The notes beneath the pieces were generated by a model. That model had not been told where the DNA came from. It did not search any database and worked only from the letters and a program-made list of their open reading frames with translations. From Acidobacteriota bacterium (GTDB lineage: Bacteria > Acidobacteriota > Blastocatellia > Pyrinomonadales > Pyrinomonadaceae), in the NCBI GenBank assembly GCA_019639195.1, contig JAHBSI010000003.1, positions 434,001-498,000 on the forward strand: DNA of 64,000 nucleotides. The letters run 5' to 3'. Positions 1 through 64,000 of this stretch are shown here, one piece after another (within the stretch, counting starts at the first letter, position 1; every line of letters starts with the position of its first letter). The translations under genes and the position numbers were made by a program.

Positions 1-559
1 GTCTCGCCTGCGTGTTTGACCGAATTATTACTGCTTCTATATCCAGTTTCGATCGAATCTCTTCCTGCCATTGATCACACAAGTGCGGAAGACAGAGGAC
101 CGAAAACCGCTTTATCTTCTTTCGTTCCAAAAGCTCCCGGACTATAAGCAGCGCCTCGATAGTCTTACCGACTCCAACATCGTCGGCTATGAGGACCCGA
201 ACCTTCTCCTGTCTCAGAGACATGACGAGCGGCACGATCTGATACGCTCGCGGCCGGAACGACAGCTTTGCCAAACAGCGAAATGGGCCGGCACCATTGC
301 GAAAAGCCAGACGAGCGGAATCATGAAGAAGTTTTGCCGTTGCGACGTCACCAAGGTCTTCTGGAGTTGGAGGCTCAAAACGCGCATCGTTGGGCCTGTC
401 GGCGACAATTTGTAAAGGTAAGTAGATCCCCGTAATCTCGTCGTCCGAACCGCCGAGCGGCTTGACGATCAAAAGGTTTTGCGGATCGTCGGACGGTAAT
501 ACTACCCATTCGCGACCTCGAACAGAAATGAGTTTTCCGGGTTGTGGGATACTTATCAT
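1..559 (-). CDS. SNF2-family helicase, N-terminal part (cut by window edge)
   Basis: The first 186 residues of a large SF2 ATPase are visible; the rest lies outside the window. The Walker A region reads IADDVGVGKTIEALLIVREL at about residues 123-142, preceded by FRPRAYQIVPL (a Q-motif-like region) and followed by the motif Ia-like stretch FSVLCPPHLCDQWQEEI. This order is typical of SNF2/RapA-like helicases, including DrmD of class 1 DISARM. The ATG overlaps the stop codon of the upstream helicase in an ATGA, so the two are almost certainly translated together. The partner suggests a DNA-defence role by inference. A RapA-like transcription recycling factor is less likely because the N-terminal 110 residues do not look like its Tudor-like domain. 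Confidence 0.8.
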   Translation of the reverse strand, partial: MISIPQPGKLISVRGREWVVLPSDDPQNLLIVKPLGGSDDEITGIYLPLQIVADRPNDARFEPPTPEDLGDVATAKLLHDSARLAFRNGAGPFRCLAKLSFRPRAYQIVPLVMSLRQEKVRVLIADDVGVGKTIEALLIVRELLERKKIKRFSVLCLPHLCDQWQEEIRSKLDIEAVIIRSNTQAR

Positions 560-3500
560 CTTACCTTTTTGAAAATGTCAGGCCGTTGGGCAATTTTCGC
601 GGCCAAATCCTCCTTATAGTGCCAAAACCAGACTTCATCGCCCTTAGCGATGATCAATTGCCGTTGATCGTGGTCGCGCTTGCGCACTTCAGGATCGTCG
701 TGCGGAGTGCCATCGCAAAAAACCCAAACTCGCGGCTCATAGTAGAAGTCGGGCTGACAATATATGCCGTCCAATCTTTTCTGTGCGAAGTCCGGTAGTC
801 GTATACCCTGATCGTAAAGGTGCTTTATGAAAACGCGCTCGGTAGATGAATTTTGATCGAGATTATCCATCATGAATTCGAAATGCTCATCGTAATCACG
901 AAACGCAGGATTAGACTGAATTTCCAGCGTCGAAATTTTCAGTTTTTCGAGTGCGTCGCGTATAAGTGAACGATCAATGATCTTATGATCGCGCTGGTTG
1001 AAGTAGCTTAATAGATCGTCATAAGAGGCCGGTGCCCGATATGAATCGTCGTCAAAGCGGCAGATCGTAGCAGCCTTCTCGATCGTAGTTCTGAAAACCG
1101 CCAAACTCTGCACAAACTGGGAAAGGATACCGAGGTTCCCTTCCGCGGCTTCGTACAAGAGTATGTTTGGAGCCTCCGGATCACCCATTGCCATGACACC
1201 TATCTCATTGGGTTCAATCTGAAATATCTCTTCAATGGCTCGTTTTATCGCGTACTGAAGAGTTACCACTCCGGCCGGCTGTAGACCGAGAGCTGCGATT
1301 GGCTCAATATAGAGGGCGTCGGCGACATTCGAAGTAAAGAGTTTTACAAGTCTAAATTCTTCCTGTATTCGCGCATCGGCCTCTGGCATCGAGCTGTCCC
1401 AATCTCCGGAAATCAGGCCAATAGGAAATCCGTTGATTTTTTGTGACCGCCATTTTGTATTGAGATGTACCAGTCGGGCCGCGGGGATATATCTGAGATT
1501 GAGCAGGTGTGCCTTGCTTGAGAAGACCGCGGCCCTTGCTACGCGGCCGACATCTCCGCCGTCAATCGTGAAGAATGTTTCGATCTCAAAACCCTTGGAA
1601 ACGCGTTCTTCTTCCTCGCAGGATATGCGATCAATGGGCTCGGCGCGCGATTCGGTCATTTCCAAAAGATCGTGAAAATGAATCTTGTTAGCATTGTCAT
1701 GGAGGCTTTCTCCGGAAAATGGACAGATTTCCAAATCTATTTCTTCGCCTCTCAAAAAGTATCCCGACTTCTTACTAACCTTCGCCTCTTGCAGATTCGA
1801 TTCAGCGTCCTGGATTATCATCTGTGAGATCTTGAATTTGCGACCACTATGATAAAGAACATTAAGCGGGCCAAATTCGCGCAGTGCCAGATGCCTCGGA
1901 CGCGAGATAAAGTCACCGCCGGATGTGCCAATCGGTACAAAGACACGCAGCGGTAGACGGGTAAAATTGTACCCAGGCAAAAAGCCTTCTGAGGCGAGAT
2001 ATCGATAGGGGTAGAACTCCGACAGTTCGGCAAAGCCTTGCTGTTCATTGCGCAGCAAATTCAATTGTCGATGTGCCTGGTCTTGAAGACGCTTGTACTT
2101 TTTATATTCATCACTTCCAATTACGAGTAGACCGCTATCGAGGGGCTGGTTCGCACGGGTCAGTAGAGAACGCGCCGAGGCGTAAAGATCGCGCCATCGC
2201 CCGAGAGCCTTGTCTAACTGACTTGCAAGCGACTGGAGGCTTCGATCAATCCATTCATCGTTGTACCAATCCGCAGCGCGTTGCTCCAGAGCGTGCATAA
2301 TTCCGTCGATAGCCCGGCGGAAGGTAGCGTTCAAGCGTAGTTGAGTTTCGGGTCCAAGAGCGAGTCCCGCTTGCACGCCGGCTGCGACCGGCATTGCAGG
2401 ATTAGTACTGTCGACTAATGACATCAATGAGGGCCAGTCACCACCGACGGCATCCAGACCCGGCAATCCGATCTCGCTGATGGCTAAAGCATTCAGATGT
2501 GTAAGAAGTAATTCTTGATTAATCAGGTCAATTCGCGGAGCCTGGACAACGCCGGCAACCATTTCGGCCTGCTTATGAAAATAATGTCGGTCGTGTGGCG
2601 AGTAGCTGGAACAGTACGTAAAGATCAAGGCTCCCTGCCCCCCGCGTCCCGCGCGTCCTGATCTTTGCGCATAATTAGACGGGTTCGGCGGAGCATTCCG
2701 CAAATGAACAACGCTTAACCCGCCAATATCCACACCCAGTTCCATAGTCGGTGAGCAAAATAGAGCACTGATCGACTCGCGGCGTATCTTGTCGTTATCT
2801 GGTGTTTTCTGATCATCGACAAACCAATCAGCACGAAATCTATCCTCACGGTCTTGCCGTTCAGCCACGCTAAGCTGTGCTGTGTGATCTTCAGCCCGGA
2901 AGCGCTTCATTTGCGAAAAGTCTCGGGTATATAAATCACGAAAGAAAACATTCGGCTTAGGAGCCCGATCTTTGTAGGACCGCCGTTTAATCACGTCAGC
3001 GCGGACACTTTGGCCGTCACCGAGTTTCCATTCTATTTGGTCGATCTTTAAGCGAAATACTGGAACAGGCTGGTTGGCAACGTTCCGGACGTTCTCACGG
3101 ATAAGATAGTCGGCCTCTTCAAGTTTATGAAGCAGGCGCAAAATGAAGCTTCGATAATTGTCACCTTTTATGTCATCGGAATCGATATTCGGGTGCAACT
3201 TCACGAAATGCTTTATGTATTTCCCAACAGAGCTGGTGGGGCCAATGCTCTTCGAATAGATCTTGACGGACCGATTTAACTGATCGAGACGTATGACCGC
3301 AGGTTCGCGTAGCTTTTCATTGTCGTCAAGTGTCCAAGGAACCTTTAGCTGTTCCCGAAACCGCTTTTCAAATTCCCGTAGCCTTTCGGTCTTCAGAAAG
3401 TTTTCGCTATGAATAGCTTGTTCGAGCCGGAAAAAATCTAAAACTGTAGTGAGGAACTCGCGTCGCTCCGGCGCCGTGAGATTTCTAACAATAGGTACAT

Positions 3501-5724
3501 CGGACCAAGCTTCATCCTGGCCGACGACCTCATCCATAAATTTATAATTGACGGTGAGAAGTCCGCATTGTTCCAAATTCGGAAGAATTATTCTCCAACT
3601 ACGACGCAAATCCGCGAGTGCGCGAAAGAACAAATAATTCTGAAGCGTTTCCTCAGTCTTTCGCTTCACATGAGGGAAAGAGCTTTCCACCGCAGTCGCA
3701 TACTCTACAAAGCTAAGATTCAGGGCATTAAAGACGGCAGCACCGATATTCGAGTAATCAAGAGTATTATCCGCAGCCTGCTGAAGTGCGCGATAAATAC
3801 CGGATCGAAGCTTAATGACCTGTACAAAATCGTTAAAATGGCCGGCCTGTAGGGCAGCGTCCTGACGATTATCAGTGAAACTTAAGAGTTTTTGATCACG
3901 CAACGAGAATCCTGAATCGTTGAGTTGGTTAAGAATTGAAAATCCTGTAATGGTCGTCGAGGTACTTCGCCCTTCGCTTCCAAGCTTTGTTAACTTTGTT
4001 CCTTCGTTAGTGCGAGTATCGAAGAACACGCCTCCGGTCGGATCGAACAGAAGCGGAGCTTTCATAAACCAGCCCCAGTACTGTTTTTCATCAGTCTCCG
4101 AACAATGCCCATATTCATCGAAGAATATTTTCCTCGGAAAGAACGGAGCTTTTTTTGTTTCCGGCACCGTACCATTGCGTCGAACGCGAACCCATGCTTC
4201 GGGCAGGTACTCGAAATCTGCGTCCGGATCCCAAACGTCGTCGCCGACAATGAGATATCCATCGTTCGCTTGCAGATCGTCCTCGGCACTCATTCTGAAC
4301 TCGCGTGGCTCGATGCGTCCATCGACCAAAGAAACACATATAAATGGGTGCCCAGTTTCGCGACTAAATACGTTCGGGAAAATCGGTTTCTTATTAACTT
4401 CATCCTGTTTATATAGTCCTGGCTCCAAAGTAATGAACCGGTCAGAGCCTTGATCGAGGGTTGTATAAACCGAACCTGTTTGAGCAAAGAATTGATGGAG
4501 TTTGAATGGAAGAACTGTGTAACGCGACCCGGTGTCCTGGATTTTTTGATTGACTTTGCTGATCCAGAGCAAAACATCCTTGATACAGTGAAAGCAGGCT
4601 TCTTCAGGCAAGGACGAAGCGGAGGCGAGAGCGGAAACTATGCTGTCGATCTGCATGGGCATACGACGCGCAAGACCCATTTCTGTTTCTTCGATAGCAA
4701 TCTCGGTCTCAAGCCATACAGCGACGGGATGACTTCGCAAAGCTGCTTCGTCAGCCTCCGTGTTAATCCCGGCAGTGATAGCATCGGCAAGTATAGTAGG
4801 TGGAACCGGTACCTTCGAATACTCCAGTGACCTCGAAAGGGTCTCTGAAATAACCTGCTCTGGTTCGAATTTACGTCCAAAGACGGTCGTCGCTACCTCA
4901 GCGACTTTCTCACGTTGCGACGCCTTACTTCCAACAGAGACCATCGTTGCCGAGGTGCCAATGCACGTAATCTGATTTCTGCATTGCGCTCGGATTCGGC
5001 GAATAAGCATAGCAACGTCTGCACCCTGTCTGCCCCGATAAGTATGCAGCTCGTCAAAGACTAAAAAACGAAGGTTTTGGTAGATAGCATCGCGAATCCT
5101 CCGCTCCTGAGTCCGAGTCAACAGCAGCTCCAACATCATGTAGTTTGTTAACAGGATTTGCGGCGGGTTTTCGCGCATTTTTTCGCGTGCCTCTTCCTTT
5201 TCTTGGCCGGTATACTGACCATAATCGATCGGAAACGCCTTTCCGGTTGACGCTTCGTAATTGCCGCGATACCCGTTTAATTCATTGGTTTGAGAATTAA
5301 TGAGTGCGTTCATCGGATAAACGATCACCGCTGCGACTCCTTCAGCCCCTGGATTTTCGAGAAGGTGGTGGAATACGGAACTAATGTATGTCAGAGATTT
5401 TCCCGAACCGGTTCCGGAGGTAACAATGAAATCTCGGTAAATTGTGCCCAGTTTGATTGCGTCGAGCTGATGACGATAAAGCGAGTACCCTTTGAAGATA
5501 TTCGGCGTATCGGCATGTAGGATTCCTGCGCTTGCTACGTCTTCGATCTTTCCGGCCATTTCAAAGGCTGGGTTGAACTGCAACAACGGCTGGGGCCACA
5601 GTTTCCCGGAGTCGAGTTCCTCGCGCACCTTTGATTCGATTTGCTCATCGGAAATGTTGATAAAGCTCTTGATGTAACTTGCGTAATCGTTAACGATTCT
5701 GTAGTGGGTTTCAAAAACATTCAT
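556..5724 (-). CDS. Large DExH helicase with DUF1998-like region and C-terminal nuclease-like domain
   Basis: A 1722-residue SF2 helicase. Walker A is IVTSGTGSGKSLTY (about residue 105), the DExH box is LVFDELHTYRGRQG (about 225), motif III is IGTSATM, and motif VI is NYAQRSGRAGRGGQGAL with motif V ELGVDIGGL before it (about 1000-1030). The ATPase lobes are separated by several hundred residues. The part around residues 1450-1530 (ADALYIEPIAALGL, TLQYAIKRAIEE, NILLYEAAEGN) resembles the DUF1998 region of MrfA/DrmB-type proteins. The last 80 residues (QPDFYYEPRVWVFCDGTPHD, then a trailing RxxxLxxxGxxVW) look like a Vsr/DUF559-type PD-(D/E)XK fold. The combination recalls a DrmA-DrmB fusion of DISARM, but I cannot show that by search. 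About 290 bp without a gene separates its start from the CHAT gene. Confidence 0.85.
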   Translation of the reverse strand: MNVFETHYRIVNDYASYIKSFINISDEQIESKVREELDSGKLWPQPLLQFNPAFEMAGKIEDVASAGILHADTPNIFKGYSLYRHQLDAIKLGTIYRDFIVTSGTGSGKSLTYISSVFHHLLENPGAEGVAAVIVYPMNALINSQTNELNGYRGNYEASTGKAFPIDYGQYTGQEKEEAREKMRENPPQILLTNYMMLELLLTRTQERRIRDAIYQNLRFLVFDELHTYRGRQGADVAMLIRRIRAQCRNQITCIGTSATMVSVGSKASQREKVAEVATTVFGRKFEPEQVISETLSRSLEYSKVPVPPTILADAITAGINTEADEAALRSHPVAVWLETEIAIEETEMGLARRMPMQIDSIVSALASASSLPEEACFHCIKDVLLWISKVNQKIQDTGSRYTVLPFKLHQFFAQTGSVYTTLDQGSDRFITLEPGLYKQDEVNKKPIFPNVFSRETGHPFICVSLVDGRIEPREFRMSAEDDLQANDGYLIVGDDVWDPDADFEYLPEAWVRVRRNGTVPETKKAPFFPRKIFFDEYGHCSETDEKQYWGWFMKAPLLFDPTGGVFFDTRTNEGTKLTKLGSEGRSTSTTITGFSILNQLNDSGFSLRDQKLLSFTDNRQDAALQAGHFNDFVQVIKLRSGIYRALQQAADNTLDYSNIGAAVFNALNLSFVEYATAVESSFPHVKRKTEETLQNYLFFRALADLRRSWRIILPNLEQCGLLTVNYKFMDEVVGQDEAWSDVPIVRNLTAPERREFLTTVLDFFRLEQAIHSENFLKTERLREFEKRFREQLKVPWTLDDNEKLREPAVIRLDQLNRSVKIYSKSIGPTSSVGKYIKHFVKLHPNIDSDDIKGDNYRSFILRLLHKLEEADYLIRENVRNVANQPVPVFRLKIDQIEWKLGDGQSVRADVIKRRSYKDRAPKPNVFFRDLYTRDFSQMKRFRAEDHTAQLSVAERQDREDRFRADWFVDDQKTPDNDKIRRESISALFCSPTMELGVDIGGLSVVHLRNAPPNPSNYAQRSGRAGRGGQGALIFTYCSSYSPHDRHYFHKQAEMVAGVVQAPRIDLINQELLLTHLNALAISEIGLPGLDAVGGDWPSLMSLVDSTNPAMPVAAGVQAGLALGPETQLRLNATFRRAIDGIMHALEQRAADWYNDEWIDRSLQSLASQLDKALGRWRDLYASARSLLTRANQPLDSGLLVIGSDEYKKYKRLQDQAHRQLNLLRNEQQGFAELSEFYPYRYLASEGFLPGYNFTRLPLRVFVPIGTSGGDFISRPRHLALREFGPLNVLYHSGRKFKISQMIIQDAESNLQEAKVSKKSGYFLRGEEIDLEICPFSGESLHDNANKIHFHDLLEMTESRAEPIDRISCEEEERVSKGFEIETFFTIDGGDVGRVARAAVFSSKAHLLNLRYIPAARLVHLNTKWRSQKINGFPIGLISGDWDSSMPEADARIQEEFRLVKLFTSNVADALYIEPIAALGLQPAGVVTLQYAIKRAIEEIFQIEPNEIGVMAMGDPEAPNILLYEAAEGNLGILSQFVQSLAVFRTTIEKAATICRFDDDSYRAPASYDDLLSYFNQRDHKIIDRSLIRDALEKLKISTLEIQSNPAFRDYDEHFEFMMDNLDQNSSTERVFIKHLYDQGIRLPDFAQKRLDGIYCQPDFYYEPRVWVFCDGTPHDDPEVRKRDHDQRQLIIAKGDEVWFWHYKEDLAAKIAQRPDIFKKVR

Positions 5725-6018
5725 AGGGGAATCTTCGCAATTTAAAGCGGTGACACCGCTTCCGTCTTGTCCTCGATATCAGAAGATCAAGGTCCTCTCG
5801 GAAATCACTTCGTCGATACTGCAAGGGCTTGCGGAGCGGAAAAGTTAAACTTAATCGATCATAAAAATAACAGATATGCGCTAAAAGAGACAATCATTGT
5901 TCAACACAAGACTCCAAACTTAACCCGGTTTGGAGTGGGCTGGATTTATCCAATACTTTAATTTGCTTCGGAATAAGGCCGGGGAAACCTAGAAGAGGAA
6001 GAGTTGCCGAAATAAGAA

Positions 6019-8613
6019 CTACCGATAATCTCCGTTCAGCGTAAAGTCCGCCCAATAATAGGGTTCGTGCATGTTGTTCGACTTGTTCTTGATCATTTCC
6101 AGAGAGGCTTTTTGTAAAGCCTCCGCAGACGAATAGCCTTGCTTATAATGCCTATAGAATGCCTGAGTGAAGATCCCAGTCAATTTGTCGTTCGCTTCCC
6201 ACTGAGCGGAGATCACCGTGGTTGCGCCGGCACCCATCGCACCCCATGCAAGACTAACGAGCCCTTCGCCGTTTAGAACACTGTTTGTGTCGCACGAAGC
6301 GAGAAATACGAGACCCCCTTTCTTTAAGCTCAGATTTAGAAGATCGTTGACCGTGACGCGGCCATCGTGGGAGCCAGTGGCGCGGAAGGCGAGAAAGGAT
6401 TCCAGCGGTTGTTCCCCATCGACCTGAGCATGCATTGATAGATGAATAATGTCAGCGTTGCCCGAGTGCCGCCGAAGATCTGCCGCGGTAGCAGCAAGGT
6501 TAGGGCGCGATCCGTAAAGACCCGCTACACTTAATGCTTCGGAATCTGCGAACCGCAGTTTGAGATCGTTGAACGTGGAATTAGAAAATGCTCGAATCGT
6601 GTGTCTACTCGGTTTAGGTTGCCTCAATTGTTCCAGCAATAATGCAACAGACGGTGAATAACTAACAAGCCTCTCCTCAATGAGATAACGTTCTCCATCT
6701 GGGCTCAGAGCTTGAAACGGAATTTTCCACAGATGCTTGTCGGGAATGATAACGAGATGTTTTGCCGTTAGGGATAGCGGTTTCAAAAGCTTGTCAAAAA
6801 GTTCCTTACCATCTCTTTTGAAGAAGATGGAGTTTTTTATTTTTCTATGAACGCCTTCTACATCCTTAGCTAATTCGACCTCTGTTACCGGAACTGCAAC
6901 CGATTTAACCTGCTTTCCTTTTTCCCAAACGAACGCACTAAGCCGGCCGTCAGGTGCGAAGAAGTATGAAACAATTGCCACATTTTCGAGGTCTCGAATT
7001 TGATCTAACTTGGCTAGGTCAACCTTGGCTAAAGCTAGCCGAGGAAGAGCGATCGTGACCGATCGCTCAAATTCCTCGAGTTTGCCGGGAGCTGTGGGGT
7101 CACGAATAAACTCAGCGGAAAGCTCCCCAGCTTGTTTATGAATTTCCGGCGAGAATCCCGGACGGGGTCTGGTTGCTGCGCCATCTATCCGGTCCCTTAG
7201 GATCCTACCTTTTAAATAATCACTTGACTGCAATGCTATTTGCGGCTGTCCCAGATTGATCTGAGTGAGCAAACGATATGCGGTATGAAAGGTATCGGAT
7301 AAGCCGAGTGATAGTGCGCCGTTTTCGGAAACCAGGATCTCATCGATCAGGCTGATCGATCTTTCCAGGTTCTCAAGAGATTCACGCTTTCTGTCTGTAT
7401 GGAAGTACGCGGTCGCAAGCGACAGATAGATCCGCGGTAGGTCCTCCCGAAAATTGTTCTTTATGATCAGATCGTGCAATTCCTTGTTCAGTCTGATCGA
7501 CGTCTCCCAGTCCTTAAAATGTTCCGCGATTATGATCCTCCAGTTCGGGATCACGAACTCGGACATCTTCCCGGTCTTCTCGAGCTCCGCGAAGGCCTGC
7601 TCCGAGACGTCTCGCCGCCCTTCGAATCCGTGAATGATGGCCTCGCCGAGTAGCCGTTCGTGTCGATACTCACTATCGGAATCCAGTTCCGTCAGACGCC
7701 GCTGGTATTGTTTGGCCTTTGCAATCTCATGGTTATAAAGGGCATCCAAAAGGAGCGTGGCCAGAAAGGTGCTTGCCTGGCGACGGCTTTGTGGAAGGCT
7801 GTTGAGTGATGCCTTAAGACCCTTCTCATAGACGGCCATTGCCTGGTGCTTTTGACCGCTCGCATTAAGGACCGATCCATATTCGAAAAGCGCTTCGCGG
7901 TATCGGCCTTTATACACGGTGCCGTTGGACGCGTCCACGACCATCCGAAAATGCTTTAGGCTGTTTGAATAGTTTAGTTTTGCCGACCATGCAAGGGCTA
8001 GAAATCTGTGCGTATCAAGCTTTGCCGCCGAAAGCGGCTGTTTATCAAAAAGCTTTTCGGCCTTTTCGAGCCACGATATTGCCGAGATATCATAACCGGC
8101 CTTAAAAAGCGCCCGGCCGACGCCGAGGTTGTATTCCGCCTGGATCCCGGCGTCCGACGGGGCGGTCTCGAGAGCCTTTTTTAGCTCACTGATCGACCGG
8201 GCAACATCGCGCTTCGCCCGAAACAATTCGGCAAAGGTCAGGTGGGCAAGTGCGGGCAGGCGAGCGGGCGGGCCTGATGGTGACCCGGCTTGAGAAAGAT
8301 ATGCAAGAGTGCGCTCGGCTGCTACCTCGGCCTCCGTATAGCGGCCGAGCGCGATAAGGGCCTGAGCCCTAGTGTTGTAACAAATAAAGAGCCGATCGAT
8401 ATTCTCCTTTACATTCCCTCGTTTTTCATAGAGGGCGATATCTTTCGCGGCGCGCGTTATCGCGTCCTCCGCATCACCTTCCCAAAGGGCCAATTGCGCC
8501 CCGGTCGGCGTGTTCTGGGCAGATACGAGTGTTGCACCCGTTATACAGCAATAATAAAGCAGCAAGCCCGCCCGCATGAACCAGCGTGCTGCAAAAATGA
8601 CGATAGGACGCAT
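6019..8613 (-). CDS. Secreted or membrane-anchored TPR-CHAT protease
   Basis: About 864 residues. The N-terminus (basic MRPIVIFAARWFMRAG then a hydrophobic stretch ending LVSA) is a signal peptide or anchor. Residues 40-450 are helical repeats of TPR type, and the C-terminal 300 residues are a CHAT (caspase-like) domain: LVIIPDKHLWKIPFQAL, the His motif HLSMHAQVDGEQP, the Cys motif VFLASCDTNSV, then GEGLVSLAWGAMGAGATTVI and the end motif PYYWADFTLNGD. Both catalytic residues are present. The chosen start sits 14 bases after the stop of the small peptide gene; a longer version starting at 8661 would overlap that gene. It is the last gene of the sigma factor operon, so it is probably induced by that sigma factor. 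Its substrate is unknown; the peptide and S9 peptidase upstream are natural candidates for partners. Confidence 0.9.
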   Translation of the reverse strand: MRPIVIFAARWFMRAGLLLYYCCITGATLVSAQNTPTGAQLALWEGDAEDAITRAAKDIALYEKRGNVKENIDRLFICYNTRAQALIALGRYTEAEVAAERTLAYLSQAGSPSGPPARLPALAHLTFAELFRAKRDVARSISELKKALETAPSDAGIQAEYNLGVGRALFKAGYDISAISWLEKAEKLFDKQPLSAAKLDTHRFLALAWSAKLNYSNSLKHFRMVVDASNGTVYKGRYREALFEYGSVLNASGQKHQAMAVYEKGLKASLNSLPQSRRQASTFLATLLLDALYNHEIAKAKQYQRRLTELDSDSEYRHERLLGEAIIHGFEGRRDVSEQAFAELEKTGKMSEFVIPNWRIIIAEHFKDWETSIRLNKELHDLIIKNNFREDLPRIYLSLATAYFHTDRKRESLENLERSISLIDEILVSENGALSLGLSDTFHTAYRLLTQINLGQPQIALQSSDYLKGRILRDRIDGAATRPRPGFSPEIHKQAGELSAEFIRDPTAPGKLEEFERSVTIALPRLALAKVDLAKLDQIRDLENVAIVSYFFAPDGRLSAFVWEKGKQVKSVAVPVTEVELAKDVEGVHRKIKNSIFFKRDGKELFDKLLKPLSLTAKHLVIIPDKHLWKIPFQALSPDGERYLIEERLVSYSPSVALLLEQLRQPKPSRHTIRAFSNSTFNDLKLRFADSEALSVAGLYGSRPNLAATAADLRRHSGNADIIHLSMHAQVDGEQPLESFLAFRATGSHDGRVTVNDLLNLSLKKGGLVFLASCDTNSVLNGEGLVSLAWGAMGAGATTVISAQWEANDKLTGIFTQAFYRHYKQGYSSAEALQKASLEMIKNKSNNMHEPYYWADFTLNGDYR

Positions 8614-8627
8614 AAATGGTCTTGGTT

Positions 8628-8840
8628 CTACGGCTGTGGACGGCAGCCTCCCATTGGGCAAGTGCAGATCCTGAGCGGACAGTTGTCATCGCCCGAACCA
8701 ACGGACAGTACCGAAACGACCGCGTTCATAACGATGTCAAAAATCGGGTAAAACCCGCCTACTACCGGGCCGGCAAATACATTACCGGCAAGAGCCGTCG
8801 AAAATATTGTTACAAGAATAACCGACCGTAGTTTTTTCAT
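8628..8840 (-). CDS. Small secreted Cys-rich peptide
   Basis: A 70-residue protein of no recognised family. It has a textbook signal peptide (MKKLRSVILVTIFSTALAGNVFA, cleavage after AGNVFA likely), a short hydrophobic middle (FDIVMNAVVSVLSVGSG) and a tail with four cysteines (NCPLRICTCPMGGCRPQP). The start codon overlaps the S9 peptidase stop in an ATGA, and a strong GGAG lies about 15 bases upstream, so it is not a chance frame. It sits between two proteases, an S9 peptidase and a CHAT protease, which suggests it may be a substrate, inhibitor or exported effector. The Cys pattern C-x4-C-x-C-x4-C could bind metal or form disulphides. Function is not inferable beyond that. Confidence 0.75.
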   Translation of the reverse strand: MKKLRSVILVTIFSTALAGNVFAGPVVGGFYPIFDIVMNAVVSVLSVGSGDDNCPLRICTCPMGGCRPQP

Positions 8841-10774
8841 TTGTTTTGCTTTCTCCTTTTGGTTTGTTCGATTTGAGTTTTTAAGAACTTATAGATCGTA
8901 GCAGTTACGTATTTTCCGCCAACTCCATGCCCATCTTCGGTCGAGTAGATATACCAGACCTCGGTGTTCTGTTTTTGCAGCTGATTTTTTAGATCAACCA
9001 CATTCGCTTCGGGGATTCGTCCGTCCCGTTTTCCCATCATCATGAGCAGGGGGATCTTGTTCCACCGGTCGGCGTTGTTCAAGGGAGACAGCGTGTCCAG
9101 CTTCGCCATCAGAGCCTCATCTTTTGGGTCTCCGTATTCGGTCTTCATAAAATCGTTGACCCAGCTTTGCGAAAGGTAACCGCGAATGGAGACGACTGGG
9201 GACTCGGCGATCACGGCCTTTACCCGTGTGGGTTCGTGCATTGCTGCGGACAGAACGACAAATCCGCCATAGCTCTGACCCTGCAGATAGATCTGCCGAG
9301 GGTCGAGGTCCTTTTGCTTTTCCACCCAATCGAGAAGTGTTCGTATATCCTTGACCGCATGCTCCCGTTTTTCGCGGTCATCGGCATCCATGAACGAGCG
9401 CCCGAACCCGGAGGAGCCTCGGATATTCGTGTGGATGATCGAGACGCCGAGTTGTAATGCCAGAAGTGCGTCGGTGGGATCAAAGATTGGTCTATCCTGG
9501 ACCTGAGGACCCCCATGGACGCGGATAAGGACCGGGAGCCGACCGGTCTTCGTACGCGGCCTGACTATATAGCCGGTGATCTCCATGTTGTCGAACGAAT
9601 TCCATCTGATGACCTCCGGCGGCCCGACCGTCCCGTCCAATGCCGCGGGCAGCCGTCCCTTTGTCCAATTGGCCGCCTCGCCGGTCGCGAGGTTGAACGA
9701 CTGGATAAAAGTTGGTTTTTCATTGTTCTCAAGGGTATAGACCACTTCCCTGTCGCTTAGCCATCGCGTATTCCATATAACAAAGGATCCTTTTATGAAC
9801 GGCGGGACCTCTTTTCCGAGGCTTCCGTTCTTGAACGCGAATATTCTCAGATGGTCAATGCCATCACGGGTTTCCTGCACCAGCAGATTGCCGCCCCCGG
9901 GCGAGATCTTAAAATCATGTGAAGGTGCTATAGTGCCGGGAAAGTTTAACGCAGCCGCACGGCCTTTCTTCAGGTCGTAAACAGCGATACACGCCTGGCC
10001 CTTGCAGACATCGGACCCCTCGGAACTGTAGACGACGTACCCGCTGGCAAGCGATCCTTTTGGCGAATTGCCTTTGTCGGCTATCGTTGAGAGGGTGTTT
10101 GTCTCGGGTTCGAACACATGCAAGGACTGGGTCGAGGACGACCGCCAGTTTTTTAACAGTAGATGTTTCTCATCCGCATCAAGGACGTACCATATTCCCG
10201 GAAGCTTGGCCTCAAAACACGTCTCGGCCAGCGCGGCCGACCGACACAACTTGCTCGTTTTCGATTCATAATCGATCTTTGTGTAGTAGACCGCGTCGCC
10301 GGACTTGCCCCACACGGCGGATTCGATCGATTCGTCCTTACCCGTCAGAAGCGCGGCTTTCTTTTCGGTCCGGTCCTTAAGATCATACAGATATAGTTGA
10401 AAGGTATCGGGTTTTTCGTGGTCCGAAATGAACAGGAACGAGCGGCCGTCAGGGCTGAAGCGGACCAGGTGGGGGACCGCTTTTTCCGTAAGTTTTACGG
10501 GTTTGGCTAGCGGGGAGTCGAGAAGGTATATATTTCTTGTCTCATCGGTCACCAGCAACCGCCGATTCGCCTTGTCGGCATCCCAAATCAGATTGCTTCT
10601 GATCTCGTTCTGTTCATAAAAGAGCTTGCTGACCTCGGAAGTCCGGATAGGCGGCACGCCTTCGACCCGGTATGATTCAGGCACGGGAAGTATATCTTTG
10701 TCCTGCGCCGCCAACGGAGAAACGCATACGAATCCGAGGAGAATTAAATTTAGCGTCCTGACTGTGAATTTCAT
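8837..10774 (-). CDS. Secreted prolyl oligopeptidase-family (S9) serine peptidase
   Basis: 645 residues. A signal peptide (MKFTVRTLNLILLGFVCVSPLAAQ) leads to a beta-propeller of WD40/TolB-like repeats (for example LVRFSPDGRSFLF, YYTKIDY) and an alpha/beta hydrolase domain from about residue 400. The catalytic serine is in GQSYGGFV (about 500), with the aspartate in GKRDGRIP and the histidine in EDGHGVG. The length is usual for S9C acyl-aminoacyl or dipeptidyl peptidases, which cleave short peptides, here in the periplasm or outside the cell. A good ribosome site (GGAGAAAGG) precedes the ATG. It lies between the anti-sigma-like gene (40-base gap) and the small peptide gene (4-base overlap), so peptide processing or scavenging within this operon is plausible. 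Confidence 0.92.
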   Translation of the reverse strand: MKFTVRTLNLILLGFVCVSPLAAQDKDILPVPESYRVEGVPPIRTSEVSKLFYEQNEIRSNLIWDADKANRRLLVTDETRNIYLLDSPLAKPVKLTEKAVPHLVRFSPDGRSFLFISDHEKPDTFQLYLYDLKDRTEKKAALLTGKDESIESAVWGKSGDAVYYTKIDYESKTSKLCRSAALAETCFEAKLPGIWYVLDADEKHLLLKNWRSSSTQSLHVFEPETNTLSTIADKGNSPKGSLASGYVVYSSEGSDVCKGQACIAVYDLKKGRAAALNFPGTIAPSHDFKISPGGGNLLVQETRDGIDHLRIFAFKNGSLGKEVPPFIKGSFVIWNTRWLSDREVVYTLENNEKPTFIQSFNLATGEAANWTKGRLPAALDGTVGPPEVIRWNSFDNMEITGYIVRPRTKTGRLPVLIRVHGGPQVQDRPIFDPTDALLALQLGVSIIHTNIRGSSGFGRSFMDADDREKREHAVKDIRTLLDWVEKQKDLDPRQIYLQGQSYGGFVVLSAAMHEPTRVKAVIAESPVVSIRGYLSQSWVNDFMKTEYGDPKDEALMAKLDTLSPLNNADRWNKIPLLMMMGKRDGRIPEANVVDLKNQLQKQNTEVWYIYSTEDGHGVGGKYVTATIYKFLKTQIEQTKRRKQNK

Positions 10775-10814
10775 CCTTGCCTTTCTCCGTGCAACTTGAA
10801 ATAGGTTTCGTTGC

Positions 10815-11774
10815 CTATTGATTTCCGGAGCAACGAGTCACTGACCTTTGTTTTTTGTTCGACAACCTTTTTTGAACCGATCGGATATCCTCGGACGTAA
10901 ACTTTTGAGAATCCGCCACTATCACTTGGCCGTTTTCGAGCGTGATAATCACCTTCCATTTATACGATCTCTTTGGATCCAGTTGCTTCTTCAACAGGTA
11001 TGACGTAGAGTTCTCCGTTTCGAATTCATCGATTAGGATCTCTTCGTCGTCCGAAACATAGAGGTGATATTTCGCGGCATTCGGAACACGTTGCCACCGC
11101 AGCACCACGTCAGGTTCAACGTACTCGAGATCCATCCCGAACGTCCTCTCTGTCCCACATTTCGATATCACACCTCTGGTCCGGGAGACACCATCACTAA
11201 CGAGCCTCGCCGTAGCCACTCGGTTATCGCTGGGACTTTTCAAAGTTTGCTTCACACGACGCCCGATCTGTCGCTGGTCTGTTAAGACTCGATCTGGCGG
11301 CTGATCCTCACGGTTGGTTCCATCAGGTTGATCAGGAAGTACGACGTTCGGTTCTTTAGCTTCATCGAGTCTTGGAATGGAAATCGGACTTTCACTCTCG
11401 AATGATCTCGCGACCTCGCTTTCAACACCCGGTTCGTTCGAAGCGGAAAAAAGAAGCACAAGTGCCAACCCCAGAGTCACGACCAGAGCGCCGCCGCTCC
11501 AGGCTAGACCGCTCGGCTTGGTGAAGAACCCGCCGATAGTGCGGATGTACGGCGGAACCGAATATACCGACTCGTCGTTGGTCTGTGACTCTTGCGAACC
11601 GTCTTCGCCCATGACGGCGGTCCAAAATTTCCTAGGATCCGGCAAGGGTAGTAGCCCGCGACACTCCGCACATCGGATCAGATGCCCGCCGATGCAACGC
11701 GACTCACTTGCAGCGAGAGATCCGGCGCTGAACGCCGCGATCTGATTCCTTGTTAAGTGCTCCGATGGATTCAT
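10815..11774 (-). CDS. Zinc-finger anti-sigma-like membrane protein
   Basis: 319 residues. The N-terminus holds an H-x3-C-x2-C motif (GGHLIRCAECRGLL) of the zinc-finger anti-sigma type. One membrane segment (GGALVVTLGLALVLLF, about residues 92-108) follows, then a low-complexity polar linker and a C-terminal fibronectin-III-like beta domain (VLRWQRVPNAAKYHLYVSDD, YKWKVIITLENG) that would be outside the membrane. The start overlaps the stop of the sigma factor gene by four bases, the usual arrangement for a sigma/anti-sigma pair. It likely holds the sigma factor at the membrane until the outer domain senses a signal. A regulator that recruits rather than inhibits cannot be excluded. Confidence 0.75.
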   Translation of the reverse strand: MNPSEHLTRNQIAAFSAGSLAASESRCIGGHLIRCAECRGLLPLPDPRKFWTAVMGEDGSQESQTNDESVYSVPPYIRTIGGFFTKPSGLAWSGGALVVTLGLALVLLFSASNEPGVESEVARSFESESPISIPRLDEAKEPNVVLPDQPDGTNREDQPPDRVLTDQRQIGRRVKQTLKSPSDNRVATARLVSDGVSRTRGVISKCGTERTFGMDLEYVEPDVVLRWQRVPNAAKYHLYVSDDEEILIDEFETENSTSYLLKKQLDPKRSYKWKVIITLENGQVIVADSQKFTSEDIRSVQKRLSNKKQRSVTRCSGNQ

Positions 11775-12463
11775 CTTCGTATCGATCCTTCGAGTTTCAC
11801 CCGTGCTTCGTACCTTGCCTTCTTGATCGATCCAGCTGTTCCTTCAGTTCTTTCGGCGATTTCCGCATCGGTCATGGGCAGCCGGTCACAAACGTCGTTC
11901 CAATCCTTTTCGCTAAAATCCAAAGCCGTTGCCAACTGCTTTTCCGTAATACCGATTTGCAGAAGGTAGATGATTAGTTCTTGTGAATGCAGCAGCAAGG
12001 ATCGACGCTGCCGCAATGACAGTTTGCAAGTTGCTTGCCAGACTTGCTCAATGAGAGAAAAAACTTCAGCGTCGGTTTGGCCCTCAACGGATGGTTCTTC
12101 AGTTTCCGAAACTTCGTCGAGCGACAGGCGCAGTTGTCTGCCGTCCCGGGAGAGTTGACGATTCACCTCGTTGTAGGCTGTTCTCGCCGTAAAGGAATTC
12201 CAATCCTCGCCGGACATTTTCTCACTCTTGTCTTGGTACTTCGTACGCCACCGCCAGATCCGTAGAGTTACCTCCTGCACAAGATCGGACTTGTCGTCCG
12301 GATCAAGGCGCGATCGGCGACGGGCTACGATTCGATGAACGATCGGCAGTGCCGCGAGAATCGAATACTCTGAGGGCGCACTGCCGGCATGTGACGTTCG
12401 ATTCGCCGTTTGTTCATCGCAGCCGTTTCGCTGCGGTAGTTCTTCTAAAAGAGAATCAATCAT
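11771..12463 (-). CDS. ECF-like sigma-70 family RNA polymerase sigma factor
   Basis: 230 residues. Region 2 is seen in DPDDKSDLVQEVTLRIWRWR (about 55-75) followed by FTARTAYNEVNRQLSRDGRQ. A linker of acidic residues leads to a region-4-like helix-turn-helix (LPMTDAEIAERTEGTAGSIK, then ARYEARVKLEG) at the C-terminus. The middle part LLQIGITEKQLATALDFSEK is a second helix-turn-helix-like stretch, longer than in standard ECF factors. It is first in the operon and would direct transcription of the operon and perhaps of further targets. The 290 bases upstream hold its promoter, but I could not pick a convincing -35/-10 pair. Confidence 0.8.
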   Translation of the reverse strand: MIDSLLEELPQRNGCDEQTANRTSHAGSAPSEYSILAALPIVHRIVARRRSRLDPDDKSDLVQEVTLRIWRWRTKYQDKSEKMSGEDWNSFTARTAYNEVNRQLSRDGRQLRLSLDEVSETEEPSVEGQTDAEVFSLIEQVWQATCKLSLRQRRSLLLHSQELIIYLLQIGITEKQLATALDFSEKDWNDVCDRLPMTDAEIAERTEGTAGSIKKARYEARVKLEGSIRR

Positions 12464-12755
12464 TAATCTCTTTTCGAGGGCGATCTTCCAGGTCCTTCCG
12501 GGCGAAAACTTTCTGATCGTTCCGTCTGTTAGAGACGGTTTTGCAATATCTGCCTCAAAACCTTGCCTAAAGCGTAACCGCGGAGGTTAAGGAGGGTTTT
12601 TATAGTTAGATATCTAAAATTTGTCGGCTTGGGTTTTCGTGATCTCGGGCAGGAAAACGTGGGCCGGGGTTGTTCTCGCGTTACATAAATTCTGCAATAG
12701 CCAAAGAAAATTAGTCAAATGTTTAAAAACTTTAACCAATAACGGAAACCTGGCT

Positions 12756-12983
12756 CTTCTCGCAGGTTACGATTTTCTCGACCCTTGCCTTCTAGGTGAA
12801 ACAGGAACAAGCAAAACTCATACCGCAAGGCTGATCCATGATCTAAGCCCCAGAGCCAAGATGCCATTTGTGACCGTTAATTGTGCGGAACTGACCCCCT
12901 CGGTCATTGAGGCAGAGTTATTCGGATATCTGGACATTAGCCGATCGGGTCTAATAAAGAAACTAAAACGGCTGGCACACTGA
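12756..12983 (+). pseudogene. Relic of a sigma-54 activator AAA+ gene
   Basis: The frame encodes the start of a sigma-54 activator AAA+ domain (LLGETGTSKTHTARLIHDLS, then VTVNCAELTPSVIEAELFGY) and then jumps directly to what looks like the end of a Fis-type helix-turn-helix (LDISRSGLIKKLKRL). About 150-200 residues including GAFTGA and Walker B are missing, and Walker A is damaged (GTS instead of GTG). It is therefore an internal deletion remnant. The complete homologue in this window is at 54977-56047. No intact start region is recognisable. The bases from 12464 to 12755 otherwise hold only the presumed sigma-factor promoter region. Confidence 0.65.
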
Positions 12984-12998
12984 TCGTTGGCGGTATCG

Positions 12999-13059
12999 GT
13001 GGTTTATTTCTGCTTGTGTTGGTGCATAAATAAACCACTTCGGTGCAAAAATGAACCAT
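12999..13059. repeat. IS21-like terminal repeat relic
   Basis: A motif of the type TGGTTyATTTnTGC occurs three times here: on the plus strand at 13001-13014, and on the minus strand at 13037-13021 and 13058-13042, the last two in tandem with a 4-base spacer (TGGTTTATTTATGCACC and TGGTTCATTTTTGCACC). The outer pair also forms an 11-base perfect inverted repeat (12999-13009 with 13028-13038). Repeated blocks of this sequence style are typical of the multiple terminal repeats of IS21-family elements. No transposase remains nearby, so this is at most a relic end. Confidence 0.4.
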
Positions 13060-13100
13060 CGAAAGCGGATCTCAGGCTCCGGCTCCCAGGCGTCGATGCA

Positions 13101-14501
13101 TCACTGCAAATCTCTCCACTCCTGAAATTCGCTCGGCCGAACCCTGTATCGCGCCACGTTCCCATCATGCAGGCTAATGATCTCAGCTTCGATCAGATCG
13201 AAGAGAGGATCTCGGTCGGCTTCCGGAATCTGTTGTTTTTCGATAAGGTCGCGAATCTTTTGTACAACCTGTTCGCCCGCCACTTTGTCAAGAATTATCG
13301 ATCTGACGATTTCCTGGATCGGCTCCCGGTATCTAAGTTTCAGCAGATTGGGTTCCCCCAGGGACCGTTGAACAGCCGTGTACCGTTGAGAAGACCTATT
13401 GTAGGCCCACATATATAGATCGCGGATCAAACTGACATCATTTTTTTCGTAAACGCCAAGGAGAGCGCTGACATACGCGGCTTGATCAACATCCGTAAAG
13501 GAGAGTGGTTTAAGGTTCGCCTTTATTAAGGGAATGTTCGCCACAAGCCTCGCCGTTCTCTTATTCACGTCCTCAAAAGCTTGCATATAGGACAAATGAA
13601 CAATAGAGAATAGGGACTGCTCGAACGGATCTTCTATTGCATTGAGTTTCTCCACAAAGAGGTCGAAGCATTCGCGAAGGACCGGAGGATTTTCGAGCGG
13701 CATGTAGGTCGAGCCCCCGATGCCTACGATCAGCGATCTCAGACGGCCCGAAGCGGCAGGGTCTCCGAGGAGATTCTCGGAGAGAAGCGCGTGAATACTG
13801 CGGATCTCTTGAGACGTGATCTGGTCTTCCTCGGCGGATTCCACGATATATTCGATAGCCGCCTTGTGGTTCAGGATCATTTGAGCCTCAGATGCATCCT
13901 TGCCGGCGGCTGTCTCACCCTGTTCGATCAATCGCTTGGTCTCGAGCAGCGAATACGTATTTCCCTCAAGCCGGCTCGAATTCCAGGAAAGATCGATCAA
14001 AAGGCGGCTCAATATATTTCGAGCGTAAGTGCCCGCCGGGCGCTCTATCGCTTCTACCCGTCCGACCGCTAGTAACTCTTCGCGCTGTTCGGTCCCCATA
14101 TAAAAAGTTTCATTTGGTTGGTAGGAGTGCAAAAAGTCCCGATCGTATCCGACCGGTTCCCGCTCCTTTATGTCCCGAGACACATATTCCAAGAGGGACT
14201 TCGATTCGGGAGAAAGTTGTATTCCTTTGAAGGGGTCGTACTCTTTGATATCGGACGGCTCACCGTCCGCGGTTGGTTGTTCAGAAAGCACGTAAACGCG
14301 CGAGCGGGCCGAGCCTTTCGGGATGATCAGTTTTCTTTCTTCCAGAGAAATCAAGGCTCGTCGAATCGCTTTCCGTGCGGTGTTGTCGTCCTTGGAGACG
14401 CCTGCCGCCGCCGCGATCGAACGGATGCTGACCTCCGGTTCCTCGTTGAGTAATTCCAAAATAATGGTTTCAAGTTCAGCAGTCTTTTTCGGTTCCCGCA
14501 T
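13101..14501 (-). CDS. Fic-family protein with N-terminal winged helix, atypical Fic motif
   Basis: About 466 residues. The first 75 form a winged-helix DNA-binding region (LNEEPEVSIRSIAAAAGVSK, RRALISLEERKLIIPKGSAR). The Fic fold follows, with the inhibitory-helix-like LSWNSSRLEGNTYSLLETKR (about 190-210, a class with S/TxxxE[G/N]N) and the active-site loop LSYMQAFEDVNKRTARLVAN near residue 320. Fic enzymes transfer AMP or related groups using HPFx(D/E)GNxR; here the histidine position is glutamine (QAFEDVNKR), so AMP transfer may be lost or altered. ATG at 14501 is preferred over a TTG at 14510; neither has a clear ribosome site. The winged helix and the operator array just upstream suggest it represses itself. 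Confidence 0.85.
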   Translation of the reverse strand: MREPKKTAELETIILELLNEEPEVSIRSIAAAAGVSKDDNTARKAIRRALISLEERKLIIPKGSARSRVYVLSEQPTADGEPSDIKEYDPFKGIQLSPESKSLLEYVSRDIKEREPVGYDRDFLHSYQPNETFYMGTEQREELLAVGRVEAIERPAGTYARNILSRLLIDLSWNSSRLEGNTYSLLETKRLIEQGETAAGKDASEAQMILNHKAAIEYIVESAEEDQITSQEIRSIHALLSENLLGDPAASGRLRSLIVGIGGSTYMPLENPPVLRECFDLFVEKLNAIEDPFEQSLFSIVHLSYMQAFEDVNKRTARLVANIPLIKANLKPLSFTDVDQAAYVSALLGVYEKNDVSLIRDLYMWAYNRSSQRYTAVQRSLGEPNLLKLRYREPIQEIVRSIILDKVAGEQVVQKIRDLIEKQQIPEADRDPLFDLIEAEIISLHDGNVARYRVRPSEFQEWRDLQ

Positions 14502-14519
14502 AGTGATCAATGTTTCGCT

Positions 14520-14669
14520 AAATAGGACATTTCAAATGTCCTATTTTAGATTATTTAGGACATTATACTGCCATCGCCCCATCTCAACAAGGTTAATTAG
14601 GACATTATGGCCTCTAAAAACGTGTAAATAAGACATTTAATGTCCTATTTAGGGCTAATTAGGACATTA
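14520..14669. promoter_or_regulatory. Operator array upstream of the Fic gene
   Basis: The half-site TAGGACATT is repeated seven times in 150 bases (one copy with a base change). It forms a perfect palindrome at 14520-14546 (AAATAGGACATTT, one central base, then its complement), a second near-perfect palindrome at 14626-14650 (one arm reads AAATAAGACATTT), and single half-sites at 14555-14565, 14597-14607 and 14659-14669 (TTAGGACATTA). The first palindrome is centred about 32 bases before the Fic start codon. The winged helix of the Fic protein is the obvious candidate binder. Spacing between sites is irregular, so simple tandem duplication does not explain them. Confidence 0.7.
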
Positions 14670-14670
14670 A

Positions 14671-14976
14671 AACCTGTCCGCGACAGACTGATATTCCGTT
14701 TCCTTTTCATTGTTCGCGAAATGCTCCCTTTTACCTGCGGCGATATCTAACATCTGTATAAATAACCCTCACGGATCAGCCTCCGACCTGTAAGGTGACC
14801 GTTCCGCACGCCGTGGTCGGCGTTGCAGAACGACTTGCTTCGCCGTCCGTCAATCTCTCGTTAAATCTGCTCCCTTCCTCATAACCCGGAAAACAAAGGC
14901 TGTCGGCAACTGCGGAATCGACGGCCTCTCAGGGTGGCTCGTTTCAAATCACCATCAAGATCGAAGGAGAGAAAGT
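14671..14976. other. Gene-free stretch before the leading-region-like block
   Basis: About 300 bases with no convincing coding frame and no strong repeats. It separates the Fic operator array from the SLOG gene and presumably contains the promoter for the plus-strand block; I could not identify a specific promoter. The last bases contain a good ribosome site (GAAGGAGAG) for the SLOG gene. Confidence 0.4.
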
Positions 14977-15354
14977 ATGAAAGTATTGATCTGCGGCAGC
15001 AGAACTATTAGCGATTCGGCCGTTGTACTAAAGGCGGTTGCGCAGAGCGGCATCCGTCCGACTCACGTTATTTCCGGTGGGGCAAGGGGTGTCGACAGGC
15101 TGGCAAGCCAGTATGCGGCGTCACACGGCATCGAGTTCACGGAATATCTCGCCGACTGGAACAAGTACGGGAAACGAGCGGGATTCGTTCGCAACTACGT
15201 GATGGTTGGGGCAGCAGAGGCTGTTATCGCAGTCTGGGACGGTACAAGCCGGGGCACAAAGCACTCGATCGAGTATGCGAGATCATGCGGGAAACGGGTC
15301 TTTGTTTACTTGCACAAGGTCGGAGGAGCAGAACTTGGGGCAACCCCGAATTAG
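14977..15354 (+). CDS. SLOG-family protein (DUF2493/YspA-like)
   Basis: 125 residues with the compact Rossmann-like SLOG fold: MKVLICGSRTI at the N-terminus, then HVISGGARGVDRLASQYA (the GGAxGVD nucleotide-binding motif), ADWNKYGKRAGFVRN and VIAVWDGTSRGTKHSIEYA. The family binds nucleotides or nucleotide-derived ligands, and DUF2493 proteins are common in phages and conjugative elements, where their role is unproven. It has a strong Shine-Dalgarno and starts a block with SSB, DUF7831 and DUF4326 genes. A small GC hairpin (15344-15348 with 15355-15359) overlaps its stop and may attenuate read-through. Confidence 0.85.
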   Translation: MKVLICGSRTISDSAVVLKAVAQSGIRPTHVISGGARGVDRLASQYAASHGIEFTEYLADWNKYGKRAGFVRNYVMVGAAEAVIAVWDGTSRGTKHSIEYARSCGKRVFVYLHKVGGAELGATPN

Positions 15355-15497
15355 CGGGGCCGGCTTTCTTCTCTGAAAACAAAAATAAAGGCGGCGGACA
15401 GATCCACGGCTCGGACGGCGAGACAATCGCTAACGATCGTTGGTCGGATCGCTTTCGGGGCAAAGAGACTAACAATAACAGGAGTGTAATCAATAAC

Positions 15498-15905
15498 ATG
15501 TCAGCTAACATTTCGCTTATCGGCAACCTCGGCAAGGAACCGGAGACCAAGATCACGGACAACGGAACCTTTATCGCAAACTTCTCGATCGCCTCGAACA
15601 CGTTCAGGAACACAGCTGAAGGACGAGTCGAGAAGACCGACTGGTTTCGGGTAACCGCGTTCGGCAAACAGGCCGAAACGATCGCTCGTTACGTGCGTAA
15701 GGGGCATCGCCTTTACGTTCAGGGTCGGCTCACGTTCAATCCCTGGCTCGACCGAAATGAATCTCCGCAGTCGGGAGCGGAGATCGTCCTGCAGGAGTTC
15801 CAGTTTCTGACCGGCAAACAAGAGGATGGCGGCGGTACGGATGCGCCAGCCATGCCTCCGCCCACGGATATGCCGACCGAGGTCCAGCAGGCCGCGGCAT
15901 ATTGA
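15498..15905 (+). CDS. ssb: Single-stranded DNA-binding protein, copy 1
   Basis: 135 residues. The OB fold is clear: MSANISLIGNLGKEPETK, then FIANFSIASNTFRN, DWFRVTAFGKQAETIARYVR and KGHRLYVQGRLTFNPWLDR. The tail is rich in Gly and Pro but lacks the acidic DDDIPF-type tip that recruits partner proteins; it ends EVQQAAAY. The start at 15498 follows GGAG at 15481; an extension to 15285 would overlap the SLOG gene and is not OB-like. It coats incoming or replicating single strands. The leader before it contains the palindrome AACGATCGTT (15432-15441). It is similar to a second SSB at 18969. Confidence 0.95.
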   Translation: MSANISLIGNLGKEPETKITDNGTFIANFSIASNTFRNTAEGRVEKTDWFRVTAFGKQAETIARYVRKGHRLYVQGRLTFNPWLDRNESPQSGAEIVLQEFQFLTGKQEDGGGTDAPAMPPPTDMPTEVQQAAAY

Positions 15906-16028
15906 TATTGATCTCAAGCTCGCCAAACCGACCCATCCAACATCGGACCGCCGTCATCGTATCTGACACGAGCAACGTTGACGGTGGTCCGCCCCTTGCA
16001 CAGGCAATCGTGAAGCTCTGGAGAGTCT

Positions 16029-16421
16029 ATGGAGCACAAAGTCGAACGGAGGCAGTTCATCACGCGCGAGTACGTTCGGGCGAATCGCGACAAGCTGTTC
16101 CTCTTTGGCGACAACCTTGAGCGTCGAGGTTTCGGCGGCCAGGCCGCAGCGATGCGACGTGAGCCGAACGCCATCGGAATACCGACCAAAAAGAGTCCGA
16201 GCTATAGAGATGACGCATTCTTTTCCGACGATGAGTTCGAACAGAACAAGGCATCGATCGATGCCGCCTTTGCCGAGATCATGAGAGCCATCACGGATTC
16301 AATTCGCGTGATCGTGATACCCTCGGACGGCCTTGGTACCGGCCGGGCGCAGCTCGAGAGACGTGCGCCTCGTACCTTCGCCCACCTGCAGAAGCGCCTG
16401 ACAGAGATCGCCTCCGAATAG
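16029..16421 (+). CDS. DUF7831-like protein
   Basis: 130 residues. The motifs NRDKLFLFGDNLERRGFGGQ, AAMRREPNAIGIPTKKSPS and VIVIPSDGLGTGRAQLER match a small family found in phages and mobile elements (the FGDNLxRxGxGGQAxxxRGxPNAxGIPTK signature), known to me as DUF7831. The Gly-rich loops suggest nucleotide or ADP-ribose binding, which is inference. It ends in a helix (FAHLQKRLTEIASE) that recurs in a broken copy near 17000. The family often travels with SSB and DUF4326 proteins, as here. Confidence 0.75.
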   Translation: MEHKVERRQFITREYVRANRDKLFLFGDNLERRGFGGQAAAMRREPNAIGIPTKKSPSYRDDAFFSDDEFEQNKASIDAAFAEIMRAITDSIRVIVIPSDGLGTGRAQLERRAPRTFAHLQKRLTEIASE

Positions 16422-16458
16422 CAACGCCCTAACGTAGATCTCACATTGACCCTGCCCA

Positions 16459-16555
16459 AACTTGAGAGGGATTTTCGAGCCTGAAACCGGGTGTTTTTAT
16501 TCAGGTGCTGAGGAGGCAGCTTCCTTAAATACCGCTTCCCCGGGTTGGATCCGGT
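16459..16555 (+). promoter_or_regulatory. Duplicated hairpin leader, copy 1
   Basis: A 27-base block (16459-16485, beginning AACTTGAGAGGGATTTTCGA) is identical to 17061-17087. It is followed in both places by TTTTTATTCAGG and, about 20 bases later, by a similar AATACC segment. CCTGAA at 16480-16485 pairs with TTCAGG at 16500-16505 to form a hairpin. The element lies about 85 bases before the DUF4326 start. It could be an RNA leader, a promoter, or a promoter active on single-stranded DNA. Confidence 0.6.
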
Positions 16556-16569
16556 TTAGGAGATTTCAC

Positions 16570-16863
16570 ATGTCAGGTCAACAAACTCTCGTGGTTCACT
16601 GCAAGAAGGACAGATACGACGTTTACATCGGGCGACCCTCGAAATGGGGCAACCCTTTCACACATTTGTCGGACCGAAAAACGAGGGCCGACTATATTGT
16701 CCGGTCGAGAGAAGAAGCTGTTCGATGCTATGAAGAGTATCTTTTCTCGAGTGGATTGATCGCGGATATCGAAGAACTGCGGGGAAAGATCCTCGGGTGC
16801 TGGTGCAGTCCAAAAGCGTGTCACGGCGACGTGTTGGTCAGGGTATTAAATACGCTGGGTTAA
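16570..16863 (+). CDS. DUF4326 domain protein
   Basis: 97 residues, the full length of the family. The signature is DVYIGRPSKWGNPFTH near the start, AVRCYEEYLFSS in the middle, and LRGKILGCWCSPKACHGDVL at the end, with two cysteines and a C-H-G-D turn. The biochemical activity of DUF4326 is not known to me; phage-like elements often carry it. The ATG at 16570 is chosen because the family begins here; upstream codons hold the leader element. A related Cys motif (CFCRAGEGCHADI) appears at the start of the protein at 23930. Confidence 0.85.
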   Translation: MSGQQTLVVHCKKDRYDVYIGRPSKWGNPFTHLSDRKTRADYIVRSREEAVRCYEEYLFSSGLIADIEELRGKILGCWCSPKACHGDVLVRVLNTLG

Positions 16864-16959
16864 GACCGAGAATGCGGTTTGGCCAATACGTGGCGCACAA
16901 TTCCTCGCCGCCTCCCCGTCCCCTGGAACGGTTGCCGTTCCGCCCATGCACAACCAGAC

Positions 16960-17027
16960 ATAAGAGCACTCCAACCTTTGCCTATCTCCACCAAAAGCTA
17001 ACCGAATTGTCTTCGCCTGAAGGTTAG
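16960..17027 (+). pseudogene. Broken 3' end of a DUF7831-like gene
   Basis: The frame ends TFAYLHQKLTELSSPEG, closely matching the end of the intact DUF7831 protein at 16029-16421 (TFAHLQKRLTEIASE). The stop is followed at a similar distance by the second copy of the hairpin leader. The rest of the gene is missing. This is best read as a segmental duplication of the DUF7831 3' end plus leader, after which the gene copy decayed. Confidence 0.55.
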
Positions 17028-17060
17028 CTTCACCCGTTTATCCCGTATTGTCCTCGCCGG

Positions 17061-17143
17061 AACTTGAGAGGGATTTTCGAGCCTGAATGAAAGTGACTTT
17101 TTATTCAGGGCTTTGAAAGCGCTGCCCTCAATACCACGCGTTT
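17061..17143 (+). promoter_or_regulatory. Duplicated hairpin leader, copy 2
   Basis: The second copy of the 27-base block lies at 17061-17087. Its hairpin is longer: CCTGAAT at 17082-17088 pairs with ATTCAGG at 17103-17109, with AAAG/CTTT pairing inside the loop. Loop sequences differ between the copies while the CCTGAA/TTCAGG stem is kept. It precedes the 552-residue gene by about 90 bases. Confidence 0.6.
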
Positions 17144-17175
17144 TCTCGGATCTCTCGATTCCGACATAGGAAGTT

Positions 17176-18834
17176 ATGGCAGAACAATTGAGTATCGAAC
17201 AGCTTAGAAAATTCGCACCGCAGGGCCCGATCCTGGCATTCTCACCGCTCAATACAGGGTCCCCGATGCAGGACTGGTGTGCACATCTCGGGAACAATCC
17301 GTTCCGCCGAAGGGAGCTTGAAGAGTTCGCGATCCTCGGCGATGTAGTTGTCAGGATTGCCGACGAACTCGAACCTGAACCGTTAGATCGCGTGCGAATA
17401 ATGTCGCTTGAATACGCGGTTCGAGTTCTCGGCAATGAGGACGATGGGCGCGAGTTTGTTCGGTGTGTAAAGGCCATCGTAAGCCCCGATGCCGGCCAGT
17501 TCGAATACGAGCAGATAGCGGCATATTACTACGGAGAGATCAGGAAACGAGGCTCAAGCGAAGTGCTCGGGGAAATGGGTCTTCTCGGCATGCAGCTTGA
17601 GGCTGTAACGGCGACCAATTCGGACCGCGAGGTCTCGTTTGAAGAGTTCGATCGGGCCGAGCAGAAGCTCACGGTTGCTGACCAACGAAGGGTGCACGAG
17701 GCAGCAAAAACTCGCAAGCCGCTCCCACCGCGATGCAAGGATTTCGATGATGAAATGAAGGCGGTTCTGGCACGAGTCGGACGGCAGAAGGTCAGGAGAA
17801 TGATCTATGACGATCTCGCATCCTACTACCTTGAGGACGGCGACAAATCGATCGAAGAACTGGATCGCGACTTTCTCACATTTGAGAACATCGAGCAGTA
17901 CGACGAGAACGGAATTATAGGTCTGACAATGAACGGCGGACAGCGTTCGGTAGTGGTTTTCGATGTCGATTGTGAAGTCGATGCGTCGTGTTTGCCGCCC
18001 GAAGCAAGACACCTGGCGTCCGAGGTCGGAAAGCTGTTTGTCGGCCACGCGATGGGCGGGAACGCGGCACAAAACGCGCGACGAATGATAGCCGAAGCGT
18101 GGGCGGATCAGACACGATCGGCGATACCGGTTTCAAGCTGGAGTGAGCCTTCAAAACACCCGTTATCCGACCAGGAATTCGAGGAATGGCTCTCGCTTTC
18201 TCTTGACAGGATCTACGACCGAAAAGTGGTTCGCTCGGTCCGCAGGTTATTCACACTCAGCAAAGGAACGGCGGTTGAATTTATCACCGATCAGGAGATC
18301 AATCCGGACTTCGAAGAGATGCAGTACGCAGGCGCGGTTCTCAGACTTTTATGGCGTCGGCAGTATTCGGATTTTCATTTGAGGAGCCTTCGCCATGAAG
18401 CGTATCAGGAACTGTATCTTGCTATTCGCGGCACCTCGGATACCGCCGAAGTAGCCGAGCTTAAGAAACAGGCGTACGCGGATTTCAAGGAGCGCAACCG
18501 GCTCTCGCTGAAAGAATTCACGGCACTGAACACGGTAGCGAAATCCCAGGAAGTACGGTTGCGAGATCGGTTCTCGCAAGGGGCAAGACAATGGCTTCGG
18601 AAGATCGAAAGGGCCTCGTCCGGAGGGCTTCGGTTTCTCAAGTTTTCACTCTATAACGATCCGGAAGCTAAGGCGCTTACACGTCAGGAGAAACAGCGGC
18701 TTTGGGACGCGGTTCGCACGCGAGAAGCTGAACTGAGATTGCAAGCCTCGACGGCTCTGGCACACCGGCAGCAGAACCTCTTTTCGCAGCCCGCCAACCA
18801 GATCCGACAGGTTCACGTCGTTCCTTCGGCCTAG
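17176..18834 (+). CDS. Uncharacterised 552-residue protein
   Basis: I do not recognise a family. The protein is soluble, rich in charged helices (Arg and Glu), without signal peptide, membrane segment or obvious catalytic motif. It has a mixed N-terminal part (LRKFAPQGPILAFSPLNTGS), a possible beta segment in the middle (GGQRSVVVFDVDCEVDASCL) and a helical C-terminus with LNTVAKSQEVRLRDRFSQGA. AGGAAG precedes the ATG. It stands between two SSB genes and behind the duplicated leader, so it belongs to the same early-entry block; a role in handling incoming DNA is possible but unproven. Confidence 0.8.
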   Translation: MAEQLSIEQLRKFAPQGPILAFSPLNTGSPMQDWCAHLGNNPFRRRELEEFAILGDVVVRIADELEPEPLDRVRIMSLEYAVRVLGNEDDGREFVRCVKAIVSPDAGQFEYEQIAAYYYGEIRKRGSSEVLGEMGLLGMQLEAVTATNSDREVSFEEFDRAEQKLTVADQRRVHEAAKTRKPLPPRCKDFDDEMKAVLARVGRQKVRRMIYDDLASYYLEDGDKSIEELDRDFLTFENIEQYDENGIIGLTMNGGQRSVVVFDVDCEVDASCLPPEARHLASEVGKLFVGHAMGGNAAQNARRMIAEAWADQTRSAIPVSSWSEPSKHPLSDQEFEEWLSLSLDRIYDRKVVRSVRRLFTLSKGTAVEFITDQEINPDFEEMQYAGAVLRLLWRRQYSDFHLRSLRHEAYQELYLAIRGTSDTAEVAELKKQAYADFKERNRLSLKEFTALNTVAKSQEVRLRDRFSQGARQWLRKIERASSGGLRFLKFSLYNDPEAKALTRQEKQRLWDAVRTREAELRLQASTALAHRQQNLFSQPANQIRQVHVVPSA

Positions 18835-18860
18835 AAGTTGAATTGCAAAAACATTTGAAA

Positions 18861-18929
18861 GGGAGCGGCGGTCAGGCAAGTGGCGGAAATACAGGTTCCG
18901 CCCGCGAAATAGCCGGGCCGCCGCTTCCC
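18861..18929 (+). promoter_or_regulatory. Strong nested stem-loop upstream of SSB copy 2
   Basis: The outer stem pairs GGGAGCGGCGG (18861-18871) with CCGCCGCTTCCC (18918-18929, one bulged base); the inner stem pairs GGCGGAA (18882-18888) with TTCCGCC (18896-18902). There is no T-run after it, so it is not a standard terminator. Directly after it the ribosome-site block GGAGCAAAAATTA occurs twice in tandem (18934-18946 and 18953-18965), the second just before the ssb ATG. Confidence 0.65.
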
Positions 18930-18968
18930 GGACGGAGCAAAAATTAACCAAAGGAGCAAAAATTACCC

Positions 18969-19412
18969 ATGTCTGCATCGATCTCAATTTTAGGAAACGC
19001 GGGACGCGACGTAAGCCTGCGCTACTCGGAAAAAGGTACGGCGGTCGCGAGTTTCCCGATTGCCTCAAACTCGTTCAAGAACGGTCCCGAAGGGCGTGTT
19101 CAGGTCACTCACTGGTTCAACGTGACGGCGTTCGGCAAAACCGCCGAAACGCTGGCCGAACACGTCAAGAAGGGAACCCATCTTTTGATCCACGGCAGGC
19201 TTTCGTTCAACCCGTGGCTCACGGAAAAAGGCGATCCCCGATCGGGTGCCGAGGTGGCACTTTTCTCGTTCGAGTTTGTCGGAGGAAACCGTTCCGAAGG
19301 ACAGGAATCGGGCGGAACCGACAACCATAATCCGGAGTCTACAACGCCGGAATATTCAGGCCCGGTGAATACCGAAACCGAGCCAGACGAACCTTTTGTA
19401 GATCAGTTCTAA
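18969..19412 (+). CDS. ssb: Single-stranded DNA-binding protein, copy 2
   Basis: 147 residues. OB fold as in copy 1: SASISILGNAGRDVSLRY, AVASFPIASNSFKNGPEG, HWFNVTAFGKTAETLAEHVK and LLIHGRLSFNPWLTEKG. Its tail is acidic and ends TETEPDEPFVDQF, closer to the partner-recruiting tip of chromosomal SSBs than copy 1. Two SSBs within 3.5 kb on one element suggests either different partners or a duplication; the sequences are clearly related but not identical. Two ribosome sites precede the ATG. Confidence 0.95.
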   Translation: MSASISILGNAGRDVSLRYSEKGTAVASFPIASNSFKNGPEGRVQVTHWFNVTAFGKTAETLAEHVKKGTHLLIHGRLSFNPWLTEKGDPRSGAEVALFSFEFVGGNRSEGQESGGTDNHNPESTTPEYSGPVNTETEPDEPFVDQF

Positions 19413-19502
19413 GACCGATTCCGGCTCAACGTCAGAGCTATTTGTGGGCATCGCAGTATATCTCGGTGCCCGATTCATTTGTATTTCTTCCTGAGGTGAG
19501 CC

Positions 19503-20156
19503 ATGACCGCACTGAAGCTTGTAAGAGAAAACGGCAGTCCCGATGCGGCCGAGACATACACGCCGATCGTGTCGATATACGCGGACGCTTCGTGCCTCCG
19601 GAACGGGTCGTCGGATCCATCAGCGGGCTGCGGAGCGGTGATAGTAGATCGCAACCGAATGGACCTAAAGATCCTTGCAAAATACCTCGGCCCGATGACG
19701 AACCAGCAGGCAGAAATACTCGCCTGCGTGAAAGCTCTTGAAGAACTTCGCCGTCCCTGTCGTGTCGAAATATTCTCCGATTCGCGATATGTGATCGACA
19801 CGATGAACGGCAGGAATCGTATGAAGACCAACCGCACTTTCTGGGGACGGCTGGTCGAGCAAAGCTTCGGCCATCACATCACCTGGCGATGGGTCAAAGG
19901 ACACGACGGACTCCTGTTCCAGGAGGCCGCCGACCGGCTCGCCCGTGCGGCTTCGACCGCTCAAACCGATCTGCTTTCCGATGATATAGATCTGCTGAGG
20001 GAGCATCTTTCGGATGAGAATAGTCAGTTGAATATCCGCTCATTCGAGATCGAGCTTCATAAGATCATCAGCCGCTACACGACTTTCGGCCATCCGGTCA
20101 ATTCGCATTCGACTTTCGACGGAGTCGCGTCACTTCCTTCAGCGTTTTCCGCTTAG
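19503..20156 (+). CDS. rnhA: Ribonuclease HI
   Basis: 217 residues. The N-terminal 150 residues are RNase HI: VSIYADASCLRNGSSDPSAG (first catalytic Asp), TNQQAEILACVKAL (Glu), VEIFSDSRYVIDTMNG (Asp), WRWVKGHDG and EAADRLARAA (last Asp). The enzyme cuts RNA in RNA-DNA hybrids, useful for primer or R-loop removal when an element replicates from a single strand. A 60-residue C-terminal extension of unknown role follows. Its 3' end overlaps the convergent RHH-like gene by 18 bases. Confidence 0.93.
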   Translation: MTALKLVRENGSPDAAETYTPIVSIYADASCLRNGSSDPSAGCGAVIVDRNRMDLKILAKYLGPMTNQQAEILACVKALEELRRPCRVEIFSDSRYVIDTMNGRNRMKTNRTFWGRLVEQSFGHHITWRWVKGHDGLLFQEAADRLARAASTAQTDLLSDDIDLLREHLSDENSQLNIRSFEIELHKIISRYTTFGHPVNSHSTFDGVASLPSAFSA

Positions 20157-20426
20157 ATCGGGTGCCGATAAGGTTCTTGTCTTGCTCCAACTCTTGAAGG
20201 CTGAGTCCCGCTCGAAAAGCAGGTTCAGAGCATATTCGATCACGTCGTCGGTCGTGACCTTCGTGTTCATTTGCTCGCCGGAGAATTGAAGGTATCTCTT
20301 CAGTTTTTGATCGGTGCTGTCGAGGATCTTGGCGTTGATCCGAACGTAGTTGAGGCGTTTGATCCGAAGCATCGGACGTTCCTGTCTGAACTTCGCTGAG
20401 GGGTTTGTTTCGGGCGTTGTTGACAT
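20139..20426 (-). CDS. Small RHH-like relaxosome accessory candidate
   Basis: 95 residues. A short strand (RLNYVRINAKIL) followed by two helices (STDQKLKRYLQFSGEQ and TTDDVIEYALNLLFERD) fits a ribbon-helix-helix-type DNA-binding protein, as in relaxosome accessory proteins. It is transcribed away from the inverted-repeat region at 20490-20620 and the relaxase operon on the other side. Family assignment is from the predicted fold pattern only. Confidence 0.6.
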   Translation of the reverse strand: MSTTPETNPSAKFRQERPMLRIKRLNYVRINAKILDSTDQKLKRYLQFSGEQMNTKVTTDDVIEYALNLLFERDSAFKSWSKTRTLSAPDLSGKR

Positions 20427-20489
20427 AGCTTTTGATCGACTCCTTTTGCGGTGGTAGTAGTAGCCGCGAGGCGTGCAATCAACTCATGT

Positions 20490-20762
20490 GCCAGCGAGAC
20501 TTTGTCTCGGAAGGAGGTGATAAGCCCCGGGGTCTTTGGCGTGAAAACAAGCCGCTGGACGCCGGCTGGTTCAAAAATGCGTAAAAGCCTGCTGTCACCG
20601 TACGACAGGATAGACCGGCTTTTCGTTTCGTATTTCCTGTAAGTGCTCACGGATGCAAAGGTTTAAGGCTTGTACACAACGTACACGAGTGCGAATACAA
20701 GTCCGCGAATTCAGATACGGTGCGTAAATTGCTTGATCTCGCTTCGAATCGTTCGTACACAA
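20490..20762. other. Candidate origin of transfer (oriT) region
   Basis: The gap between the divergent accessory genes carries several short inverted repeats: CGAGAC/GTCTCG at 20495-20509, AGCCG/CGGCT at 20550-20567, and CTGTC/GACAG at 20592-20608. GTACAC occurs at 20672, 20681 and 20755. Clusters of inverted repeats beside the mob genes are the usual place for oriT and its nic site, but no known nic sequence is recognisable, so the exact site is unknown. Antisense frames through this region are not convincingly protein-like. Confidence 0.4.
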
Positions 20763-20807
20763 AGGCGGAGCTCCTTTTAACGAAATGAGCGGTTCGACGA
20801 GACGAAT

Positions 20808-21455
20808 ATGAGGAAGCGAGAACGAGACAGCATCGCCAACAAGTTACACGGAATCTCCGACGAGAAACCCGGACAGCCCATTACCATCAGACCCTTCGAA
20901 TCGGACGAAGAAAAGCTCGACGAACTGGTCAAGGAAACGGGAGAAGAAAGATCCCTCTTGGTCCGCAAGATGATCCGCTTTGCCCTGTCGGACAAGTACG
21001 AACATTTCAGCGCGAATCCATGCAGGGACAGGCTAGATCTGCTAGTCGAACAAAGCCGCAAAGACGAGACCGGATCCGAACGCCTTACGGAGATTCTCGA
21101 TCGGCTAAAAACTCTCGAAGAGAGCGAGAAACTTGAACCGCAAAATACATCGGTTTTCCTGCGGGAGATCTATTCGCTGTCGGGCCTCTCGGTCCTTGTG
21201 CTGAACATCATCTTAAGCCGTATGATCGAGCTCACTTCACCGAAGGAAACAGGTAAGGAAAACATCAAACTTATTACCGACGGCACAATGCAGGCGGTTA
21301 TCTCTCAGACAATCCTCGACCTCGACAAATGCTGTTCCTTCCACGGCATCGACTCCGGGCCGCAGCTGATGGATGAACTGTACTTCGCAACGCGGCTTCG
21401 CGGGCTCGTCCCGTCGAAACCGGATGGAGTAACTCCCGAATCGAAACCGCTATGA
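20808..21455 (+). CDS. MobC-like mobilisation accessory protein
   Basis: 215 residues. The N-terminal part (PITIRPFESDEEKLDELVKE, ERSLLVRKMIRFALSDKYEH) has the strand-helix-helix pattern of RHH/MobC-type DNA-binding proteins. A coiled-coil-like middle (ERLTEILDRLKTLEESEKLE) and a more hydrophobic helix (SGLSVLVLNIILSRMIEL) follow. It overlaps the relaxase start by four bases (ATGA), so it likely loads or modulates the relaxase at oriT. No closer family name can be supported. Confidence 0.7.
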   Translation: MRKRERDSIANKLHGISDEKPGQPITIRPFESDEEKLDELVKETGEERSLLVRKMIRFALSDKYEHFSANPCRDRLDLLVEQSRKDETGSERLTEILDRLKTLEESEKLEPQNTSVFLREIYSLSGLSVLVLNIILSRMIELTSPKETGKENIKLITDGTMQAVISQTILDLDKCCSFHGIDSGPQLMDELYFATRLRGLVPSKPDGVTPESKPL

Positions 21456-23842
21456 GAGTCGTCGCAAGCGTGCAGGCGAAAAGAGGAAGCTCGCGCGGTC
21501 TGGTTCATTACATAGCCCATAGCAAAGTCGATCCCGAAAGAGAGCCGCAGAATTCGCGCGAGATCTTTAACGCTTTCGCCGACGAACTCTCCGTAAAAAG
21601 TGCCAACAACTCGATGAGGGTCGGTATCGCTAAAGGCCGGCCTTCGAACGATGAGCTGCACCATCTCGTTCTTTCATTTCGGGACGACGACTACCGGAAG
21701 ATAGGGACTAACGAAGCGGGGCGAAAGAAAGCCTTGAAGGAGACCACTCGCGCGGCGATGAAGAGCTTTGAAACTTCCATAAATGCAGAGCGACTTTTAT
21801 GGACTGCGGCGGTGCATCGCAACACAAGGAACCCGCACGTTCACATCGCGATCCAAAAACAATATCTCACCAAAGAAATAGAGAGAAAAACCATGACAAA
21901 GATCCCGCGAGAAGCTCTTCCTCACTATGTGGTTCGCGACAACGAAATAGTGCTGGTTAATGGGCACCTGATCGACGCAGCGACCGAGAAAATGGAAGCC
22001 ATCATCGGCCGCGAGCGGATGCATGATAAAGCTCCGAAAAGGTCGGAGAGGGGAACGACTTTCGAGGAGAGAAAATTAGCTATGCGGATCGCCGAAGAGC
22101 GTAAGATTCTGGCAAGAGGAATAGTTGCGGAATACGAGCTTCTTCGCATCGAGACCAGGATCGAGTCTTTGCTGGATCGCGGCGGTAAAATGCGGTTCAC
22201 GGTAAGCGATCCCGTCACCGGCAGAAAAAAACGCCTTTCTCTTCAGGAACTCCAGAAACACGACACCAGAAACGAAACCGGCGAACCAACACAAGCCGAA
22301 CGGCAGATCCGGACGATCCTTCACAAAATGCTTGCGAAGGAGGAGGCCGCAAAGCAGCAGCTTCAAAACGAATATCCCGAGGTGATCCGGGACGCAAAGC
22401 TGATCCGAGGCGAGTATAAGAAGAGCGGCCGCCAGCTTCCGATTCCTCTGCTTTCAAAAGAGGAAGTCGACAGGCTTCAGGAGCATTTTTTTGAGACATC
22501 TGACGTTCGCCGATTCTCGTACCTTGAAAGGATCAGGACGGAACTGGTGAGATCGGGTGAAGTAGAGCCTCGAAGCCGCGAGGATCTTCGGTCGATCCTC
22601 GCACAGAAAAACATCTCCGAACTTCGGTCACAGCTGAGCGAAAAGATGCACAAAGAACTGAGCGAGAAAGGCTACTATCTCCGGATCGAAATCGACGAAC
22701 GGTCGGTGTCGCTCGCAGACCTGGATCGGGAGCAAAAGGATCAAGGCAATTCGCCACATTCTTTCCTTGAAAAGGTGAAGGCAGCAGCAACGCGATTATC
22801 CAAGAATCGAGCGGTGTCAGCACAAGCGACTCCGACAGACCCCCTACGCGACCAGGTCGCCGCGAAACTGACCGGGCAGCTGGCGAGCATCAAGAAAGAA
22901 GGAAAGGCCGAACAGAACAAGGCGAAGATCCTTGCCGGTATGCTGAACGCCAATCCGGAGAATGGCACTATCGATCCATCATATTCACGGCAACAGATCG
23001 CGGAGGTCGAGAAACTGTCGGTTCAGTTGAGACTAAAGAGTGACTACGAAAACAGCTGGAAACATCAACGCTCGATGATCGAATCAGCCAGAAGCGATTC
23101 CATCGCATTTCGAAAACTAATGAAGGCCGATCCGCCGACTGACTTCACTGAGCATAGCATCGTCGCGGGGCGAGCCATTGCCAGGGAGATCGTTGCGAGA
23201 ATTGAGTTCGATCAGGCTAAAGACGACCTGAGATCGTTCCAGGATGGGAAGCGATTTCAGAAGGTCGCGATGGAAGATAAGCGGTCGAATAGCACTTCGT
23301 ATTTGAGCCTGCACGATGTCGATCTGCCTCAAAGAAACTCATTGTTCGACAGGGCGATCAACGAACTTTTCGAAAGCCGCGAGCAGCGAAAACTTCGCCG
23401 CACGGTCTCAGGCCTTGTCGAAGATAAAGAGCTGAGACTGAAAGACGATGTAACGGCGGCGAAAGAGATTATGGTGTCGGCTTCGCGTGTAGCGTCGGAG
23501 TTCAAGGAATTTTCGTACTTCGGGCTGAGAAGCGAATCGGTTTATCAGCCGATCTTCACGCATCCTGAGATCACGATTTTAGAGTCTCGTATCTCGAAAA
23601 CCCGCAACCCAAAAGAAGCCGAACGGCTGCGATCGCTTGTGGAGGCTGCTGAGGATCGATCGATACGTTCCGTCGGCGAACTGTTGCGAGACTTCGAGTC
23701 CCCGAAAACAATTCATGCTGAAGTTAAGGAGATCGATATTCCGAAGCACGACCCGGCAGATGAAAACCGGAAGCAAGGGGACTTGGAGCGGACAACGTCT
23801 ATTCGTCGGCCCCAACACGTGATCGAGGGCCCTTTTCGATAG
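21452..23842 (+). CDS. Relaxase, MobA/VirD2-like
   Basis: 796 residues. The N-terminal domain holds the relaxase core: GLVHYIAHSK (candidate nicking Tyr at about 25), LHHLVLSFRDDDYRK (motif II region) and the metal-binding motif III WTAAVHRNTRNPHVHIAI (about 117-134). Relaxases nick oriT and stay bound to the 5' end during transfer. The remaining 600 residues are charged and helical with no recognised domain, unlike a TraI-type helicase fusion. It follows the MobC-like gene with a 4-base overlap. Confidence 0.88.
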   Translation: MRVVASVQAKRGSSRGLVHYIAHSKVDPEREPQNSREIFNAFADELSVKSANNSMRVGIAKGRPSNDELHHLVLSFRDDDYRKIGTNEAGRKKALKETTRAAMKSFETSINAERLLWTAAVHRNTRNPHVHIAIQKQYLTKEIERKTMTKIPREALPHYVVRDNEIVLVNGHLIDAATEKMEAIIGRERMHDKAPKRSERGTTFEERKLAMRIAEERKILARGIVAEYELLRIETRIESLLDRGGKMRFTVSDPVTGRKKRLSLQELQKHDTRNETGEPTQAERQIRTILHKMLAKEEAAKQQLQNEYPEVIRDAKLIRGEYKKSGRQLPIPLLSKEEVDRLQEHFFETSDVRRFSYLERIRTELVRSGEVEPRSREDLRSILAQKNISELRSQLSEKMHKELSEKGYYLRIEIDERSVSLADLDREQKDQGNSPHSFLEKVKAAATRLSKNRAVSAQATPTDPLRDQVAAKLTGQLASIKKEGKAEQNKAKILAGMLNANPENGTIDPSYSRQQIAEVEKLSVQLRLKSDYENSWKHQRSMIESARSDSIAFRKLMKADPPTDFTEHSIVAGRAIAREIVARIEFDQAKDDLRSFQDGKRFQKVAMEDKRSNSTSYLSLHDVDLPQRNSLFDRAINELFESREQRKLRRTVSGLVEDKELRLKDDVTAAKEIMVSASRVASEFKEFSYFGLRSESVYQPIFTHPEITILESRISKTRNPKEAERLRSLVEAAEDRSIRSVGELLRDFESPKTIHAEVKEIDIPKHDPADENRKQGDLERTTSIRRPQHVIEGPFR

Positions 23843-23929
23843 GCGGCTTTCGGCAAGCGAAAAAGGCACACCGCTTGCACATACCTCATTGCACCGGAAG
23901 GCCGATAAGGGCACCCGTGCATTGAGAAT

Positions 23930-26257
23930 ATGAAGTCAGATCTTAACAACCGCGTTATCGCTCGAATAAATGAGAAAGTTCGCGGCACTCCAAACCGAAC
24001 TCTGAATCTCGGAAACATCGTGACCCCGGAACTTGGTTTACTTTCGCCCCAGCGGAGCGAAATAGCACCAAAAGGCGTGGGCCGGGACGCGGCCCTTATC
24101 GCCTACGCGGAACGTCTTCGAAACAGCTACCGAACGAACGAGGGAGGCTTGCGTGACGGGATGCTGAAACTTGGGCAAGCTTTTCGCGACGGCCAGACCA
24201 TCAACATCACATGTTTCTGCCGGGCGGGGGAAGGATGCCACGCCGATATCGTTAAGATTGCCATCGAAAAGCTCGGACATGGGTTAAACGGCCGTGAATC
24301 CGTTGTCGAGAGGTCTCAAAGATCCGTCGCTGAGCATACTCCAGCTTCCCGAGTAAACCCGCGAACCCAAAGAGCCATAAACGAGATCCTTTCCGTTAGT
24401 AGGTCGGAAATGCTGCTTGCGAAACTGGAAGATACTCAAGGACGCAATCGAGGCGAACATGCGTCTCACCTTAACGGCCAATCGCAATTCGCAAGAGATC
24501 TCTACGAACGTGGAGCGGTGGTTAAGGACGGGATGCTGATAACGCCGAAGGAAACCCCTTCATCCGCGCCGCCGCTTGCGATCGCGACCAATGAGTATGG
24601 GGTCAAGAGACTCTCAACTTTAGTGGGCGAATCGCGAGCCAAAGAACTCGTACCGCAAATAGTCGAGCACGGTAAGAGCATCGCTGGCTCGTCAGCCGAC
24701 CGCGACACCCAGATGAAGGTCTTCAATTGGATCTATGGAGCCCTTGAGGGCCGGAACGAACTTCTCACCTCGGACTCCAAAATCCGCAATAGCGAACCGA
24801 ACACCGAATCGAAAGACGAAAGGGTCGAACGAGTGGTTAAGGATATCTCGGGATTGGCCGAAGAGATGAGCAAACTGGAGCCGTCCGACAGGCTCGACCT
24901 GATCGATTCGCACAGCGAGCGGACCGTATTCGAGGGGCATGATAGAGAGGACGATGAACTATCCCTTGAAAAAGTGTATGAAGATGCCATTGCTCAAGAA
25001 GCCGAGACGCCATCTCTCGATCGGGATGGTAACGGGAGCGGACAACTCGAATTCGATCGGACCGAATTGGGTGACAACTCGCTTGCCCGAATGGCTTCCG
25101 AAATGTCGAAGGAGGAACTCGACAGGTGGACAGAAGTCCGTCTCCCGGCGCTCGATGAAGCTCTCGAGAGCGGAACTCCGGTCGATTCGATCCTGAGAGT
25201 TTACCAGAACGATGTGTATTACGCTGCGAAAGACGGCCCGGATGAGAAGCAGGCCGCGATCGACGATCTCAAGTTTGCATCCGCTTATATCGCGCACCAA
25301 CTGAAGCAGCCCGAATCCAGGTTGAGACATTCCAACGCACGGTACAGGGAATATGCGGTAATGCTCGAACGGGCATCCACAAGGGCCGAAGTGATCGATG
25401 CGGCATCGAAGGTCCGATTGGAGAATGCAAGGCTCGGATTTCAGTGGGAAAGTTTACCGGAGAAGGAAAAGGCAAAGACCGCCCCACCCATGACCTCGAA
25501 AGAGATGCGATTTCTCTTAACGGAAACCTCTCCACGCCATTACACATCAGAGATGACCGCAGCGAAACTTTCCTACGCGAGCGTCGGCGGCGATGCCAAG
25601 ACGAGGACAGATGCCTTGATGCGCGGTGAGATACGCCCAAGCCCGGAAGCGGCCCAGCTGATCGACAGTCTTGAATCGAGGCTCAGCAGGCGGCAGCTAA
25701 AGGACTCGATATCCGCTACAAGACATTTCCTGCAAAGCCTGAAGACGCCGAATGATGAACTACGCTACAAGAACGAATTCGATCACAGCTACGTTTATCG
25801 GAAACTGCCCGCGGCCGAAAGAGACTTCGTTTACCAGCGAGCAGTACTTCAGAAAGAAGAGTTGCAATCGAAGGTGAGCACTAGCGAACTGGATCGCCAG
25901 AAGCCGATTCAGGAATCGGTTCCGAAACCGGACGGTAAGGTCTTCGGCGAATTCCGTGACGAGTTCAAATCCGAAATACTAACGCGTATAAGGTCCGGTT
26001 CAGGCCTCGACCATCACGAACTTACCAACCGGGCCGTGGAGATACTGGATGCGAGTTTCGCAAGGAACGGCCTGGCAGCCAAAGCCGACCACGAAGCAAT
26101 GAGCATTCTAAGTCGGGAGCTCTCCGAAGGGATCGGCAAAGTTACGGTTCGACGTCCGGCATACAATAATTCTCGGAACAGCCATCCGCCAGCCGACAGA
26201 TCGACCAGAGAAACCCGTGACCGCGATAATCGATCCCAGGAGATATACATCCGCTAG
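23930..26257 (+). CDS. Large mobilisation-region protein with DUF4326-like Cys motif
   Basis: 775 residues. The first 125 residues contain a segment (FRDGQTINITCFCRAGEGCHADIVKIAIEKL) that resembles the C-terminal motif of DUF4326 (CWCSPKACHGD). The rest is long, acidic and helical with repeated Arg/Glu stretches and no known catalytic motif. It lies 87 bases after the relaxase in the same orientation and presumably acts with it. I cannot name a family for the body of the protein; residues 500-640 (KEMRFLLTETSPRHYTSEMT) are typical of the helical tails of relaxosome proteins only in composition. Confidence 0.75.
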   Translation: MKSDLNNRVIARINEKVRGTPNRTLNLGNIVTPELGLLSPQRSEIAPKGVGRDAALIAYAERLRNSYRTNEGGLRDGMLKLGQAFRDGQTINITCFCRAGEGCHADIVKIAIEKLGHGLNGRESVVERSQRSVAEHTPASRVNPRTQRAINEILSVSRSEMLLAKLEDTQGRNRGEHASHLNGQSQFARDLYERGAVVKDGMLITPKETPSSAPPLAIATNEYGVKRLSTLVGESRAKELVPQIVEHGKSIAGSSADRDTQMKVFNWIYGALEGRNELLTSDSKIRNSEPNTESKDERVERVVKDISGLAEEMSKLEPSDRLDLIDSHSERTVFEGHDREDDELSLEKVYEDAIAQEAETPSLDRDGNGSGQLEFDRTELGDNSLARMASEMSKEELDRWTEVRLPALDEALESGTPVDSILRVYQNDVYYAAKDGPDEKQAAIDDLKFASAYIAHQLKQPESRLRHSNARYREYAVMLERASTRAEVIDAASKVRLENARLGFQWESLPEKEKAKTAPPMTSKEMRFLLTETSPRHYTSEMTAAKLSYASVGGDAKTRTDALMRGEIRPSPEAAQLIDSLESRLSRRQLKDSISATRHFLQSLKTPNDELRYKNEFDHSYVYRKLPAAERDFVYQRAVLQKEELQSKVSTSELDRQKPIQESVPKPDGKVFGEFRDEFKSEILTRIRSGSGLDHHELTNRAVEILDASFARNGLAAKADHEAMSILSRELSEGIGKVTVRRPAYNNSRNSHPPADRSTRETRDRDNRSQEIYIR

Positions 26258-26657
26258 GTGGATTTCCGATTTCTCCGTCGCTAGCGGGCGTGAGAACCGG
26301 TAACGCATACGAATCAATTTTTCTCCCCTTTCCGCGAGAGTCTCAGGTCACGTCAGGGATCATATTGAGAGCCAATGCGGTCTGCATCGATCCCGCCTCC
26401 TCGCGAAAACGCCAATCTTTAACCTCCACGATCGGTTCAACGGCCCAGGATCCACGGGCGAAGCGATCAAAGACAACCGAAGCCGTCGTGCGGCCCGGAG
26501 GTTCGGCGACCGAATCAATGAACACGTCCGGCAAATTGCACGATAACGGGTATGGATGTCGAAGGTTTGCTGTGTGACAGGCGAGGCGGTCACAATATGG
26601 CCGGCATGCAAGCAGGTTAATGGCGCGTACCCGATGGCGTGATCCTCCGGAACGGAC
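26258..26657. other. Gene-poor stretch with an open minus-strand frame lacking ATG
   Basis: No standard gene is visible in these 400 bases. On the minus strand a frame stays open for about 100 codons and ends at 26343. Its translation includes INLLACRPYCDRLACHTANL and VFDRFARGSWAVEPIVEV, which looks more protein-like than chance, but it has no ATG or ribosome site. It may be a remnant of a gene formerly at the junction between the mobilisation and secretion blocks. Other frames here are also open, which lowers confidence. Confidence 0.3.
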
Positions 26658-27170
26658 TCATTTTTTTAGAAGGCTCGTTGGCTGTTCTATCAGTCCGAGT
26701 ACGTTTAATTGATTTGCTGACGGACGGAGACTCAGGCCCGTAACGTCCTCAGGCGTGAGGGCCGGTCCTTTCCACCGTCGCTGGGACTCGGGGCTTACTA
26801 CTAGACACCAGGTAGTCGCCGCCGCACGCTGCCGTCCCACGGGGATCGCCCAGAGGGTGAACTCGTGGTGACCGATCGGCGTGTAGAGATAATGGTAATT
26901 GCGGTGGGTCAGGCCGGCCCCGTCCTTTGAAAACTCGCGGGTCTCCTTTTTTTCCCATACGACGCCTTCCAGTTCTCTAAGGTCCTTCGGGAATCCGCCT
27001 CGTTTCTTGTGAAACGAGCGGAGGTCGCGGATCATTACGTCGAAAGCTTCGACCGGCGTTTCCGCGGTCCTCTGCCTCTCCGTTGCCCACAATGAATAAA
27101 CATAGAAGCCGACCACCGCTACCATAGCGACCGGCAACAGGATAAGCGTGATCTTCAGTTGTTTCTGCAT
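26658..27170 (-). CDS. Single-span, pseudopilin-like protein after virD4
   Basis: 170 residues with an N-terminal membrane segment (ITLILLPVAMVAVVGFYVYSLW) and an outside domain. The stretch IRDLRSFHKKRGGFPKDLRE resembles the helix-to-loop turn of GspG-like pseudopilins, but there is no prepilin cleavage site. It follows virD4 by six bases in the minus-strand secretion operon, so it probably belongs to the transfer apparatus. Function unknown. Confidence 0.7.
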   Translation of the reverse strand: MQKQLKITLILLPVAMVAVVGFYVYSLWATERQRTAETPVEAFDVMIRDLRSFHKKRGGFPKDLRELEGVVWEKKETREFSKDGAGLTHRNYHYLYTPIGHHEFTLWAIPVGRQRAAATTWCLVVSPESQRRWKGPALTPEDVTGLSLRPSANQLNVLGLIEQPTSLLKK

Positions 27171-27176
27171 TGGAAT

Positions 27177-29180
27177 TTATGCTGCTCCCCGCACCATCTG
27201 TGTTTTTTGTTCGTACTGCCGTGCCAGGAACAGCCGTGTGTGACCGACAAGATCGTTGAGATTTGGCGTGTAGGGGCGGCGGGTTTCCGCTTCGGATTTG
27301 GGCACCTCCGTCGTGGCCGAGTGCTTGACCACGGATGGAAGCTTTTCGTTGGAATAGAGACGCTCTACTTCGCCCGACACACTGTCCACTACAACCTGTT
27401 CTTGTTCGTTATTAGGTTCCGTAACCGCCTTCGGCATCGCCGCCGTCAATAAGAATGCCGGGTCGATATCTTGAAGGTGAACCTCTCGCGGCGAGCCTTT
27501 CCGTTCAGCCGCGTGAGCGTTCTTCAGCACCGCATATGGAGGATAGGCCGCCCGGATCGGCGGGGCGGTATCGCTGACCATGAGCACTTCCGAGTGCCTG
27601 GCTATCTGCCTTATCTCCGAAGCGTGCATAAGAGCGCGTCGCTGTTCCGCGTATCTGGTATTGTCGTGTTTCTTTCCAGGATAGTCCTGAAACGTTTTTG
27701 AGAATATCGTGGTATCGCCGAGCTGCTTCGAAGCGTATTCGGCGGTCACGTCGTCTAGACCGGGGAGGAAGATCTTCGTCATAACGGTTCCCAGAATCGC
27801 ATTAGCACGTTCCCGCCCGTACTGGTCGTACATCTGCGGAAGGTCCTGGTATCCGAGCCCCAAGCCCACACCGCGTCCGCGCCCGATCCCCGATATGCGC
27901 TTCACTTCGGCCACGTTAAGCTGGTACGCCTCGTCGATGAGGACGAAGCAGGGATGTTCGGGCTCGTTCAGACCATCCAGCCGCATTTCCATTACGGCTT
28001 GCCCAAGGAATGTTGCGATGAACTCTTTATAGATATCGGCGGCTCCTTCGGAGACGACGAGATAAATGGCTGTTCCGGGTTTGCGAAGATTCGAGAAATC
28101 GATATTCCTGCAGCCCGCTTCTATCTCTTCCGCCATCGGCGGCATTGTGACCATTCGAGCCGGTGCCAACGTGAAAGGACGGAGCTTATTGTAAAGTCCG
28201 ATCAGGATCGATCCTCGAGTTTGGATCGGAGCCTGTCGGAACGCTAAGTATGCCTGCTTAGCGTATAGGCTTGGCGAGTTTTCCATTGCGTGAGCGAAAG
28301 CGTCGTTGCCGTCTTCGCCCAGCGAGATCAGGAAGTCTGCGGCAAAAGCGGGAATCGCTTTTTCTCGATAGACCTCAGCGATGTGCAGGAGGATCGCGGT
28401 GAGCGCGATCTGTTCCGCATCACCCCAGAACGGATCTGCGTTTGTTTTACGGCGGCTTTCGATACCGATCATCATCCCAGCTACCTGACAGGCAAAAGCG
28501 GGATCGTTCCGGCATTTCGGGATAAAGTTCCAACGATCGCTCCTACCTGGGTCGTTGAGATCCAAACGGAACACCCTTTTAGCGGTTCCGGCGGTCTGAG
28601 TAAAAAGCTCTCCCTTCGGGTCGTACACGAGGCATGACGATCGCCCCAGGATCGCGCGGATCATCGAGATGAAAAATGTTTTCGACTTTCCGGAGCCGGT
28701 CGGCCCGAACATGACAAAATGCCGGAGCCATTGGCTCGGAGGAAGAAAGATGTCCCTGCCGCCGAATGCCTTCGCGATCGGCAAAGCATTGACGGGCAAG
28801 GGCAGCCCGCGAACGCGGTTCATCAGGCCGCAGCGGATAAGGTCTTTCACCTTCGCCCAGCGAGCCGAACCATGAGCCGTACTCATTCTTCTTACGCGAT
28901 ATGGGGAAAGCTCGTCATAAGCATCCGAAAGCCCCGCGCAGACGCCGCAAAGCGCCATTGCCCAGAAGGCCAGGTTGATCAGTCCCGGTTGATCAAAAAG
29001 CCATCCCGCAAAAAGGAACAAGCCTGCGTCTATCAGGCCGAGGCAGATATAGAACCCGCCCTTTCCGACATCGACGACCCAGTGCCAGAACGCGTTGTAC
29101 GAGGGCAAATACTGCTCGTTAGCCTTGCGCGGGATGCCATATGACGCATCAAATCGTTCTATCCGTTCACGTGCAAACAT
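27177..29180 (-). CDS. virD4: Type IV coupling protein VirD4/TraG
   Basis: 667 residues. Two to three membrane segments near the N-terminus (residues 35-100), then the ATPase domain: Walker A HFVMFGPTGSGKSKTFFISM (about 150), Walker B PCFVLIDEAYQLNV (about 413) and FLPGLDDVTAEYASKQLGDT towards the C-terminus. It is a hexameric inner-membrane ATPase that brings the relaxase-DNA complex to the secretion channel. It sits last but one in the minus-strand operon, 5 bases after a membrane protein gene. The C-terminus (residues 580-667) is acidic and variable, as expected for the substrate-specific part. Confidence 0.95.
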   Translation of the reverse strand: MFARERIERFDASYGIPRKANEQYLPSYNAFWHWVVDVGKGGFYICLGLIDAGLFLFAGWLFDQPGLINLAFWAMALCGVCAGLSDAYDELSPYRVRRMSTAHGSARWAKVKDLIRCGLMNRVRGLPLPVNALPIAKAFGGRDIFLPPSQWLRHFVMFGPTGSGKSKTFFISMIRAILGRSSCLVYDPKGELFTQTAGTAKRVFRLDLNDPGRSDRWNFIPKCRNDPAFACQVAGMMIGIESRRKTNADPFWGDAEQIALTAILLHIAEVYREKAIPAFAADFLISLGEDGNDAFAHAMENSPSLYAKQAYLAFRQAPIQTRGSILIGLYNKLRPFTLAPARMVTMPPMAEEIEAGCRNIDFSNLRKPGTAIYLVVSEGAADIYKEFIATFLGQAVMEMRLDGLNEPEHPCFVLIDEAYQLNVAEVKRISGIGRGRGVGLGLGYQDLPQMYDQYGRERANAILGTVMTKIFLPGLDDVTAEYASKQLGDTTIFSKTFQDYPGKKHDNTRYAEQRRALMHASEIRQIARHSEVLMVSDTAPPIRAAYPPYAVLKNAHAAERKGSPREVHLQDIDPAFLLTAAMPKAVTEPNNEQEQVVVDSVSGEVERLYSNEKLPSVVKHSATTEVPKSEAETRRPYTPNLNDLVGHTRLFLARQYEQKTQMVRGAA

Positions 29181-29185
29181 ATCTT

Positions 29186-29962
29186 CTACCGACCTTGATT
29201 TTGAGAGTTAAGCCATTCGTTCTGTTCACGAAGATCTCGAATAACCGTCTCATTTAACGGCATTGCTTCACCTCGCCAATGCCTTATCTTCCAGCCGGCG
29301 GCCGTTATTTGTTCACTGGTGCTGAACGGAGTCGGTAGTTGCACAGGATTCTGTGCCTCGAAATACATCACCGAGTTTGCTTCAGTCGGCGGCAAGGGAA
29401 AACGAAAAAGAACCGCGGGCCCTCCGGCGTTGTTAATAGGCAACGAAAGGATCTCGAAAGAAAAGGGCTCAACCTGATAGTTCAGTTTCAGTTCACTCAA
29501 GGGCGAGCGAAGCGCCCCGTCTTTGATCTCGATGCCGGGAGGAAGGAGCGAGCGTTTTTGAAGCCCTGTGAGTATTTCGCTGACTGTCGCGGGGAATTTG
29601 CCATTTACTCGAAACTCGTCGAACGAGGCCAGTGAAATCGCCATCAACAAAGCTCCTGATTCTCGAAGCCTCACTGCCGTTTCGTAAACTTCACCGGAAA
29701 GCACGGGTTTTACAGGCTCTGCCACCAAAGTGCCTGACCCATGGGTTTGTTCCGAAGCCGTTTCGACGAATTTCAGCTGTGCAGGGTCTTGATCGCTGGA
29801 GTACGCCCTGGCACCCAGATACACAAGGAAAGCGAGAAGAGCCGTACAAAGCGCGCGGTAGAGTCTGAACTTCCCCCAATAATGGAAAAAGCGATCTATC
29901 CGTTCGCGCCTGGTGTTGTTTTTGGATTCTGCCTGTTCTGTTTCTTGTTTACTTGAATTCAT
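29186..29962 (-). CDS. Single-span membrane protein between AAA+ and virD4
   Basis: 258 residues. A basic N-terminus (ERIDRFFHYWGKFRLYRALC) leads to one membrane helix (ALCTALLAFLVYLGARAY), then an outside domain. The stretch LLMAISLASFDEFRVNGKFP resembles pseudopilin-like folds and parallels the small protein after virD4. ATG at 29962 is used because a longer form would overlap the AAA+ gene. Position inside the operon points to a structural or regulatory part of the transfer machine. No family recognised. Confidence 0.75.
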   Translation of the reverse strand: MNSSKQETEQAESKNNTRRERIDRFFHYWGKFRLYRALCTALLAFLVYLGARAYSSDQDPAQLKFVETASEQTHGSGTLVAEPVKPVLSGEVYETAVRLRESGALLMAISLASFDEFRVNGKFPATVSEILTGLQKRSLLPPGIEIKDGALRSPLSELKLNYQVEPFSFEILSLPINNAGGPAVLFRFPLPPTEANSVMYFEAQNPVQLPTPFSTSEQITAAGWKIRHWRGEAMPLNETVIRDLREQNEWLNSQNQGR

Positions 29963-29969
29963 AACATTT

Positions 29970-31046
29970 CTAAACTGCGAGATCCCATTTCGCAGCCCAC
30001 TCGGAGTCCCTTGCGGCAAGGCAGCGATCTATGACCGGGTTAAATGCATTCGTCATCGCAAGCAGGTAGTCGAGCTGCAAACCGAGAAGTTCGCGAGCGT
30101 CGCCGGTTTTTACGAAGTAGCAGAAGAATCGGGACAGGCCGCGATGATCGAGCGACTCGACGGAATCCCTCACGAACGCACCGGCGACATCGATGGACTC
30201 GCGGATGCTGGGATGATCTTCCATGCCAGCGATCCCGCGTACCGCGTCGAGCAGCTTTATTGAGAGAGCGAGCTGAGCGGATGACGCTTTCGGGTTTCGC
30301 GCCCGTAGTATCTCCAGTTCCTTTTCAAGCGTCGGATTACTGAACCGAGTGTAGATGTGCCGTGAGATGAAAGGACCGCTCAGCTTGTGGCGAAGATCGT
30401 TCGACGTAGTTATGACTATCGGACGTGATTCCCAATCGGCAACTCCGATGCATCCATTTTCATATCGAGGAATGTATATCAGCCCTCGTTCAAGTGGCAT
30501 TAGCAATGAATCTTCAATACTTGCGCCAAACTTGTCGCTTTCATCCAGCAATAAGACTGGCGGCGGATTTCTTGGTGCGGACTGCGCGGCCTTTGCAGCA
30601 AGATCGTACGCCAAGGCAACCTCACCCAAGACGAGGAACTGTCTTTGCCATTTCATCTTTCGTGCCGTTTCGAGAAGCTCCACTTGCTCGCTCGCAGGAA
30701 GTTCCTTTGCGAGCGCAAGATTCTCGCGCATCCACACTTCCTGCTCTTCGCGGTCCCAGTCATAAAGGATCTCCTCCTGCTTTAGGCCATCGCGCCCCGA
30801 CACGACGCACATCGTCAGGTTGCAGGCCGAGGCGACGGCTTCAGGGAAGGCGGTCTTGCCGCTCCCTCTTGTCCCGGATACTAGCCACGCACGGCCCGAC
30901 TTCAGGCTCTCGCAGAAATCCCCGAACACCTGTTCACCGGGCACGTAACCGGTCCCGCAGAGCAGTCCGTATAGCTCGCGTTCGCTCCCGTTTCTTACGA
31001 GACGCCGTGGATCGATCTGCGGCCGGTCCGGATCGTGAGGGATCAT
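29970..31046 (-). CDS. MoxR-like AAA+ ATPase in the secretion operon
   Basis: 358 residues. Walker A is WLVSGTRGSGKTAFPEAVAS, Walker B is PVLLLDESDKFGASIEDSLL, sensor 1 is RPIVITTSNDLRHKLSGPFI, and an arginine-finger region RHIYTRFSNP follows. The layout is that of MoxR/AAA_5 chaperone-like ATPases rather than the RecA-like VirB11. The start (31046) overlaps the virB10 stop by four bases. No VirB11 is present in the window, so this protein may take over part of the energising or assembly role; that is inference. Confidence 0.88.
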   Translation of the reverse strand: MIPHDPDRPQIDPRRLVRNGSERELYGLLCGTGYVPGEQVFGDFCESLKSGRAWLVSGTRGSGKTAFPEAVASACNLTMCVVSGRDGLKQEEILYDWDREEQEVWMRENLALAKELPASEQVELLETARKMKWQRQFLVLGEVALAYDLAAKAAQSAPRNPPPVLLLDESDKFGASIEDSLLMPLERGLIYIPRYENGCIGVADWESRPIVITTSNDLRHKLSGPFISRHIYTRFSNPTLEKELEILRARNPKASSAQLALSIKLLDAVRGIAGMEDHPSIRESIDVAGAFVRDSVESLDHRGLSRFFCYFVKTGDARELLGLQLDYLLAMTNAFNPVIDRCLAARDSEWAAKWDLAV

Positions 31047-32407
31047 TCCTTTCGCGCCTCCTTTGTCGGTTGGCTTGTCGTAGCCGCAGAGTTCTCTGGC
31101 AGGCCCGTCACGAGGACATAGCCGTTCGCGCCAGCGGGAACCTCCAGGAAGCTGTCCTCCCGCTCGTTCTTCAGGAACGCACCGGACAGATCCTCCGTCG
31201 TCGACCCGGTACCCCGACGCAACGGCTCCGAAAGGATCACGGTGCTTCCGGACCGGATCGCTCCGACCGAACCGAGGACCGAAGCGGCAGTCTCCTTCAT
31301 TCCGCGAAAGAATCGGGCCCACTGCGACGTTAGATTTCGTCGCTTGCCTTCGATCCCCGAGGCGCCGTCGCGGCCGAGAAGTTCTCCGCTGAACTTCACA
31401 AGCACACCGGAAACCGGATCTATGAGGCCAACTACGGTTACGAAAGCCCTGACGGATTCACCGCCACGGACATTTCCGACAATCATTGTTCCGGCAGGAT
31501 AGGAGTATCCTTTTCCTTCGACAGGACGGGTCAGCTCCATTCGCACGAATCCGCCCGAGTTGCGAAGCGTATAGATTGAGCCGATGAGACGGACAGGCAG
31601 CATCGTTCCGAAAGGTATTTCAACGCGCGAAGTTGTCGGAGCCGGTGTCGGTTTCGGGTGTTCGAATTCAGGTCTTCCCGTTTTTTCGTCTTTCGCGGAA
31701 GGGTTCGTGGTTATTCCGAAGAAAAGAGATCGACCCCGAGCATCGTCCGAATTGGTAACTTTCGACGCAGGCACGCTTCGAGTCCCAATCTCGGCGGTAA
31801 CGGATCTTGAAGGGTCAGACGAACTCAGGTTGCTTGCCGGAATCTGGTTGGTTAACGGAAAGGGATATGACTCTTTTTCCCCGATCGATGCCTTCGTAGC
31901 TTGGTCGGCGGCGCCGGTCTTTGGAGAGATATCATCAACATCTCCCTTGCCAGTGGGAGTCCCGGTTTGAATAATGTCTACCGGAACGACCGAACCATCC
32001 GGATTCACTGCACTGACAGGGGCCGACGACGGAGGAGCGACCATACTGAGAGCCATCTTCAGCTTCTCATCTTCAGTTGCGGGTGCAGAAGTTTGGGTGT
32101 TTTTTGGTCCACTTCTGTTTATCGCATCCGTCTTCGGTGAGGGAAACCATCCCATACCGAAGAACCAGGCGATACCGACGACCAGAAGGCAAAGAAAAAC
32201 CGCGAACGCAGCAAAGGTCCTGACCACCTGCCAGCGGCGTTTGTGTGGTTTGGCAACCTGCTCTTCAATTTCAGCATTATCTTCGTCAGTTGTGTCTTCA
32301 AGTTCGTCCGAAGAGTTTTCAAGCAGCAACTTTTCTCTCGCATCGTCGTCCTCGAAACCTGGCAATGCTGTTGGTACGTCGGCTGAATCAAGTGTCATCT
32401 TCTCCAT
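31043..32407 (-). CDS. virB10: VirB10/TrbI-like channel protein
   Basis: 454 residues. A cytoplasmic acidic tail of about 60 residues, one membrane helix (VVRTFAAFAVFLCLLVVGIAWF), a proline- and serine-rich periplasmic linker, then the TrbI-type domain: VEIPFGTMLPVRLIGSIYTL, GKGYSYPAGTMIVGNVRGGE and VVGLIDPVSGVLVKFSGELL. VirB10 spans both membranes and gates the channel in response to VirD4/VirB11 energy. It is 9 bases after the VirB9-like gene. The C-terminal antenna part is shorter than in well-studied VirB10. Confidence 0.88.
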   Translation of the reverse strand: MEKMTLDSADVPTALPGFEDDDAREKLLLENSSDELEDTTDEDNAEIEEQVAKPHKRRWQVVRTFAAFAVFLCLLVVGIAWFFGMGWFPSPKTDAINRSGPKNTQTSAPATEDEKLKMALSMVAPPSSAPVSAVNPDGSVVPVDIIQTGTPTGKGDVDDISPKTGAADQATKASIGEKESYPFPLTNQIPASNLSSSDPSRSVTAEIGTRSVPASKVTNSDDARGRSLFFGITTNPSAKDEKTGRPEFEHPKPTPAPTTSRVEIPFGTMLPVRLIGSIYTLRNSGGFVRMELTRPVEGKGYSYPAGTMIVGNVRGGESVRAFVTVVGLIDPVSGVLVKFSGELLGRDGASGIEGKRRNLTSQWARFFRGMKETAASVLGSVGAIRSGSTVILSEPLRRGTGSTTEDLSGAFLKNEREDSFLEVPAGANGYVLVTGLPENSAATTSQPTKEARKE

Positions 32408-32416
32408 TGGTGTTTC

Positions 32417-33682
32417 CTACTCCTTTCCTTTTGGATCGCCGAGACTTGAGGCGATCGGCGCATCGGCGGCTTCACGGTGTGCGACCAGGATGCGGACATT
32501 CTGATTAGTACCGAGAATCGGAGCCTTGTAGACGAGGGCGTAGTACGCGGTCGAACCGGGCTGCACAAGTCCTTCCAGAGTTGTCGACTCAACGTATTGA
32601 GCTGCAACCCGTGTGGTCTGAATGCTGTTTCCACTTGTGTCGGTTGTTTGGACCTGAAGCTCCGGCATACCCGGCACAAGTCTTAGGTTTGAGGCGGTGA
32701 TGTTGCGCACCGCGACCACTACGAGCCGCATTTCCGGATCAAGCTCCGTGATGGGCGATACCGCGAGTTCAAGGCCGTGCTGCGGTTTCGACCATGAGCC
32801 AAAATTTTTCTTCGGCTCCCTCAAAGACTCGGCGAGCTTTTTGTTGGCAAGTGAGGATATCTCATCGTCTGTCTTCTTCTTGTCCGCGCCTTTACCGCGA
32901 GCGTTTCTCGAGTTTCCAAGATTTGCGTACGCGGAATTTATCGGATGACTTCTTTCACGAGGCGTTTCACCTGAGTTCATCGGTTCAACGGCTAGAGATG
33001 ATCCAACGAGCTTTGAGACTGCCCGTGAGTTCATGGGAACAGGCAAATTGCTCTCCCTGCCGAGATCGTAAGCAAGCCCCGCCGTTCGCCTCGCTGCGAT
33101 CACGGCCTCCCGGTCGTATGTAATAACACACCGATGGGCGTTCTTTCTAAGATCGGCAACCGGCACAAACTCAAGTATGAGAACCAGTCCGGAACGCATT
33201 TGAAGACTTATCGCGGCAGCCGCAGTGCCGTCGCGCGAGGGCAGGAACGATTCTCCCGGATATACGGTGATCGACCTGTCGGTCTCTTTCGTAGGAGATT
33301 GAAAGACTGAGGCGAGTTTCGGGTTCCCCTCGTGAATGTAGTAGATGCCGTCCGAGGCCGGAAACTCCACTATCGAGACTGCGTTTTGAGCGAGACCAAG
33401 CCGTATCACGGTCGGCTGTTTTGGGTTGACCGTCACCCTGGCCTCGCCCGAGAGGTACTCAGGTTCAGCCAGATTGACGATCGAGACCGGCGTCGACTGC
33501 GGAGACAGGAGTAGTTTCGCAGGGATTTCGGCGGCCGGTCGGGAATCGGATTTCTGCGGTCGTTTCTTGACCGTTTTTGATTTAATCGGCCTCGGTTGTG
33601 CCTGGGCTGCGATCTCGGGCAAGCCAAGAAAGATAAGTGCCGGAAGAAAGGCAAGAACGAGTTTTGATACTTGAATGTTCAT
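32417..33682 (-). CDS. virB9: VirB9/TrbG-like periplasmic channel protein
   Basis: 421 residues. Signal peptide (KLVLAFLPALIFLGLPEIAAQA), a polar linker, then a beta-rich domain with GEARVTVNPKQPTVIRLGLA and SIVEFPASDGIYYIHEGNP, matching the N-terminal VirB9/TrbG pattern. A second beta domain near the end (MRLVVVAVRNITASNLRLVP, YYALVYKAP) would be the outer-membrane-proximal part. Gene order VirB8-VirB9-VirB10 supports the call. No clear VirB7 lipoprotein gene was found beside it. Confidence 0.75.
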   Translation of the reverse strand: MNIQVSKLVLAFLPALIFLGLPEIAAQAQPRPIKSKTVKKRPQKSDSRPAAEIPAKLLLSPQSTPVSIVNLAEPEYLSGEARVTVNPKQPTVIRLGLAQNAVSIVEFPASDGIYYIHEGNPKLASVFQSPTKETDRSITVYPGESFLPSRDGTAAAAISLQMRSGLVLILEFVPVADLRKNAHRCVITYDREAVIAARRTAGLAYDLGRESNLPVPMNSRAVSKLVGSSLAVEPMNSGETPRERSHPINSAYANLGNSRNARGKGADKKKTDDEISSLANKKLAESLREPKKNFGSWSKPQHGLELAVSPITELDPEMRLVVVAVRNITASNLRLVPGMPELQVQTTDTSGNSIQTTRVAAQYVESTTLEGLVQPGSTAYYALVYKAPILGTNQNVRILVAHREAADAPIASSLGDPKGKE

Positions 33683-33714
33683 AAGATTGATAAGCTGTAT
33701 TTCTTGTGGATGGA

Positions 33715-34521
33715 CTACCGCCCCTGAGCCGTGTTCGGCGACGGGGCGGTTGCGGTCTCCTGTTGGGCCTCGTCCGCGATCAGCGTCACGGGCGAAACGG
33801 ATTTGCCGTTGACCGGCTCTACCCTGAAGCGAAGGATCGTAAAGCCGGTGCGCAGATTGTTGTCGTTCCTTACAGGCGATGATGGACTGTCCTTGAGCAG
33901 GAACTTGGCCTTCAGCTGCACCGATTCCTCGACATCCTGCCCGGCAGCTTTACGGCGGATCTTTCGAATGCCTATTGCCCGAAGCACATACGGATCGTTC
34001 TCATCGATGGTGAGGTCCTGGAGTTCCCACGACGAGTTGACGCTCTCCGCCTTCTCGGCCGCAAGCACCCCGTTCTGTTTCAGACGTGTCGCCATCGCGA
34101 TCGAGAGATCCGGGTCGAGCATCCGCAATAGCTTGTTCACCTGGCTTTCGCGGTTCGCTTGCTCGACTTCGTAAAGGGCCGCAAGGAACTCCTTCACCAG
34201 GTATTTCTTGTCCGTGGTGGTTGGGGTGTCGGGCGAGATACTGACCGTTTCGGTTGAACCGTAGTCTCGATTGTTTAGTTCCACGACACGTCCCGAGGAT
34301 CTATCGATCACAATGCGGTCAGCCTTTCTCAAAGACAGGAATACATTGATCCCAACGCTGAGTGCCAGAACTATCAGGAGTACCCAAACGGCCTTGAATA
34401 GCGATGAGATCGTAACTACGTCTTCGGGATCGCGGCTCAAGTAGAGCTGCGTTTCTGAAGCCGCAAGAGCTTCAGTCGCGGCCTCGGGTGTGTTTGTACC
34501 TGGTGTTTCTTCTTTCATCAT
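33715..34521 (-). CDS. virB8: VirB8/TrbF-like inner-membrane protein
   Basis: 268 residues from MMKEETPGTNTPEAATEALA. A membrane helix (AVWVLLIVLALSVGINVFLS, about residues 45-65) is followed by an NTF2-like periplasmic domain with DRIVIDRSSGRVVELN, YLVKEFLAALYEVEQANRES and FTILRFRVEPVNGKSV, the usual TrbF/VirB8 layout. It nucleates the channel by binding VirB9 and VirB10. A longer upstream start (34704) adds residues not typical of the family. A 154-base gap without a gene separates it from the transglycosylase. Confidence 0.85.
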   Translation of the reverse strand: MMKEETPGTNTPEAATEALAASETQLYLSRDPEDVVTISSLFKAVWVLLIVLALSVGINVFLSLRKADRIVIDRSSGRVVELNNRDYGSTETVSISPDTPTTTDKKYLVKEFLAALYEVEQANRESQVNKLLRMLDPDLSIAMATRLKQNGVLAAEKAESVNSSWELQDLTIDENDPYVLRAIGIRKIRRKAAGQDVEESVQLKAKFLLKDSPSSPVRNDNNLRTGFTILRFRVEPVNGKSVSPVTLIADEAQQETATAPSPNTAQGR

Positions 34522-34675
34522 TTCGTGTGCGGACCTGTTCGGCCGTGTTTCGTCGTATTCGCAAAATGAGTGCCAAAGGCGAGAAGGCTTTTTTCGCCGT
34601 TCTAAACATGTTCTTTCCTTCGTTTGGAGCAAAACCGAACCGATGGTGCGGCGGTACGTGGCAGAAATGAACCAG

Positions 34676-35536
34676 TTAGCGTTCTGCCGGGGGAACACCC
34701 GCAAAAGTTGATCTGCCTTTTCGAGCTGGAAGGCTGCGAACTTCGGAAGATATGATCACAGGCGCCTTATGATCTATTGGCTGTAGTTTGCTCTGACCAT
34801 TTACACGAAAGCGCTTTCCGGTACGCGGATCATAGAGCACTATGATCACCGGTGTACCCGAAGGACTCTTTTCTTCGCGAGGTTCTCGCTCTGACGCAAA
34901 TGTCCGTGTTGCTTCATCAAGAGTTGACCTATTCTTTACTCCCGGGAACTTGCCCTGAGCTTCCAGCCATCGATAAATCCTAGTTCCGTTCGCAACATAG
35001 GCAATTGTCTCTTTGTAAGGCGGAACTCCTCCGGACGTTCGTCGTCCGGAAGGGTTTATAAGCTTGCCCTGTGAGCGGATCGTCCTGCCCTCCAGATACG
35101 CTAAAACCGTGCCTTCGCCTGCGTTATAGGCAGCAAGAACAGACTCCAGGCGCCGATCAAAAAGCCGACCGAGATACTTCACATACCGAGCAGCCGCGTG
35201 GATCGACGAGTTCGGTTCATACGGGTCGGCGAGACCGAATCGAGCGGCGGTTGCGGGAATAAACTGCATCAGCCCTTGAGCGTTCTTCGGGCTAGTCAGC
35301 CACGGCCGGAACCTCGTCTCGTTGTATGCGATCGTCCAGAGAAGAACTGGATCCACCCCTTCTTTCAGCGCTGCATCCGCTATTGTTCGCTCGAACAGCG
35401 CAGCGCGTGAAAGCACATCCATTCTTGAAAGTGCGGTCCGCGTGGAAACGGTGCGAGTCTGCGATTTGAGCGACGGAGGGGAGGAAGTGAAAACCACGAG
35501 CAGAAAGGCAGCAGCAATGTAGATTCGTTTTCGCAT
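34676..35536 (-). CDS. Periplasmic lytic transglycosylase (VirB1-like)
   Basis: 286 residues. Signal peptide (RKRIYIAAAFLLVVFTSSPPSL), then an SLT domain: VDPVLLWTIAYNETRFRPWL (catalytic Glu), NAQGLMQFIPATAARFG, YVKYLGRLFDRRLESVLAAY and NAGEGTVLAYLEGR. It opens peptidoglycan so the secretion channel can be built. It is the first gene of the minus-strand operon, divergent from virB2. The C-terminal 70 residues are a variable tail. A start at 35536 with the signal peptide is preferred over the longer frame to 35878, which overlaps virB2. Confidence 0.93.
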   Translation of the reverse strand: MRKRIYIAAAFLLVVFTSSPPSLKSQTRTVSTRTALSRMDVLSRAALFERTIADAALKEGVDPVLLWTIAYNETRFRPWLTSPKNAQGLMQFIPATAARFGLADPYEPNSSIHAAARYVKYLGRLFDRRLESVLAAYNAGEGTVLAYLEGRTIRSQGKLINPSGRRTSGGVPPYKETIAYVANGTRIYRWLEAQGKFPGVKNRSTLDEATRTFASEREPREEKSPSGTPVIIVLYDPRTGKRFRVNGQSKLQPIDHKAPVIISSEVRSLPARKGRSTFAGVPPAER

Positions 35537-35672
35537 GTCGCAAGCGGTTCGCAACCGACGTGCCAACCGCCTCCCATGCGACGCGGCACAAGCCTTGCAA
35601 AGCGAGCCAAACTGTTGACGCTTCCCGAAGTCGGGCGAGGCGCCAGGAAAACCTTCTACGCGAGGACGAGAA
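35537..35672. promoter_or_regulatory. Divergent promoter region of the secretion operons
   Basis: The 136 bases between the two divergent operons must hold promoters for both the transglycosylase-virB8-virB9-virB10-virD4 operon and the virB2-virB6 operon. I see no perfect repeat or textbook promoter box. A GAGGACGAG ribosome site precedes the virB2 ATG. Confidence 0.5.
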
Positions 35673-36014
35673 ATGAAGAAATCTATACGAACCATACGAT
35701 ACGCCGCGGCCCAGCTGGCTCCGGTCGCGGCCGTTCTGCTTTTTACAAACATCCTGTTTGCGCAAGGACCGATCTTCACCGGGGATGCGAGCAATCTTTC
35801 GAACATCATCCGCGAGTCACTGAAGCTGATGGCGATCGTCCTGTTCTGTCTGGGAGCGGTCGGGGTGGCATGGGCCATTTACAACAAGATGACTGGTAAG
35901 GAATGGGGCAACCAGGCGTTCGGCTCTTTGCTTTCATTTGCGTTCGGGACGATCGTCGCCGTCTTCTGGCAGCTTGCTCAAGGCCGGGCGGTCGGAGTCG
36001 ATACCAATTTTTAG
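35673..36014 (+). CDS. virB2: VirB2/TrbC-like pilin
   Basis: 113 residues. Long signal segment (AAAQLAPVAAVLLFTNILFA, cleavage before QGPIF), followed by two hydrophobic helices (IRESLKLMAIVLFCLGAVGVA and LLSFAFGTIVAVFWQLAQG) separated by a short basic loop with KMTGKEWGN. This is the TrbC/VirB2 pilin layout; the mature pilin would be about 83 residues. First gene of the plus-strand operon. Confidence 0.85.
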   Translation: MKKSIRTIRYAAAQLAPVAAVLLFTNILFAQGPIFTGDASNLSNIIRESLKLMAIVLFCLGAVGVAWAIYNKMTGKEWGNQAFGSLLSFAFGTIVAVFWQLAQGRAVGVDTNF

Positions 36015-36023
36015 GAGGGCGAA

Positions 36024-36359
36024 ATGAGACGACGAGCGACCAGGCCCAACGTGTTTCGCGGCCTGAAAAGGTTCGGGGTTTTTTCGACGGACTGGAAGTA
36101 CATACTTGTGCCGACCGGTGTCGCATATCTGACGCCGTTCGTCTTCGGTCTCTGGTTTGGTTATGTACCGCTTGGTTTTCCGCTTGGCTTATTTACGTTC
36201 CTGATACTGCTCGGAACCTTCAACTACCTCCGCCTGAGCAAACCCGAATGCTGGCTTTCGCAGAAGTTCGACGCGGAGATCGATAGGTGGCATTCGATCC
36301 GGCCACCGCTTCACACCGAACTGGATCCAGCCGTCTGGGTAAACCAAACAAAAAAATAA
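36024..36359 (+). CDS. virB3: VirB3/TrbD-like protein
   Basis: 111 residues with RATRPNVFRGLKRFGVFSTD before two closely spaced hydrophobic helices (YILVPTGVAYLTPFVFGLWF and LGFPLGLFTFLILLGTFNYL). This small inner-membrane protein normally sits between the pilin and VirB4 and is needed for pilus assembly, as seen here (9 bases after virB2, 3 bases before virB4). Confidence 0.78.
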   Translation: MRRRATRPNVFRGLKRFGVFSTDWKYILVPTGVAYLTPFVFGLWFGYVPLGFPLGLFTFLILLGTFNYLRLSKPECWLSQKFDAEIDRWHSIRPPLHTELDPAVWVNQTKK

Positions 36360-36362
36360 ATC

Positions 36363-39227
36363 ATGGACACAGCAAACCTTTCATTCGCACACATAGCGAT
36401 CTCACTTTTCGGCAGTCTGTTTTCTGTCGGGCTGGCGTTTGTGGTCGGTTACCGGATCGTTCCGGCATTCAAGGCCCACAAGCGACACTTAGCGGTTCAC
36501 TCGAATCCCAACGCGGTCCAATATACAAAAATCACCCATCCGGGACGGCTGTTCCCGACCGAGATCGCCGGTCTCGACGGCAACATAATCCGTTATAGGG
36601 ATGGGAGCTACGGAAAAGCCTATGTCTTCGAACCCGCGAACAGTCTCTACGTTGACGGAAACGTAACCGAACAACGCATCGAGGAACTCAAAACCATTCT
36701 CAAATTCGAGAAGCCGAAGAACACGATCATCCAGTTTCGGTTCCTCAATTCGCCCGATACAGGAGAGGTGCTCCGTGATCATCTGCTTTCGCGCGATGTG
36801 GAATCGGCGGACCCGATCGCCGGTGTCCTTCACGCGACCAATCTTTCGCTTCATGAAGAAGCTATTCGGTCGGGCAACGTCATGCGGCAGAGCGCAACCG
36901 TCTGGGTACGCGTGCCGGTTCGGGACTCGGCCGATAAAGGAATGCTTTCGTCTTTACTGCCTTCGCTTCTTCGGGACGTGAAGGAAAACGGGATCGCATA
37001 TTTTTTACGCTCACCCTTCTTAAGAGTAAGAAATCGCGAAAGTGAATTGTTGGTGAAACGGGAAATCCGAAGTGAAGCCGTGTGCAGATCGAAGGCGTCA
37101 CGTGTTTTTCAGTCATTCGAAGCAAACTTCCCGCTGAGCCTGCAGCTTCGGGAGATGAGCCGGCGGGAAATTTTCGAGGCACTTTTTATCAGTCACCGAC
37201 GCGAGCATCGATCCGTTCCCATGCTCCCCAACTCCGCGTTGGTCGATATAAGGCGTTATCTGTGCAGTACAAAGATAGAAAGCACGCGAGACCAATTCGT
37301 CCGGCACAATGGCTCCCCCGTGAGTCTGGTCAGCCTGAAAACCCTTCCGAACGGCTTCGTCACGGCAGATATTATGCGGTACCTGACGGCGACGCGAGCT
37401 CTCGGATTTCCTCATGAGATCGTTGTGGATCTGATGACCACCGAAAAACAGGCCGCGAAAAAGGACCTTCAAAAGCGCATCGACCGGATCGAGGGCAGCC
37501 GCAACACCTGGCTCGGATTTCGGAACTTGAAGAAGGACGCGATAGTCATCAAATCCGATCTGGAGAATCTTTTGGAGCAGGTCGAAAGCGATAACGAAGA
37601 GATCTGCAACCTCCGACTTAACGTGATCGTCTTTGCCGGACGCTCGAAAGGAGCAAAAGAGACGCGGAAGCAGCTTGAGTTACTGGACGAACGATGCGAT
37701 GCCGTGGTGTCAGCTATCCGACAAAAGATAGGTGCCGATGCGGTTCGTGAAGACGCCGTTCGTCAGCGCGCACTCTATCCTCGGATGCTTGCGGGCGAGC
37801 TTTCTTCGAAGCGCACGGGCCAGGAGCTCACCGAAACTGCGGATTCCGTAATCGCGTTCGTGCCGACTGAAACGAGTTGGCGAGGCAGCAAACGCCCGCA
37901 CAGCATCTTTACCACTCCGAACGGACAGATGTTCGGCCTCGACCTGTACGACCGAGCCTTGATCAAATCACCGACCGTGATCGTGACGGCCGCATCGGGT
38001 GAGGGAAAGTCGTTCCTCGCGTCGATGCTGATCACGGACATACGCGCACACCGCGGGAACGTGAAAGTGCGCGTAATGGATTATCGCCATTCGTTCAAGC
38101 CCATCTGTCGGCTATTCGGCGGAAGGCAGATAGAGTTCACCGAAAAAGATCCAAGACCGATCAATATCTGGAACTATCCGGGCATCGAGCACGGCGGGCC
38201 TCCCACAAAAAGGCAGCTTGCGATGGTTCTCACCGACATTCTGATCCTGAGCAAAACGCCTAAGACGGACGCGGTCACAAGTGCGATAGCTTCGACCGTC
38301 ATAGATGAGGTCTATAAGATGGCTCTCCCGCGAAACGGTCACGGCCGACCGAAGTTCCAACCGACACTGGGGCACTTTCTCGACATCCTCAAAAGCTATC
38401 ACTGGAACGCGGGCGAAGAGAGGCAGGCCAACGAGCTTTACCTGAAGCTGAACATTCATCGAAAAGACCCATGGCTTAATGCTCCTACCCATCCTGACTA
38501 TGACGCTCCATCAATGTTCGATGTTTTCGAGCTGTCGGGAATAAGCAGCCTCGACGAAAAGATCCGCGAAAGCGTCGGGTTCCGCATCAGCGCCCAGATC
38601 ATGCAGGAGATCGGGGAGGAGAACGCTCAGAACCAGAAACAGCCGATCCTTTTCCTGTGCGACGAGATGCGCGAGATCAACCGGCATTTCCCGGCGATTC
38701 AAGAGCTTATTGCAGAAGCGACCGTTACGGGGCGCAAGGAAGGACTCGTTACGGTACTTTTCTCCCAAGCCTACGAGCATTTCACCGGCACACCTGAGCA
38801 GCCGAACGTCACGGGTATCGATCTGGTGAAAAACTCCGGCGTGAAAATGATCGGCAAGCAGATCGGCGGCTTCGATCGTCTCGCCGACGACTGCGAGCTT
38901 GCTTCCGAGACCGTCGCCGCGATCCGGGGGATCAGGAACCAATACGGCCGCTACACGCAGTGGGTGTTCGTCATCGGAAGCGGTGCGGACAAGATCGTCC
39001 AGCTGGCGGAGATCCACCTTTCGCCCGCGATGTTGTGGGCGAACACCAACGACACGAACGAGGCGAACGCCCGCCGGCTTGTCGAGAATATTCGTCCGGA
39101 TCTTCCACCAGAGATCGTCGTCTCGTGGCTTGCCTCGAAGTATCCGAGCGGATTGACCGCGGTCGGCCTCACGGGGATCTCCCCCATCGATCTGAACGAA
39201 CTTGGCGGCTTGGAGGTGAAAGCATGA
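36363..39227 (+). CDS. virB4: VirB4/TrbE conjugation ATPase
   Basis: 954 residues. A hydrophobic N-terminal helix (SLFGSLFSVGLAFVVGYRIV) is followed by the CagE/VirB4 N-domain and the ATPase: Walker A PTVIVTAASGEGKSFLASML (about residue 540), Walker B KQPILFLCDEMREINRHF (about 762), and VIGSGADKIVQLAEIHLS near the end. It powers pilus assembly and substrate passage. It overlaps virB5 by four bases (ATGA). Length is slightly above the 800-850 typical of the family. Confidence 0.94.
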   Translation: MDTANLSFAHIAISLFGSLFSVGLAFVVGYRIVPAFKAHKRHLAVHSNPNAVQYTKITHPGRLFPTEIAGLDGNIIRYRDGSYGKAYVFEPANSLYVDGNVTEQRIEELKTILKFEKPKNTIIQFRFLNSPDTGEVLRDHLLSRDVESADPIAGVLHATNLSLHEEAIRSGNVMRQSATVWVRVPVRDSADKGMLSSLLPSLLRDVKENGIAYFLRSPFLRVRNRESELLVKREIRSEAVCRSKASRVFQSFEANFPLSLQLREMSRREIFEALFISHRREHRSVPMLPNSALVDIRRYLCSTKIESTRDQFVRHNGSPVSLVSLKTLPNGFVTADIMRYLTATRALGFPHEIVVDLMTTEKQAAKKDLQKRIDRIEGSRNTWLGFRNLKKDAIVIKSDLENLLEQVESDNEEICNLRLNVIVFAGRSKGAKETRKQLELLDERCDAVVSAIRQKIGADAVREDAVRQRALYPRMLAGELSSKRTGQELTETADSVIAFVPTETSWRGSKRPHSIFTTPNGQMFGLDLYDRALIKSPTVIVTAASGEGKSFLASMLITDIRAHRGNVKVRVMDYRHSFKPICRLFGGRQIEFTEKDPRPINIWNYPGIEHGGPPTKRQLAMVLTDILILSKTPKTDAVTSAIASTVIDEVYKMALPRNGHGRPKFQPTLGHFLDILKSYHWNAGEERQANELYLKLNIHRKDPWLNAPTHPDYDAPSMFDVFELSGISSLDEKIRESVGFRISAQIMQEIGEENAQNQKQPILFLCDEMREINRHFPAIQELIAEATVTGRKEGLVTVLFSQAYEHFTGTPEQPNVTGIDLVKNSGVKMIGKQIGGFDRLADDCELASETVAAIRGIRNQYGRYTQWVFVIGSGADKIVQLAEIHLSPAMLWANTNDTNEANARRLVENIRPDLPPEIVVSWLASKYPSGLTAVGLTGISPIDLNELGGLEVKA

Positions 39228-40156
39228 TTGGAATGAACGGAACAGTGAGACAAATGATCCTCGGAGTTGTTCTTTCATCGATACTCATCAGCATCGATGT
39301 GCGCCCTGCTCAGGCGCAGTGGACCGTGTTCGACCCGTCGCAATACGCACTCCAGGTCGCGAAGAAGATCGAGGAAGCCGCTCGCTGGGTCGAGACGATA
39401 AATCACTACATACAGATGTACGAGAACGCTGTGCGGCAGTACCAGAAAATGGTCGAGAGCGTCACCAATCTGCGAGGCATTCTCGACAAGGTCGACGAGC
39501 AGATCATGCGGCACAAGCAGCTGATAACGACCTACGCCACGCTCGGGCGGCTTATCCGAGGCACGTTTGAACTTAAAAAGAGGATCGAAGCGACGATAAC
39601 GAGCCAGATACACTCCGTCGTGAATATCGCCCGACGATTAAAGAACGGAATTTTCGACATGGAGGCGAACAAACGCGACCTGGACGACTTCCTCCGGCAT
39701 TCTATCGGTAGAAGCGCGGATGCATATCTGGCTAATCTCGAACGCCTTGCAAAACTCGATTCCGAACTTGAGCGAATGCTCTTCGATCGCGAGAACATGC
39801 TTCTCGATCTTGCAAAACTTTACGAGGAACGGGAAAAGATCGCAGACGCGACACGGGCTATCTCAGCAAATCCTGACGCCAACCAGGACGGAGTGCAATC
39901 GCTGATCGACCAAATGCTAGCCGTGAACCTCCGCATCACCACCGTCGAAGGTCAGCTCCGCGAACTCGAAGCGAAGATCCAGGCCAAGTTCGTCGCCTAC
40001 GGTCTCAAGATCGAGCAGATGACCGAGTTCGGGAAGGAGATCCGCCGCACCACCGAAATGATGACCGGCATCACTCGGGCTTCAGATGATTTTCTGCGCG
40101 AACTCGAAAGATACGAGATCTGGAACGACGAAGTTTACGACAACCCTCTTCCTTAG
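39224..40156 (+). CDS. virB5: VirB5/TrbJ-like secreted protein
   Basis: 310 residues. Signal peptide (RQMILGVVLSSILISIDVRP, cleavage after AQA), then long amphipathic helices (WVETINHYIQMYENAVRQYQ, LEEREKIADATRA-type coils) as in TrbJ/VirB5, the minor pilus-tip protein. The start overlaps the virB4 stop; longer upstream frames lie inside virB4. It precedes the VirB6-like gene by 34 bases. Confidence 0.82.
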   Translation: MIGMNGTVRQMILGVVLSSILISIDVRPAQAQWTVFDPSQYALQVAKKIEEAARWVETINHYIQMYENAVRQYQKMVESVTNLRGILDKVDEQIMRHKQLITTYATLGRLIRGTFELKKRIEATITSQIHSVVNIARRLKNGIFDMEANKRDLDDFLRHSIGRSADAYLANLERLAKLDSELERMLFDRENMLLDLAKLYEEREKIADATRAISANPDANQDGVQSLIDQMLAVNLRITTVEGQLRELEAKIQAKFVAYGLKIEQMTEFGKEIRRTTEMMTGITRASDDFLRELERYEIWNDEVYDNPLP

Positions 40157-40190
40157 CAACAGACTTAACTCCCGGTCAAATAAGAAAGTC

Positions 40191-42434
40191 ATGAGAATTA
40201 ACGGAATATCGCGCGGCACGGCTGCCGCACTCACGCTCCTGCTAACGTCCTGCCTCTTCGCCTGCCTTTTTACAACGACGGCGGTCGGTCAACGGCCGCC
40301 TCGTCCCCCTCGCCCTCCAAGGGTCCAAGGGCAGACGCCGATCGGGACCATGAACGGGCAGCCTGTAACCGCCAACGATCTGATACTGACGATCAATCCC
40401 GATTCTCCGTTCATGCCGCCTCTTGATGGAAGCCCCGCACCCGTCCTGCAGCAGTTCGAGAATCAATACCCGGCGAACCCGACAGCGACGCCCCAGCCAG
40501 GTCCGGTGCTTCCTCCGAAACCTGCCGCACCGAGCTTCAGCGAGCAGATCACAAATCTTATGCGGACGGGACAGGAATGGCTCTTTCGATCGGTGCTCGA
40601 CACGATCATTCGGCCGTTGATGCCGATCCTGACATTCCTCGCATGGATAATCGCGAGCTTCGTTTTAATAATCGCTTTCATTCGCCGCTTTCACGAAAAT
40701 CGCGGTCTCGGCCCAGAGCAACTGGTTGCGTGGGGCGTGAGGACAATCGTCTTTATGGTCGTCATCGGAGCGAGTCCGTTCATCATCGACGCTTTAACGA
40801 TTACGGGGAAATTCTTCGCGCGGCCGATTCGCGGCTATAACAGTTCGCTCATCGTCGAGTTCGACGAGAAGATGAAGCAGTACGTCAAGAACAACTTCGC
40901 CGTGGAAGACCCGAACGAGCTTCTCGCCGAGAGGCTTCCTAACGGAGAACCGGGACTTGTCGGGATCATCACCGACAAGGAATCGTCCGTAAAGGACATC
41001 ACAAGCGAGATGAACATCCTCGGTTGGGATATGCCGCGCATGTTCACGTTCATGGTAATTGGGCAGAACATCATCAAGTTCGGTGCGATCTTCCTATCGG
41101 TCGCGGGCCTGTTCATCCTCATCGGGCTGAAACTTGCCGCTCCGGTGCTTTCAGCTTTCGGTTTTGATGAGAAATTCGCGAACCAGGTCTTCTATCCGTT
41201 TTGCTGGGGCGTCGCCACTTTCGCTCTCGCGTTCCCGATCGTAAAAGCAGTAACGCTCTATGTTTGCTACAGCATCGGTCTTCTCGCGCTTTCCGTCTAC
41301 AACGGGGAGGCGTTGTTTTCGCTGGATCCGACGACGGCGACCATCATTACGAACAACAATTACGATCCGGCATCAAGTGCATTGATCGTGACGGCCCTGT
41401 TCTTTGTTTCGAGCCTTTGCTTCATCCTGGTTCCGTGGCTGAGCTATCGGGTCCTTCGGGGTCAGGTATATGAGGGAGTATCGCAGGTCTCAATGGGATG
41501 GATGCTTTCTTCTTTAGGCACAGCCCTGGAAACATACGGTCTTGTTGCGGGAGCCGCTTTGCATCGTCAGGCGGAGAATACACAGATACAAGGCATATAC
41601 AACGCTGAACAGGCCGCCGCGAAGAAAGCTCTCGAATCCGCCAATCAATCGACCGAGGCGAGGCTCGTTTCGTCGGTTGCGGGAGTCGAAGGCGGCCTCA
41701 TTACAAGTCTCGGTCAGATCCGGGCGAATCAAGTAACCCAGACCCTGCTTGCCGAGGCCAATAAGACCTTCGGCATTGCCAGCAGTTCGGCGGCTACGCG
41801 CCGTGAGATCACCGGCACATTGGCCGAGGCGGCAGGGACTCGGGAGGCTCGAACATTTGACGGCAAGAAGGAGGTTGAACTGCGAGGCCAGGGTAACCTT
41901 GAACGGTTCGGTATGAAGACTTACGAATTTACACCCGGCGGTTCGTCGGTCGCCGGAACTTCCGTTCCGATACGCGCTGGACAGGAACTCTTCGACTGGT
42001 CTCGGGACAAGCACCCGATTCAGGAAGTGAATAAGCAGATGGATTCGACCACGCGAGCAAACGTCTCCCTTCAAAACAACAATACCCAGATCGTCGCCGA
42101 CAAAAAGATAGAAGCATCGAACACATATCAGGGCGATATTAACAAAGCCTATGAAGCACAGGCATCACAGAACATCGCCGCCATTGACCAGGGTACTGGA
42201 ATCGCCGCATCAAGCAGCCGGCAGGGAGCAGGCATTCAGCTTTCGGGAATACGTCGTTCGGCCGATATGGAGAAGGTTGCCAATCAGCTGAACTTCGAGG
42301 GCCGAAGCGAAGCCGCGTCAATAAACCAGACTGCCGCAATGGAAGCAGCCCGCCTGCGGATGGTCTCGACCGTCGTAACAGGGTTCTTTAGGGATATGGA
42401 TCGGCGTCTGGAGGAGATGAAACCAAAGTACTAA
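40191..42434 (+). CDS. virB6: VirB6/TrbL-like polytopic membrane protein
   Basis: 747 residues. A signal-like helix and proline-rich segment come first, then about five to six membrane helices between residues 135 and 430 (for example IIRPLMPILTFLAWIIASFV, LFILIGLKLAAPVLSAFGFD, SALIVTALFFVSSLCFILVP), then a long soluble tail of about 270 residues rich in Ala, Gln and Glu. This matches TrbL/VirB6, the inner-membrane part of the channel. ATG at 40191 follows virB5 directly. It ends the plus-strand secretion operon. Confidence 0.82.
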   Translation: MRINGISRGTAAALTLLLTSCLFACLFTTTAVGQRPPRPPRPPRVQGQTPIGTMNGQPVTANDLILTINPDSPFMPPLDGSPAPVLQQFENQYPANPTATPQPGPVLPPKPAAPSFSEQITNLMRTGQEWLFRSVLDTIIRPLMPILTFLAWIIASFVLIIAFIRRFHENRGLGPEQLVAWGVRTIVFMVVIGASPFIIDALTITGKFFARPIRGYNSSLIVEFDEKMKQYVKNNFAVEDPNELLAERLPNGEPGLVGIITDKESSVKDITSEMNILGWDMPRMFTFMVIGQNIIKFGAIFLSVAGLFILIGLKLAAPVLSAFGFDEKFANQVFYPFCWGVATFALAFPIVKAVTLYVCYSIGLLALSVYNGEALFSLDPTTATIITNNNYDPASSALIVTALFFVSSLCFILVPWLSYRVLRGQVYEGVSQVSMGWMLSSLGTALETYGLVAGAALHRQAENTQIQGIYNAEQAAAKKALESANQSTEARLVSSVAGVEGGLITSLGQIRANQVTQTLLAEANKTFGIASSSAATRREITGTLAEAAGTREARTFDGKKEVELRGQGNLERFGMKTYEFTPGGSSVAGTSVPIRAGQELFDWSRDKHPIQEVNKQMDSTTRANVSLQNNNTQIVADKKIEASNTYQGDINKAYEAQASQNIAAIDQGTGIAASSSRQGAGIQLSGIRRSADMEKVANQLNFEGRSEAASINQTAAMEAARLRMVSTVVTGFFRDMDRRLEEMKPKY

Positions 42435-43089
42435 AGACCAACGGAAGGGTGCAACATTCCCTGTCATATTAGAACCCTCAGAGCCGAAGCCGTCCTAGTG
42501 TCAGAAAAGAAGGTATAGACCCTGTGCGGAAAAGTTTGTCAATAGCTCGAGTGGACGCCCCGTCCGCAAGATCACACCGGACGGAAGATCGACCATCATC
42601 GTGACCGTCGATCGCCCGTCCGTCCAAATCTGCGATATCCTCTCTCCACAATGTCTTTTGGGTCGAGTTTCTGGATCTGTTATTGCAGTCCTTTGATTCT
42701 CGTGCTTGAAGCCACCATGATCGCCGGTAAAAAACAGGTTGCAAGCTTCGCCCACTAATAAGGACGTCAATATTTGGCTCAAGTTGCAGGCATGAATACG
42801 GAATTTTTAATTAGCGTTACCTGTTAGAGCTGCGACACAACGTCATTGGCCCGCCGGAGCGAGCAGACGGGACCTTGAGGTTTTGGGTCGATCTTATAAA
42901 GGAGACTCAAGATTCTATTCGATAAAAAAACTTCCAAGTGGACGAATAAAAGCTCCCGCGTCTCAACCACGACTGCGTCCTAATCCTCAGCTTCCACCAC
43001 GTCCAACCGGTAACGCGACTTTGGGCGAAAATAAAGAAAAATTAAGGTAGAATCGCAGTGTCGCAGGCAGCTCCGATTTCTACTCTAAA
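42435..43089. other. 655-base gene-poor gap before the cargo cassette
   Basis: No convincing gene. Short open frames on the minus strand (42478-42782) start only at TTG or in overlapping frames and resemble no family; the plus strand at about 42555-42640 would read RPVRKITPDGRSTIIVTVDR, faintly like a beta-propeller repeat, but is not a complete frame. The segment probably holds the promoter for the cassette and may mark its insertion boundary, as base composition becomes more AT-rich after about 42.8 kb. Confidence 0.4.
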
Positions 43090-44322
43090 ATGTCCGGTCA
43101 TCCAAAAAAACAGCATCTTGTTCCGGTTTCGTATTTGAATGGATTCTTGTCGGATTCAGTTCCGCAAGAATATCTAAATAACCCGTTTTTCGAGCCAGGA
43201 GTTTGGGTCACAGATCCTTTACTGTCAGGCAAGTGGCGATTAAAGTCTCCCAAAACAATCTGCCGAAGAAAAAACTATTACAACCTTAATGACGAAGTAG
43301 ATCGAAACCCTGTTGTAGAACAAGCCTTAGGACTATTCGAAACTTGGTTCCCTCAGCTCAGAGAAAAGGTGTGTCTTCAGAGTGCTCTTACCCAGGAGGA
43401 TTTAGAACGACTTGCGATCTTTACGATGATGATGTTCATTCGCGTAGAGAACACACAAGAAATGTGGTCCGACGCGATGAACAAGGCGATTGGCTTTACC
43501 ATGCAGATTGAAGGCGCCAAAACCAGAGAGTCGTCCCAATATAAAGATTTTTTTTCGGAAGTGGATCAGTCGGGTAGGCGATTGATTCTGGACGTGGGTT
43601 TGGCAGACATCCTTTTGAGAAATAGGATTTTCCTTGTCCGTTGCAAGCCAGAGTTTAGGTATCTAACGTGCGATAATCCTGTTGTTCATGTGATTTTGCA
43701 CCCCGATGAGGTTGCGGTTCTGATTGGTGATCCGAAACGAATAGACCCAAACGCGAGCCCGAGCCAGAAAGGACCAGTGTTCATCTTACCCATCACACCA
43801 AGGATCGTGCTGATCTCCTCACAGTTCATTACATCGATAGAGAGCGACTCGCCGTATATAGAGACTGACTCGGCAAACGCTGTATTCGCAGTGAACATAT
43901 ACACTTTGCAGAACTCCAATAAATTAATTATCAGTTCAAACAAGTACGCCTTTGGCGAATTGGATAGGATTGTTGCTGCGACGGTAAAGGAGGGCCTTTT
44001 ACCGCCCGAATTTACGGGTGATCTGCTTTTAGTCCATACGTGCAGAAATCGATATTGGCTTCGACTATCTAAGTGGGAACACCTAACCGACAGATTTGCG
44101 TTTTTAACGCCGGATTTGAAAATCCTAAGCGCAATTCACAATGACGGTCGCCTTGAAGAAATTGCAGTTTATGTTGATGGAAAACAGATGGGTGCCATGA
44201 GGCAAATTTCCTTTGAGTATGTCGATCTGGAAGGTACAAACTTAAATATCATCCGAAACCCGTTGTTCCCACCGAATGGAAACGAGAAAAACCTGGTTCA
44301 CGTGGAAGAGACAGTACCGTAG
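43090..44322 (+). CDS. DUF4238-family protein
   Basis: 410 residues. The N-terminus (SGHPKKQHLVPVSYLNGFLS) carries the H-x-V-P-x-x-Y-L-x-x-F signature of DUF4238, followed by VWVTDPLLSGKWRLKSPKTI and, further on, YLTCDNPVVHVILHPDEVAV. The family is widespread in accessory regions and is thought to be linked to host defence or toxicity, but no activity is established to my knowledge. First of three tightly packed plus-strand genes (4-base gap to the next). AT-richer codon use than the transfer genes suggests recent acquisition. Confidence 0.85.
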   Translation: MSGHPKKQHLVPVSYLNGFLSDSVPQEYLNNPFFEPGVWVTDPLLSGKWRLKSPKTICRRKNYYNLNDEVDRNPVVEQALGLFETWFPQLREKVCLQSALTQEDLERLAIFTMMMFIRVENTQEMWSDAMNKAIGFTMQIEGAKTRESSQYKDFFSEVDQSGRRLILDVGLADILLRNRIFLVRCKPEFRYLTCDNPVVHVILHPDEVAVLIGDPKRIDPNASPSQKGPVFILPITPRIVLISSQFITSIESDSPYIETDSANAVFAVNIYTLQNSNKLIISSNKYAFGELDRIVAATVKEGLLPPEFTGDLLLVHTCRNRYWLRLSKWEHLTDRFAFLTPDLKILSAIHNDGRLEEIAVYVDGKQMGAMRQISFEYVDLEGTNLNIIRNPLFPPNGNEKNLVHVEETVP

Positions 44323-44326
44323 GCTA

Positions 44327-45349
44327 ATGTCATTCATCGCCGATTTCGTAAAAGAATCCATTCGTCATCGAAACCAAGGACGATGTCTGCACTTTGTAGA
44401 CAATACTCGGTGCGATCAGATAATTAATGCTCACTCAATTCAGAAGCAAGGACAACTTAGACTAATTGCTGAAGATGGCCATGTGCTTCGCTTCAATGCC
44501 GATTTTTCCACGTTAACAAAATCGTCGGGTCGTCCAGCCCCAAAGAAGATAGGAATAAATAGAGTGTCTACGTTCTTGGGTTTCTGTGAAACTCACGATG
44601 GCTTGAGGTTTGAAAGAATAGATCGAGGTCCGCTCACACCAAACCACGAAGAGGTTGCTCTCTATGGATATCGTTCCCTTTGTCGCAGCTACTTCGCTAA
44701 GGAAAATGCAGTCACATTAATGGATTCGATGAGCCGAAACCGTCACATTACTGCGGACAAGGCTGATCTGTTGAGGATCATGAAAAGCGGTCATGAACTC
44801 GGCTTCGAGCAGTTGAAAAGACACAAAGCCGACTACGACCAATCACTGGCAAGCGATAACTTTTTTGACTTTTCTTACGTCGCATTCCTGTCAAACTCGC
44901 CGATGCACCTGCAACTCTCAGGGGTCCTGTACCCAGAATTTGACTTCCTCGCCGAGCGATTGCAGGATTTGTCGAACCCTCAAGAGAACCGCGGCCTCAT
45001 TGCGTTCTTTACCGCCCCCACGAAAACCGGTTGGGCGTTTTGTTTTGCCTGGCATCAATCAAGTTCTGAAATTTGTGTCCCTTTCATTCGATCACTCGCC
45101 ACGATAATGTACGAGAAGTATGAGTTGGCAGACGCTCTTATCAAATTTGTATTTTCCAACTGCGAGAATCATGCTTTCCGGATTTCGTGGTGGAACAAAC
45201 TTTCCAGCGAGGTTAAGCAGGAAATAAGTGATCGAATTCTTCACATGGCTCTTCCGACAGCCACAATAGCGCCGAACTATCTGACTAGTGGAATTCGGGG
45301 AATGGCGGAATGGACTTTTGATGTTGTGCATTCCCGTTCTGATATTTGA
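44327..45349 (+). CDS. Cargo protein with Cys/His zinc-like N-terminal motif
   Basis: 340 residues. The N-terminus has RCLHFVDNTRCDQIINAHSI then IAEDGHVLRF and FLGFCETHDGLRFERIDRG. The spacing of two Cys, one His, one Cys and one His suggests a zinc-binding, HNH-like or treble-clef fold, seen in an uncharacterised family with the signature C..C..AHxxQ..GHV..GFCxxHD. The C-terminal 150 residues have no motif I recognise. ATG at 44327 begins the recognisable domain four bases after the DUF4238 stop. Confidence 0.75.
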   Translation: MSFIADFVKESIRHRNQGRCLHFVDNTRCDQIINAHSIQKQGQLRLIAEDGHVLRFNADFSTLTKSSGRPAPKKIGINRVSTFLGFCETHDGLRFERIDRGPLTPNHEEVALYGYRSLCRSYFAKENAVTLMDSMSRNRHITADKADLLRIMKSGHELGFEQLKRHKADYDQSLASDNFFDFSYVAFLSNSPMHLQLSGVLYPEFDFLAERLQDLSNPQENRGLIAFFTAPTKTGWAFCFAWHQSSSEICVPFIRSLATIMYEKYELADALIKFVFSNCENHAFRISWWNKLSSEVKQEISDRILHMALPTATIAPNYLTSGIRGMAEWTFDVVHSRSDI

Positions 45350-45363
45350 GACCAGAATCAAAT

Positions 45364-46410
45364 ATGCTCCCACAGAACAAGCAAATCATCCTGCCTGGCT
45401 CAAACCACGCCGTCTCCTTTACCGACGACACCAAACCGGATGGACGCAAGATGCGTCGACAAATAGCTGTCAGCGCCCAACTTCACAAACACAACCCAAT
45501 CGACTGGTACTACGACCTAATAAAAAGATGCCAGAAAGAACCCGGCGAACTAAAGATCACAGCGTTGAAAGTTTTTCAGCTCATGCCACAGGCAAATCGG
45601 CGGAAACTCTGGGATACATTGCGATTAGTTCAAATAAACATCTCAGATCCGCTCCCTTACGAACGTGCAACAGACGAAATCGTCAAGAATACGACCGATA
45701 ATAAACTTTCAATTGAAAGGCTTCGCGCTAAAGCCGCTGCGAATGATCCAGTTTCGAAGCGAATGGTCGAACTTTTGAACAATCAAACCGCCGAGCGAAT
45801 GTTATTGGACGCACCGTCCAGAAGGCTTGAGTCGATTATGTACTTCATAGACAATCCTCTTGCTACCCTGCCAAATGCGAATCCGATGTTCACACCACCG
45901 CCACCGCCAATGCGAATAGACGTGTCTAAATTTAAAAGCAGCAAATCGGGGGCGATTGTTCGATCTGTGACAGAATTTTCGGCGAAGTCGGCTTCGGCAT
46001 TCTCAGAAGCGCTGGACATCACCATGTCGGGAAGCTATCACGGGCGGTACCATCCAATCAACCCGGTTTTTACAGCGTTAAGAAAATCTCATGCATTTGA
46101 CGAGGGCAATGAGTCTGCGATTGAAATCATGGAAGAGGAGCGACGCCGGATAGTCCGGAGAATGCGACACTTTGAATATCACATAGGTGATGATCACGGT
46201 TTGCGCCCGCTTGAAGGAAGAATCGAATCAAGTAAGTCGTACTTGATCCAAGCCGCAGATATTGCATCTCGAATTGCGAGTTTTCTTTTGGAAACGGAAG
46301 GACTTTTTACAATTGCTCGGAGTTTTGAATACGTGATGTACAACGGAAAGCGCCTTTACGAAGAGAGGGCATTTAATATTTCCGCCGAATACAAAAAGAT
46401 GGGCTACTAG
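45364..46410 (+). CDS. Third protein of the cargo cassette, unknown function
   Basis: 348 residues, no family recognised. The N-terminal half is helical (INISDPLPYERATDEIVKNT), the middle has a proline run (MFTPPPPPMRIDVSK) that looks like a linker, and the C-terminal part contains RRRIVRRMRHFEYHIGDDHG and KSYLIQAADIASRIASFLLE. The last segment faintly resembles the end of DUF3800-like proteins, but the N-terminal acidic motif of that family is absent. It follows the zinc-motif gene by 14 bases and completes the operon. Confidence 0.7.
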   Translation: MLPQNKQIILPGSNHAVSFTDDTKPDGRKMRRQIAVSAQLHKHNPIDWYYDLIKRCQKEPGELKITALKVFQLMPQANRRKLWDTLRLVQINISDPLPYERATDEIVKNTTDNKLSIERLRAKAAANDPVSKRMVELLNNQTAERMLLDAPSRRLESIMYFIDNPLATLPNANPMFTPPPPPMRIDVSKFKSSKSGAIVRSVTEFSAKSASAFSEALDITMSGSYHGRYHPINPVFTALRKSHAFDEGNESAIEIMEEERRRIVRRMRHFEYHIGDDHGLRPLEGRIESSKSYLIQAADIASRIASFLLETEGLFTIARSFEYVMYNGKRLYEERAFNISAEYKKMGY

Positions 46411-46411
46411 G

Positions 46412-46660
46412 TTATTCGCCCGTATTGAAAAACAAGAAGATAATCCGTAAATCTGCGTGTTGTGAGCCCGCGCTAAGTCCATTTAGGTTTGTGTTCATAT
46501 TATTCTCCTCGCATGTTTCAGCCATTTCGTGAAGTAAAAGAAGTATGAAATTCTCTACTTCAAGCATCATCATATCGTAAAGTTCATCAAGGTAATCATC
46601 CGGACAAAGTCCTTTAGAGCTTGCTGTCTTTACGAAGTCAAATAAAAGCCCACAGTCCAC
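46412..46660 (-). CDS. Doubtful small acidic protein
   Basis: An 82-codon minus-strand frame with a GTG start, convergent with the cassette (2 bases apart). The translation is acidic and hydrophobic by turns (LCPDDYLDELYDMMMLEVEN, FILLLLHEMAETCEENN), more protein-like than chance, but no ATG or strong ribosome site is present and the frame can be extended upstream only without a start. It may be a remnant. Confidence 0.3.
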   Translation of the reverse strand: MDCGLLFDFVKTASSKGLCPDDYLDELYDMMMLEVENFILLLLHEMAETCEENNMNTNLNGLSAGSQHADLRIIFLFFNTGE

Positions 46661-46972
46661 AGCTAAGTCGTCACTAGACTCACCTGAGGACCCACAACAC
46701 GACAGGCATAGCTAGTTTTATAGCTTAACCTGGACCGAGCTCTGAATGAAGATTATCACAGAATCAAGGCTTACCACGATGACGAACATCCGCCTAATAC
46801 AAAAGGATTCAGTTCGACCTTCCAAAGCGCGACACCGCGGGCTCGAACATCAAAACGCTCAAGCGTCAGGGTAATTCACGCTGCAAGGTACAAATCGGAT
46901 GCCAGCTGTATTCCATTGCTTGGCGGTTCATTTTGCCGCTGTGTAGGGCGCTAAATTCAACATAACCCGACA
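46661..46972. other. 312-base gap, nothing recognised
   Basis: No coding frame, repeat or hairpin stands out between the cargo cassette and the SRAP gene. It may be the right-hand edge of the inserted cassette, as GC content returns to that of the transfer genes. Confidence 0.3.
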
Positions 46973-47683
46973 TCATCCGAACAGGGATCCCTGCGCGGTC
47001 TCTTCGTCCTTTTTGGCTACGGATTCCTCTTTTGCTTTTTTTTTCGGTGGTGGATTTTCTTCGGGATAGAGTTTTTCGAGCGTGTCGGGCATTTCGTCCG
47101 CGACCATCTGGCCGGCGTAAGGGACAAGCAGATCACGGTTCCCATTCATCAGCCATTCTTTTTGAGTGTCCTTGGAATCAAGGATGACAGGCATTGCCTG
47201 CGGGTGAAGGGGCAGCATGAAATCGTTCGATTCAACAGTAAAGGTCGCGAAAGAAAATCTAGGCGATCCATTATCGAACCATCTACTCCATAGTCCGGCG
47301 AGCGAGTAGGGCTCGCGGTCGGCTAGCATGATCTTGACCGGCGGGATTCCTTTCCCCTTTATCGGCCATTCGTAAAAGGCGTCGATCGGAAATATACATC
47401 GCTTGCCCGATTTCAGCAGCGGTGGCCACATCTTTCTCTGGTCCATCGAATCGACACGGATATTGAATGCGGGAAACTTCGCTTCGAATTCCGTTGCGTT
47501 GTCCCACTGACACCACCAGTTCGCCTTTACGGTTGCAACCTGTCCTTCCGACAGATGAGCGACGATATTGGTTTCCTCCGTAGGCCTGATGTTTCGACGA
47601 GGAGTGAACTGCTCGGGCATTTCCCAGCCATAGACACGCTCGAAATATCTGTCAACTTCTTCCTGCGATGCTCGTCCACACAT
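46973..47683 (-). CDS. SRAP-domain protein (YedK/HMCES-like abasic-site protease)
   Basis: 236 residues. The Met is followed by the catalytic Cys2 (MCGRASQEEV), then PRRNIRPTEETNIV, FNIRVDSM, CIFPIDAFYEWP (catalytic Glu) and PLHPQAMPVIL (His). SRAP proteins form a covalent shield on abasic sites in single-stranded DNA. The protein adds a Lys-rich tail ending AQGSLFG, in which QGSLF resembles a sliding-clamp-binding peptide. Two small zinc-protein genes precede it in the operon (9-base gap). Conjugative elements expose much single-stranded DNA, so the role fits. Confidence 0.94.
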   Translation of the reverse strand: MCGRASQEEVDRYFERVYGWEMPEQFTPRRNIRPTEETNIVAHLSEGQVATVKANWWCQWDNATEFEAKFPAFNIRVDSMDQRKMWPPLLKSGKRCIFPIDAFYEWPIKGKGIPPVKIMLADREPYSLAGLWSRWFDNGSPRFSFATFTVESNDFMLPLHPQAMPVILDSKDTQKEWLMNGNRDLLVPYAGQMVADEMPDTLEKLYPEENPPPKKKAKEESVAKKDEETAQGSLFG

Positions 47684-47692
47684 ATCCTAATT

Positions 47693-47947
47693 TTACCTCG
47701 GATTTATCTCACCTGCATCCGTTGCATATGTGCGATGTGGCGGCGGATTGAAATGAGTCTGATCTAAATGCCAGAGCAATATGTCACGAGCTTCCTCGTT
47801 TGTTCTGGGATAAGTGGTCCAACTGCATCTATGGCACTTCGCTTCGAAATTCTGGTTCGGTGTGAGTGCGTTCTTAACCTGAACAGGACCGATGAACGTT
47901 CCCTCAAAACGAGGCCGCCAAATTTTCTTCGAGACCTTTCGTGCCAT
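47693..47947 (-). CDS. Small zinc-finger-like protein
   Basis: 84 residues. A possible zinc finger C-x2-C-x19-H-x4-H is seen in FEAKCHRCSWTTYPRTNEEA and LWHLDQTHFN. The N-terminus is basic. It stands between the zinc-ribbon gene and the SRAP gene on the minus strand with gaps of 9 bases on each side, so it is probably co-expressed with both. No family name. Confidence 0.7.
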   Translation of the reverse strand: MARKVSKKIWRPRFEGTFIGPVQVKNALTPNQNFEAKCHRCSWTTYPRTNEEARDILLWHLDQTHFNPPPHRTYATDAGEINPR

Positions 47948-47956
47948 TTTCCAAAC

Positions 47957-48190
47957 TCAAAATCTTTTTACATATAGCTCAGGGCGAAGGATCTTCATCG
48001 CCTCGTAATACGCCCATGAAAAGCTCGCTTTGTTGCGGAGGCCGTTCATGACGTTCATTGGCAATTGCTTCTCACACCTGTCGCAAAAGATTTGAACGCT
48101 CCGCTGTCTCCAACCTCCGCACGCTGGGCAATGCTTCGAATCGAAAGCCGCTCGAAAGGCTACCTCCCGTTCATAAGGCCCAATTTTCAT
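47957..48190 (-). CDS. Small zinc-ribbon protein
   Basis: 77 residues with C-P-A-C-G and C-D-R-C motifs (SKHCPACGGWRQRSVQIFCD, then RCEKQL), a classic four-Cys zinc ribbon. The C-terminus (SFSWAYYEAMKILRPELYVK) is helical. First gene of the SRAP operon, divergent from the DUF3854 gene; the 139 bases between them must contain both promoters. Function unknown. Confidence 0.7.
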   Translation of the reverse strand: MKIGPYEREVAFRAAFDSKHCPACGGWRQRSVQIFCDRCEKQLPMNVMNGLRNKASFSWAYYEAMKILRPELYVKRF

Positions 48191-48329
48191 CGGAAGGATA
48201 TATTACCGGCAGCCGGGAGTTGTTGCAAGTGTGAAACAACGTATGCTTCAACACCGAGACCTGGAAACTCGCCGGGAACCTGTAAAAACAGGCTGCAGAC
48301 AGTTCATAGGGGTACGGAAAAGATCAGGA

Positions 48330-49454
48330 ATGTTAGCTACCGGATACAAAAGGGTCTCAAAGAAGCGCCCGTGCTGTGTATGCGGGAAGCCGGATTGGTG
48401 CAGTACGACCGTGACGGAAACTATATCGTTCTGCGCTCGCTCTACTCTGAACTCCGATCGTGTAAGCCGATACGGTTGGGGAGTCTTCTATCACGACGCA
48501 TCCCGATCCGATTTCAGTTTCGATTTCAAACGAAACTTCAAACAGTTGCCGAAAACGAAGAAGTCTAAGGTTTCGCATGAAATGGCTCCCCTCGCGATCC
48601 GGGACAAGGTCTACCGCAAGCTAATCGAGCTATCGCCCGCAACTTCCAACCACGTGATCGTAAAGGGGCGAGGCGGTTTGCTGGAAAGGGGAATATTGGA
48701 TTTCTCTCACTATGGAAACCTCCCGAGACTGATCAATGAGCGACGGGTATTGGTTGAACGGCTCGTAGAAGAGTTAGGCAAAGAAGGACTTCGCTCCTTT
48801 GAGGGGATACCGGGATTCTGGAGAGATACGAGACGTCGCCTGCGGTTATGGAGTGAGCAGGATGCGTTCGATGATCTGATGCTTATAGCGTTCGTCGGGC
48901 CTGATGATTTGATACGGGCCTGCCAGATTCGGTTCATGCGGTATATTCCGAACAAGTCGGGGCGCTATGTGTGGCTGTCGTCATTGAAGGAAAAAGACGG
49001 ATGCGGTCCGGGTGCTCCTTTGCATCACGCCAATCCCTGTTCACGGTCAGCCAAATCGATTCTCGTAACTGAAGGCGCATTAAAAGCCGCAACCGCACAA
49101 AGGCTTTTACCGGACAGATATGTGGTTGGAAACAGCGGCGTTGCTACATCACATCGAGAGATCATCGAAACCGCTCGTAGAAAGCCGCTGGAAATTGCAT
49201 TCGACAATGACAGTTTTACCAATCCGCACGTCGCCCGTGCGCTCGCCGCCTTACTCCGTTCTAGGTCAGCCGATCAAAGGTCATTCGCCTACGACGATGC
49301 GGTAACGATCCTGTCTTGGGATAGACGCGTGAAAGGGCTGGACGAGGCATTACTTGCCAGCCTGAAACTGAGTTCGTTGACCGTTGCGGAATGGCTAAAA
49401 GGGCTTACACCGGAATGTCGGGAGCAGGCGAACCGACAACTGTTTCCCGGGTAG
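48330..49454 (+). CDS. DUF3854/Toprim primase-like protein
   Basis: 374 residues. An N-terminal zinc finger (PCCVCGKPDWCST, then FCAR) of the primase type, followed by the Toprim core: ILVTEGALKAATAQRLLPDR (motif with catalytic Glu) and LEIAFDNDSFTNPHVARALA (the D-x-D). DUF3854 proteins accompany mobile-element primases and helicases and may prime replication or act as a phosphoryl-transfer enzyme. The start at 48330 is picked for the good ribosome site and because the zinc finger follows; a longer form from 48231 is possible. It overlaps the methyltransferase frame at its end. Confidence 0.82.
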   Translation: MLATGYKRVSKKRPCCVCGKPDWCSTTVTETISFCARSTLNSDRVSRYGWGVFYHDASRSDFSFDFKRNFKQLPKTKKSKVSHEMAPLAIRDKVYRKLIELSPATSNHVIVKGRGGLLERGILDFSHYGNLPRLINERRVLVERLVEELGKEGLRSFEGIPGFWRDTRRRLRLWSEQDAFDDLMLIAFVGPDDLIRACQIRFMRYIPNKSGRYVWLSSLKEKDGCGPGAPLHHANPCSRSAKSILVTEGALKAATAQRLLPDRYVVGNSGVATSHREIIETARRKPLEIAFDNDSFTNPHVARALAALLRSRSADQRSFAYDDAVTILSWDRRVKGLDEALLASLKLSSLTVAEWLKGLTPECREQANRQLFPG

Positions 49455-50473
49455 CAATAAACAAGCGGGTGGCAGAAAGTATGATGCGCCAGTCTGACGA
49501 ACGATCGAGCATTCCTTTTGACCTCATCAATCAGATCGCCGCGATCATCGATTCGGGAAGAAGGCTAAACAATCGTGAGCTGCTGACGATCTGTCGCGAT
49601 TGGGGGATAGATGGCCTAGCGACCGATCCGCATCTATGTCACGAGATCGGGGAAACGGCGCTTAACTACCTCATAGCGACAAAGTACGGGAGACCACTAT
49701 TGTGTTCGGTCGATCCACGCAGGGCGTGTACCGAAATACTTAGACCGCTGCACCAAAGTCTGCCGACCCAATCGTGGCGGAGTACAACCCAGCTTACTTA
49801 TCAGCAGTTTTCCACGCCGGCGCCGATCGCTTATCTTGCCGCCTCCCTGGTGAAACTAGGGATCAGCGACACCGTGCTTGAACCGTCGTGCGGTACGGGC
49901 AGTCTTGCCGTGTGGGCGCGTGCGGCGGGAGCGACCGTCGTGACGAATGAGATAGATCCAAGGAGACGGCAGCTTGTCGGGCTTATCGGTTTCGACCCGA
50001 CAGGTCATGACGCGGAATTCATCGATGACTTCTTGCCGGAAAGCATTGTTCCGAACGTTGTTTTGATCAATCCGCCATTCTCCTCAAGCGGCGGCCGAGT
50101 GGAGCGGAACCGGAATATGTTCGGGTTCCGGCATGTCGAGTCCGCACTTCGGCGTCTAGCAGCCGGCGGCCGGTTCGCGGTCATCCTCGGCGAAGGAGGA
50201 TCACCCGGAACTGTTTCGGGGAAGCGGTTCTGGGATTCGGTATCGCCAGGCATTCGAGTTACAAGATCTATCAGCATTCCCGGCCGCGAATATTACCGCA
50301 ATGGCACCACAGTCGGTGTATGTTTGATCCACGGTCGTACGTCTGCAGTCGATCAGCCGGAAGGCGAAGTTCCGTTTAACCACGGGCTACAGAGCTTCAA
50401 CAATATCGAAGAAGCATTCGCGACGATCAATCCAAATAGAGATGAACTACCAGCAACTGCACGAAGCCGTTAA
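49391..50473 (+). CDS. N6-adenine DNA methyltransferase-like protein
   Basis: About 360 residues. Methyltransferase motif I is VLEPSCGTGSLAVWARAAGA (about residue 160) and motif IV is VVLINPPFSSSGGR (about 225), the gamma-type order of N6-adenine enzymes. The N-terminal 130 residues are a helical domain. The start is uncertain: ATG at 49391 overlaps the DUF3854 gene, ATG at 49415 or 49481 also work and the last has the better ribosome site. With the strawberry-notch helicase downstream it forms a pair like DarB of phage P1, where methylase and helicase are one polypeptide that protects injected DNA from restriction. Confidence 0.85.
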   Translation: MAKRAYTGMSGAGEPTTVSRVAINKRVAESMMRQSDERSSIPFDLINQIAAIIDSGRRLNNRELLTICRDWGIDGLATDPHLCHEIGETALNYLIATKYGRPLLCSVDPRRACTEILRPLHQSLPTQSWRSTTQLTYQQFSTPAPIAYLAASLVKLGISDTVLEPSCGTGSLAVWARAAGATVVTNEIDPRRRQLVGLIGFDPTGHDAEFIDDFLPESIVPNVVLINPPFSSSGGRVERNRNMFGFRHVESALRRLAAGGRFAVILGEGGSPGTVSGKRFWDSVSPGIRVTRSISIPGREYYRNGTTVGVCLIHGRTSAVDQPEGEVPFNHGLQSFNNIEEAFATINPNRDELPATARSR

Positions 50474-51140
50474 AAACGGCTCGATCGTCGGCGCCGTAGA
50501 TACCAACGGCAAGAAACATCGATTCTTTATTTCAGATGGCGGCCGCTTGTGCCGGTTCAAACCACGCAGCAGCCGTCGCGGATACACAGTGTACGAATCC
50601 GATCTTGCGCTCTACTCACAGTTCATACTTTCCAAGCCTCCGGAGATGGGTGAAGAAAGACTCAGAAAAGAATATCGACTTATCGAAAAGTACAAGCGGA
50701 TGGCGGGCGAGGCGAGCTTTACAAATCCATTCATCCGCGACTGTCTTGGACTTCCGGATCTCGATTCGTGGAGAACTGATCTTGTCGAGCCGAACTCCTG
50801 GGAGAAGGATAAAGAGTCGCGTCCGAAGACGCTGTACGAGCTGCACATAACCACCGGAACCAGTATCGACGGTAAGGTGATCTCGCTGAACCGGATCGCC
50901 AAAAAGTATCCGCGCGAGATCGAGCGCCTTCGCGAATCTATCCGGAACAGGTCAGCGGGGACGTTCATCACGGGTCGCTGGGCGAAATTCGCCGGGTACG
51001 ACATATCGATCGAATCCGATTTTGACACCGTATCCGGAGACTTTCGCGGCTTCTTGTCGCTGGAATACGCGGGCTGCGGGAATGGTTACTATTACCTTCT
51101 TATCAACGACGAAAACTTCATCGGGTACGACGTTGATTGA
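50442..51140 (+). CDS. Uncharacterised protein between methyltransferase and helicase
   Basis: 232 residues, no family recognised. It begins MNYQQLHEAVKNGSIVGAVD followed by a beta-rich segment with YTVYESDLALYSQF, and ends with YAGCGNGYYYLLINDENFIG. The start overlaps the methyltransferase end by about 30 bases and the next gene is 57 bases away, so it is part of one operon with the two enzymes and is likely a partner. Confidence 0.75.
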   Translation: MNYQQLHEAVKNGSIVGAVDTNGKKHRFFISDGGRLCRFKPRSSRRGYTVYESDLALYSQFILSKPPEMGEERLRKEYRLIEKYKRMAGEASFTNPFIRDCLGLPDLDSWRTDLVEPNSWEKDKESRPKTLYELHITTGTSIDGKVISLNRIAKKYPREIERLRESIRNRSAGTFITGRWAKFAGYDISIESDFDTVSGDFRGFLSLEYAGCGNGYYYLLINDENFIGYDVD

Positions 51141-51197
51141 CGACACGGCCTCACTCAATCGCGGGCCGACTTCAATTCGACCTGCCAACACCAAGAA

Positions 51198-54100
51198 ATG
51201 TTATCAAGCTACCAACAATCGGCGGGCACAGCTGCGCCGTTTTCAGCGACAGCGGCGGCCACTGTGTCCGTGGAGGCGAGCGAGCCTGATACTACCGATC
51301 AGATATTGGCGTACGCGCCTCGATTCGTTGTTGGTGGAGCCGCACATCCCGGCGTCATAGTCGAACCGCCCGGCCTTGCAAATGTCGAACCTCCACCGAT
51401 CACTTATCGTCCGTGTTTGCCGAGAGAGTTGTCCGAAACAAGTAAGCTCTCGGCGATGCAGATCGAGAGGATTATCTACGCCGGGCAGGCTCACGAGCAA
51501 CGACTTGCGGACGGCTCACGTGCCGGCATCAGTATCGGCGACGGGACCGGGACGGGAAAGACGGCGACGCTTGCGGGAATAATTCTCGACAACTGGTTTC
51601 ACGGCAGAAGGCGGGCGGTATGGTTTTCAGTCAAGGCCGACCTGATCGAAGCCGTCTCGGATGAATTCGCGAGGCTTAGTCTGAAGCCGCCGATAAAGCT
51701 CATAAACGACTATCCGACCGATGGCGAGATCGATATTGGCGAGGGAATAGTTTTCTGCACATATCGTTCTCTGATCGCCCGCTCAAGATCGGGCACCCGG
51801 CGAATTGACCAACTGATCCGCTGGCTCGGAACCGAAGGAGTGGTGATCTTCGATGAGGGCCATAAAGCGAAATATGCCTTTGCGGATGATCGAGGCAAGT
51901 CGACACAAACCGGAGCGGCGGTGCTAGAGATCCAGGGCCCGGAAAAGTATCCCGATTTCAGAGTTGTCTATTCATCGGCAACGTCCGCAGGCGAAGTACG
52001 GCATCTCGCATACATGTCTAGGCTTGGACTTTGGGGCGAAGGAACGAATTTTCCTTTGGGCTTCGAGCAGTTCGCAGAGGAGATCGAATCGGGCGGGGTC
52101 GGAGCGCTCGAGATGGTCTGCCGCGACCTGAAAGCGATGGGGCGGTATCTTTGCGGGAACCTGGCCATGGGCACCGATCCGGAGTCCGGCCTTGCGGTAG
52201 AGTTCCGTGAAGTGACCCATTGGCTGACTCCGGCCCAACGGAAGATGTACGACAACATGGCCCAAGGCTGGCAGGAGGTATTTCGGAATATCCACCGTGC
52301 CCTCGATCTCACCAATTCCGGGAAAGCTACGCGAGCCCAGGCGGTCAATCAATTCTGGGCAGAGCATCAGCGGTGCTTCAGAAATCTCATTACAGCCTTC
52401 AAGGTTCCAACGCTGATACGCGAGATCGAAGCCGCGCTCGGGCGACGGGAGTCAATTGTCGTTTCGATTACCGGAACCGGCGAGAGCCAGACAAAGAAGC
52501 AGATCGAGCGTGCAGCGGATCAGGACGAGGCGATCGACAGCCTGGATTTTAGCCCACGGGAAACTTTGACCCGGCTCGTGACCCAGTGCTTTCCAACCGC
52601 CTGCTTTCAGGAACGGTCGAATCCATATAGCGGCACGATCGAATATATTCCCGTGCTTGACTCTAACGGGAATCAAGTCGAGAGCCGTGCAGCCTTGCAG
52701 CTAAGAGCCGAACTGCTTGATAAACTCTCGGTTCTCGAAGTGCCCGAACACCCGCTCGATCAACTCGTCAACTACTTCGGCGTCGAGAACGTAGCCGAGA
52801 TGACGGGGAGAAAAAAGCGTCTCATCCGAACGACCTCCGGCACTCTCGAATATCGTCCCCGCCAGCTTCCGGGAGTTCCGTCGAAGCTCATCAATCTTCA
52901 CGAGAAGAACGCATTCCAGAACGGCGATAAAAGGATCGCCATCATGTCCGAAGTCGCTTCGACCGGTGACAGCCTTCACGCCGGATGTCAGGTCGGAAAC
53001 AAGCAGCGGAGGCTTCACATTGCAGCCGAGCTAAAATGGTCGGCCGACAAGCAGATCCAGGACTTCGGACGAACTCATCGGACGGGACAAGTCTTTCCGC
53101 CAGTTTATCTGCTCGTGTTTACAGAACTGGGAGGAGAAAAGCGGTTCTCGGCGACGATCGCCCGCAGGCTCGGGAACATGGGAGCACTAACAAAGGGCGA
53201 TAGAAAAGCGGAGAAGGCAGGCAATCTCGACAAGTACAATCTCGAATCGAAGGAAGGCCGCTCGGCTTTGAACGTGGTGCTAACCGCCATTATGCGTGGC
53301 GTCGAGATCGAAGGGATCGAAGATCCGAAACAGGCTTTGCGGGATATGGGGCTTGTCCGAAATACCGATGACGGCGAAGTGGTTCCGGACAGTGAGAAGA
53401 CGAACATTCCCAGATTTCTAAATCGGCTTTTATCATTGGAAGTGGATCGGCAGAACGCTTTGTTCGATCATTTTTACGCAACGTTCCTTGAGACTCTCGA
53501 ATACCTGAAACAGAACGGAAAGCTCGATGATGGCATGGAAGACCTAAAAGCGATGTCGGTCGAGATCGCGGAACCTCCGCAGGTTCTCCACTCCGATGCC
53601 CTTACCTCCGCTAAGACGGTCTATTACAAGCTTAACCTGAAAGTAGCCACAAAACCCGCTAGATACTCAGAGTTATCAGAAACCGGTGTTCATCAGTTCT
53701 TCCAGGACAGGCGTGACGGTTCGTTTGTCGCGGTTCGCAGAACGCTTTCACATACCGATCCCGAAACGGGCGAGAGATATCAGATGTTCTCGATCTCGAA
53801 ACCCGAGGGTCGTAATCTTGCCTATATTCGTGAAAGCGAACTGAACCAGAAGTATCGCATTGTTCCTAAAACAAAGGCGGAGAAATGGTGGCTGGCTGAG
53901 GAGACAAAGATTCCTTCTTTTGAAGACAAAACCGTACATTTGCTTAGCGGTACTTTGCTTCCGATATGGAAATATCTCAAGACTCTCAGCAAGGATGCTC
54001 TCAATATCGTTCGAACAACAACGGACGACGGCACAAGGCTTGTCGGTGTAAGGATATCGGAAGAATGGCTTCGCGATCTTTTTCGCCACTTCGGGCTGCG

Positions 54101-54524
54101 ATCCGATATCCCGACAACCGCTCCGGAAGTTCTTCGCATGGTCGATTTCGAGAACAACACTGTGCATCTTACCGGTGAGATCCGGATAAAAACCACTCGG
54201 TTTCAGGGGCGCCTCCTTACAGAGGTCTGCCCTTCCATGTTCGAGCAGATCCGCGAACTTCGCGAGATGGGGCTGGTCAATATCGTTCAGAACGGAAAGC
54301 AGCGGTTCTTCCTGCCCGAACTGTCGCCACATATTTATCTCGAACCGGTCCTGGCTCTTTATCCCCCAATATCAACCGATATCGACTTCCTGCCGGAATT
54401 AAACCCTGAGTTCCAGGCTCTTAAGAAAGAGGCGCCTGTGAGTCTGCCCCAGTGGCTACGTGTACCCGATCCGAGAGAGGTAAGCGAACTGCAAATATTC
54501 GAGGAGACGCTGCTTTTGAGTTGA
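51198..54524 (+). CDS. Strawberry-notch-like SF2 helicase
   Basis: 1108 residues. Helicase motifs: Walker A ISIGDGTGTGKTATLAGIIL (about residue 110), DEGH box GVVIFDEGHKAKYA (about 215), SAT-like VVYSSATSAGEV (about 255), and later RIAIMSEVASTGDSLHAGCQ and DFGRTHRTGQVFPPVYLLVF (motif VI, about 620). DEGH and TGQ-type motifs are those of the Sno/strawberry-notch family, which in phages and conjugative elements is linked to methyltransferases and anti-restriction. Long C-terminal half (about 400 residues) is of unknown fold. Confidence 0.9.
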   Translation: MLSSYQQSAGTAAPFSATAAATVSVEASEPDTTDQILAYAPRFVVGGAAHPGVIVEPPGLANVEPPPITYRPCLPRELSETSKLSAMQIERIIYAGQAHEQRLADGSRAGISIGDGTGTGKTATLAGIILDNWFHGRRRAVWFSVKADLIEAVSDEFARLSLKPPIKLINDYPTDGEIDIGEGIVFCTYRSLIARSRSGTRRIDQLIRWLGTEGVVIFDEGHKAKYAFADDRGKSTQTGAAVLEIQGPEKYPDFRVVYSSATSAGEVRHLAYMSRLGLWGEGTNFPLGFEQFAEEIESGGVGALEMVCRDLKAMGRYLCGNLAMGTDPESGLAVEFREVTHWLTPAQRKMYDNMAQGWQEVFRNIHRALDLTNSGKATRAQAVNQFWAEHQRCFRNLITAFKVPTLIREIEAALGRRESIVVSITGTGESQTKKQIERAADQDEAIDSLDFSPRETLTRLVTQCFPTACFQERSNPYSGTIEYIPVLDSNGNQVESRAALQLRAELLDKLSVLEVPEHPLDQLVNYFGVENVAEMTGRKKRLIRTTSGTLEYRPRQLPGVPSKLINLHEKNAFQNGDKRIAIMSEVASTGDSLHAGCQVGNKQRRLHIAAELKWSADKQIQDFGRTHRTGQVFPPVYLLVFTELGGEKRFSATIARRLGNMGALTKGDRKAEKAGNLDKYNLESKEGRSALNVVLTAIMRGVEIEGIEDPKQALRDMGLVRNTDDGEVVPDSEKTNIPRFLNRLLSLEVDRQNALFDHFYATFLETLEYLKQNGKLDDGMEDLKAMSVEIAEPPQVLHSDALTSAKTVYYKLNLKVATKPARYSELSETGVHQFFQDRRDGSFVAVRRTLSHTDPETGERYQMFSISKPEGRNLAYIRESELNQKYRIVPKTKAEKWWLAEETKIPSFEDKTVHLLSGTLLPIWKYLKTLSKDALNIVRTTTDDGTRLVGVRISEEWLRDLFRHFGLRSDIPTTAPEVLRMVDFENNTVHLTGEIRIKTTRFQGRLLTEVCPSMFEQIRELREMGLVNIVQNGKQRFFLPELSPHIYLEPVLALYPPISTDIDFLPELNPEFQALKKEAPVSLPQWLRVPDPREVSELQIFEETLLLS

Positions 54525-54641
54525 GGCGATGAAGAGGGGACCTAGGTGTCCTCAATATCTTCCTGCAGAAGATCCATATAGCGGTCGCGAACGAATAGCC
54601 GATCTTGCCTTTTTTCTCAGCCTCATTGAACGGGAAAGAAA

Positions 54642-54691
54642 TTTTCTTAGTGAAATGCTCTAAGAAAAGATGGCACGTAATTCTTTCTTAG
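54642..54691. promoter_or_regulatory. TTTTCTTAG inverted repeat with third half-site
   Basis: TTTTCTTAG (54642-54650) and its complement CTAAGAAAA (54660-54668) form a perfect inverted repeat with 9-base arms and a 9-base spacer. A further TTTCTTAG follows at 54684-54691. The repeat lies about 300 bases before the sigma-54 activator gene in a 452-base gene-free gap. It looks like a dimeric operator; the binder is unknown. Confidence 0.55.
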
Positions 54692-54913
54692 TAAACGGCG
54701 CCGAATTGCATTTTTAGCTAGTCGATTTTTTAGAAATTGTGCCTGCGGTTAAACCCCGCCCATGCCGCGGCGTGAATATTGAGGTCCAGAAAGCCGTTCG
54801 TCAAATAAATCGTAGAAAATTGGTTTTAGAAAGTAACCTCTCCGTCTAATGCGGGTTTTTAGTTATGTAGGGTGAATATCGGAATGGTATCCCAGGTTCG
54901 TCCGGAGCGGGAG

Positions 54914-54927
54914 AATCACCGGTGATT
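54914..54927. promoter_or_regulatory. AATCACCGGTGATT palindrome before the sigma-54 activator
   Basis: A perfect 14-base palindrome sits 49 bases before the activator ATG, in a GC-rich patch. Together with the inverted repeat at 54642 it is the most regular structure of the 452-base gap between the helicase and the activator. The remainder of the gap has no gene; I could not identify a sigma-54 -24/-12 promoter with confidence. Confidence 0.5.
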
Positions 54928-54976
54928 TACCTCAATTGAAATAATCTATCGACGTTTTTACGAGGAGATCCGCCTT

Positions 54977-56047
54977 ATGAACAATCAGGATGCTGTCGCC
55001 AACACCGACACAGGGTCGTTGATCTTGGAGGAAAAGATAGCGCTTTACGCCCGAGTACCGCATTACGTGCTGATCACCGGCGAGAGGGGAACCGGCAAGA
55101 CGACGATTGCCCGCAAGCTTCACGAGCAAAGTCCGAGATTTAAACGGGAGTTCGTAAGTGCCAATTGCGCTAGCTTCACGGCAGAACTTCTCGAATCGGA
55201 GCTGTTCGGCTACGAGAAAGGAGCATTCACGGGAGCGAATGCCGCCAAATCAGGGCTATTCGAGACCGCTGACGGCGGAACTCTCTTCCTCGATGAGGTC
55301 GGCGAACTGTCGTTCAGTCTTCAGGCTAAACTGCTAAAGGCTGTCGAAGAAAAACGCCTCCGGCGTGTTGGTGGCAATCGGGAGCGGGAGATTGACGTAA
55401 GGATTATCGCTGCAACTTCCAAAAACCTCCACTCGATGGTTCTTGAAGGGGGATTTCGGGCCGACCTCTTCGACCGTCTCAACATACTGCAACTTGAGAC
55501 GATCCCGCTTCGGTTCCAGCGGGAGCAGATCCGCGATCTGTTCATCCGGCAGATGAACGAGGAAAGTGCCGCAGTGGGCAGAGCTTGCCCGTTTGTTATT
55601 GACGACGAGGCTCTTGCGAGGGTCGAGTTGCTCGAATGGAGAGGTAATTATCGAGAACTCAGGAACTTTGCCTCCCGCCTTGCAGTCCAGGCTTTCAACG
55701 CTCCTTCGATCACGGAGGATATCGTTCTACATGTCGCCGGGATCGGCCAAAGCAAAGCACAAGTCTCCGACTCCCCGATAGAACCGGGCATTCATCTGAA
55801 CCGATCGAATCTTGTAACGGTGACGCTGGATGCGGACACGGACGACCTTGACAGCGTTTACGTGAAGGCGGCTGCCACGTTCATCGAACATGCGCTCAAG
55901 AGATCCCGTGGGAACCTGCGTCGTGCCGCCCGTTCAATGGGGACGACGCATTCGACACTTTCGCGGATATTGAAGAAGCACAAAGAAAGTGTCGCGATCA
56001 GCTCTTGTGCTCCGCCAAAACAGTCGGCCTACTCCGCCGCCGCGTAG
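54977..56047 (+). CDS. Sigma-54 activator without receiver domain
   Basis: 356 residues. AAA+ core: Walker [41 protein letters not shown] containing the sigma-54-contact GAFTGA, and Walker [21 protein letters not shown]. The C-terminus has a Fis-type helix-turn-helix ([20 protein letters not shown]). Only about 25 residues precede the AAA+ domain, so there is no sensor or receiver domain; activity is probably controlled by protein level or an external partner, as in PspF. It stands ahead of the PRTRC operon, which it may activate by inference. Confidence 0.9.
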
Positions 56048-56295
56048 CATTTTCCGGTGCAACTCCAACGTTACGTATAACCTGTCTTTGATCTGTTGCT
56101 GTATTGGCTTTATAGATCCGCAGATCATAGACAGTTTTACGCCTTGCCTGATTTTCGCGGATCTGCCCGATATCTCTGCCTCCTTCCCTTTCGAGATGAA
56201 GTGAGAAAACGATCCACTCACTCATCAAGACGCTCGCATTTGGCTTGAAATTAGAAAAATATGCGGAGGGCAGCAGTGTGGAGTGAACAACGAAT

Positions 56296-57444
56296 ATGGA
56301 AATCTTGAACAGCGGTTCGTTCGTACCGCTCGACAACCGGGAAAAGATCGACCAGCTTATCTACACGGCGAGAGAACTTGCGACGGAAGTAAGCCGGGCT
56401 GAAGGATTCCAGAACAGTGGCCAAACCAATCATCAACTCGGGCTTGAGATGTGGAAGGGAGCAGAGTATGTCTGTCGGGCTCACGAAGAAGCGAATATCC
56501 GAAATCTCTTCCTTAGCAAGTTTCTCGAAAGGCTTCGTGAGATCGAAAAGGAAAGAACAGTTCAGACTAAGCCTGCTCAGGCGCCTCCGGTATTTACATC
56601 ATCGGTTCGGCCGCCTGCATCCGCTCCAGTTTCAGTTCAACCGCCACAGCCGCCGGCACTGCAAACAGTACCGGAACCGCCGTCTCAAACTGCAGCACAG
56701 GACGAATACCTCGGGGTTGTTCCTGCGGATGACCAAGCCGAGAATAAGCGACCATCCTATGCTGACGAATGTGTGCCGGAATACGATCCGGATATCGAGG
56801 CAATAGTGGAGAGGCTCGATAATGAGGGCCCGGCGTCGGACGCCGATGGATCGTCCGGACAGCTCGGCATGGAACCGGCACAACCCGCGATCACCGAGAC
56901 AGCCGATGCGCCTGTCAAAGAAACAGGAACAGATCATCCGATCACAATCGAGCCAAGTGCTTCAAGTGATGTTGCCGCAAACGAAGGCCAGCCCAACGTT
57001 GCGGAATCGGTCGAATCGGAGTCGATAGAGTCTGTCGTCCTTGCCGAAAAGGAGCCTTACAATCTTGATGCCTGTACCGTTACGGCTGTCATTCAAATGC
57101 TTCCCGAAAATTCTGGCTCACGTAAATGCATCGTCAGCATGCGGACCCACGATTTTGCACCGTTGGTTGCCGTAAGCGAGGCGGGAGTTCGAGAGATCAT
57201 CCCGCATATTTCTGCTGCGTTGAGTGACGCCTTGGAGCAGTATCGGATCGATCTTCCTGCAAAGGCGGCCGAGAAATTGAAGAAGGAAAAGCCGGCCGCC
57301 AGGAAACAAGCCAAATCAAGCTCAAAGACGGCGAAGGCAACAACGGTCCAATCGAAGGCGACCACGAACTCCGAAACGACGACCGCTGTTTCCGCCCCGA
57401 ATCCGGAAACGGATCAAAGCCAGCGAGCGCTTTTTACATCGTAG
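56296..57444 (+). CDS. Probable PRTRC E-position protein, low-complexity middle
   Basis: 382 residues. A helical N-terminus (KIDQLIYTARELATEVSRAE) is followed by 150 residues rich in Pro, Ala, Gln and Glu, then a compact domain with VTAVIQMLPENSGSRKCIVS and LSDALEQYRIDLPAKAAEKL, then a Lys/Ala/Thr tail. By position (before PRTRC C) it corresponds to PRTRC protein E, whose members carry a similar short alpha/beta segment; the match is weak. No catalytic motif. The 248 bases before it hold its promoter. Confidence 0.65.
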   Translation: MEILNSGSFVPLDNREKIDQLIYTARELATEVSRAEGFQNSGQTNHQLGLEMWKGAEYVCRAHEEANIRNLFLSKFLERLREIEKERTVQTKPAQAPPVFTSSVRPPASAPVSVQPPQPPALQTVPEPPSQTAAQDEYLGVVPADDQAENKRPSYADECVPEYDPDIEAIVERLDNEGPASDADGSSGQLGMEPAQPAITETADAPVKETGTDHPITIEPSASSDVAANEGQPNVAESVESESIESVVLAEKEPYNLDACTVTAVIQMLPENSGSRKCIVSMRTHDFAPLVAVSEAGVREIIPHISAALSDALEQYRIDLPAKAAEKLKKEKPAARKQAKSSSKTAKATTVQSKATTNSETTTAVSAPNPETDQSQRALFTS

Positions 57445-57475
57445 GCTTCCAAAAGAATTCCAGGAGAAATCGATT

Positions 57476-57742
57476 ATGGAACAGAAGAAAGAAGCTCCGG
57501 CTGCTGAGCCGGAAGCCGCGGAAAATACGAGTACGGATACTGTTACTGAGCCCAAGGCGACGGTCAAGATCGAAGGGCAGGAATTCGAGCTTGATGCTGC
57601 ACTGGCACAGGAGGATAAGACCTTAAAGGTCGTCCTTCAGCCGCATTTCGCGTCTATCGAGAACGCGAATATCACGCGCGAAGTGAAGGACGGAAAGCTC
57701 ACGGTCACGATCGTCAAACGTGCCCAGCACAAAGGAGCATGA
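57476..57742 (+). CDS. PRTRC protein C, prokaryotic ubiquitin-like
   Basis: 88 residues. After a 30-residue disordered N-terminus the fold region reads VKIEGQEFELDAALAQEDKT, LKVVLQPHFASIENANITRE and KDGKLTVTIVKRAQHKGA, the pattern of the PRTRC C family, which belongs to a prokaryotic ubiquitin-like (Prok_Ub) group with a beta-grasp fold. It ends KGA rather than a free Gly, so trimming of one residue would expose a C-terminal Gly. ATG at 57739 of the next gene overlaps its stop. Confidence 0.8.
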   Translation: MEQKKEAPAAEPEAAENTSTDTVTEPKATVKIEGQEFELDAALAQEDKTLKVVLQPHFASIENANITREVKDGKLTVTIVKRAQHKGA

Positions 57743-57984
57743 TGAACGGCGAGTCTCCGCTGGAGATCCTGATCGGTGAAACGGAACAGGTGAATCCGGC
57801 GATCCTTTTGGCCGAGGAGTTCATGCGAAGGGATGCCGCCGACGTTCTCAGTGCGGAAGATGTAAACCGCGCAGAAGAGGTCTTGAACGAAGGCAGAATG
57901 GAGATCGAGACGATACGGCGTCAGATCGCAGCTTTCGAGAGATCTTCCCCAAGTCCATCAATTCACACACCGACAGGATTCTAA
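57739..57984 (+). CDS. Small acidic protein in the PRTRC operon
   Basis: 81 residues, acidic and helical (SAEDVNRAEEVLNEGRMEIE), no recognised family. It starts in the stop region of the ubiquitin-like gene (ATGATGA; ATG at 57742 is also possible) and ends one base before the next gene. Tight spacing argues that it is translated and works with its neighbours. Confidence 0.65.
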   Translation: MMNGESPLEILIGETEQVNPAILLAEEFMRRDAADVLSAEDVNRAEEVLNEGRMEIETIRRQIAAFERSSPSPSIHTPTGF

Positions 57985-58800
57985 ATGGGATTTGTGCGGC
58001 AACATCCGAACAAACCTGGGTTCAACGAACGGCTTTCGAGATCGCTTGAGTACCTGAGTTTCAAGGCGCGAAGTCACAACGCGATTGCCTCTTACGAACT
58101 TGTCGAGCGTGTTCTCGCCGAGCAGCGGAAATATGCCATGTATCGGGAGATGTTCCCGAAGGAATGGAAGCATTCCCGAGCGAGTCTTTACAGCCGCGGC
58201 TACTACGCGAGATACAGCGAGCGGGTCAACGAGCTATTCAATCTGGTCAATGAGAATTGCTTCCCGCTGTTAGATTTCGCTTACGAAGACACTGAGAACG
58301 ACTTCGAGCAGTTCGCCATACCGCCCATGAACGTGGATCTCTGCTGCGAGGATATCTACTTCGACAATCTGAAGCTCAGTTACACCGCCGCGTTGATCTT
58401 TTACATCCCCGATGATGCCTGGGATTTCCTAAACCAGCGGTTCAAGTTGTCAAGAAGTGATTTTCCCGAGATAGATTCTGATCCCCATCCAAACGTCTGG
58501 GATCGAAAGAACGGTTCCCTATTCGGGGAACTTCTGCGATTAGTCGATCACTCAACCGGTAATCCGTGGCTCGACAGCAACTATTGCCAAAGTGCCGACT
58601 GGTTCAGCTGGGACCGAGAAACGATCGTTGGGCTCACGGCGGAATACAAGGCAGCAAATGACGTCTTCGAACGATTGAATATCCTCGATGAAATGATCGA
58701 GGCCGATCCGAAAAAGATGCTGCGGGCACTTATCGACTTCTGGAACAAGGGAGAACACCCGGATCTCATGTTGCCAGCCCCTGTGGAGAAAGACACATGA
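57985..58800 (+). CDS. Probable PRTRC F-position protein
   Basis: 271 residues. Mostly helical, with SHNAIASYELVERVLAEQRK, IPPMNVDLCCEDIYFDN and YTAALIFYIPDDAWDFLNQR. Its position after C and before B fits PRTRC protein F; sequence support for that is limited to general similarity. It overlaps the ERF gene by four bases. Confidence 0.65.
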   Translation: MGFVRQHPNKPGFNERLSRSLEYLSFKARSHNAIASYELVERVLAEQRKYAMYREMFPKEWKHSRASLYSRGYYARYSERVNELFNLVNENCFPLLDFAYEDTENDFEQFAIPPMNVDLCCEDIYFDNLKLSYTAALIFYIPDDAWDFLNQRFKLSRSDFPEIDSDPHPNVWDRKNGSLFGELLRLVDHSTGNPWLDSNYCQSADWFSWDRETIVGLTAEYKAANDVFERLNILDEMIEADPKKMLRALIDFWNKGEHPDLMLPAPVEKDT

Positions 58801-59297
58801 ACAAGAGCGAAAGCATCGGTAATCTCGCAAAATCATTGGCCCTGGTGCAGGCCAGCCTCGCGCCCGCGAAGCGCGATTCCACGAACCCGTTCTTCAACTC
58901 GACGTATGCCGATCTCAGCTCGGTTTGGGAGAGCTGTCGTGAGCTTTTGGCGAAGCACGGGCTCAGTGTGATCCAGGGTAACAGCATCGGGGCGAACAAT
59001 ACGGTTATTGTCGAGACCATCCTGGCCCACGAATCCGGACAATGGATACAAAGCGAACTCTGTATGCCTCTCGCGAAGAACGATCCGCAGGGAGTCGGTT
59101 CGGCCATCACGTACGGCAGGCGTTACGGCTTGGCGGCCATCGTCGGGATAGTCGCCGACGACGATGACGACGGAAATGCGGCATCTGCCAAGAACGGTAA
59201 CGGACATGTTCGGCCTATGCCGCAGAATCAGCTGCCTCAGAACCGTCGTCCCGTTTCCGCGAATCAACCTACCCGCGGGTCCGTCCCGGTCCGTTAA
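58797..59297 (+). CDS. ERF-family single-strand annealing protein
   Basis: 166 residues. The ERF core is ALVQASLAPAKRDSTNPFFN, then STYADLSSVWESCRELLAKH and QGVGSAITYGRRYGLAAIVG, ending in DDDDDGNAAS and a polar tail. ERF proteins anneal complementary single strands in phage-type recombination. It is inserted between the F- and B-position PRTRC genes and overlaps the former (ATGA), so it is co-translated with the cassette. Such an insert is not part of the standard PRTRC set as I know it. Confidence 0.93.
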   Translation: MNKSESIGNLAKSLALVQASLAPAKRDSTNPFFNSTYADLSSVWESCRELLAKHGLSVIQGNSIGANNTVIVETILAHESGQWIQSELCMPLAKNDPQGVGSAITYGRRYGLAAIVGIVADDDDDGNAASAKNGNGHVRPMPQNQLPQNRRPVSANQPTRGSVPVR

Positions 59298-59299
59298 GG

Positions 59300-59986
59300 A
59301 TGGGTGTCATGAGGAATCACACAGTACCGCCGGATGCGGAGGCCGCTCTCTATTTTCTCCCTGGGCAATACCTGTTCGAGACCTTCGGCGAGATCAGGAA
59401 AGGCCTGAAGGCTTTGTCGAGCGTACAAGTGACGAGGGCTTTTCGCGATCTTCAAACGGATACGGGATGGATAGATCGAAGGGTCTTAAGGTATCGAGAA
59501 GCTACTGACGGGAACGCGATACTTTCGTACCTACCGGCGGGCGTCCGGACTGTTACGATAGCGTTTCCCGGCGATCGCATTGAGACCCTAACCTTGCCTC
59601 TCCCGACATTGGTCCTTCTAGGAAAGGGGAAAGACTACTATTTGTGGGCCTCTTCGACATCCAAAGTCACACCTGGTTCTCGTCTCGCTGTGGCTCCCTT
59701 GCCGAACATCGGTTCGGGAAAGATTTGCTTTGGGAAGAATGAGGTTCCGGAGACACATCCTTCGACGCTTCATACGGTCTGGAAACTTATCTTCGACTCA
59801 CCGTTCAACGGCGATCATTCGACGGGCAGATGCCAGACGGAGAATGATGTTCGCGATCTGCTTGCAAAACTGGCGGCGGACAATCTTAAGAAGTTCCCGG
59901 CAACCCAGTTGATCATGTCGTCCAGTACAGTCGAGGACGCCTGGGAGAGCATAGTCGAACGTACCCGATACGACAGCCGCTTTTAG
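59300..59986 (+). CDS. PRTRC protein B, prokaryotic E2-like
   Basis: 228 residues. SRLAVAPLPNIGSGKICFGK and TVWKLIFDSPFNGDHSTGR match the PRTRC B family, grouped with prokaryotic E2-like (Prok-E2_D) proteins. Cys143 in GKICFG is the candidate thioester-forming residue. It lies between ERF and the JAB protease gene. ATG at 59300 or 59309 would both fit; the operon spacing is 2 bases from ERF. Confidence 0.82.
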   Translation: MGVMRNHTVPPDAEAALYFLPGQYLFETFGEIRKGLKALSSVQVTRAFRDLQTDTGWIDRRVLRYREATDGNAILSYLPAGVRTVTIAFPGDRIETLTLPLPTLVLLGKGKDYYLWASSTSKVTPGSRLAVAPLPNIGSGKICFGKNEVPETHPSTLHTVWKLIFDSPFNGDHSTGRCQTENDVRDLLAKLAADNLKKFPATQLIMSSSTVEDAWESIVERTRYDSRF

Positions 59987-60002
59987 TTTCAATTCTTCTT
60001 AT

Positions 60003-60659
60003 ATGTCATCGAATCTACTTGCTCCACCAAAACTGGTAGGGCATCGCATCGCTGCGACCGAAAATGACCCGATAGATGCGGCTCTGTTCGAATATCTCCT
60101 CGCCGGGAATGGTCTATTCGTCCGGGCAAAACGAAGGGAGTTTGCAGTATCCTTGCCGCTTAGTTTGCAGAAGATCTGGGGCCTTCCGAACGGCCCGATC
60201 GGGATCTCGTGGACAAAGTCGAGGATTCCAGCGTCATTGTGGCATACGATATTGCGACATAGCCAGCAAACGCACACATCCGCGAACTTTAGAGAGGAAG
60301 TCTACCTGATCTATTGGGATCAGGTCCTCGGCGCCTGGCAATGGCGAGCATCGGGCCGTGAAAGCAATTGGGCATCGACCATCGCCGACGATACTCTCCC
60401 CGAATACGCTCAATGCTGCATAGAGCTGCATACTCACCCGCCCGGAGCTTTGCACTTCAGCAGAGCGGATGATCGAGACGAACTCGGTAAGTTCCGCATC
60501 TTCGCGATCCTCATCGACGTTCACGACAAGCCGAAGATACGGTTCCGCTGCGGGGTTTATGATCACCTTATCCCGATCCCGGCCGTCTGGGTCGGGGAGA
60601 TGCCCGAAGGAATCACCGACCTAAATGAGATAGACGCCCTTGTGGAGATATTGTCGTGA
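60003..60659 (+). CDS. PRTRC protein A, JAB/JAMM metalloprotease
   Basis: 218 residues. The JAMM signature is complete: IELHTHPPGALHFSRADDRD gives H-x-H-x7-S-x2-D, with an upstream Glu in FREEVYLIYWDQ. JAB proteins remove or mature ubiquitin-like tags using zinc. The last four bases overlap the ThiF gene. N-terminal 100 residues are a family-specific alpha/beta region. Confidence 0.88.
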   Translation: MSSNLLAPPKLVGHRIAATENDPIDAALFEYLLAGNGLFVRAKRREFAVSLPLSLQKIWGLPNGPIGISWTKSRIPASLWHTILRHSQQTHTSANFREEVYLIYWDQVLGAWQWRASGRESNWASTIADDTLPEYAQCCIELHTHPPGALHFSRADDRDELGKFRIFAILIDVHDKPKIRFRCGVYDHLIPIPAVWVGEMPEGITDLNEIDALVEILS

Positions 60660-61549
60660 ACGGGATAGATCTCAGCTTCGCCCAAGCCGCCGTTGTGATG
60701 CCGAAGGAGCACAATAAGCTGCGGATCATACAAGTAGGGGCGGGCGGTACAGGGTCATTCGCCTCGCTTGCTATCGCCCGGCTCATGTACGAGCTAAAGG
60801 AGTCCGGAAAAGCAGTTGAATTCCTTATTGTCGATCCTGATGTAGTTGAAAGCGGGAACATTCCGAGAAGCAACTTCTGCACGGCGGAGATAGGAAGCAG
60901 TAAGGCCCAGACGCTCGCGAAAAGGATCACGCTTGCCTGGGGCCTTGAATGCCACTACGCGAACGAGCCGTTCGATGCTGAAGTCCATCTGAAGCAATCT
61001 TCGGGAGACTACCGCACGCTCACCGTTATCATCGGCTGCGTGGATAATCATCTCGCAAGGCGAGCGATGCACCTTGCGGTCGAAAAGCATCAGGGCTATC
61101 GGTCGGACGACGCCGCAAACATCTGGTGGATCGATGGCGGGAACGGAAAGTTTTCGGGACAGGTTCTTATCGGCTCGAATACGAAGCAGCTCAAGCCAGC
61201 AAAACTCTTTGTCGGATCGAGCATCTGCAGATCCCTACCCGCTCCGTCTTTGGTTCATCCGGAACTATTGACCGATCAGGATAAAGAAACGAGGTCGCAT
61301 GCTCCGACTTCTTGTCCGGATCGCATCCGATTAGGGGAGCAGAGCCTGAACGTTAACCAGCGGGTCGCGGTTGAGATCGGCGAGATGCTGACAGGAATGT
61401 TCCTCACACGCAATCTCAGGCGCTTTGCGACCTACTTCGATCTCGAAACCGGCACAAGCCGCTCGTTGTATTGCACACCGTCGAGTATTGAATCAGCGCT
61501 GTCTCCGGTCCGAAGCCGCTCGAAGGTGAAGCGTGCTCACGCAAAATGA
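60656..61549 (+). CDS. PRTRC ThiF-family E1-like enzyme
   Basis: 297 residues. Nucleotide-binding loop IIQVGAGGTGSFASLAIARL (about 20-40), FLIVDPDVVESGNIPRSNFC (the Asp and Asn/Arg of ThiF/MoeB adenylation sites), VIIGCVDNHLARRAMH (candidate adenylate-site Cys) and a later FVGSSICRSLP with another Cys. ThiF/E1 enzymes adenylate the C-terminus of a ubiquitin-like or sulphur-carrier protein, here presumably PRTRC C. Its stop overlaps the DUF2958 start by 17 bases. Confidence 0.9.
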   Translation: MNGIDLSFAQAAVVMPKEHNKLRIIQVGAGGTGSFASLAIARLMYELKESGKAVEFLIVDPDVVESGNIPRSNFCTAEIGSSKAQTLAKRITLAWGLECHYANEPFDAEVHLKQSSGDYRTLTVIIGCVDNHLARRAMHLAVEKHQGYRSDDAANIWWIDGGNGKFSGQVLIGSNTKQLKPAKLFVGSSICRSLPAPSLVHPELLTDQDKETRSHAPTSCPDRIRLGEQSLNVNQRVAVEIGEMLTGMFLTRNLRRFATYFDLETGTSRSLYCTPSSIESALSPVRSRSKVKRAHAK

Positions 61550-61895
61550 CATGAACGAACTTCTGCCGGATGACCTTAGAAATAGTCTTCCACGGCTCTA
61601 CACGCAACAAGACGTATCAGACCCGATTGTTCACGCGAAGTTTTTCTTCCCTGGCTGCGCGTGGACCTGGCTGGTTACAGAGGGCCAGCCCGAAGGCGAT
61701 GACCTTACGTTTTTCGGTTATGTGATCGGCTTCGAGGCCGAATGGGGTTACTTCACGCTACAGGAACTTGAGAGCGTAAATGTTAGAGGATTACTGATTG
61801 AGCGCGATGTTTATTTCGAACCTTGCAAACTCAGCCGGTGCTTGTCCGATTTGAACTCGCAAGGATTGTGTCCCAGCAAACCTGGAGTAGGATGA
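61533..61895 (+). CDS. DUF2958 protein
   Basis: 120 residues. The signature is KFFFPGCAWTWLVTEGQPEG, LTFFGYVIGFEAEWGYFTLQ and LESVNVRGLLIERDVYFEPC. DUF2958 is a small family of conjugative elements and phages with no known biochemical role. It overlaps the ThiF gene and closes the plus-strand PRTRC operon. Confidence 0.88.
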   Translation: MLTQNDMNELLPDDLRNSLPRLYTQQDVSDPIVHAKFFFPGCAWTWLVTEGQPEGDDLTFFGYVIGFEAEWGYFTLQELESVNVRGLLIERDVYFEPCKLSRCLSDLNSQGLCPSKPGVG

Positions 61896-61963
61896 CCGAG
61901 GCTTGTTCGCAAGGCCGACTAAGCCGGTGCCACTAGCTATCATGACCTGCGGAAAGTATTGCG

Positions 61964-62260
61964 CTAACGCCCCTCGCTCAGTTTGCCAATGATCCCTAGG
62001 ATGCCAATAATGTATGTCGCAATCATCCATCCAGTCGCAAACTTAACCCCTCGCTGCGCGGCCGCAACGTTCCCTGCATCGGCGTCTTGCTTCGCCTTAT
62101 ATGCCATATAGGTTGCAATGCATCCGCCCAAACAACAAAACAGGATACTGATTGCGCTGATAACAAGAATAGTATTTGCCTGCCTCGAAATGGCGGCTAA
62201 TTCTGCAGCTTCAGCTGTGGCCTGTTCGGCAGTCTTTTCTTCAAGATCTAGAAATGACAT
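61964..62260 (-). CDS. Small two-span membrane protein (CD225-like layout)
   Basis: 98 residues. After a 28-residue acidic N-terminus there are two membrane helices (TILVISAISILFCCLGGCIA and ATGWMIATYIIGILGIIGKL) separated by a basic loop with YKAKQDADAGNVAAAQRGVK, the general layout of CD225/dispanin-type proteins. Transcribed opposite to the conjugative genes; no link to them is evident. Confidence 0.7.
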   Translation of the reverse strand: MSFLDLEEKTAEQATAEAAELAAISRQANTILVISAISILFCCLGGCIATYMAYKAKQDADAGNVAAAQRGVKFATGWMIATYIIGILGIIGKLSEGR

Positions 62261-62294
62261 TTCTTCCTCATTCAGATCTGTTCATTGGAACGTC

Positions 62295-63275
62295 TCAGTT
62301 GTTATACTTATCCACTATCACAAGCGAATTCGCGACCATCTGAAACAGTGGTCGATTCTTCTCAAACGAGGCCGTCCATAGACTTCGATTGTCAGGAGTT
62401 CCGCCAGATGAAAACTGCAAAAAGATCAAACGATTCTTGTAAAAGATGACGTACTGTAACGTTCGCATTGTGATGCTTACATCCAATCGATCTGCCGACA
62501 TTTCAAATACCCACATTCCCCCTTTTAGCCCTTCGAGCACGATAGGCTTACTCTCGAGTACCTTTGCATCATCAGGAACAAATGATTTCAAACCGGAAGC
62601 AGAAAACAGAGAATCGATCTCGCTCTGGGTTACTCGTATACCCCTAGGAGGCGTAAACTGTTGAACCATGATAATCGCAGACGGATCATTCCGGCCGTAT
62701 TCGCTCTTAAAGAACTGAACGACATTAGGACGATTACCTTCACGTGACATCCAACTTGCCGGTAGCTTTATTTCCAAATGCAAGCCTTTTGCTTTGGCAT
62801 GATTCAACGTGCTGTAGACCCTTGTATAACCCCTCATGAACTCCAACCCCGGGCTTCTTCTAAAGTCCGGATTAAACGCTAGGAGCGTTTCCTTTACTGG
62901 AGTCTCTATCTCGCCTTTTGCACGGGCGTGAATCTTCTCAATAAAGTCACGAGCAACAACTTCGGTAATCACCGAACGAGGCAATAGCTGGTCGAACTTG
63001 CTATTCAACTCCCGCTTGATTTCTGTGGGGAACTCAGCGGCGACAGCCTGGCACGACTTGCCGAATGTAACGTCAAAAGCCGTTTGAGCCTGGAACATCG
63101 CGACACTTAACGACGGAAAGTCGGCCTTGATCTGATCAACACTCCGTTGTTGGCCGTAACAGTAGCCGTAGGTCCGTAGTAGCTCGCGATCACGAGCCTC
63201 AGGGTCGGATGTATTGTTTTGTCCTGAAACAGAAATACCGAGCAGCCAAATCATTAGGGCAATTGTTTTTTTCAT
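62295..63275 (-). CDS. Secreted protein of unknown function
   Basis: 326 residues. Signal peptide (KKTIALMIWLLGISVSG), then a soluble domain with ELLRTYGYCYGQQRSVDQIK and, towards the C-terminus, PSAIIMVQQFTPPRGIRVTQ and MWVFEMSADRLDVSITMRTL. No family recognised; the late part is beta-rich and might be a stress-associated or lipoprotein-like fold. Upstream extension to 63419 overlaps the next gene and is rejected. Confidence 0.75.
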   Translation of the reverse strand: MKKTIALMIWLLGISVSGQNNTSDPEARDRELLRTYGYCYGQQRSVDQIKADFPSLSVAMFQAQTAFDVTFGKSCQAVAAEFPTEIKRELNSKFDQLLPRSVITEVVARDFIEKIHARAKGEIETPVKETLLAFNPDFRRSPGLEFMRGYTRVYSTLNHAKAKGLHLEIKLPASWMSREGNRPNVVQFFKSEYGRNDPSAIIMVQQFTPPRGIRVTQSEIDSLFSASGLKSFVPDDAKVLESKPIVLEGLKGGMWVFEMSADRLDVSITMRTLQYVIFYKNRLIFLQFSSGGTPDNRSLWTASFEKNRPLFQMVANSLVIVDKYNN

Positions 63276-63294
63276 AATGTCCTTCGGGCTTCGC

Positions 63295-63708
63295 TCACTT
63301 CGGAATACTCGTATTCTCGATGCGCGCCACAAACAGACCAACGGCCGCTCCGAGAATGGCCATGATTGTTGGCAATCCGCCGCCCTGAAAATAAAGTTGA
63401 CCGCCGAACCAGTCACCACCGCTCCATGTCAAAAAAACGACTCCCCCAATTAAGAACATCCAGATACCGAACAAGACAGCAGACGTTTCAAACTTGTAAG
63501 TCGGGCTAATTCGCGACCCAACCCAAACAAAAACACCAGACAATATGGCGGGTGCTAGAATTCGTTCAGGCATTTCAGGATATACTTCGACAACTCTTGT
63601 TGTGACGAGATAAAGAATCCAGTGCAATGGAAACAGAGTAAGAAGTGCCACCAGAAGCGAGCCTGGCAAAACGGCTATCCATCGAAATATTTGAAGATAC
63701 AAGGGCAT
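63295..63708 (-). CDS. Four-span membrane protein
   Basis: 137 residues with about four hydrophobic helices (LPGSLLVALLTLFPLHWILY, ILAPAILSGVFVWVGSRIS, TSAVLFGIWMFLIGGVVFLT, TIMAILGAAVGLFVARIEN). Function unknown. It is six bases after the gene at 63715 and 19 before the secreted protein gene. Confidence 0.7.
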   Translation of the reverse strand: MPLYLQIFRWIAVLPGSLLVALLTLFPLHWILYLVTTRVVEVYPEMPERILAPAILSGVFVWVGSRISPTYKFETSAVLFGIWMFLIGGVVFLTWSGGDWFGGQLYFQGGGLPTIMAILGAAVGLFVARIENTSIPK

Positions 63709-63714
63709 CTTTCT

Positions 63715-63987
63715 TTACCAGTTCCAAGAACCATCTTCATTCCAGCGGGACTGAGACGCGAGGCCAGTCCAGTCCGAAAGCGTCGCCTTTAGCAATGAAC
63801 CTCTTTGATGCGAGAAGTACTCACGATTCCTGCAAGTCGGATCGCCTTTGTATTCTTGCGACCTTGCTTCAACAGCAGTCGTTGTTCGGAGATTCGGTGG
63901 AACGTCAACCTTGTCATCGCGAAAATGCATCGGCGAGTGGTACAGCTTCAGTTCGTCGTCCGCAAACACGACCGCGTTATCGGGCAT
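63715..63987 (-). CDS. Small uncharacterised protein at the right edge
   Basis: 90 residues with a start at 63987. It has an ADDELKLYHSPMHFRDDKVD N-terminus and a Trp/Asn-rich end (SQSRWNEDGSWNW). No signal peptide or membrane helix. It appears to be the first visible gene of the minus-strand group with the two membrane/secreted genes; a longer gene beginning outside the window cannot be excluded. Confidence 0.55.
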   Translation of the reverse strand: MPDNAVVFADDELKLYHSPMHFRDDKVDVPPNLRTTTAVEARSQEYKGDPTCRNREYFSHQRGSLLKATLSDWTGLASQSRWNEDGSWNW

Positions 63988-64000
63988 GGTTTGCGATACT

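Follow-up and report, generated by a model that had tools for sequence, protein, structure and literature searches.

Known ubiquitin-like operons and the Acidobacteriota cassette

Operons of the 6d type (Iyer, Burroughs and Aravind 2006, Table 1 row 6d; PMC1779556) encode a small ubiquitin-like (Ubl) protein with a conserved C-terminal Gly, a JAB protein with an N-terminal domain, an E1-like protein, an E2-like protein with a Cys and an alpha-helical protein. They lie on mobile elements, including those of cyanobacteria and Bacteroides, and a ParB gene is not one of their defining features. The 2006 analysis predicted that the 6d/PRTRC operons are genuine ubiquitin-like conjugation systems (PMC1779556). 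We found no description of their targets in the literature. The PRTRC cassettes of NCBIfam (TIGR03734 onward), exemplified by Paraburkholderia PPGU16_p2 and Cupriavidus pHG1, have the gene order E-C-F-B-A-ThiF.

Bil and Bub are alike in outline, with an E1, an E2, a JAB protease and Ubl conjugation. The same outline of E1, E2, JAB protease and Ubl or Ubl-like conjugation is found in CBASS Cap2/Cap3 (PMC10097602). The cassette described here differs from all three in its separate E1 and E2 genes, its other operon partners and the lack of a recognised effector; a defence role for it would be hypothetical.

The cassette lies in a window of 64,000 nucleotides (Table 1) from an Acidobacteriota genome of Pyrinomonadaceae type that holds three cassette copies. 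It represents a branch of the 6d/PRTRC ubiquitin-like operons, which occur on plasmids and conjugative elements of bacteria; this branch lacks ParB and carries ERF. An earlier note, made from this DNA alone, had described the cassette, and its core claims are borne out with three amendments. The order that it gave, E-C-F-B-A-ThiF, is correct for those genes but overlooked an 81-aa reading frame, orf81, between C and F, and the order is therefore restated as E-C-orf81-F-ERF-B-A-ThiF-DUF2958. Compared with the 6d operons, the cassette has an ERF insert, a separate orf81, a long E protein with a clamp motif, and DUF2958 and sigma-54 activator neighbours. Compared with the PRTRC cassettes, it lacks a PRTRC ParB and its F protein cannot be aligned; the A, B and ThiF proteins score 40, 63 and 128 bits, under the NCBIfam curated cut-offs of 102, 131 and 145. 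The nearest relatives beyond Acidobacteriota are cassettes of cyanobacterial plasmids (Anabaena pANACY.02, Aulosira, Chroococcidiopsis, Pseudanabaena; ThiF 33-43% identity). These share the orf81 domain and, mostly, the QxxLF end of E, but C and orf81 are mostly fused, ERF is absent and a plasmid dnaN is usually present.

Table 1. Features of the cassette and its host element (positions in the window)
Feature	Position	Strand	Basis
Conjugation region of host element	21452..39227		relaxase, coupling protein, ATPase
MobL-type relaxase	21452-23842		PF18555 8e-11
Coupling protein	27177-29180		PF02534 3e-31
TraG/VirB4-like ATPase	36363-39227		PF19044 4e-6
Strawberry-notch-type helicase, conserved upstream neighbour	51198..54524	+	PF13872 3e-90, PF13871 7e-85
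Sigma-54-type AAA+ activator, no sensor domain, terminal Fis-type HTH	54977..56047	+	PF00158 E 6e-62
E, disordered linker protein, 382 aa, C-terminal QRALFTS	56296..57444	+	position, weak PRTRC_E profile link
Candidate sliding-clamp-binding peptide QRALF, E C terminus	57421..57435	+	QxxLF-type motif, 33/34 E proteins
C, ubiquitin-like modifier, 88 aa, end ...KRAQHKG-A	57476..57742	+	iterated profiles, beta-grasp model
Gly87 of C, presumed mature C terminus, Ala88 after	57734..57736	+	invariant Gly
orf81, small protein with P-x-G-F end, split-off partner of C	57739..57984	+	C fusions in relatives
F, mostly helical, DHSTGNPWLD motif	57985..58800	+	position only
ERF-family single-strand annealing protein, 166 aa	58797..59297	+	PF04404 E 4e-31; TYGRRYGLAAIVGIVADDDDDGN motif
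B, E2-like (Prok-E2_D), candidate catalytic Cys143 at 59726-59728	59300..59986	+	PF14460 E 1.6e-22
A, JAMM/JAB protease, H143xH145...S153xxD156 at ~60429-60470	60003..60659	+	PRTRC_A E 2.6e-10
ThiF, E1-like adenylyltransferase, invariant Cys220 at 61313-61315	60656..61549	+	TIGR03736 E 5e-37
DUF2958 protein, overlaps end of ThiF gene	61533..61895	+	PF11171 E 1.2e-12

The absence of a ParB-related gene, also noted earlier, holds for the element and contig: the genome has a single TIGR03734-like match, to a 300-aa ParB of chromosomal type encoded on a different contig (C1:713925), and no ParB lies just outside the window, where the contig stops 3.3 kb further on. This absence is, however, no peculiarity of the locus, as it is normal across the branch in cyanobacteria, Bacteroidota and Acidobacteriota. 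The DUF2958 gene follows ThiF in most related loci, and the sigma-54-type activator stands at the same upstream place in 28 of them. Control of the operon by this activator was considered and dropped; no -24/-12-like site was found in 22 intergenic regions, including the one upstream of E.

The predicted conjugation enzymes and the precursor of C

The E1-like, E2-like and JAMM assignments of the earlier note are confirmed by profile matches and conserved residues. ThiF also matches PF00899 (1e-10), and its Ser-Cys, Arg, Lys and Asp are invariant in a cross-phylum alignment. The match of B to Prok-E2_D (E ~2e-22, 80 bits) is above the cut-off, with a further match to NCBIfam PRTRC_B (2e-17); within its P-x-N-x(n)-C-x-G pattern the Cys, Gly and Asn are invariant across 18 proteins in a cross-phylum alignment, and a sequence search of B against the PDB gave no match. 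The A protein has an N-terminal domain and a complete JAMM motif, the HxH...S..D residues being invariant across phyla. The remaining assignments are looser. The link of E to the PRTRC_E family is weak, and F is tied to PRTRC_F by position alone; it occupies the operon position of the 6d helical protein, with no sequence link found to PF14456 (alpha-hel2), and its mostly helical model (mean pLDDT 64) is too weak for a fold search.

C has no match of its own in Pfam or NCBIfam. Its ubiquitin-like nature, as claimed earlier, emerges from iterated profiles, in which it joins the canonical Prok_Ub set (E 3e-13, round 3); the direct two-profile comparison with canonical C is weak (E 0.009), and the link required intermediate sequences. 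The model of C is a beta-grasp that aligns with ubiquitin from end to end (Z 4.3-4.8, rmsd 2.6-2.9 A, 58-59 residues), and the invariant Gly87 is one residue before the C end.

In cyanobacteria and distant Acidobacteriota (L065, L073, L074, L075, L076 and L077), C and orf81 form a single ORF, and the fusion junction falls directly after Lys-Gly, where the unfused C proteins stop. The P-x-GF ending of orf81 is found in 32/32 proteins. Residues past the Gly of C are present in 14/17 lineages with a JAMM gene and in 0/12 without one, JAMM absence having been checked across entire plasmids or genomes (Fisher p 1e-5 without phylogenetic correction, related plasmids being counted as independent, with the ThiF tree showing ~6 changes in JAMM status). 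Three JAMM-bearing plasmids with a tail-less C run against this rule. As no C of a JAMM-less lineage extends past the Gly, A is the probable maturation protease of C, and the split and fused C-orf81 precursors together with the tail/JAMM rule offer a direct assay for it. In L016/L086 a tail-less C stands next to an A gene with a frameshift, which would fit the rule, but this case was left out of the comparison because the same assembly also has a broken helicase gene and a broken activator gene. The single C/orf81 ORF and the tail-JAMM rule are new here, as is the recognition that PADLOC family C3a152, labelled "Type III-C specific", is the ubiquitin precursor of these cassettes.

The C-terminal peptide of E and a proposed mechanism

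Sliding-clamp-binding peptides follow the consensus QL[S/D]LF or QxxLF (PMC12309361), and QRALF, in a flexible region of E, fits it. A QxxLF-type motif lies within the last 14 residues of all but one of the 34 E proteins and in 1 of ~365 other cassette or neighbour proteins, with ~0.07 expected from composition shuffles. In an alignment of 17 E proteins Q376, L379 and F380, which close a hypervariable linker, are invariant, and independent E proteins of cyanobacteria and Vibrio end in QLTLF, QISLF, QLSLF, QLKLF, QRSLF and QVTMF. Plasmid-borne dnaN accompanies the motif on 8/8 plasmids, as against 3/14 without it (Fisher p 0.001, related plasmids treated as independent). The motif on E and its link with dnaN are likewise new here, and the conserved peptide suggests the DNA-replication clamp as the docking site of the kit. 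Counting against docking, QQGLF is common among these E proteins, and Gly at position 3 of the peptide makes binding to the clamp weaker in E. coli (PMC12309361). The E proteins of ParB-bearing proteobacterial cassettes mostly lack QxxLF and have other hydrophobic tails, and clamp docking would therefore not be universal.

We assign a probability of roughly 0.55 to the reading that this is a working 6d/PRTRC-type Ubl conjugation cassette on a conjugative element, tethered to the replication clamp. From the gene content, catalytic residues, Gly boundary, tail-JAMM link, clamp motif and dnaN co-occurrence, all visible in the sequences, we infer the enzymatic steps, clamp binding and substrates as follows. 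C would be synthesised with residues past its Gly, here one and in relatives the whole orf81 domain. JAMM protein A would cleave after Lys-Gly to give a reactive C-terminal Gly, and may also strip C from targets. ThiF would adenylate C and then hold it as a thioester on Cys220, from which C would move to Cys143 of B and then to a target lysine. The mostly disordered E would dock the machinery on the sliding clamp DnaN through its QxxLF end, and the proposed targets are therefore clamp-bound or fork-associated proteins. ERF would be an accessory particular to this clade, translated together with the cassette genes, and would provide the element with a strand-annealing activity of its own at that site; it might, or might not, itself be tagged.

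In eukaryotes, ubiquitylation and SUMOylation of PCNA are an example of Ubl conjugation that the sliding clamp organises and that acts on proteins of annealing and repair. The likeness to the cassette is drawn as an analogy. We advance only tentatively, at somewhat less than even odds, the full proposal of a bacterial equivalent of PCNA-directed ubiquitin/SUMO signalling, in which the modifier would be freed from a fusion precursor by the JAMM protein and the clamp-docked system would tag proteins bound to the clamp or the fork and thereby control how mobile elements replicate or recombine. If the docking is true, Ubl signalling coupled to the clamp would not be peculiar to eukaryotes; the motif points to a docking partner, for which a peptide would serve as the test.

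Alternative readings and the ERF gene

The QxxLF end of E may serve a partner other than DnaN, with E a scaffold unrelated to replication. Short motifs are easily over-read and the proteobacterial E tails differ, but the constancy of Q, L and F where the linker is otherwise hypervariable and the co-occurrence with dnaN speak against it; this reading is doubtful, though it is the strongest competitor of clamp docking. Somewhat less likely is a defence or counter-defence module like CBASS-Cap2, Bil or Bub, in which C would be coupled to proteins of phages, plasmids or the host so as to hinder rivals, with the clamp motif directing it at foreign replication. Defence is a function of related bacterial Ubl systems (PMC10097602), mobility and a patchy distribution mark the 6d operons (PMC1779556), and the Anabaena and Sphaerospermopsis cassettes adjoin type III CRISPR genes. 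Against this, PADLOC models (Bil, Bub and CBASS with their partners) returned only the generic E1-E2 similarity of ThiF plus C3a152, on plasmids the cassette is found in the replication/partition region, beside ParB, dnaN and primase genes, and three ThiF-based scans of viral contigs, each with one protein and detecting close relatives only, found no relative. The beta-grasp fold, Gly end and ThiF-family enzyme would also suit a ThiS/MoaD-like sulfur carrier, ThiF making only a thiocarboxylate for some element-borne modification. This is very improbable given that the Cys of B and that of ThiF are invariant in every aligned protein, a JAMM gene is often present and no sulfur or cofactor gene is nearby.

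The ERF gene is a genuine single-strand annealing protein gene (108 bits against a cut-off of 25, core motif conserved), and its ATGA overlap with F at 58797-58800, seen earlier, is confirmed. The earlier view was that ERF is a substrate or regulated partner, tagging controlling its annealing recombination. The host genus yielded 19 ERF genes, every one of them within such a cassette, always in the slot F-ERF-B and none outside, and ERF overlaps F in 16/16 complete loci checked, mostly by ATGA. Related loci do carry ERF in many cases, but 13/31 host-genus cassettes lack it (18/31 have it), as do 25/25 other 6d plasmids from other phyla, and the tree suggests a gain in this branch followed by repeated losses in which the remaining cassette was retained. 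ERF is accessory rather than a defining target on these grounds; being absent so widely and lost more than once, it is therefore not a general substrate, and the earlier view is quite unlikely. The broader suggestion that tagging acts on recombination stands insofar as the clamp peptide of E and the dnaN co-occurrence support a link with replication or recombination, ERF not being its main support. On this bacterial mobile element, a complete Ubl tagging kit adjoins a DNA-annealing gene.

Composition and classification of the cassette

The cassette proteins were re-read from the DNA and scanned against Pfam and NCBIfam. The scans assign B to Prok-E2_D (PF14460, 80 bits) and identify A as a JAB protein of PRTRC_A type; ThiF matches PRTRC_ThiF (E 5e-37) and ERF matches PF04404 (E 4e-31); C, E, F and orf81 gave no direct match in either scan. 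Cross-phylum alignments show no variation at the JAMM residues of A, at the Asn and Cys of B, or at the Ser-Cys, Arg and Lys of ThiF, which together with the family matches upholds the earlier note's description of an E2-like protein with a candidate Cys, an E1-like ThiF and a complete JAMM. The proposed order E-C-F-B-A-ThiF holds for the genes listed but overlooked orf81 between C and F. The ERF gene is joined to F by an ATGA overlap, as had been claimed, C overlaps orf81, A overlaps ThiF, and 2 bases separate ERF from B, so the cassette looks like a single tight transcription and translation unit.

Coordinates of features in the window and in one related locus
Feature	Coordinates	Strand	Length
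Cassette	56296-61895	+	
E	56296-57444		
orf81	57739-57984		81 aa
Helicase	559-5724	-	1722 aa
Fic-type protein	13104-14510	-	
SSB gene	15285-15905	+	
SRAP (SOS-response-associated peptidase) gene	46973-47683	-	
CD225/IFITM-like membrane protein	61964-62260	-	
Fused C-orf81, Anabaena	L065:6327-6761		

The ubiquitin-like modifier and its probable processing

Iterated profiles connect C of the window clade with the Prok_Ub proteins of proteobacterial PRTRC plasmids (window C at E 3e-13 in round 3), with distant Acidobacteriota and cyanobacteria as bridging sequences. The predicted structure of C (mean pLDDT 77, core 86-91) is arranged as strand-strand-helix-strand-strand, and its Lys86-Gly87 coincides with the end of ubiquitin when the model is structurally aligned. 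Its best structural matches include ubiquitin and Ubl domains (Z 4.3-4.8) and further proteins with a beta-grasp-like fold, protein G for instance; because the Z values are modest, the fold match by itself is supportive rather than proof.

In the clade of the window, C runs to KRAQHKG followed by 0-6 residues that vary among loci; proteobacterial C frequently ends exactly at KG, RG or NG. C and an orf81-type domain form a single ORF in plasmids of Anabaena, Sphaerospermopsis, Gloeocapsa, Leptolyngbya, Aulosira and Chroococcidiopsis and in distant Acidobacteriota (loci L073-L078), with the junction directly after the KG of C (NG in Leptolyngbya). Pseudanabaena and Planktothrix have two separate genes, and C stops exactly at KG. 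P-x-G-F forms the C terminus of every one of the 32 complete orf81 proteins, that of the window included. Among 29 lineages, C extends past its Gly in 14 of the 17 that have a JAMM gene and in 0 of the 12 that lack one (Fisher p 1e-5, ignoring relatedness; JAMM changes about six times on the tree), JAMM absence having been verified across whole plasmids and genomes. Such co-occurrence is what a role of A in releasing the Gly of C would predict. The C-terminal Gly of these Ubls, and a general prediction that JAB proteins process them, were reported in 2006 (PMC1779556); as far as the literature consulted shows, the fusions and the tail/JAMM rule are new evidence.

The PADLOC profile PDLC01077 (C3a152, "Type III-C specific") corresponds to the fused C-orf81 precursor of 6d cassettes and matches the Anabaena fusion (E 2e-66); its label is probably wrong. 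Some cyanobacterial plasmids carry 6d cassettes adjoining type III CRISPR genes. In the Tunicatimonas pelagia plasmid (L071), a few kb separate a JAMM-less 6d/PRTRC cassette from another Ubl system made up of a multiubiquitin protein, ThiF and DUF6527.

A candidate clamp motif and the conjugation model

E is mostly disordered-looking, yet an alignment of 17 relatives shows no change at Q376, L379 and F380, near its extreme end. Q..[LMI][FL] lies in the final 14 residues of 33 of 34 complete Acidobacteriota E proteins, against about 0.07 expected from composition shuffles and 1 of about 365 other proteins from the same loci. In cyanobacteria and Vibrio, E has QLTLF, QISLF, QLSLF, QLKLF, QRSLF or QVTMF at its end; the consensus published for clamp-binding peptides reads QL[S/D]LF or QxxLF (PMC12309361). 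A dnaN homologue is present on 8/8 plasmids with the motif versus 3/14 without (Fisher p 0.001, uncorrected), and lies close behind the cassette in Anabaena, Sphaerospermopsis, Aulosira and Vibrio. Pseudanabaena, the sole motif-less case among the cyanobacterial plasmids examined, also lacks dnaN. The single dnaN of the window genome is on another contig, so the element would depend on the clamp of its host. Another short stretch of E, mid-linker around DEYLGVV...RPSYADECVPE, is also conserved.

The gene set supports a Ubl conjugation model in which A would mature C, ThiF would activate it, B would transfer it and E would bring this cycle to the sliding clamp. We put Ubl conjugation as such at about 0.75; clamp docking through the candidate motif of E is somewhat less secure, though still the favored reading.

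ERF, ParB and the element

Tagging had been suggested to act on recombination proteins. The host genus yielded 31 cassettes and 19 ERF genes, none of the latter lying outside a cassette. Eighteen precede B, in one close relative (L099/L010) at a distance of 3.6 kb owing to an insert; the nineteenth follows E, C, orf81 and F at the point where the contig terminates. Carriers are confined to one branch of the B + ThiF tree (28 loci, 17 with ERF, support 91), which contains several apparent losses, and ERF is absent from 25/25 6d/PRTRC plasmids of other phyla. The comparison called for in the earlier note thus finds inserts in the host genus and none in those plasmids, and ERF is an accessory that is stable within this branch yet dispensable; we regard it as an improbable target of tagging.

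The reported absence of ParB from the cassette stands, the only PRTRC-ParB-like match in a genome-wide search being a 300-aa ParB on a different contig. Among the 25 plasmids, full-length PRTRC ParB is present in those of proteobacteria, Nitrospirota and Desulfuromonadia and was not found in those of cyanobacteria, Bacteroidota, Chloroflexota and Deinococcus or in one Vibrio plasmid; its absence is therefore normal for the branch of the window cassette. The Ubl, E1, E2 and JAMM parts of the "PRTRC cassette" assignment hold and the ParB feature of the NCBIfam cassette does not; by its features the locus is a 6d operon as described by Iyer et al., and we keep "PRTRC" only for its relatives.

The window genome (3.2 Mb; related records are Pyrinomonadaceae/Blastocatellia MAGs) has three cassettes of this type, and the element encodes a relaxase, a coupling protein and a VirB4-like ATPase. 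The SSB and SRAP genes add single-strand DNA functions to the element. Outside the cassette, the helicase resembles Druantia DruE (PADLOC E 5e-77) and the Fic-type protein is similar to the defence candidates PDC-S04 and SoFic; the CD225/IFITM-like gene adjoins the cassette.
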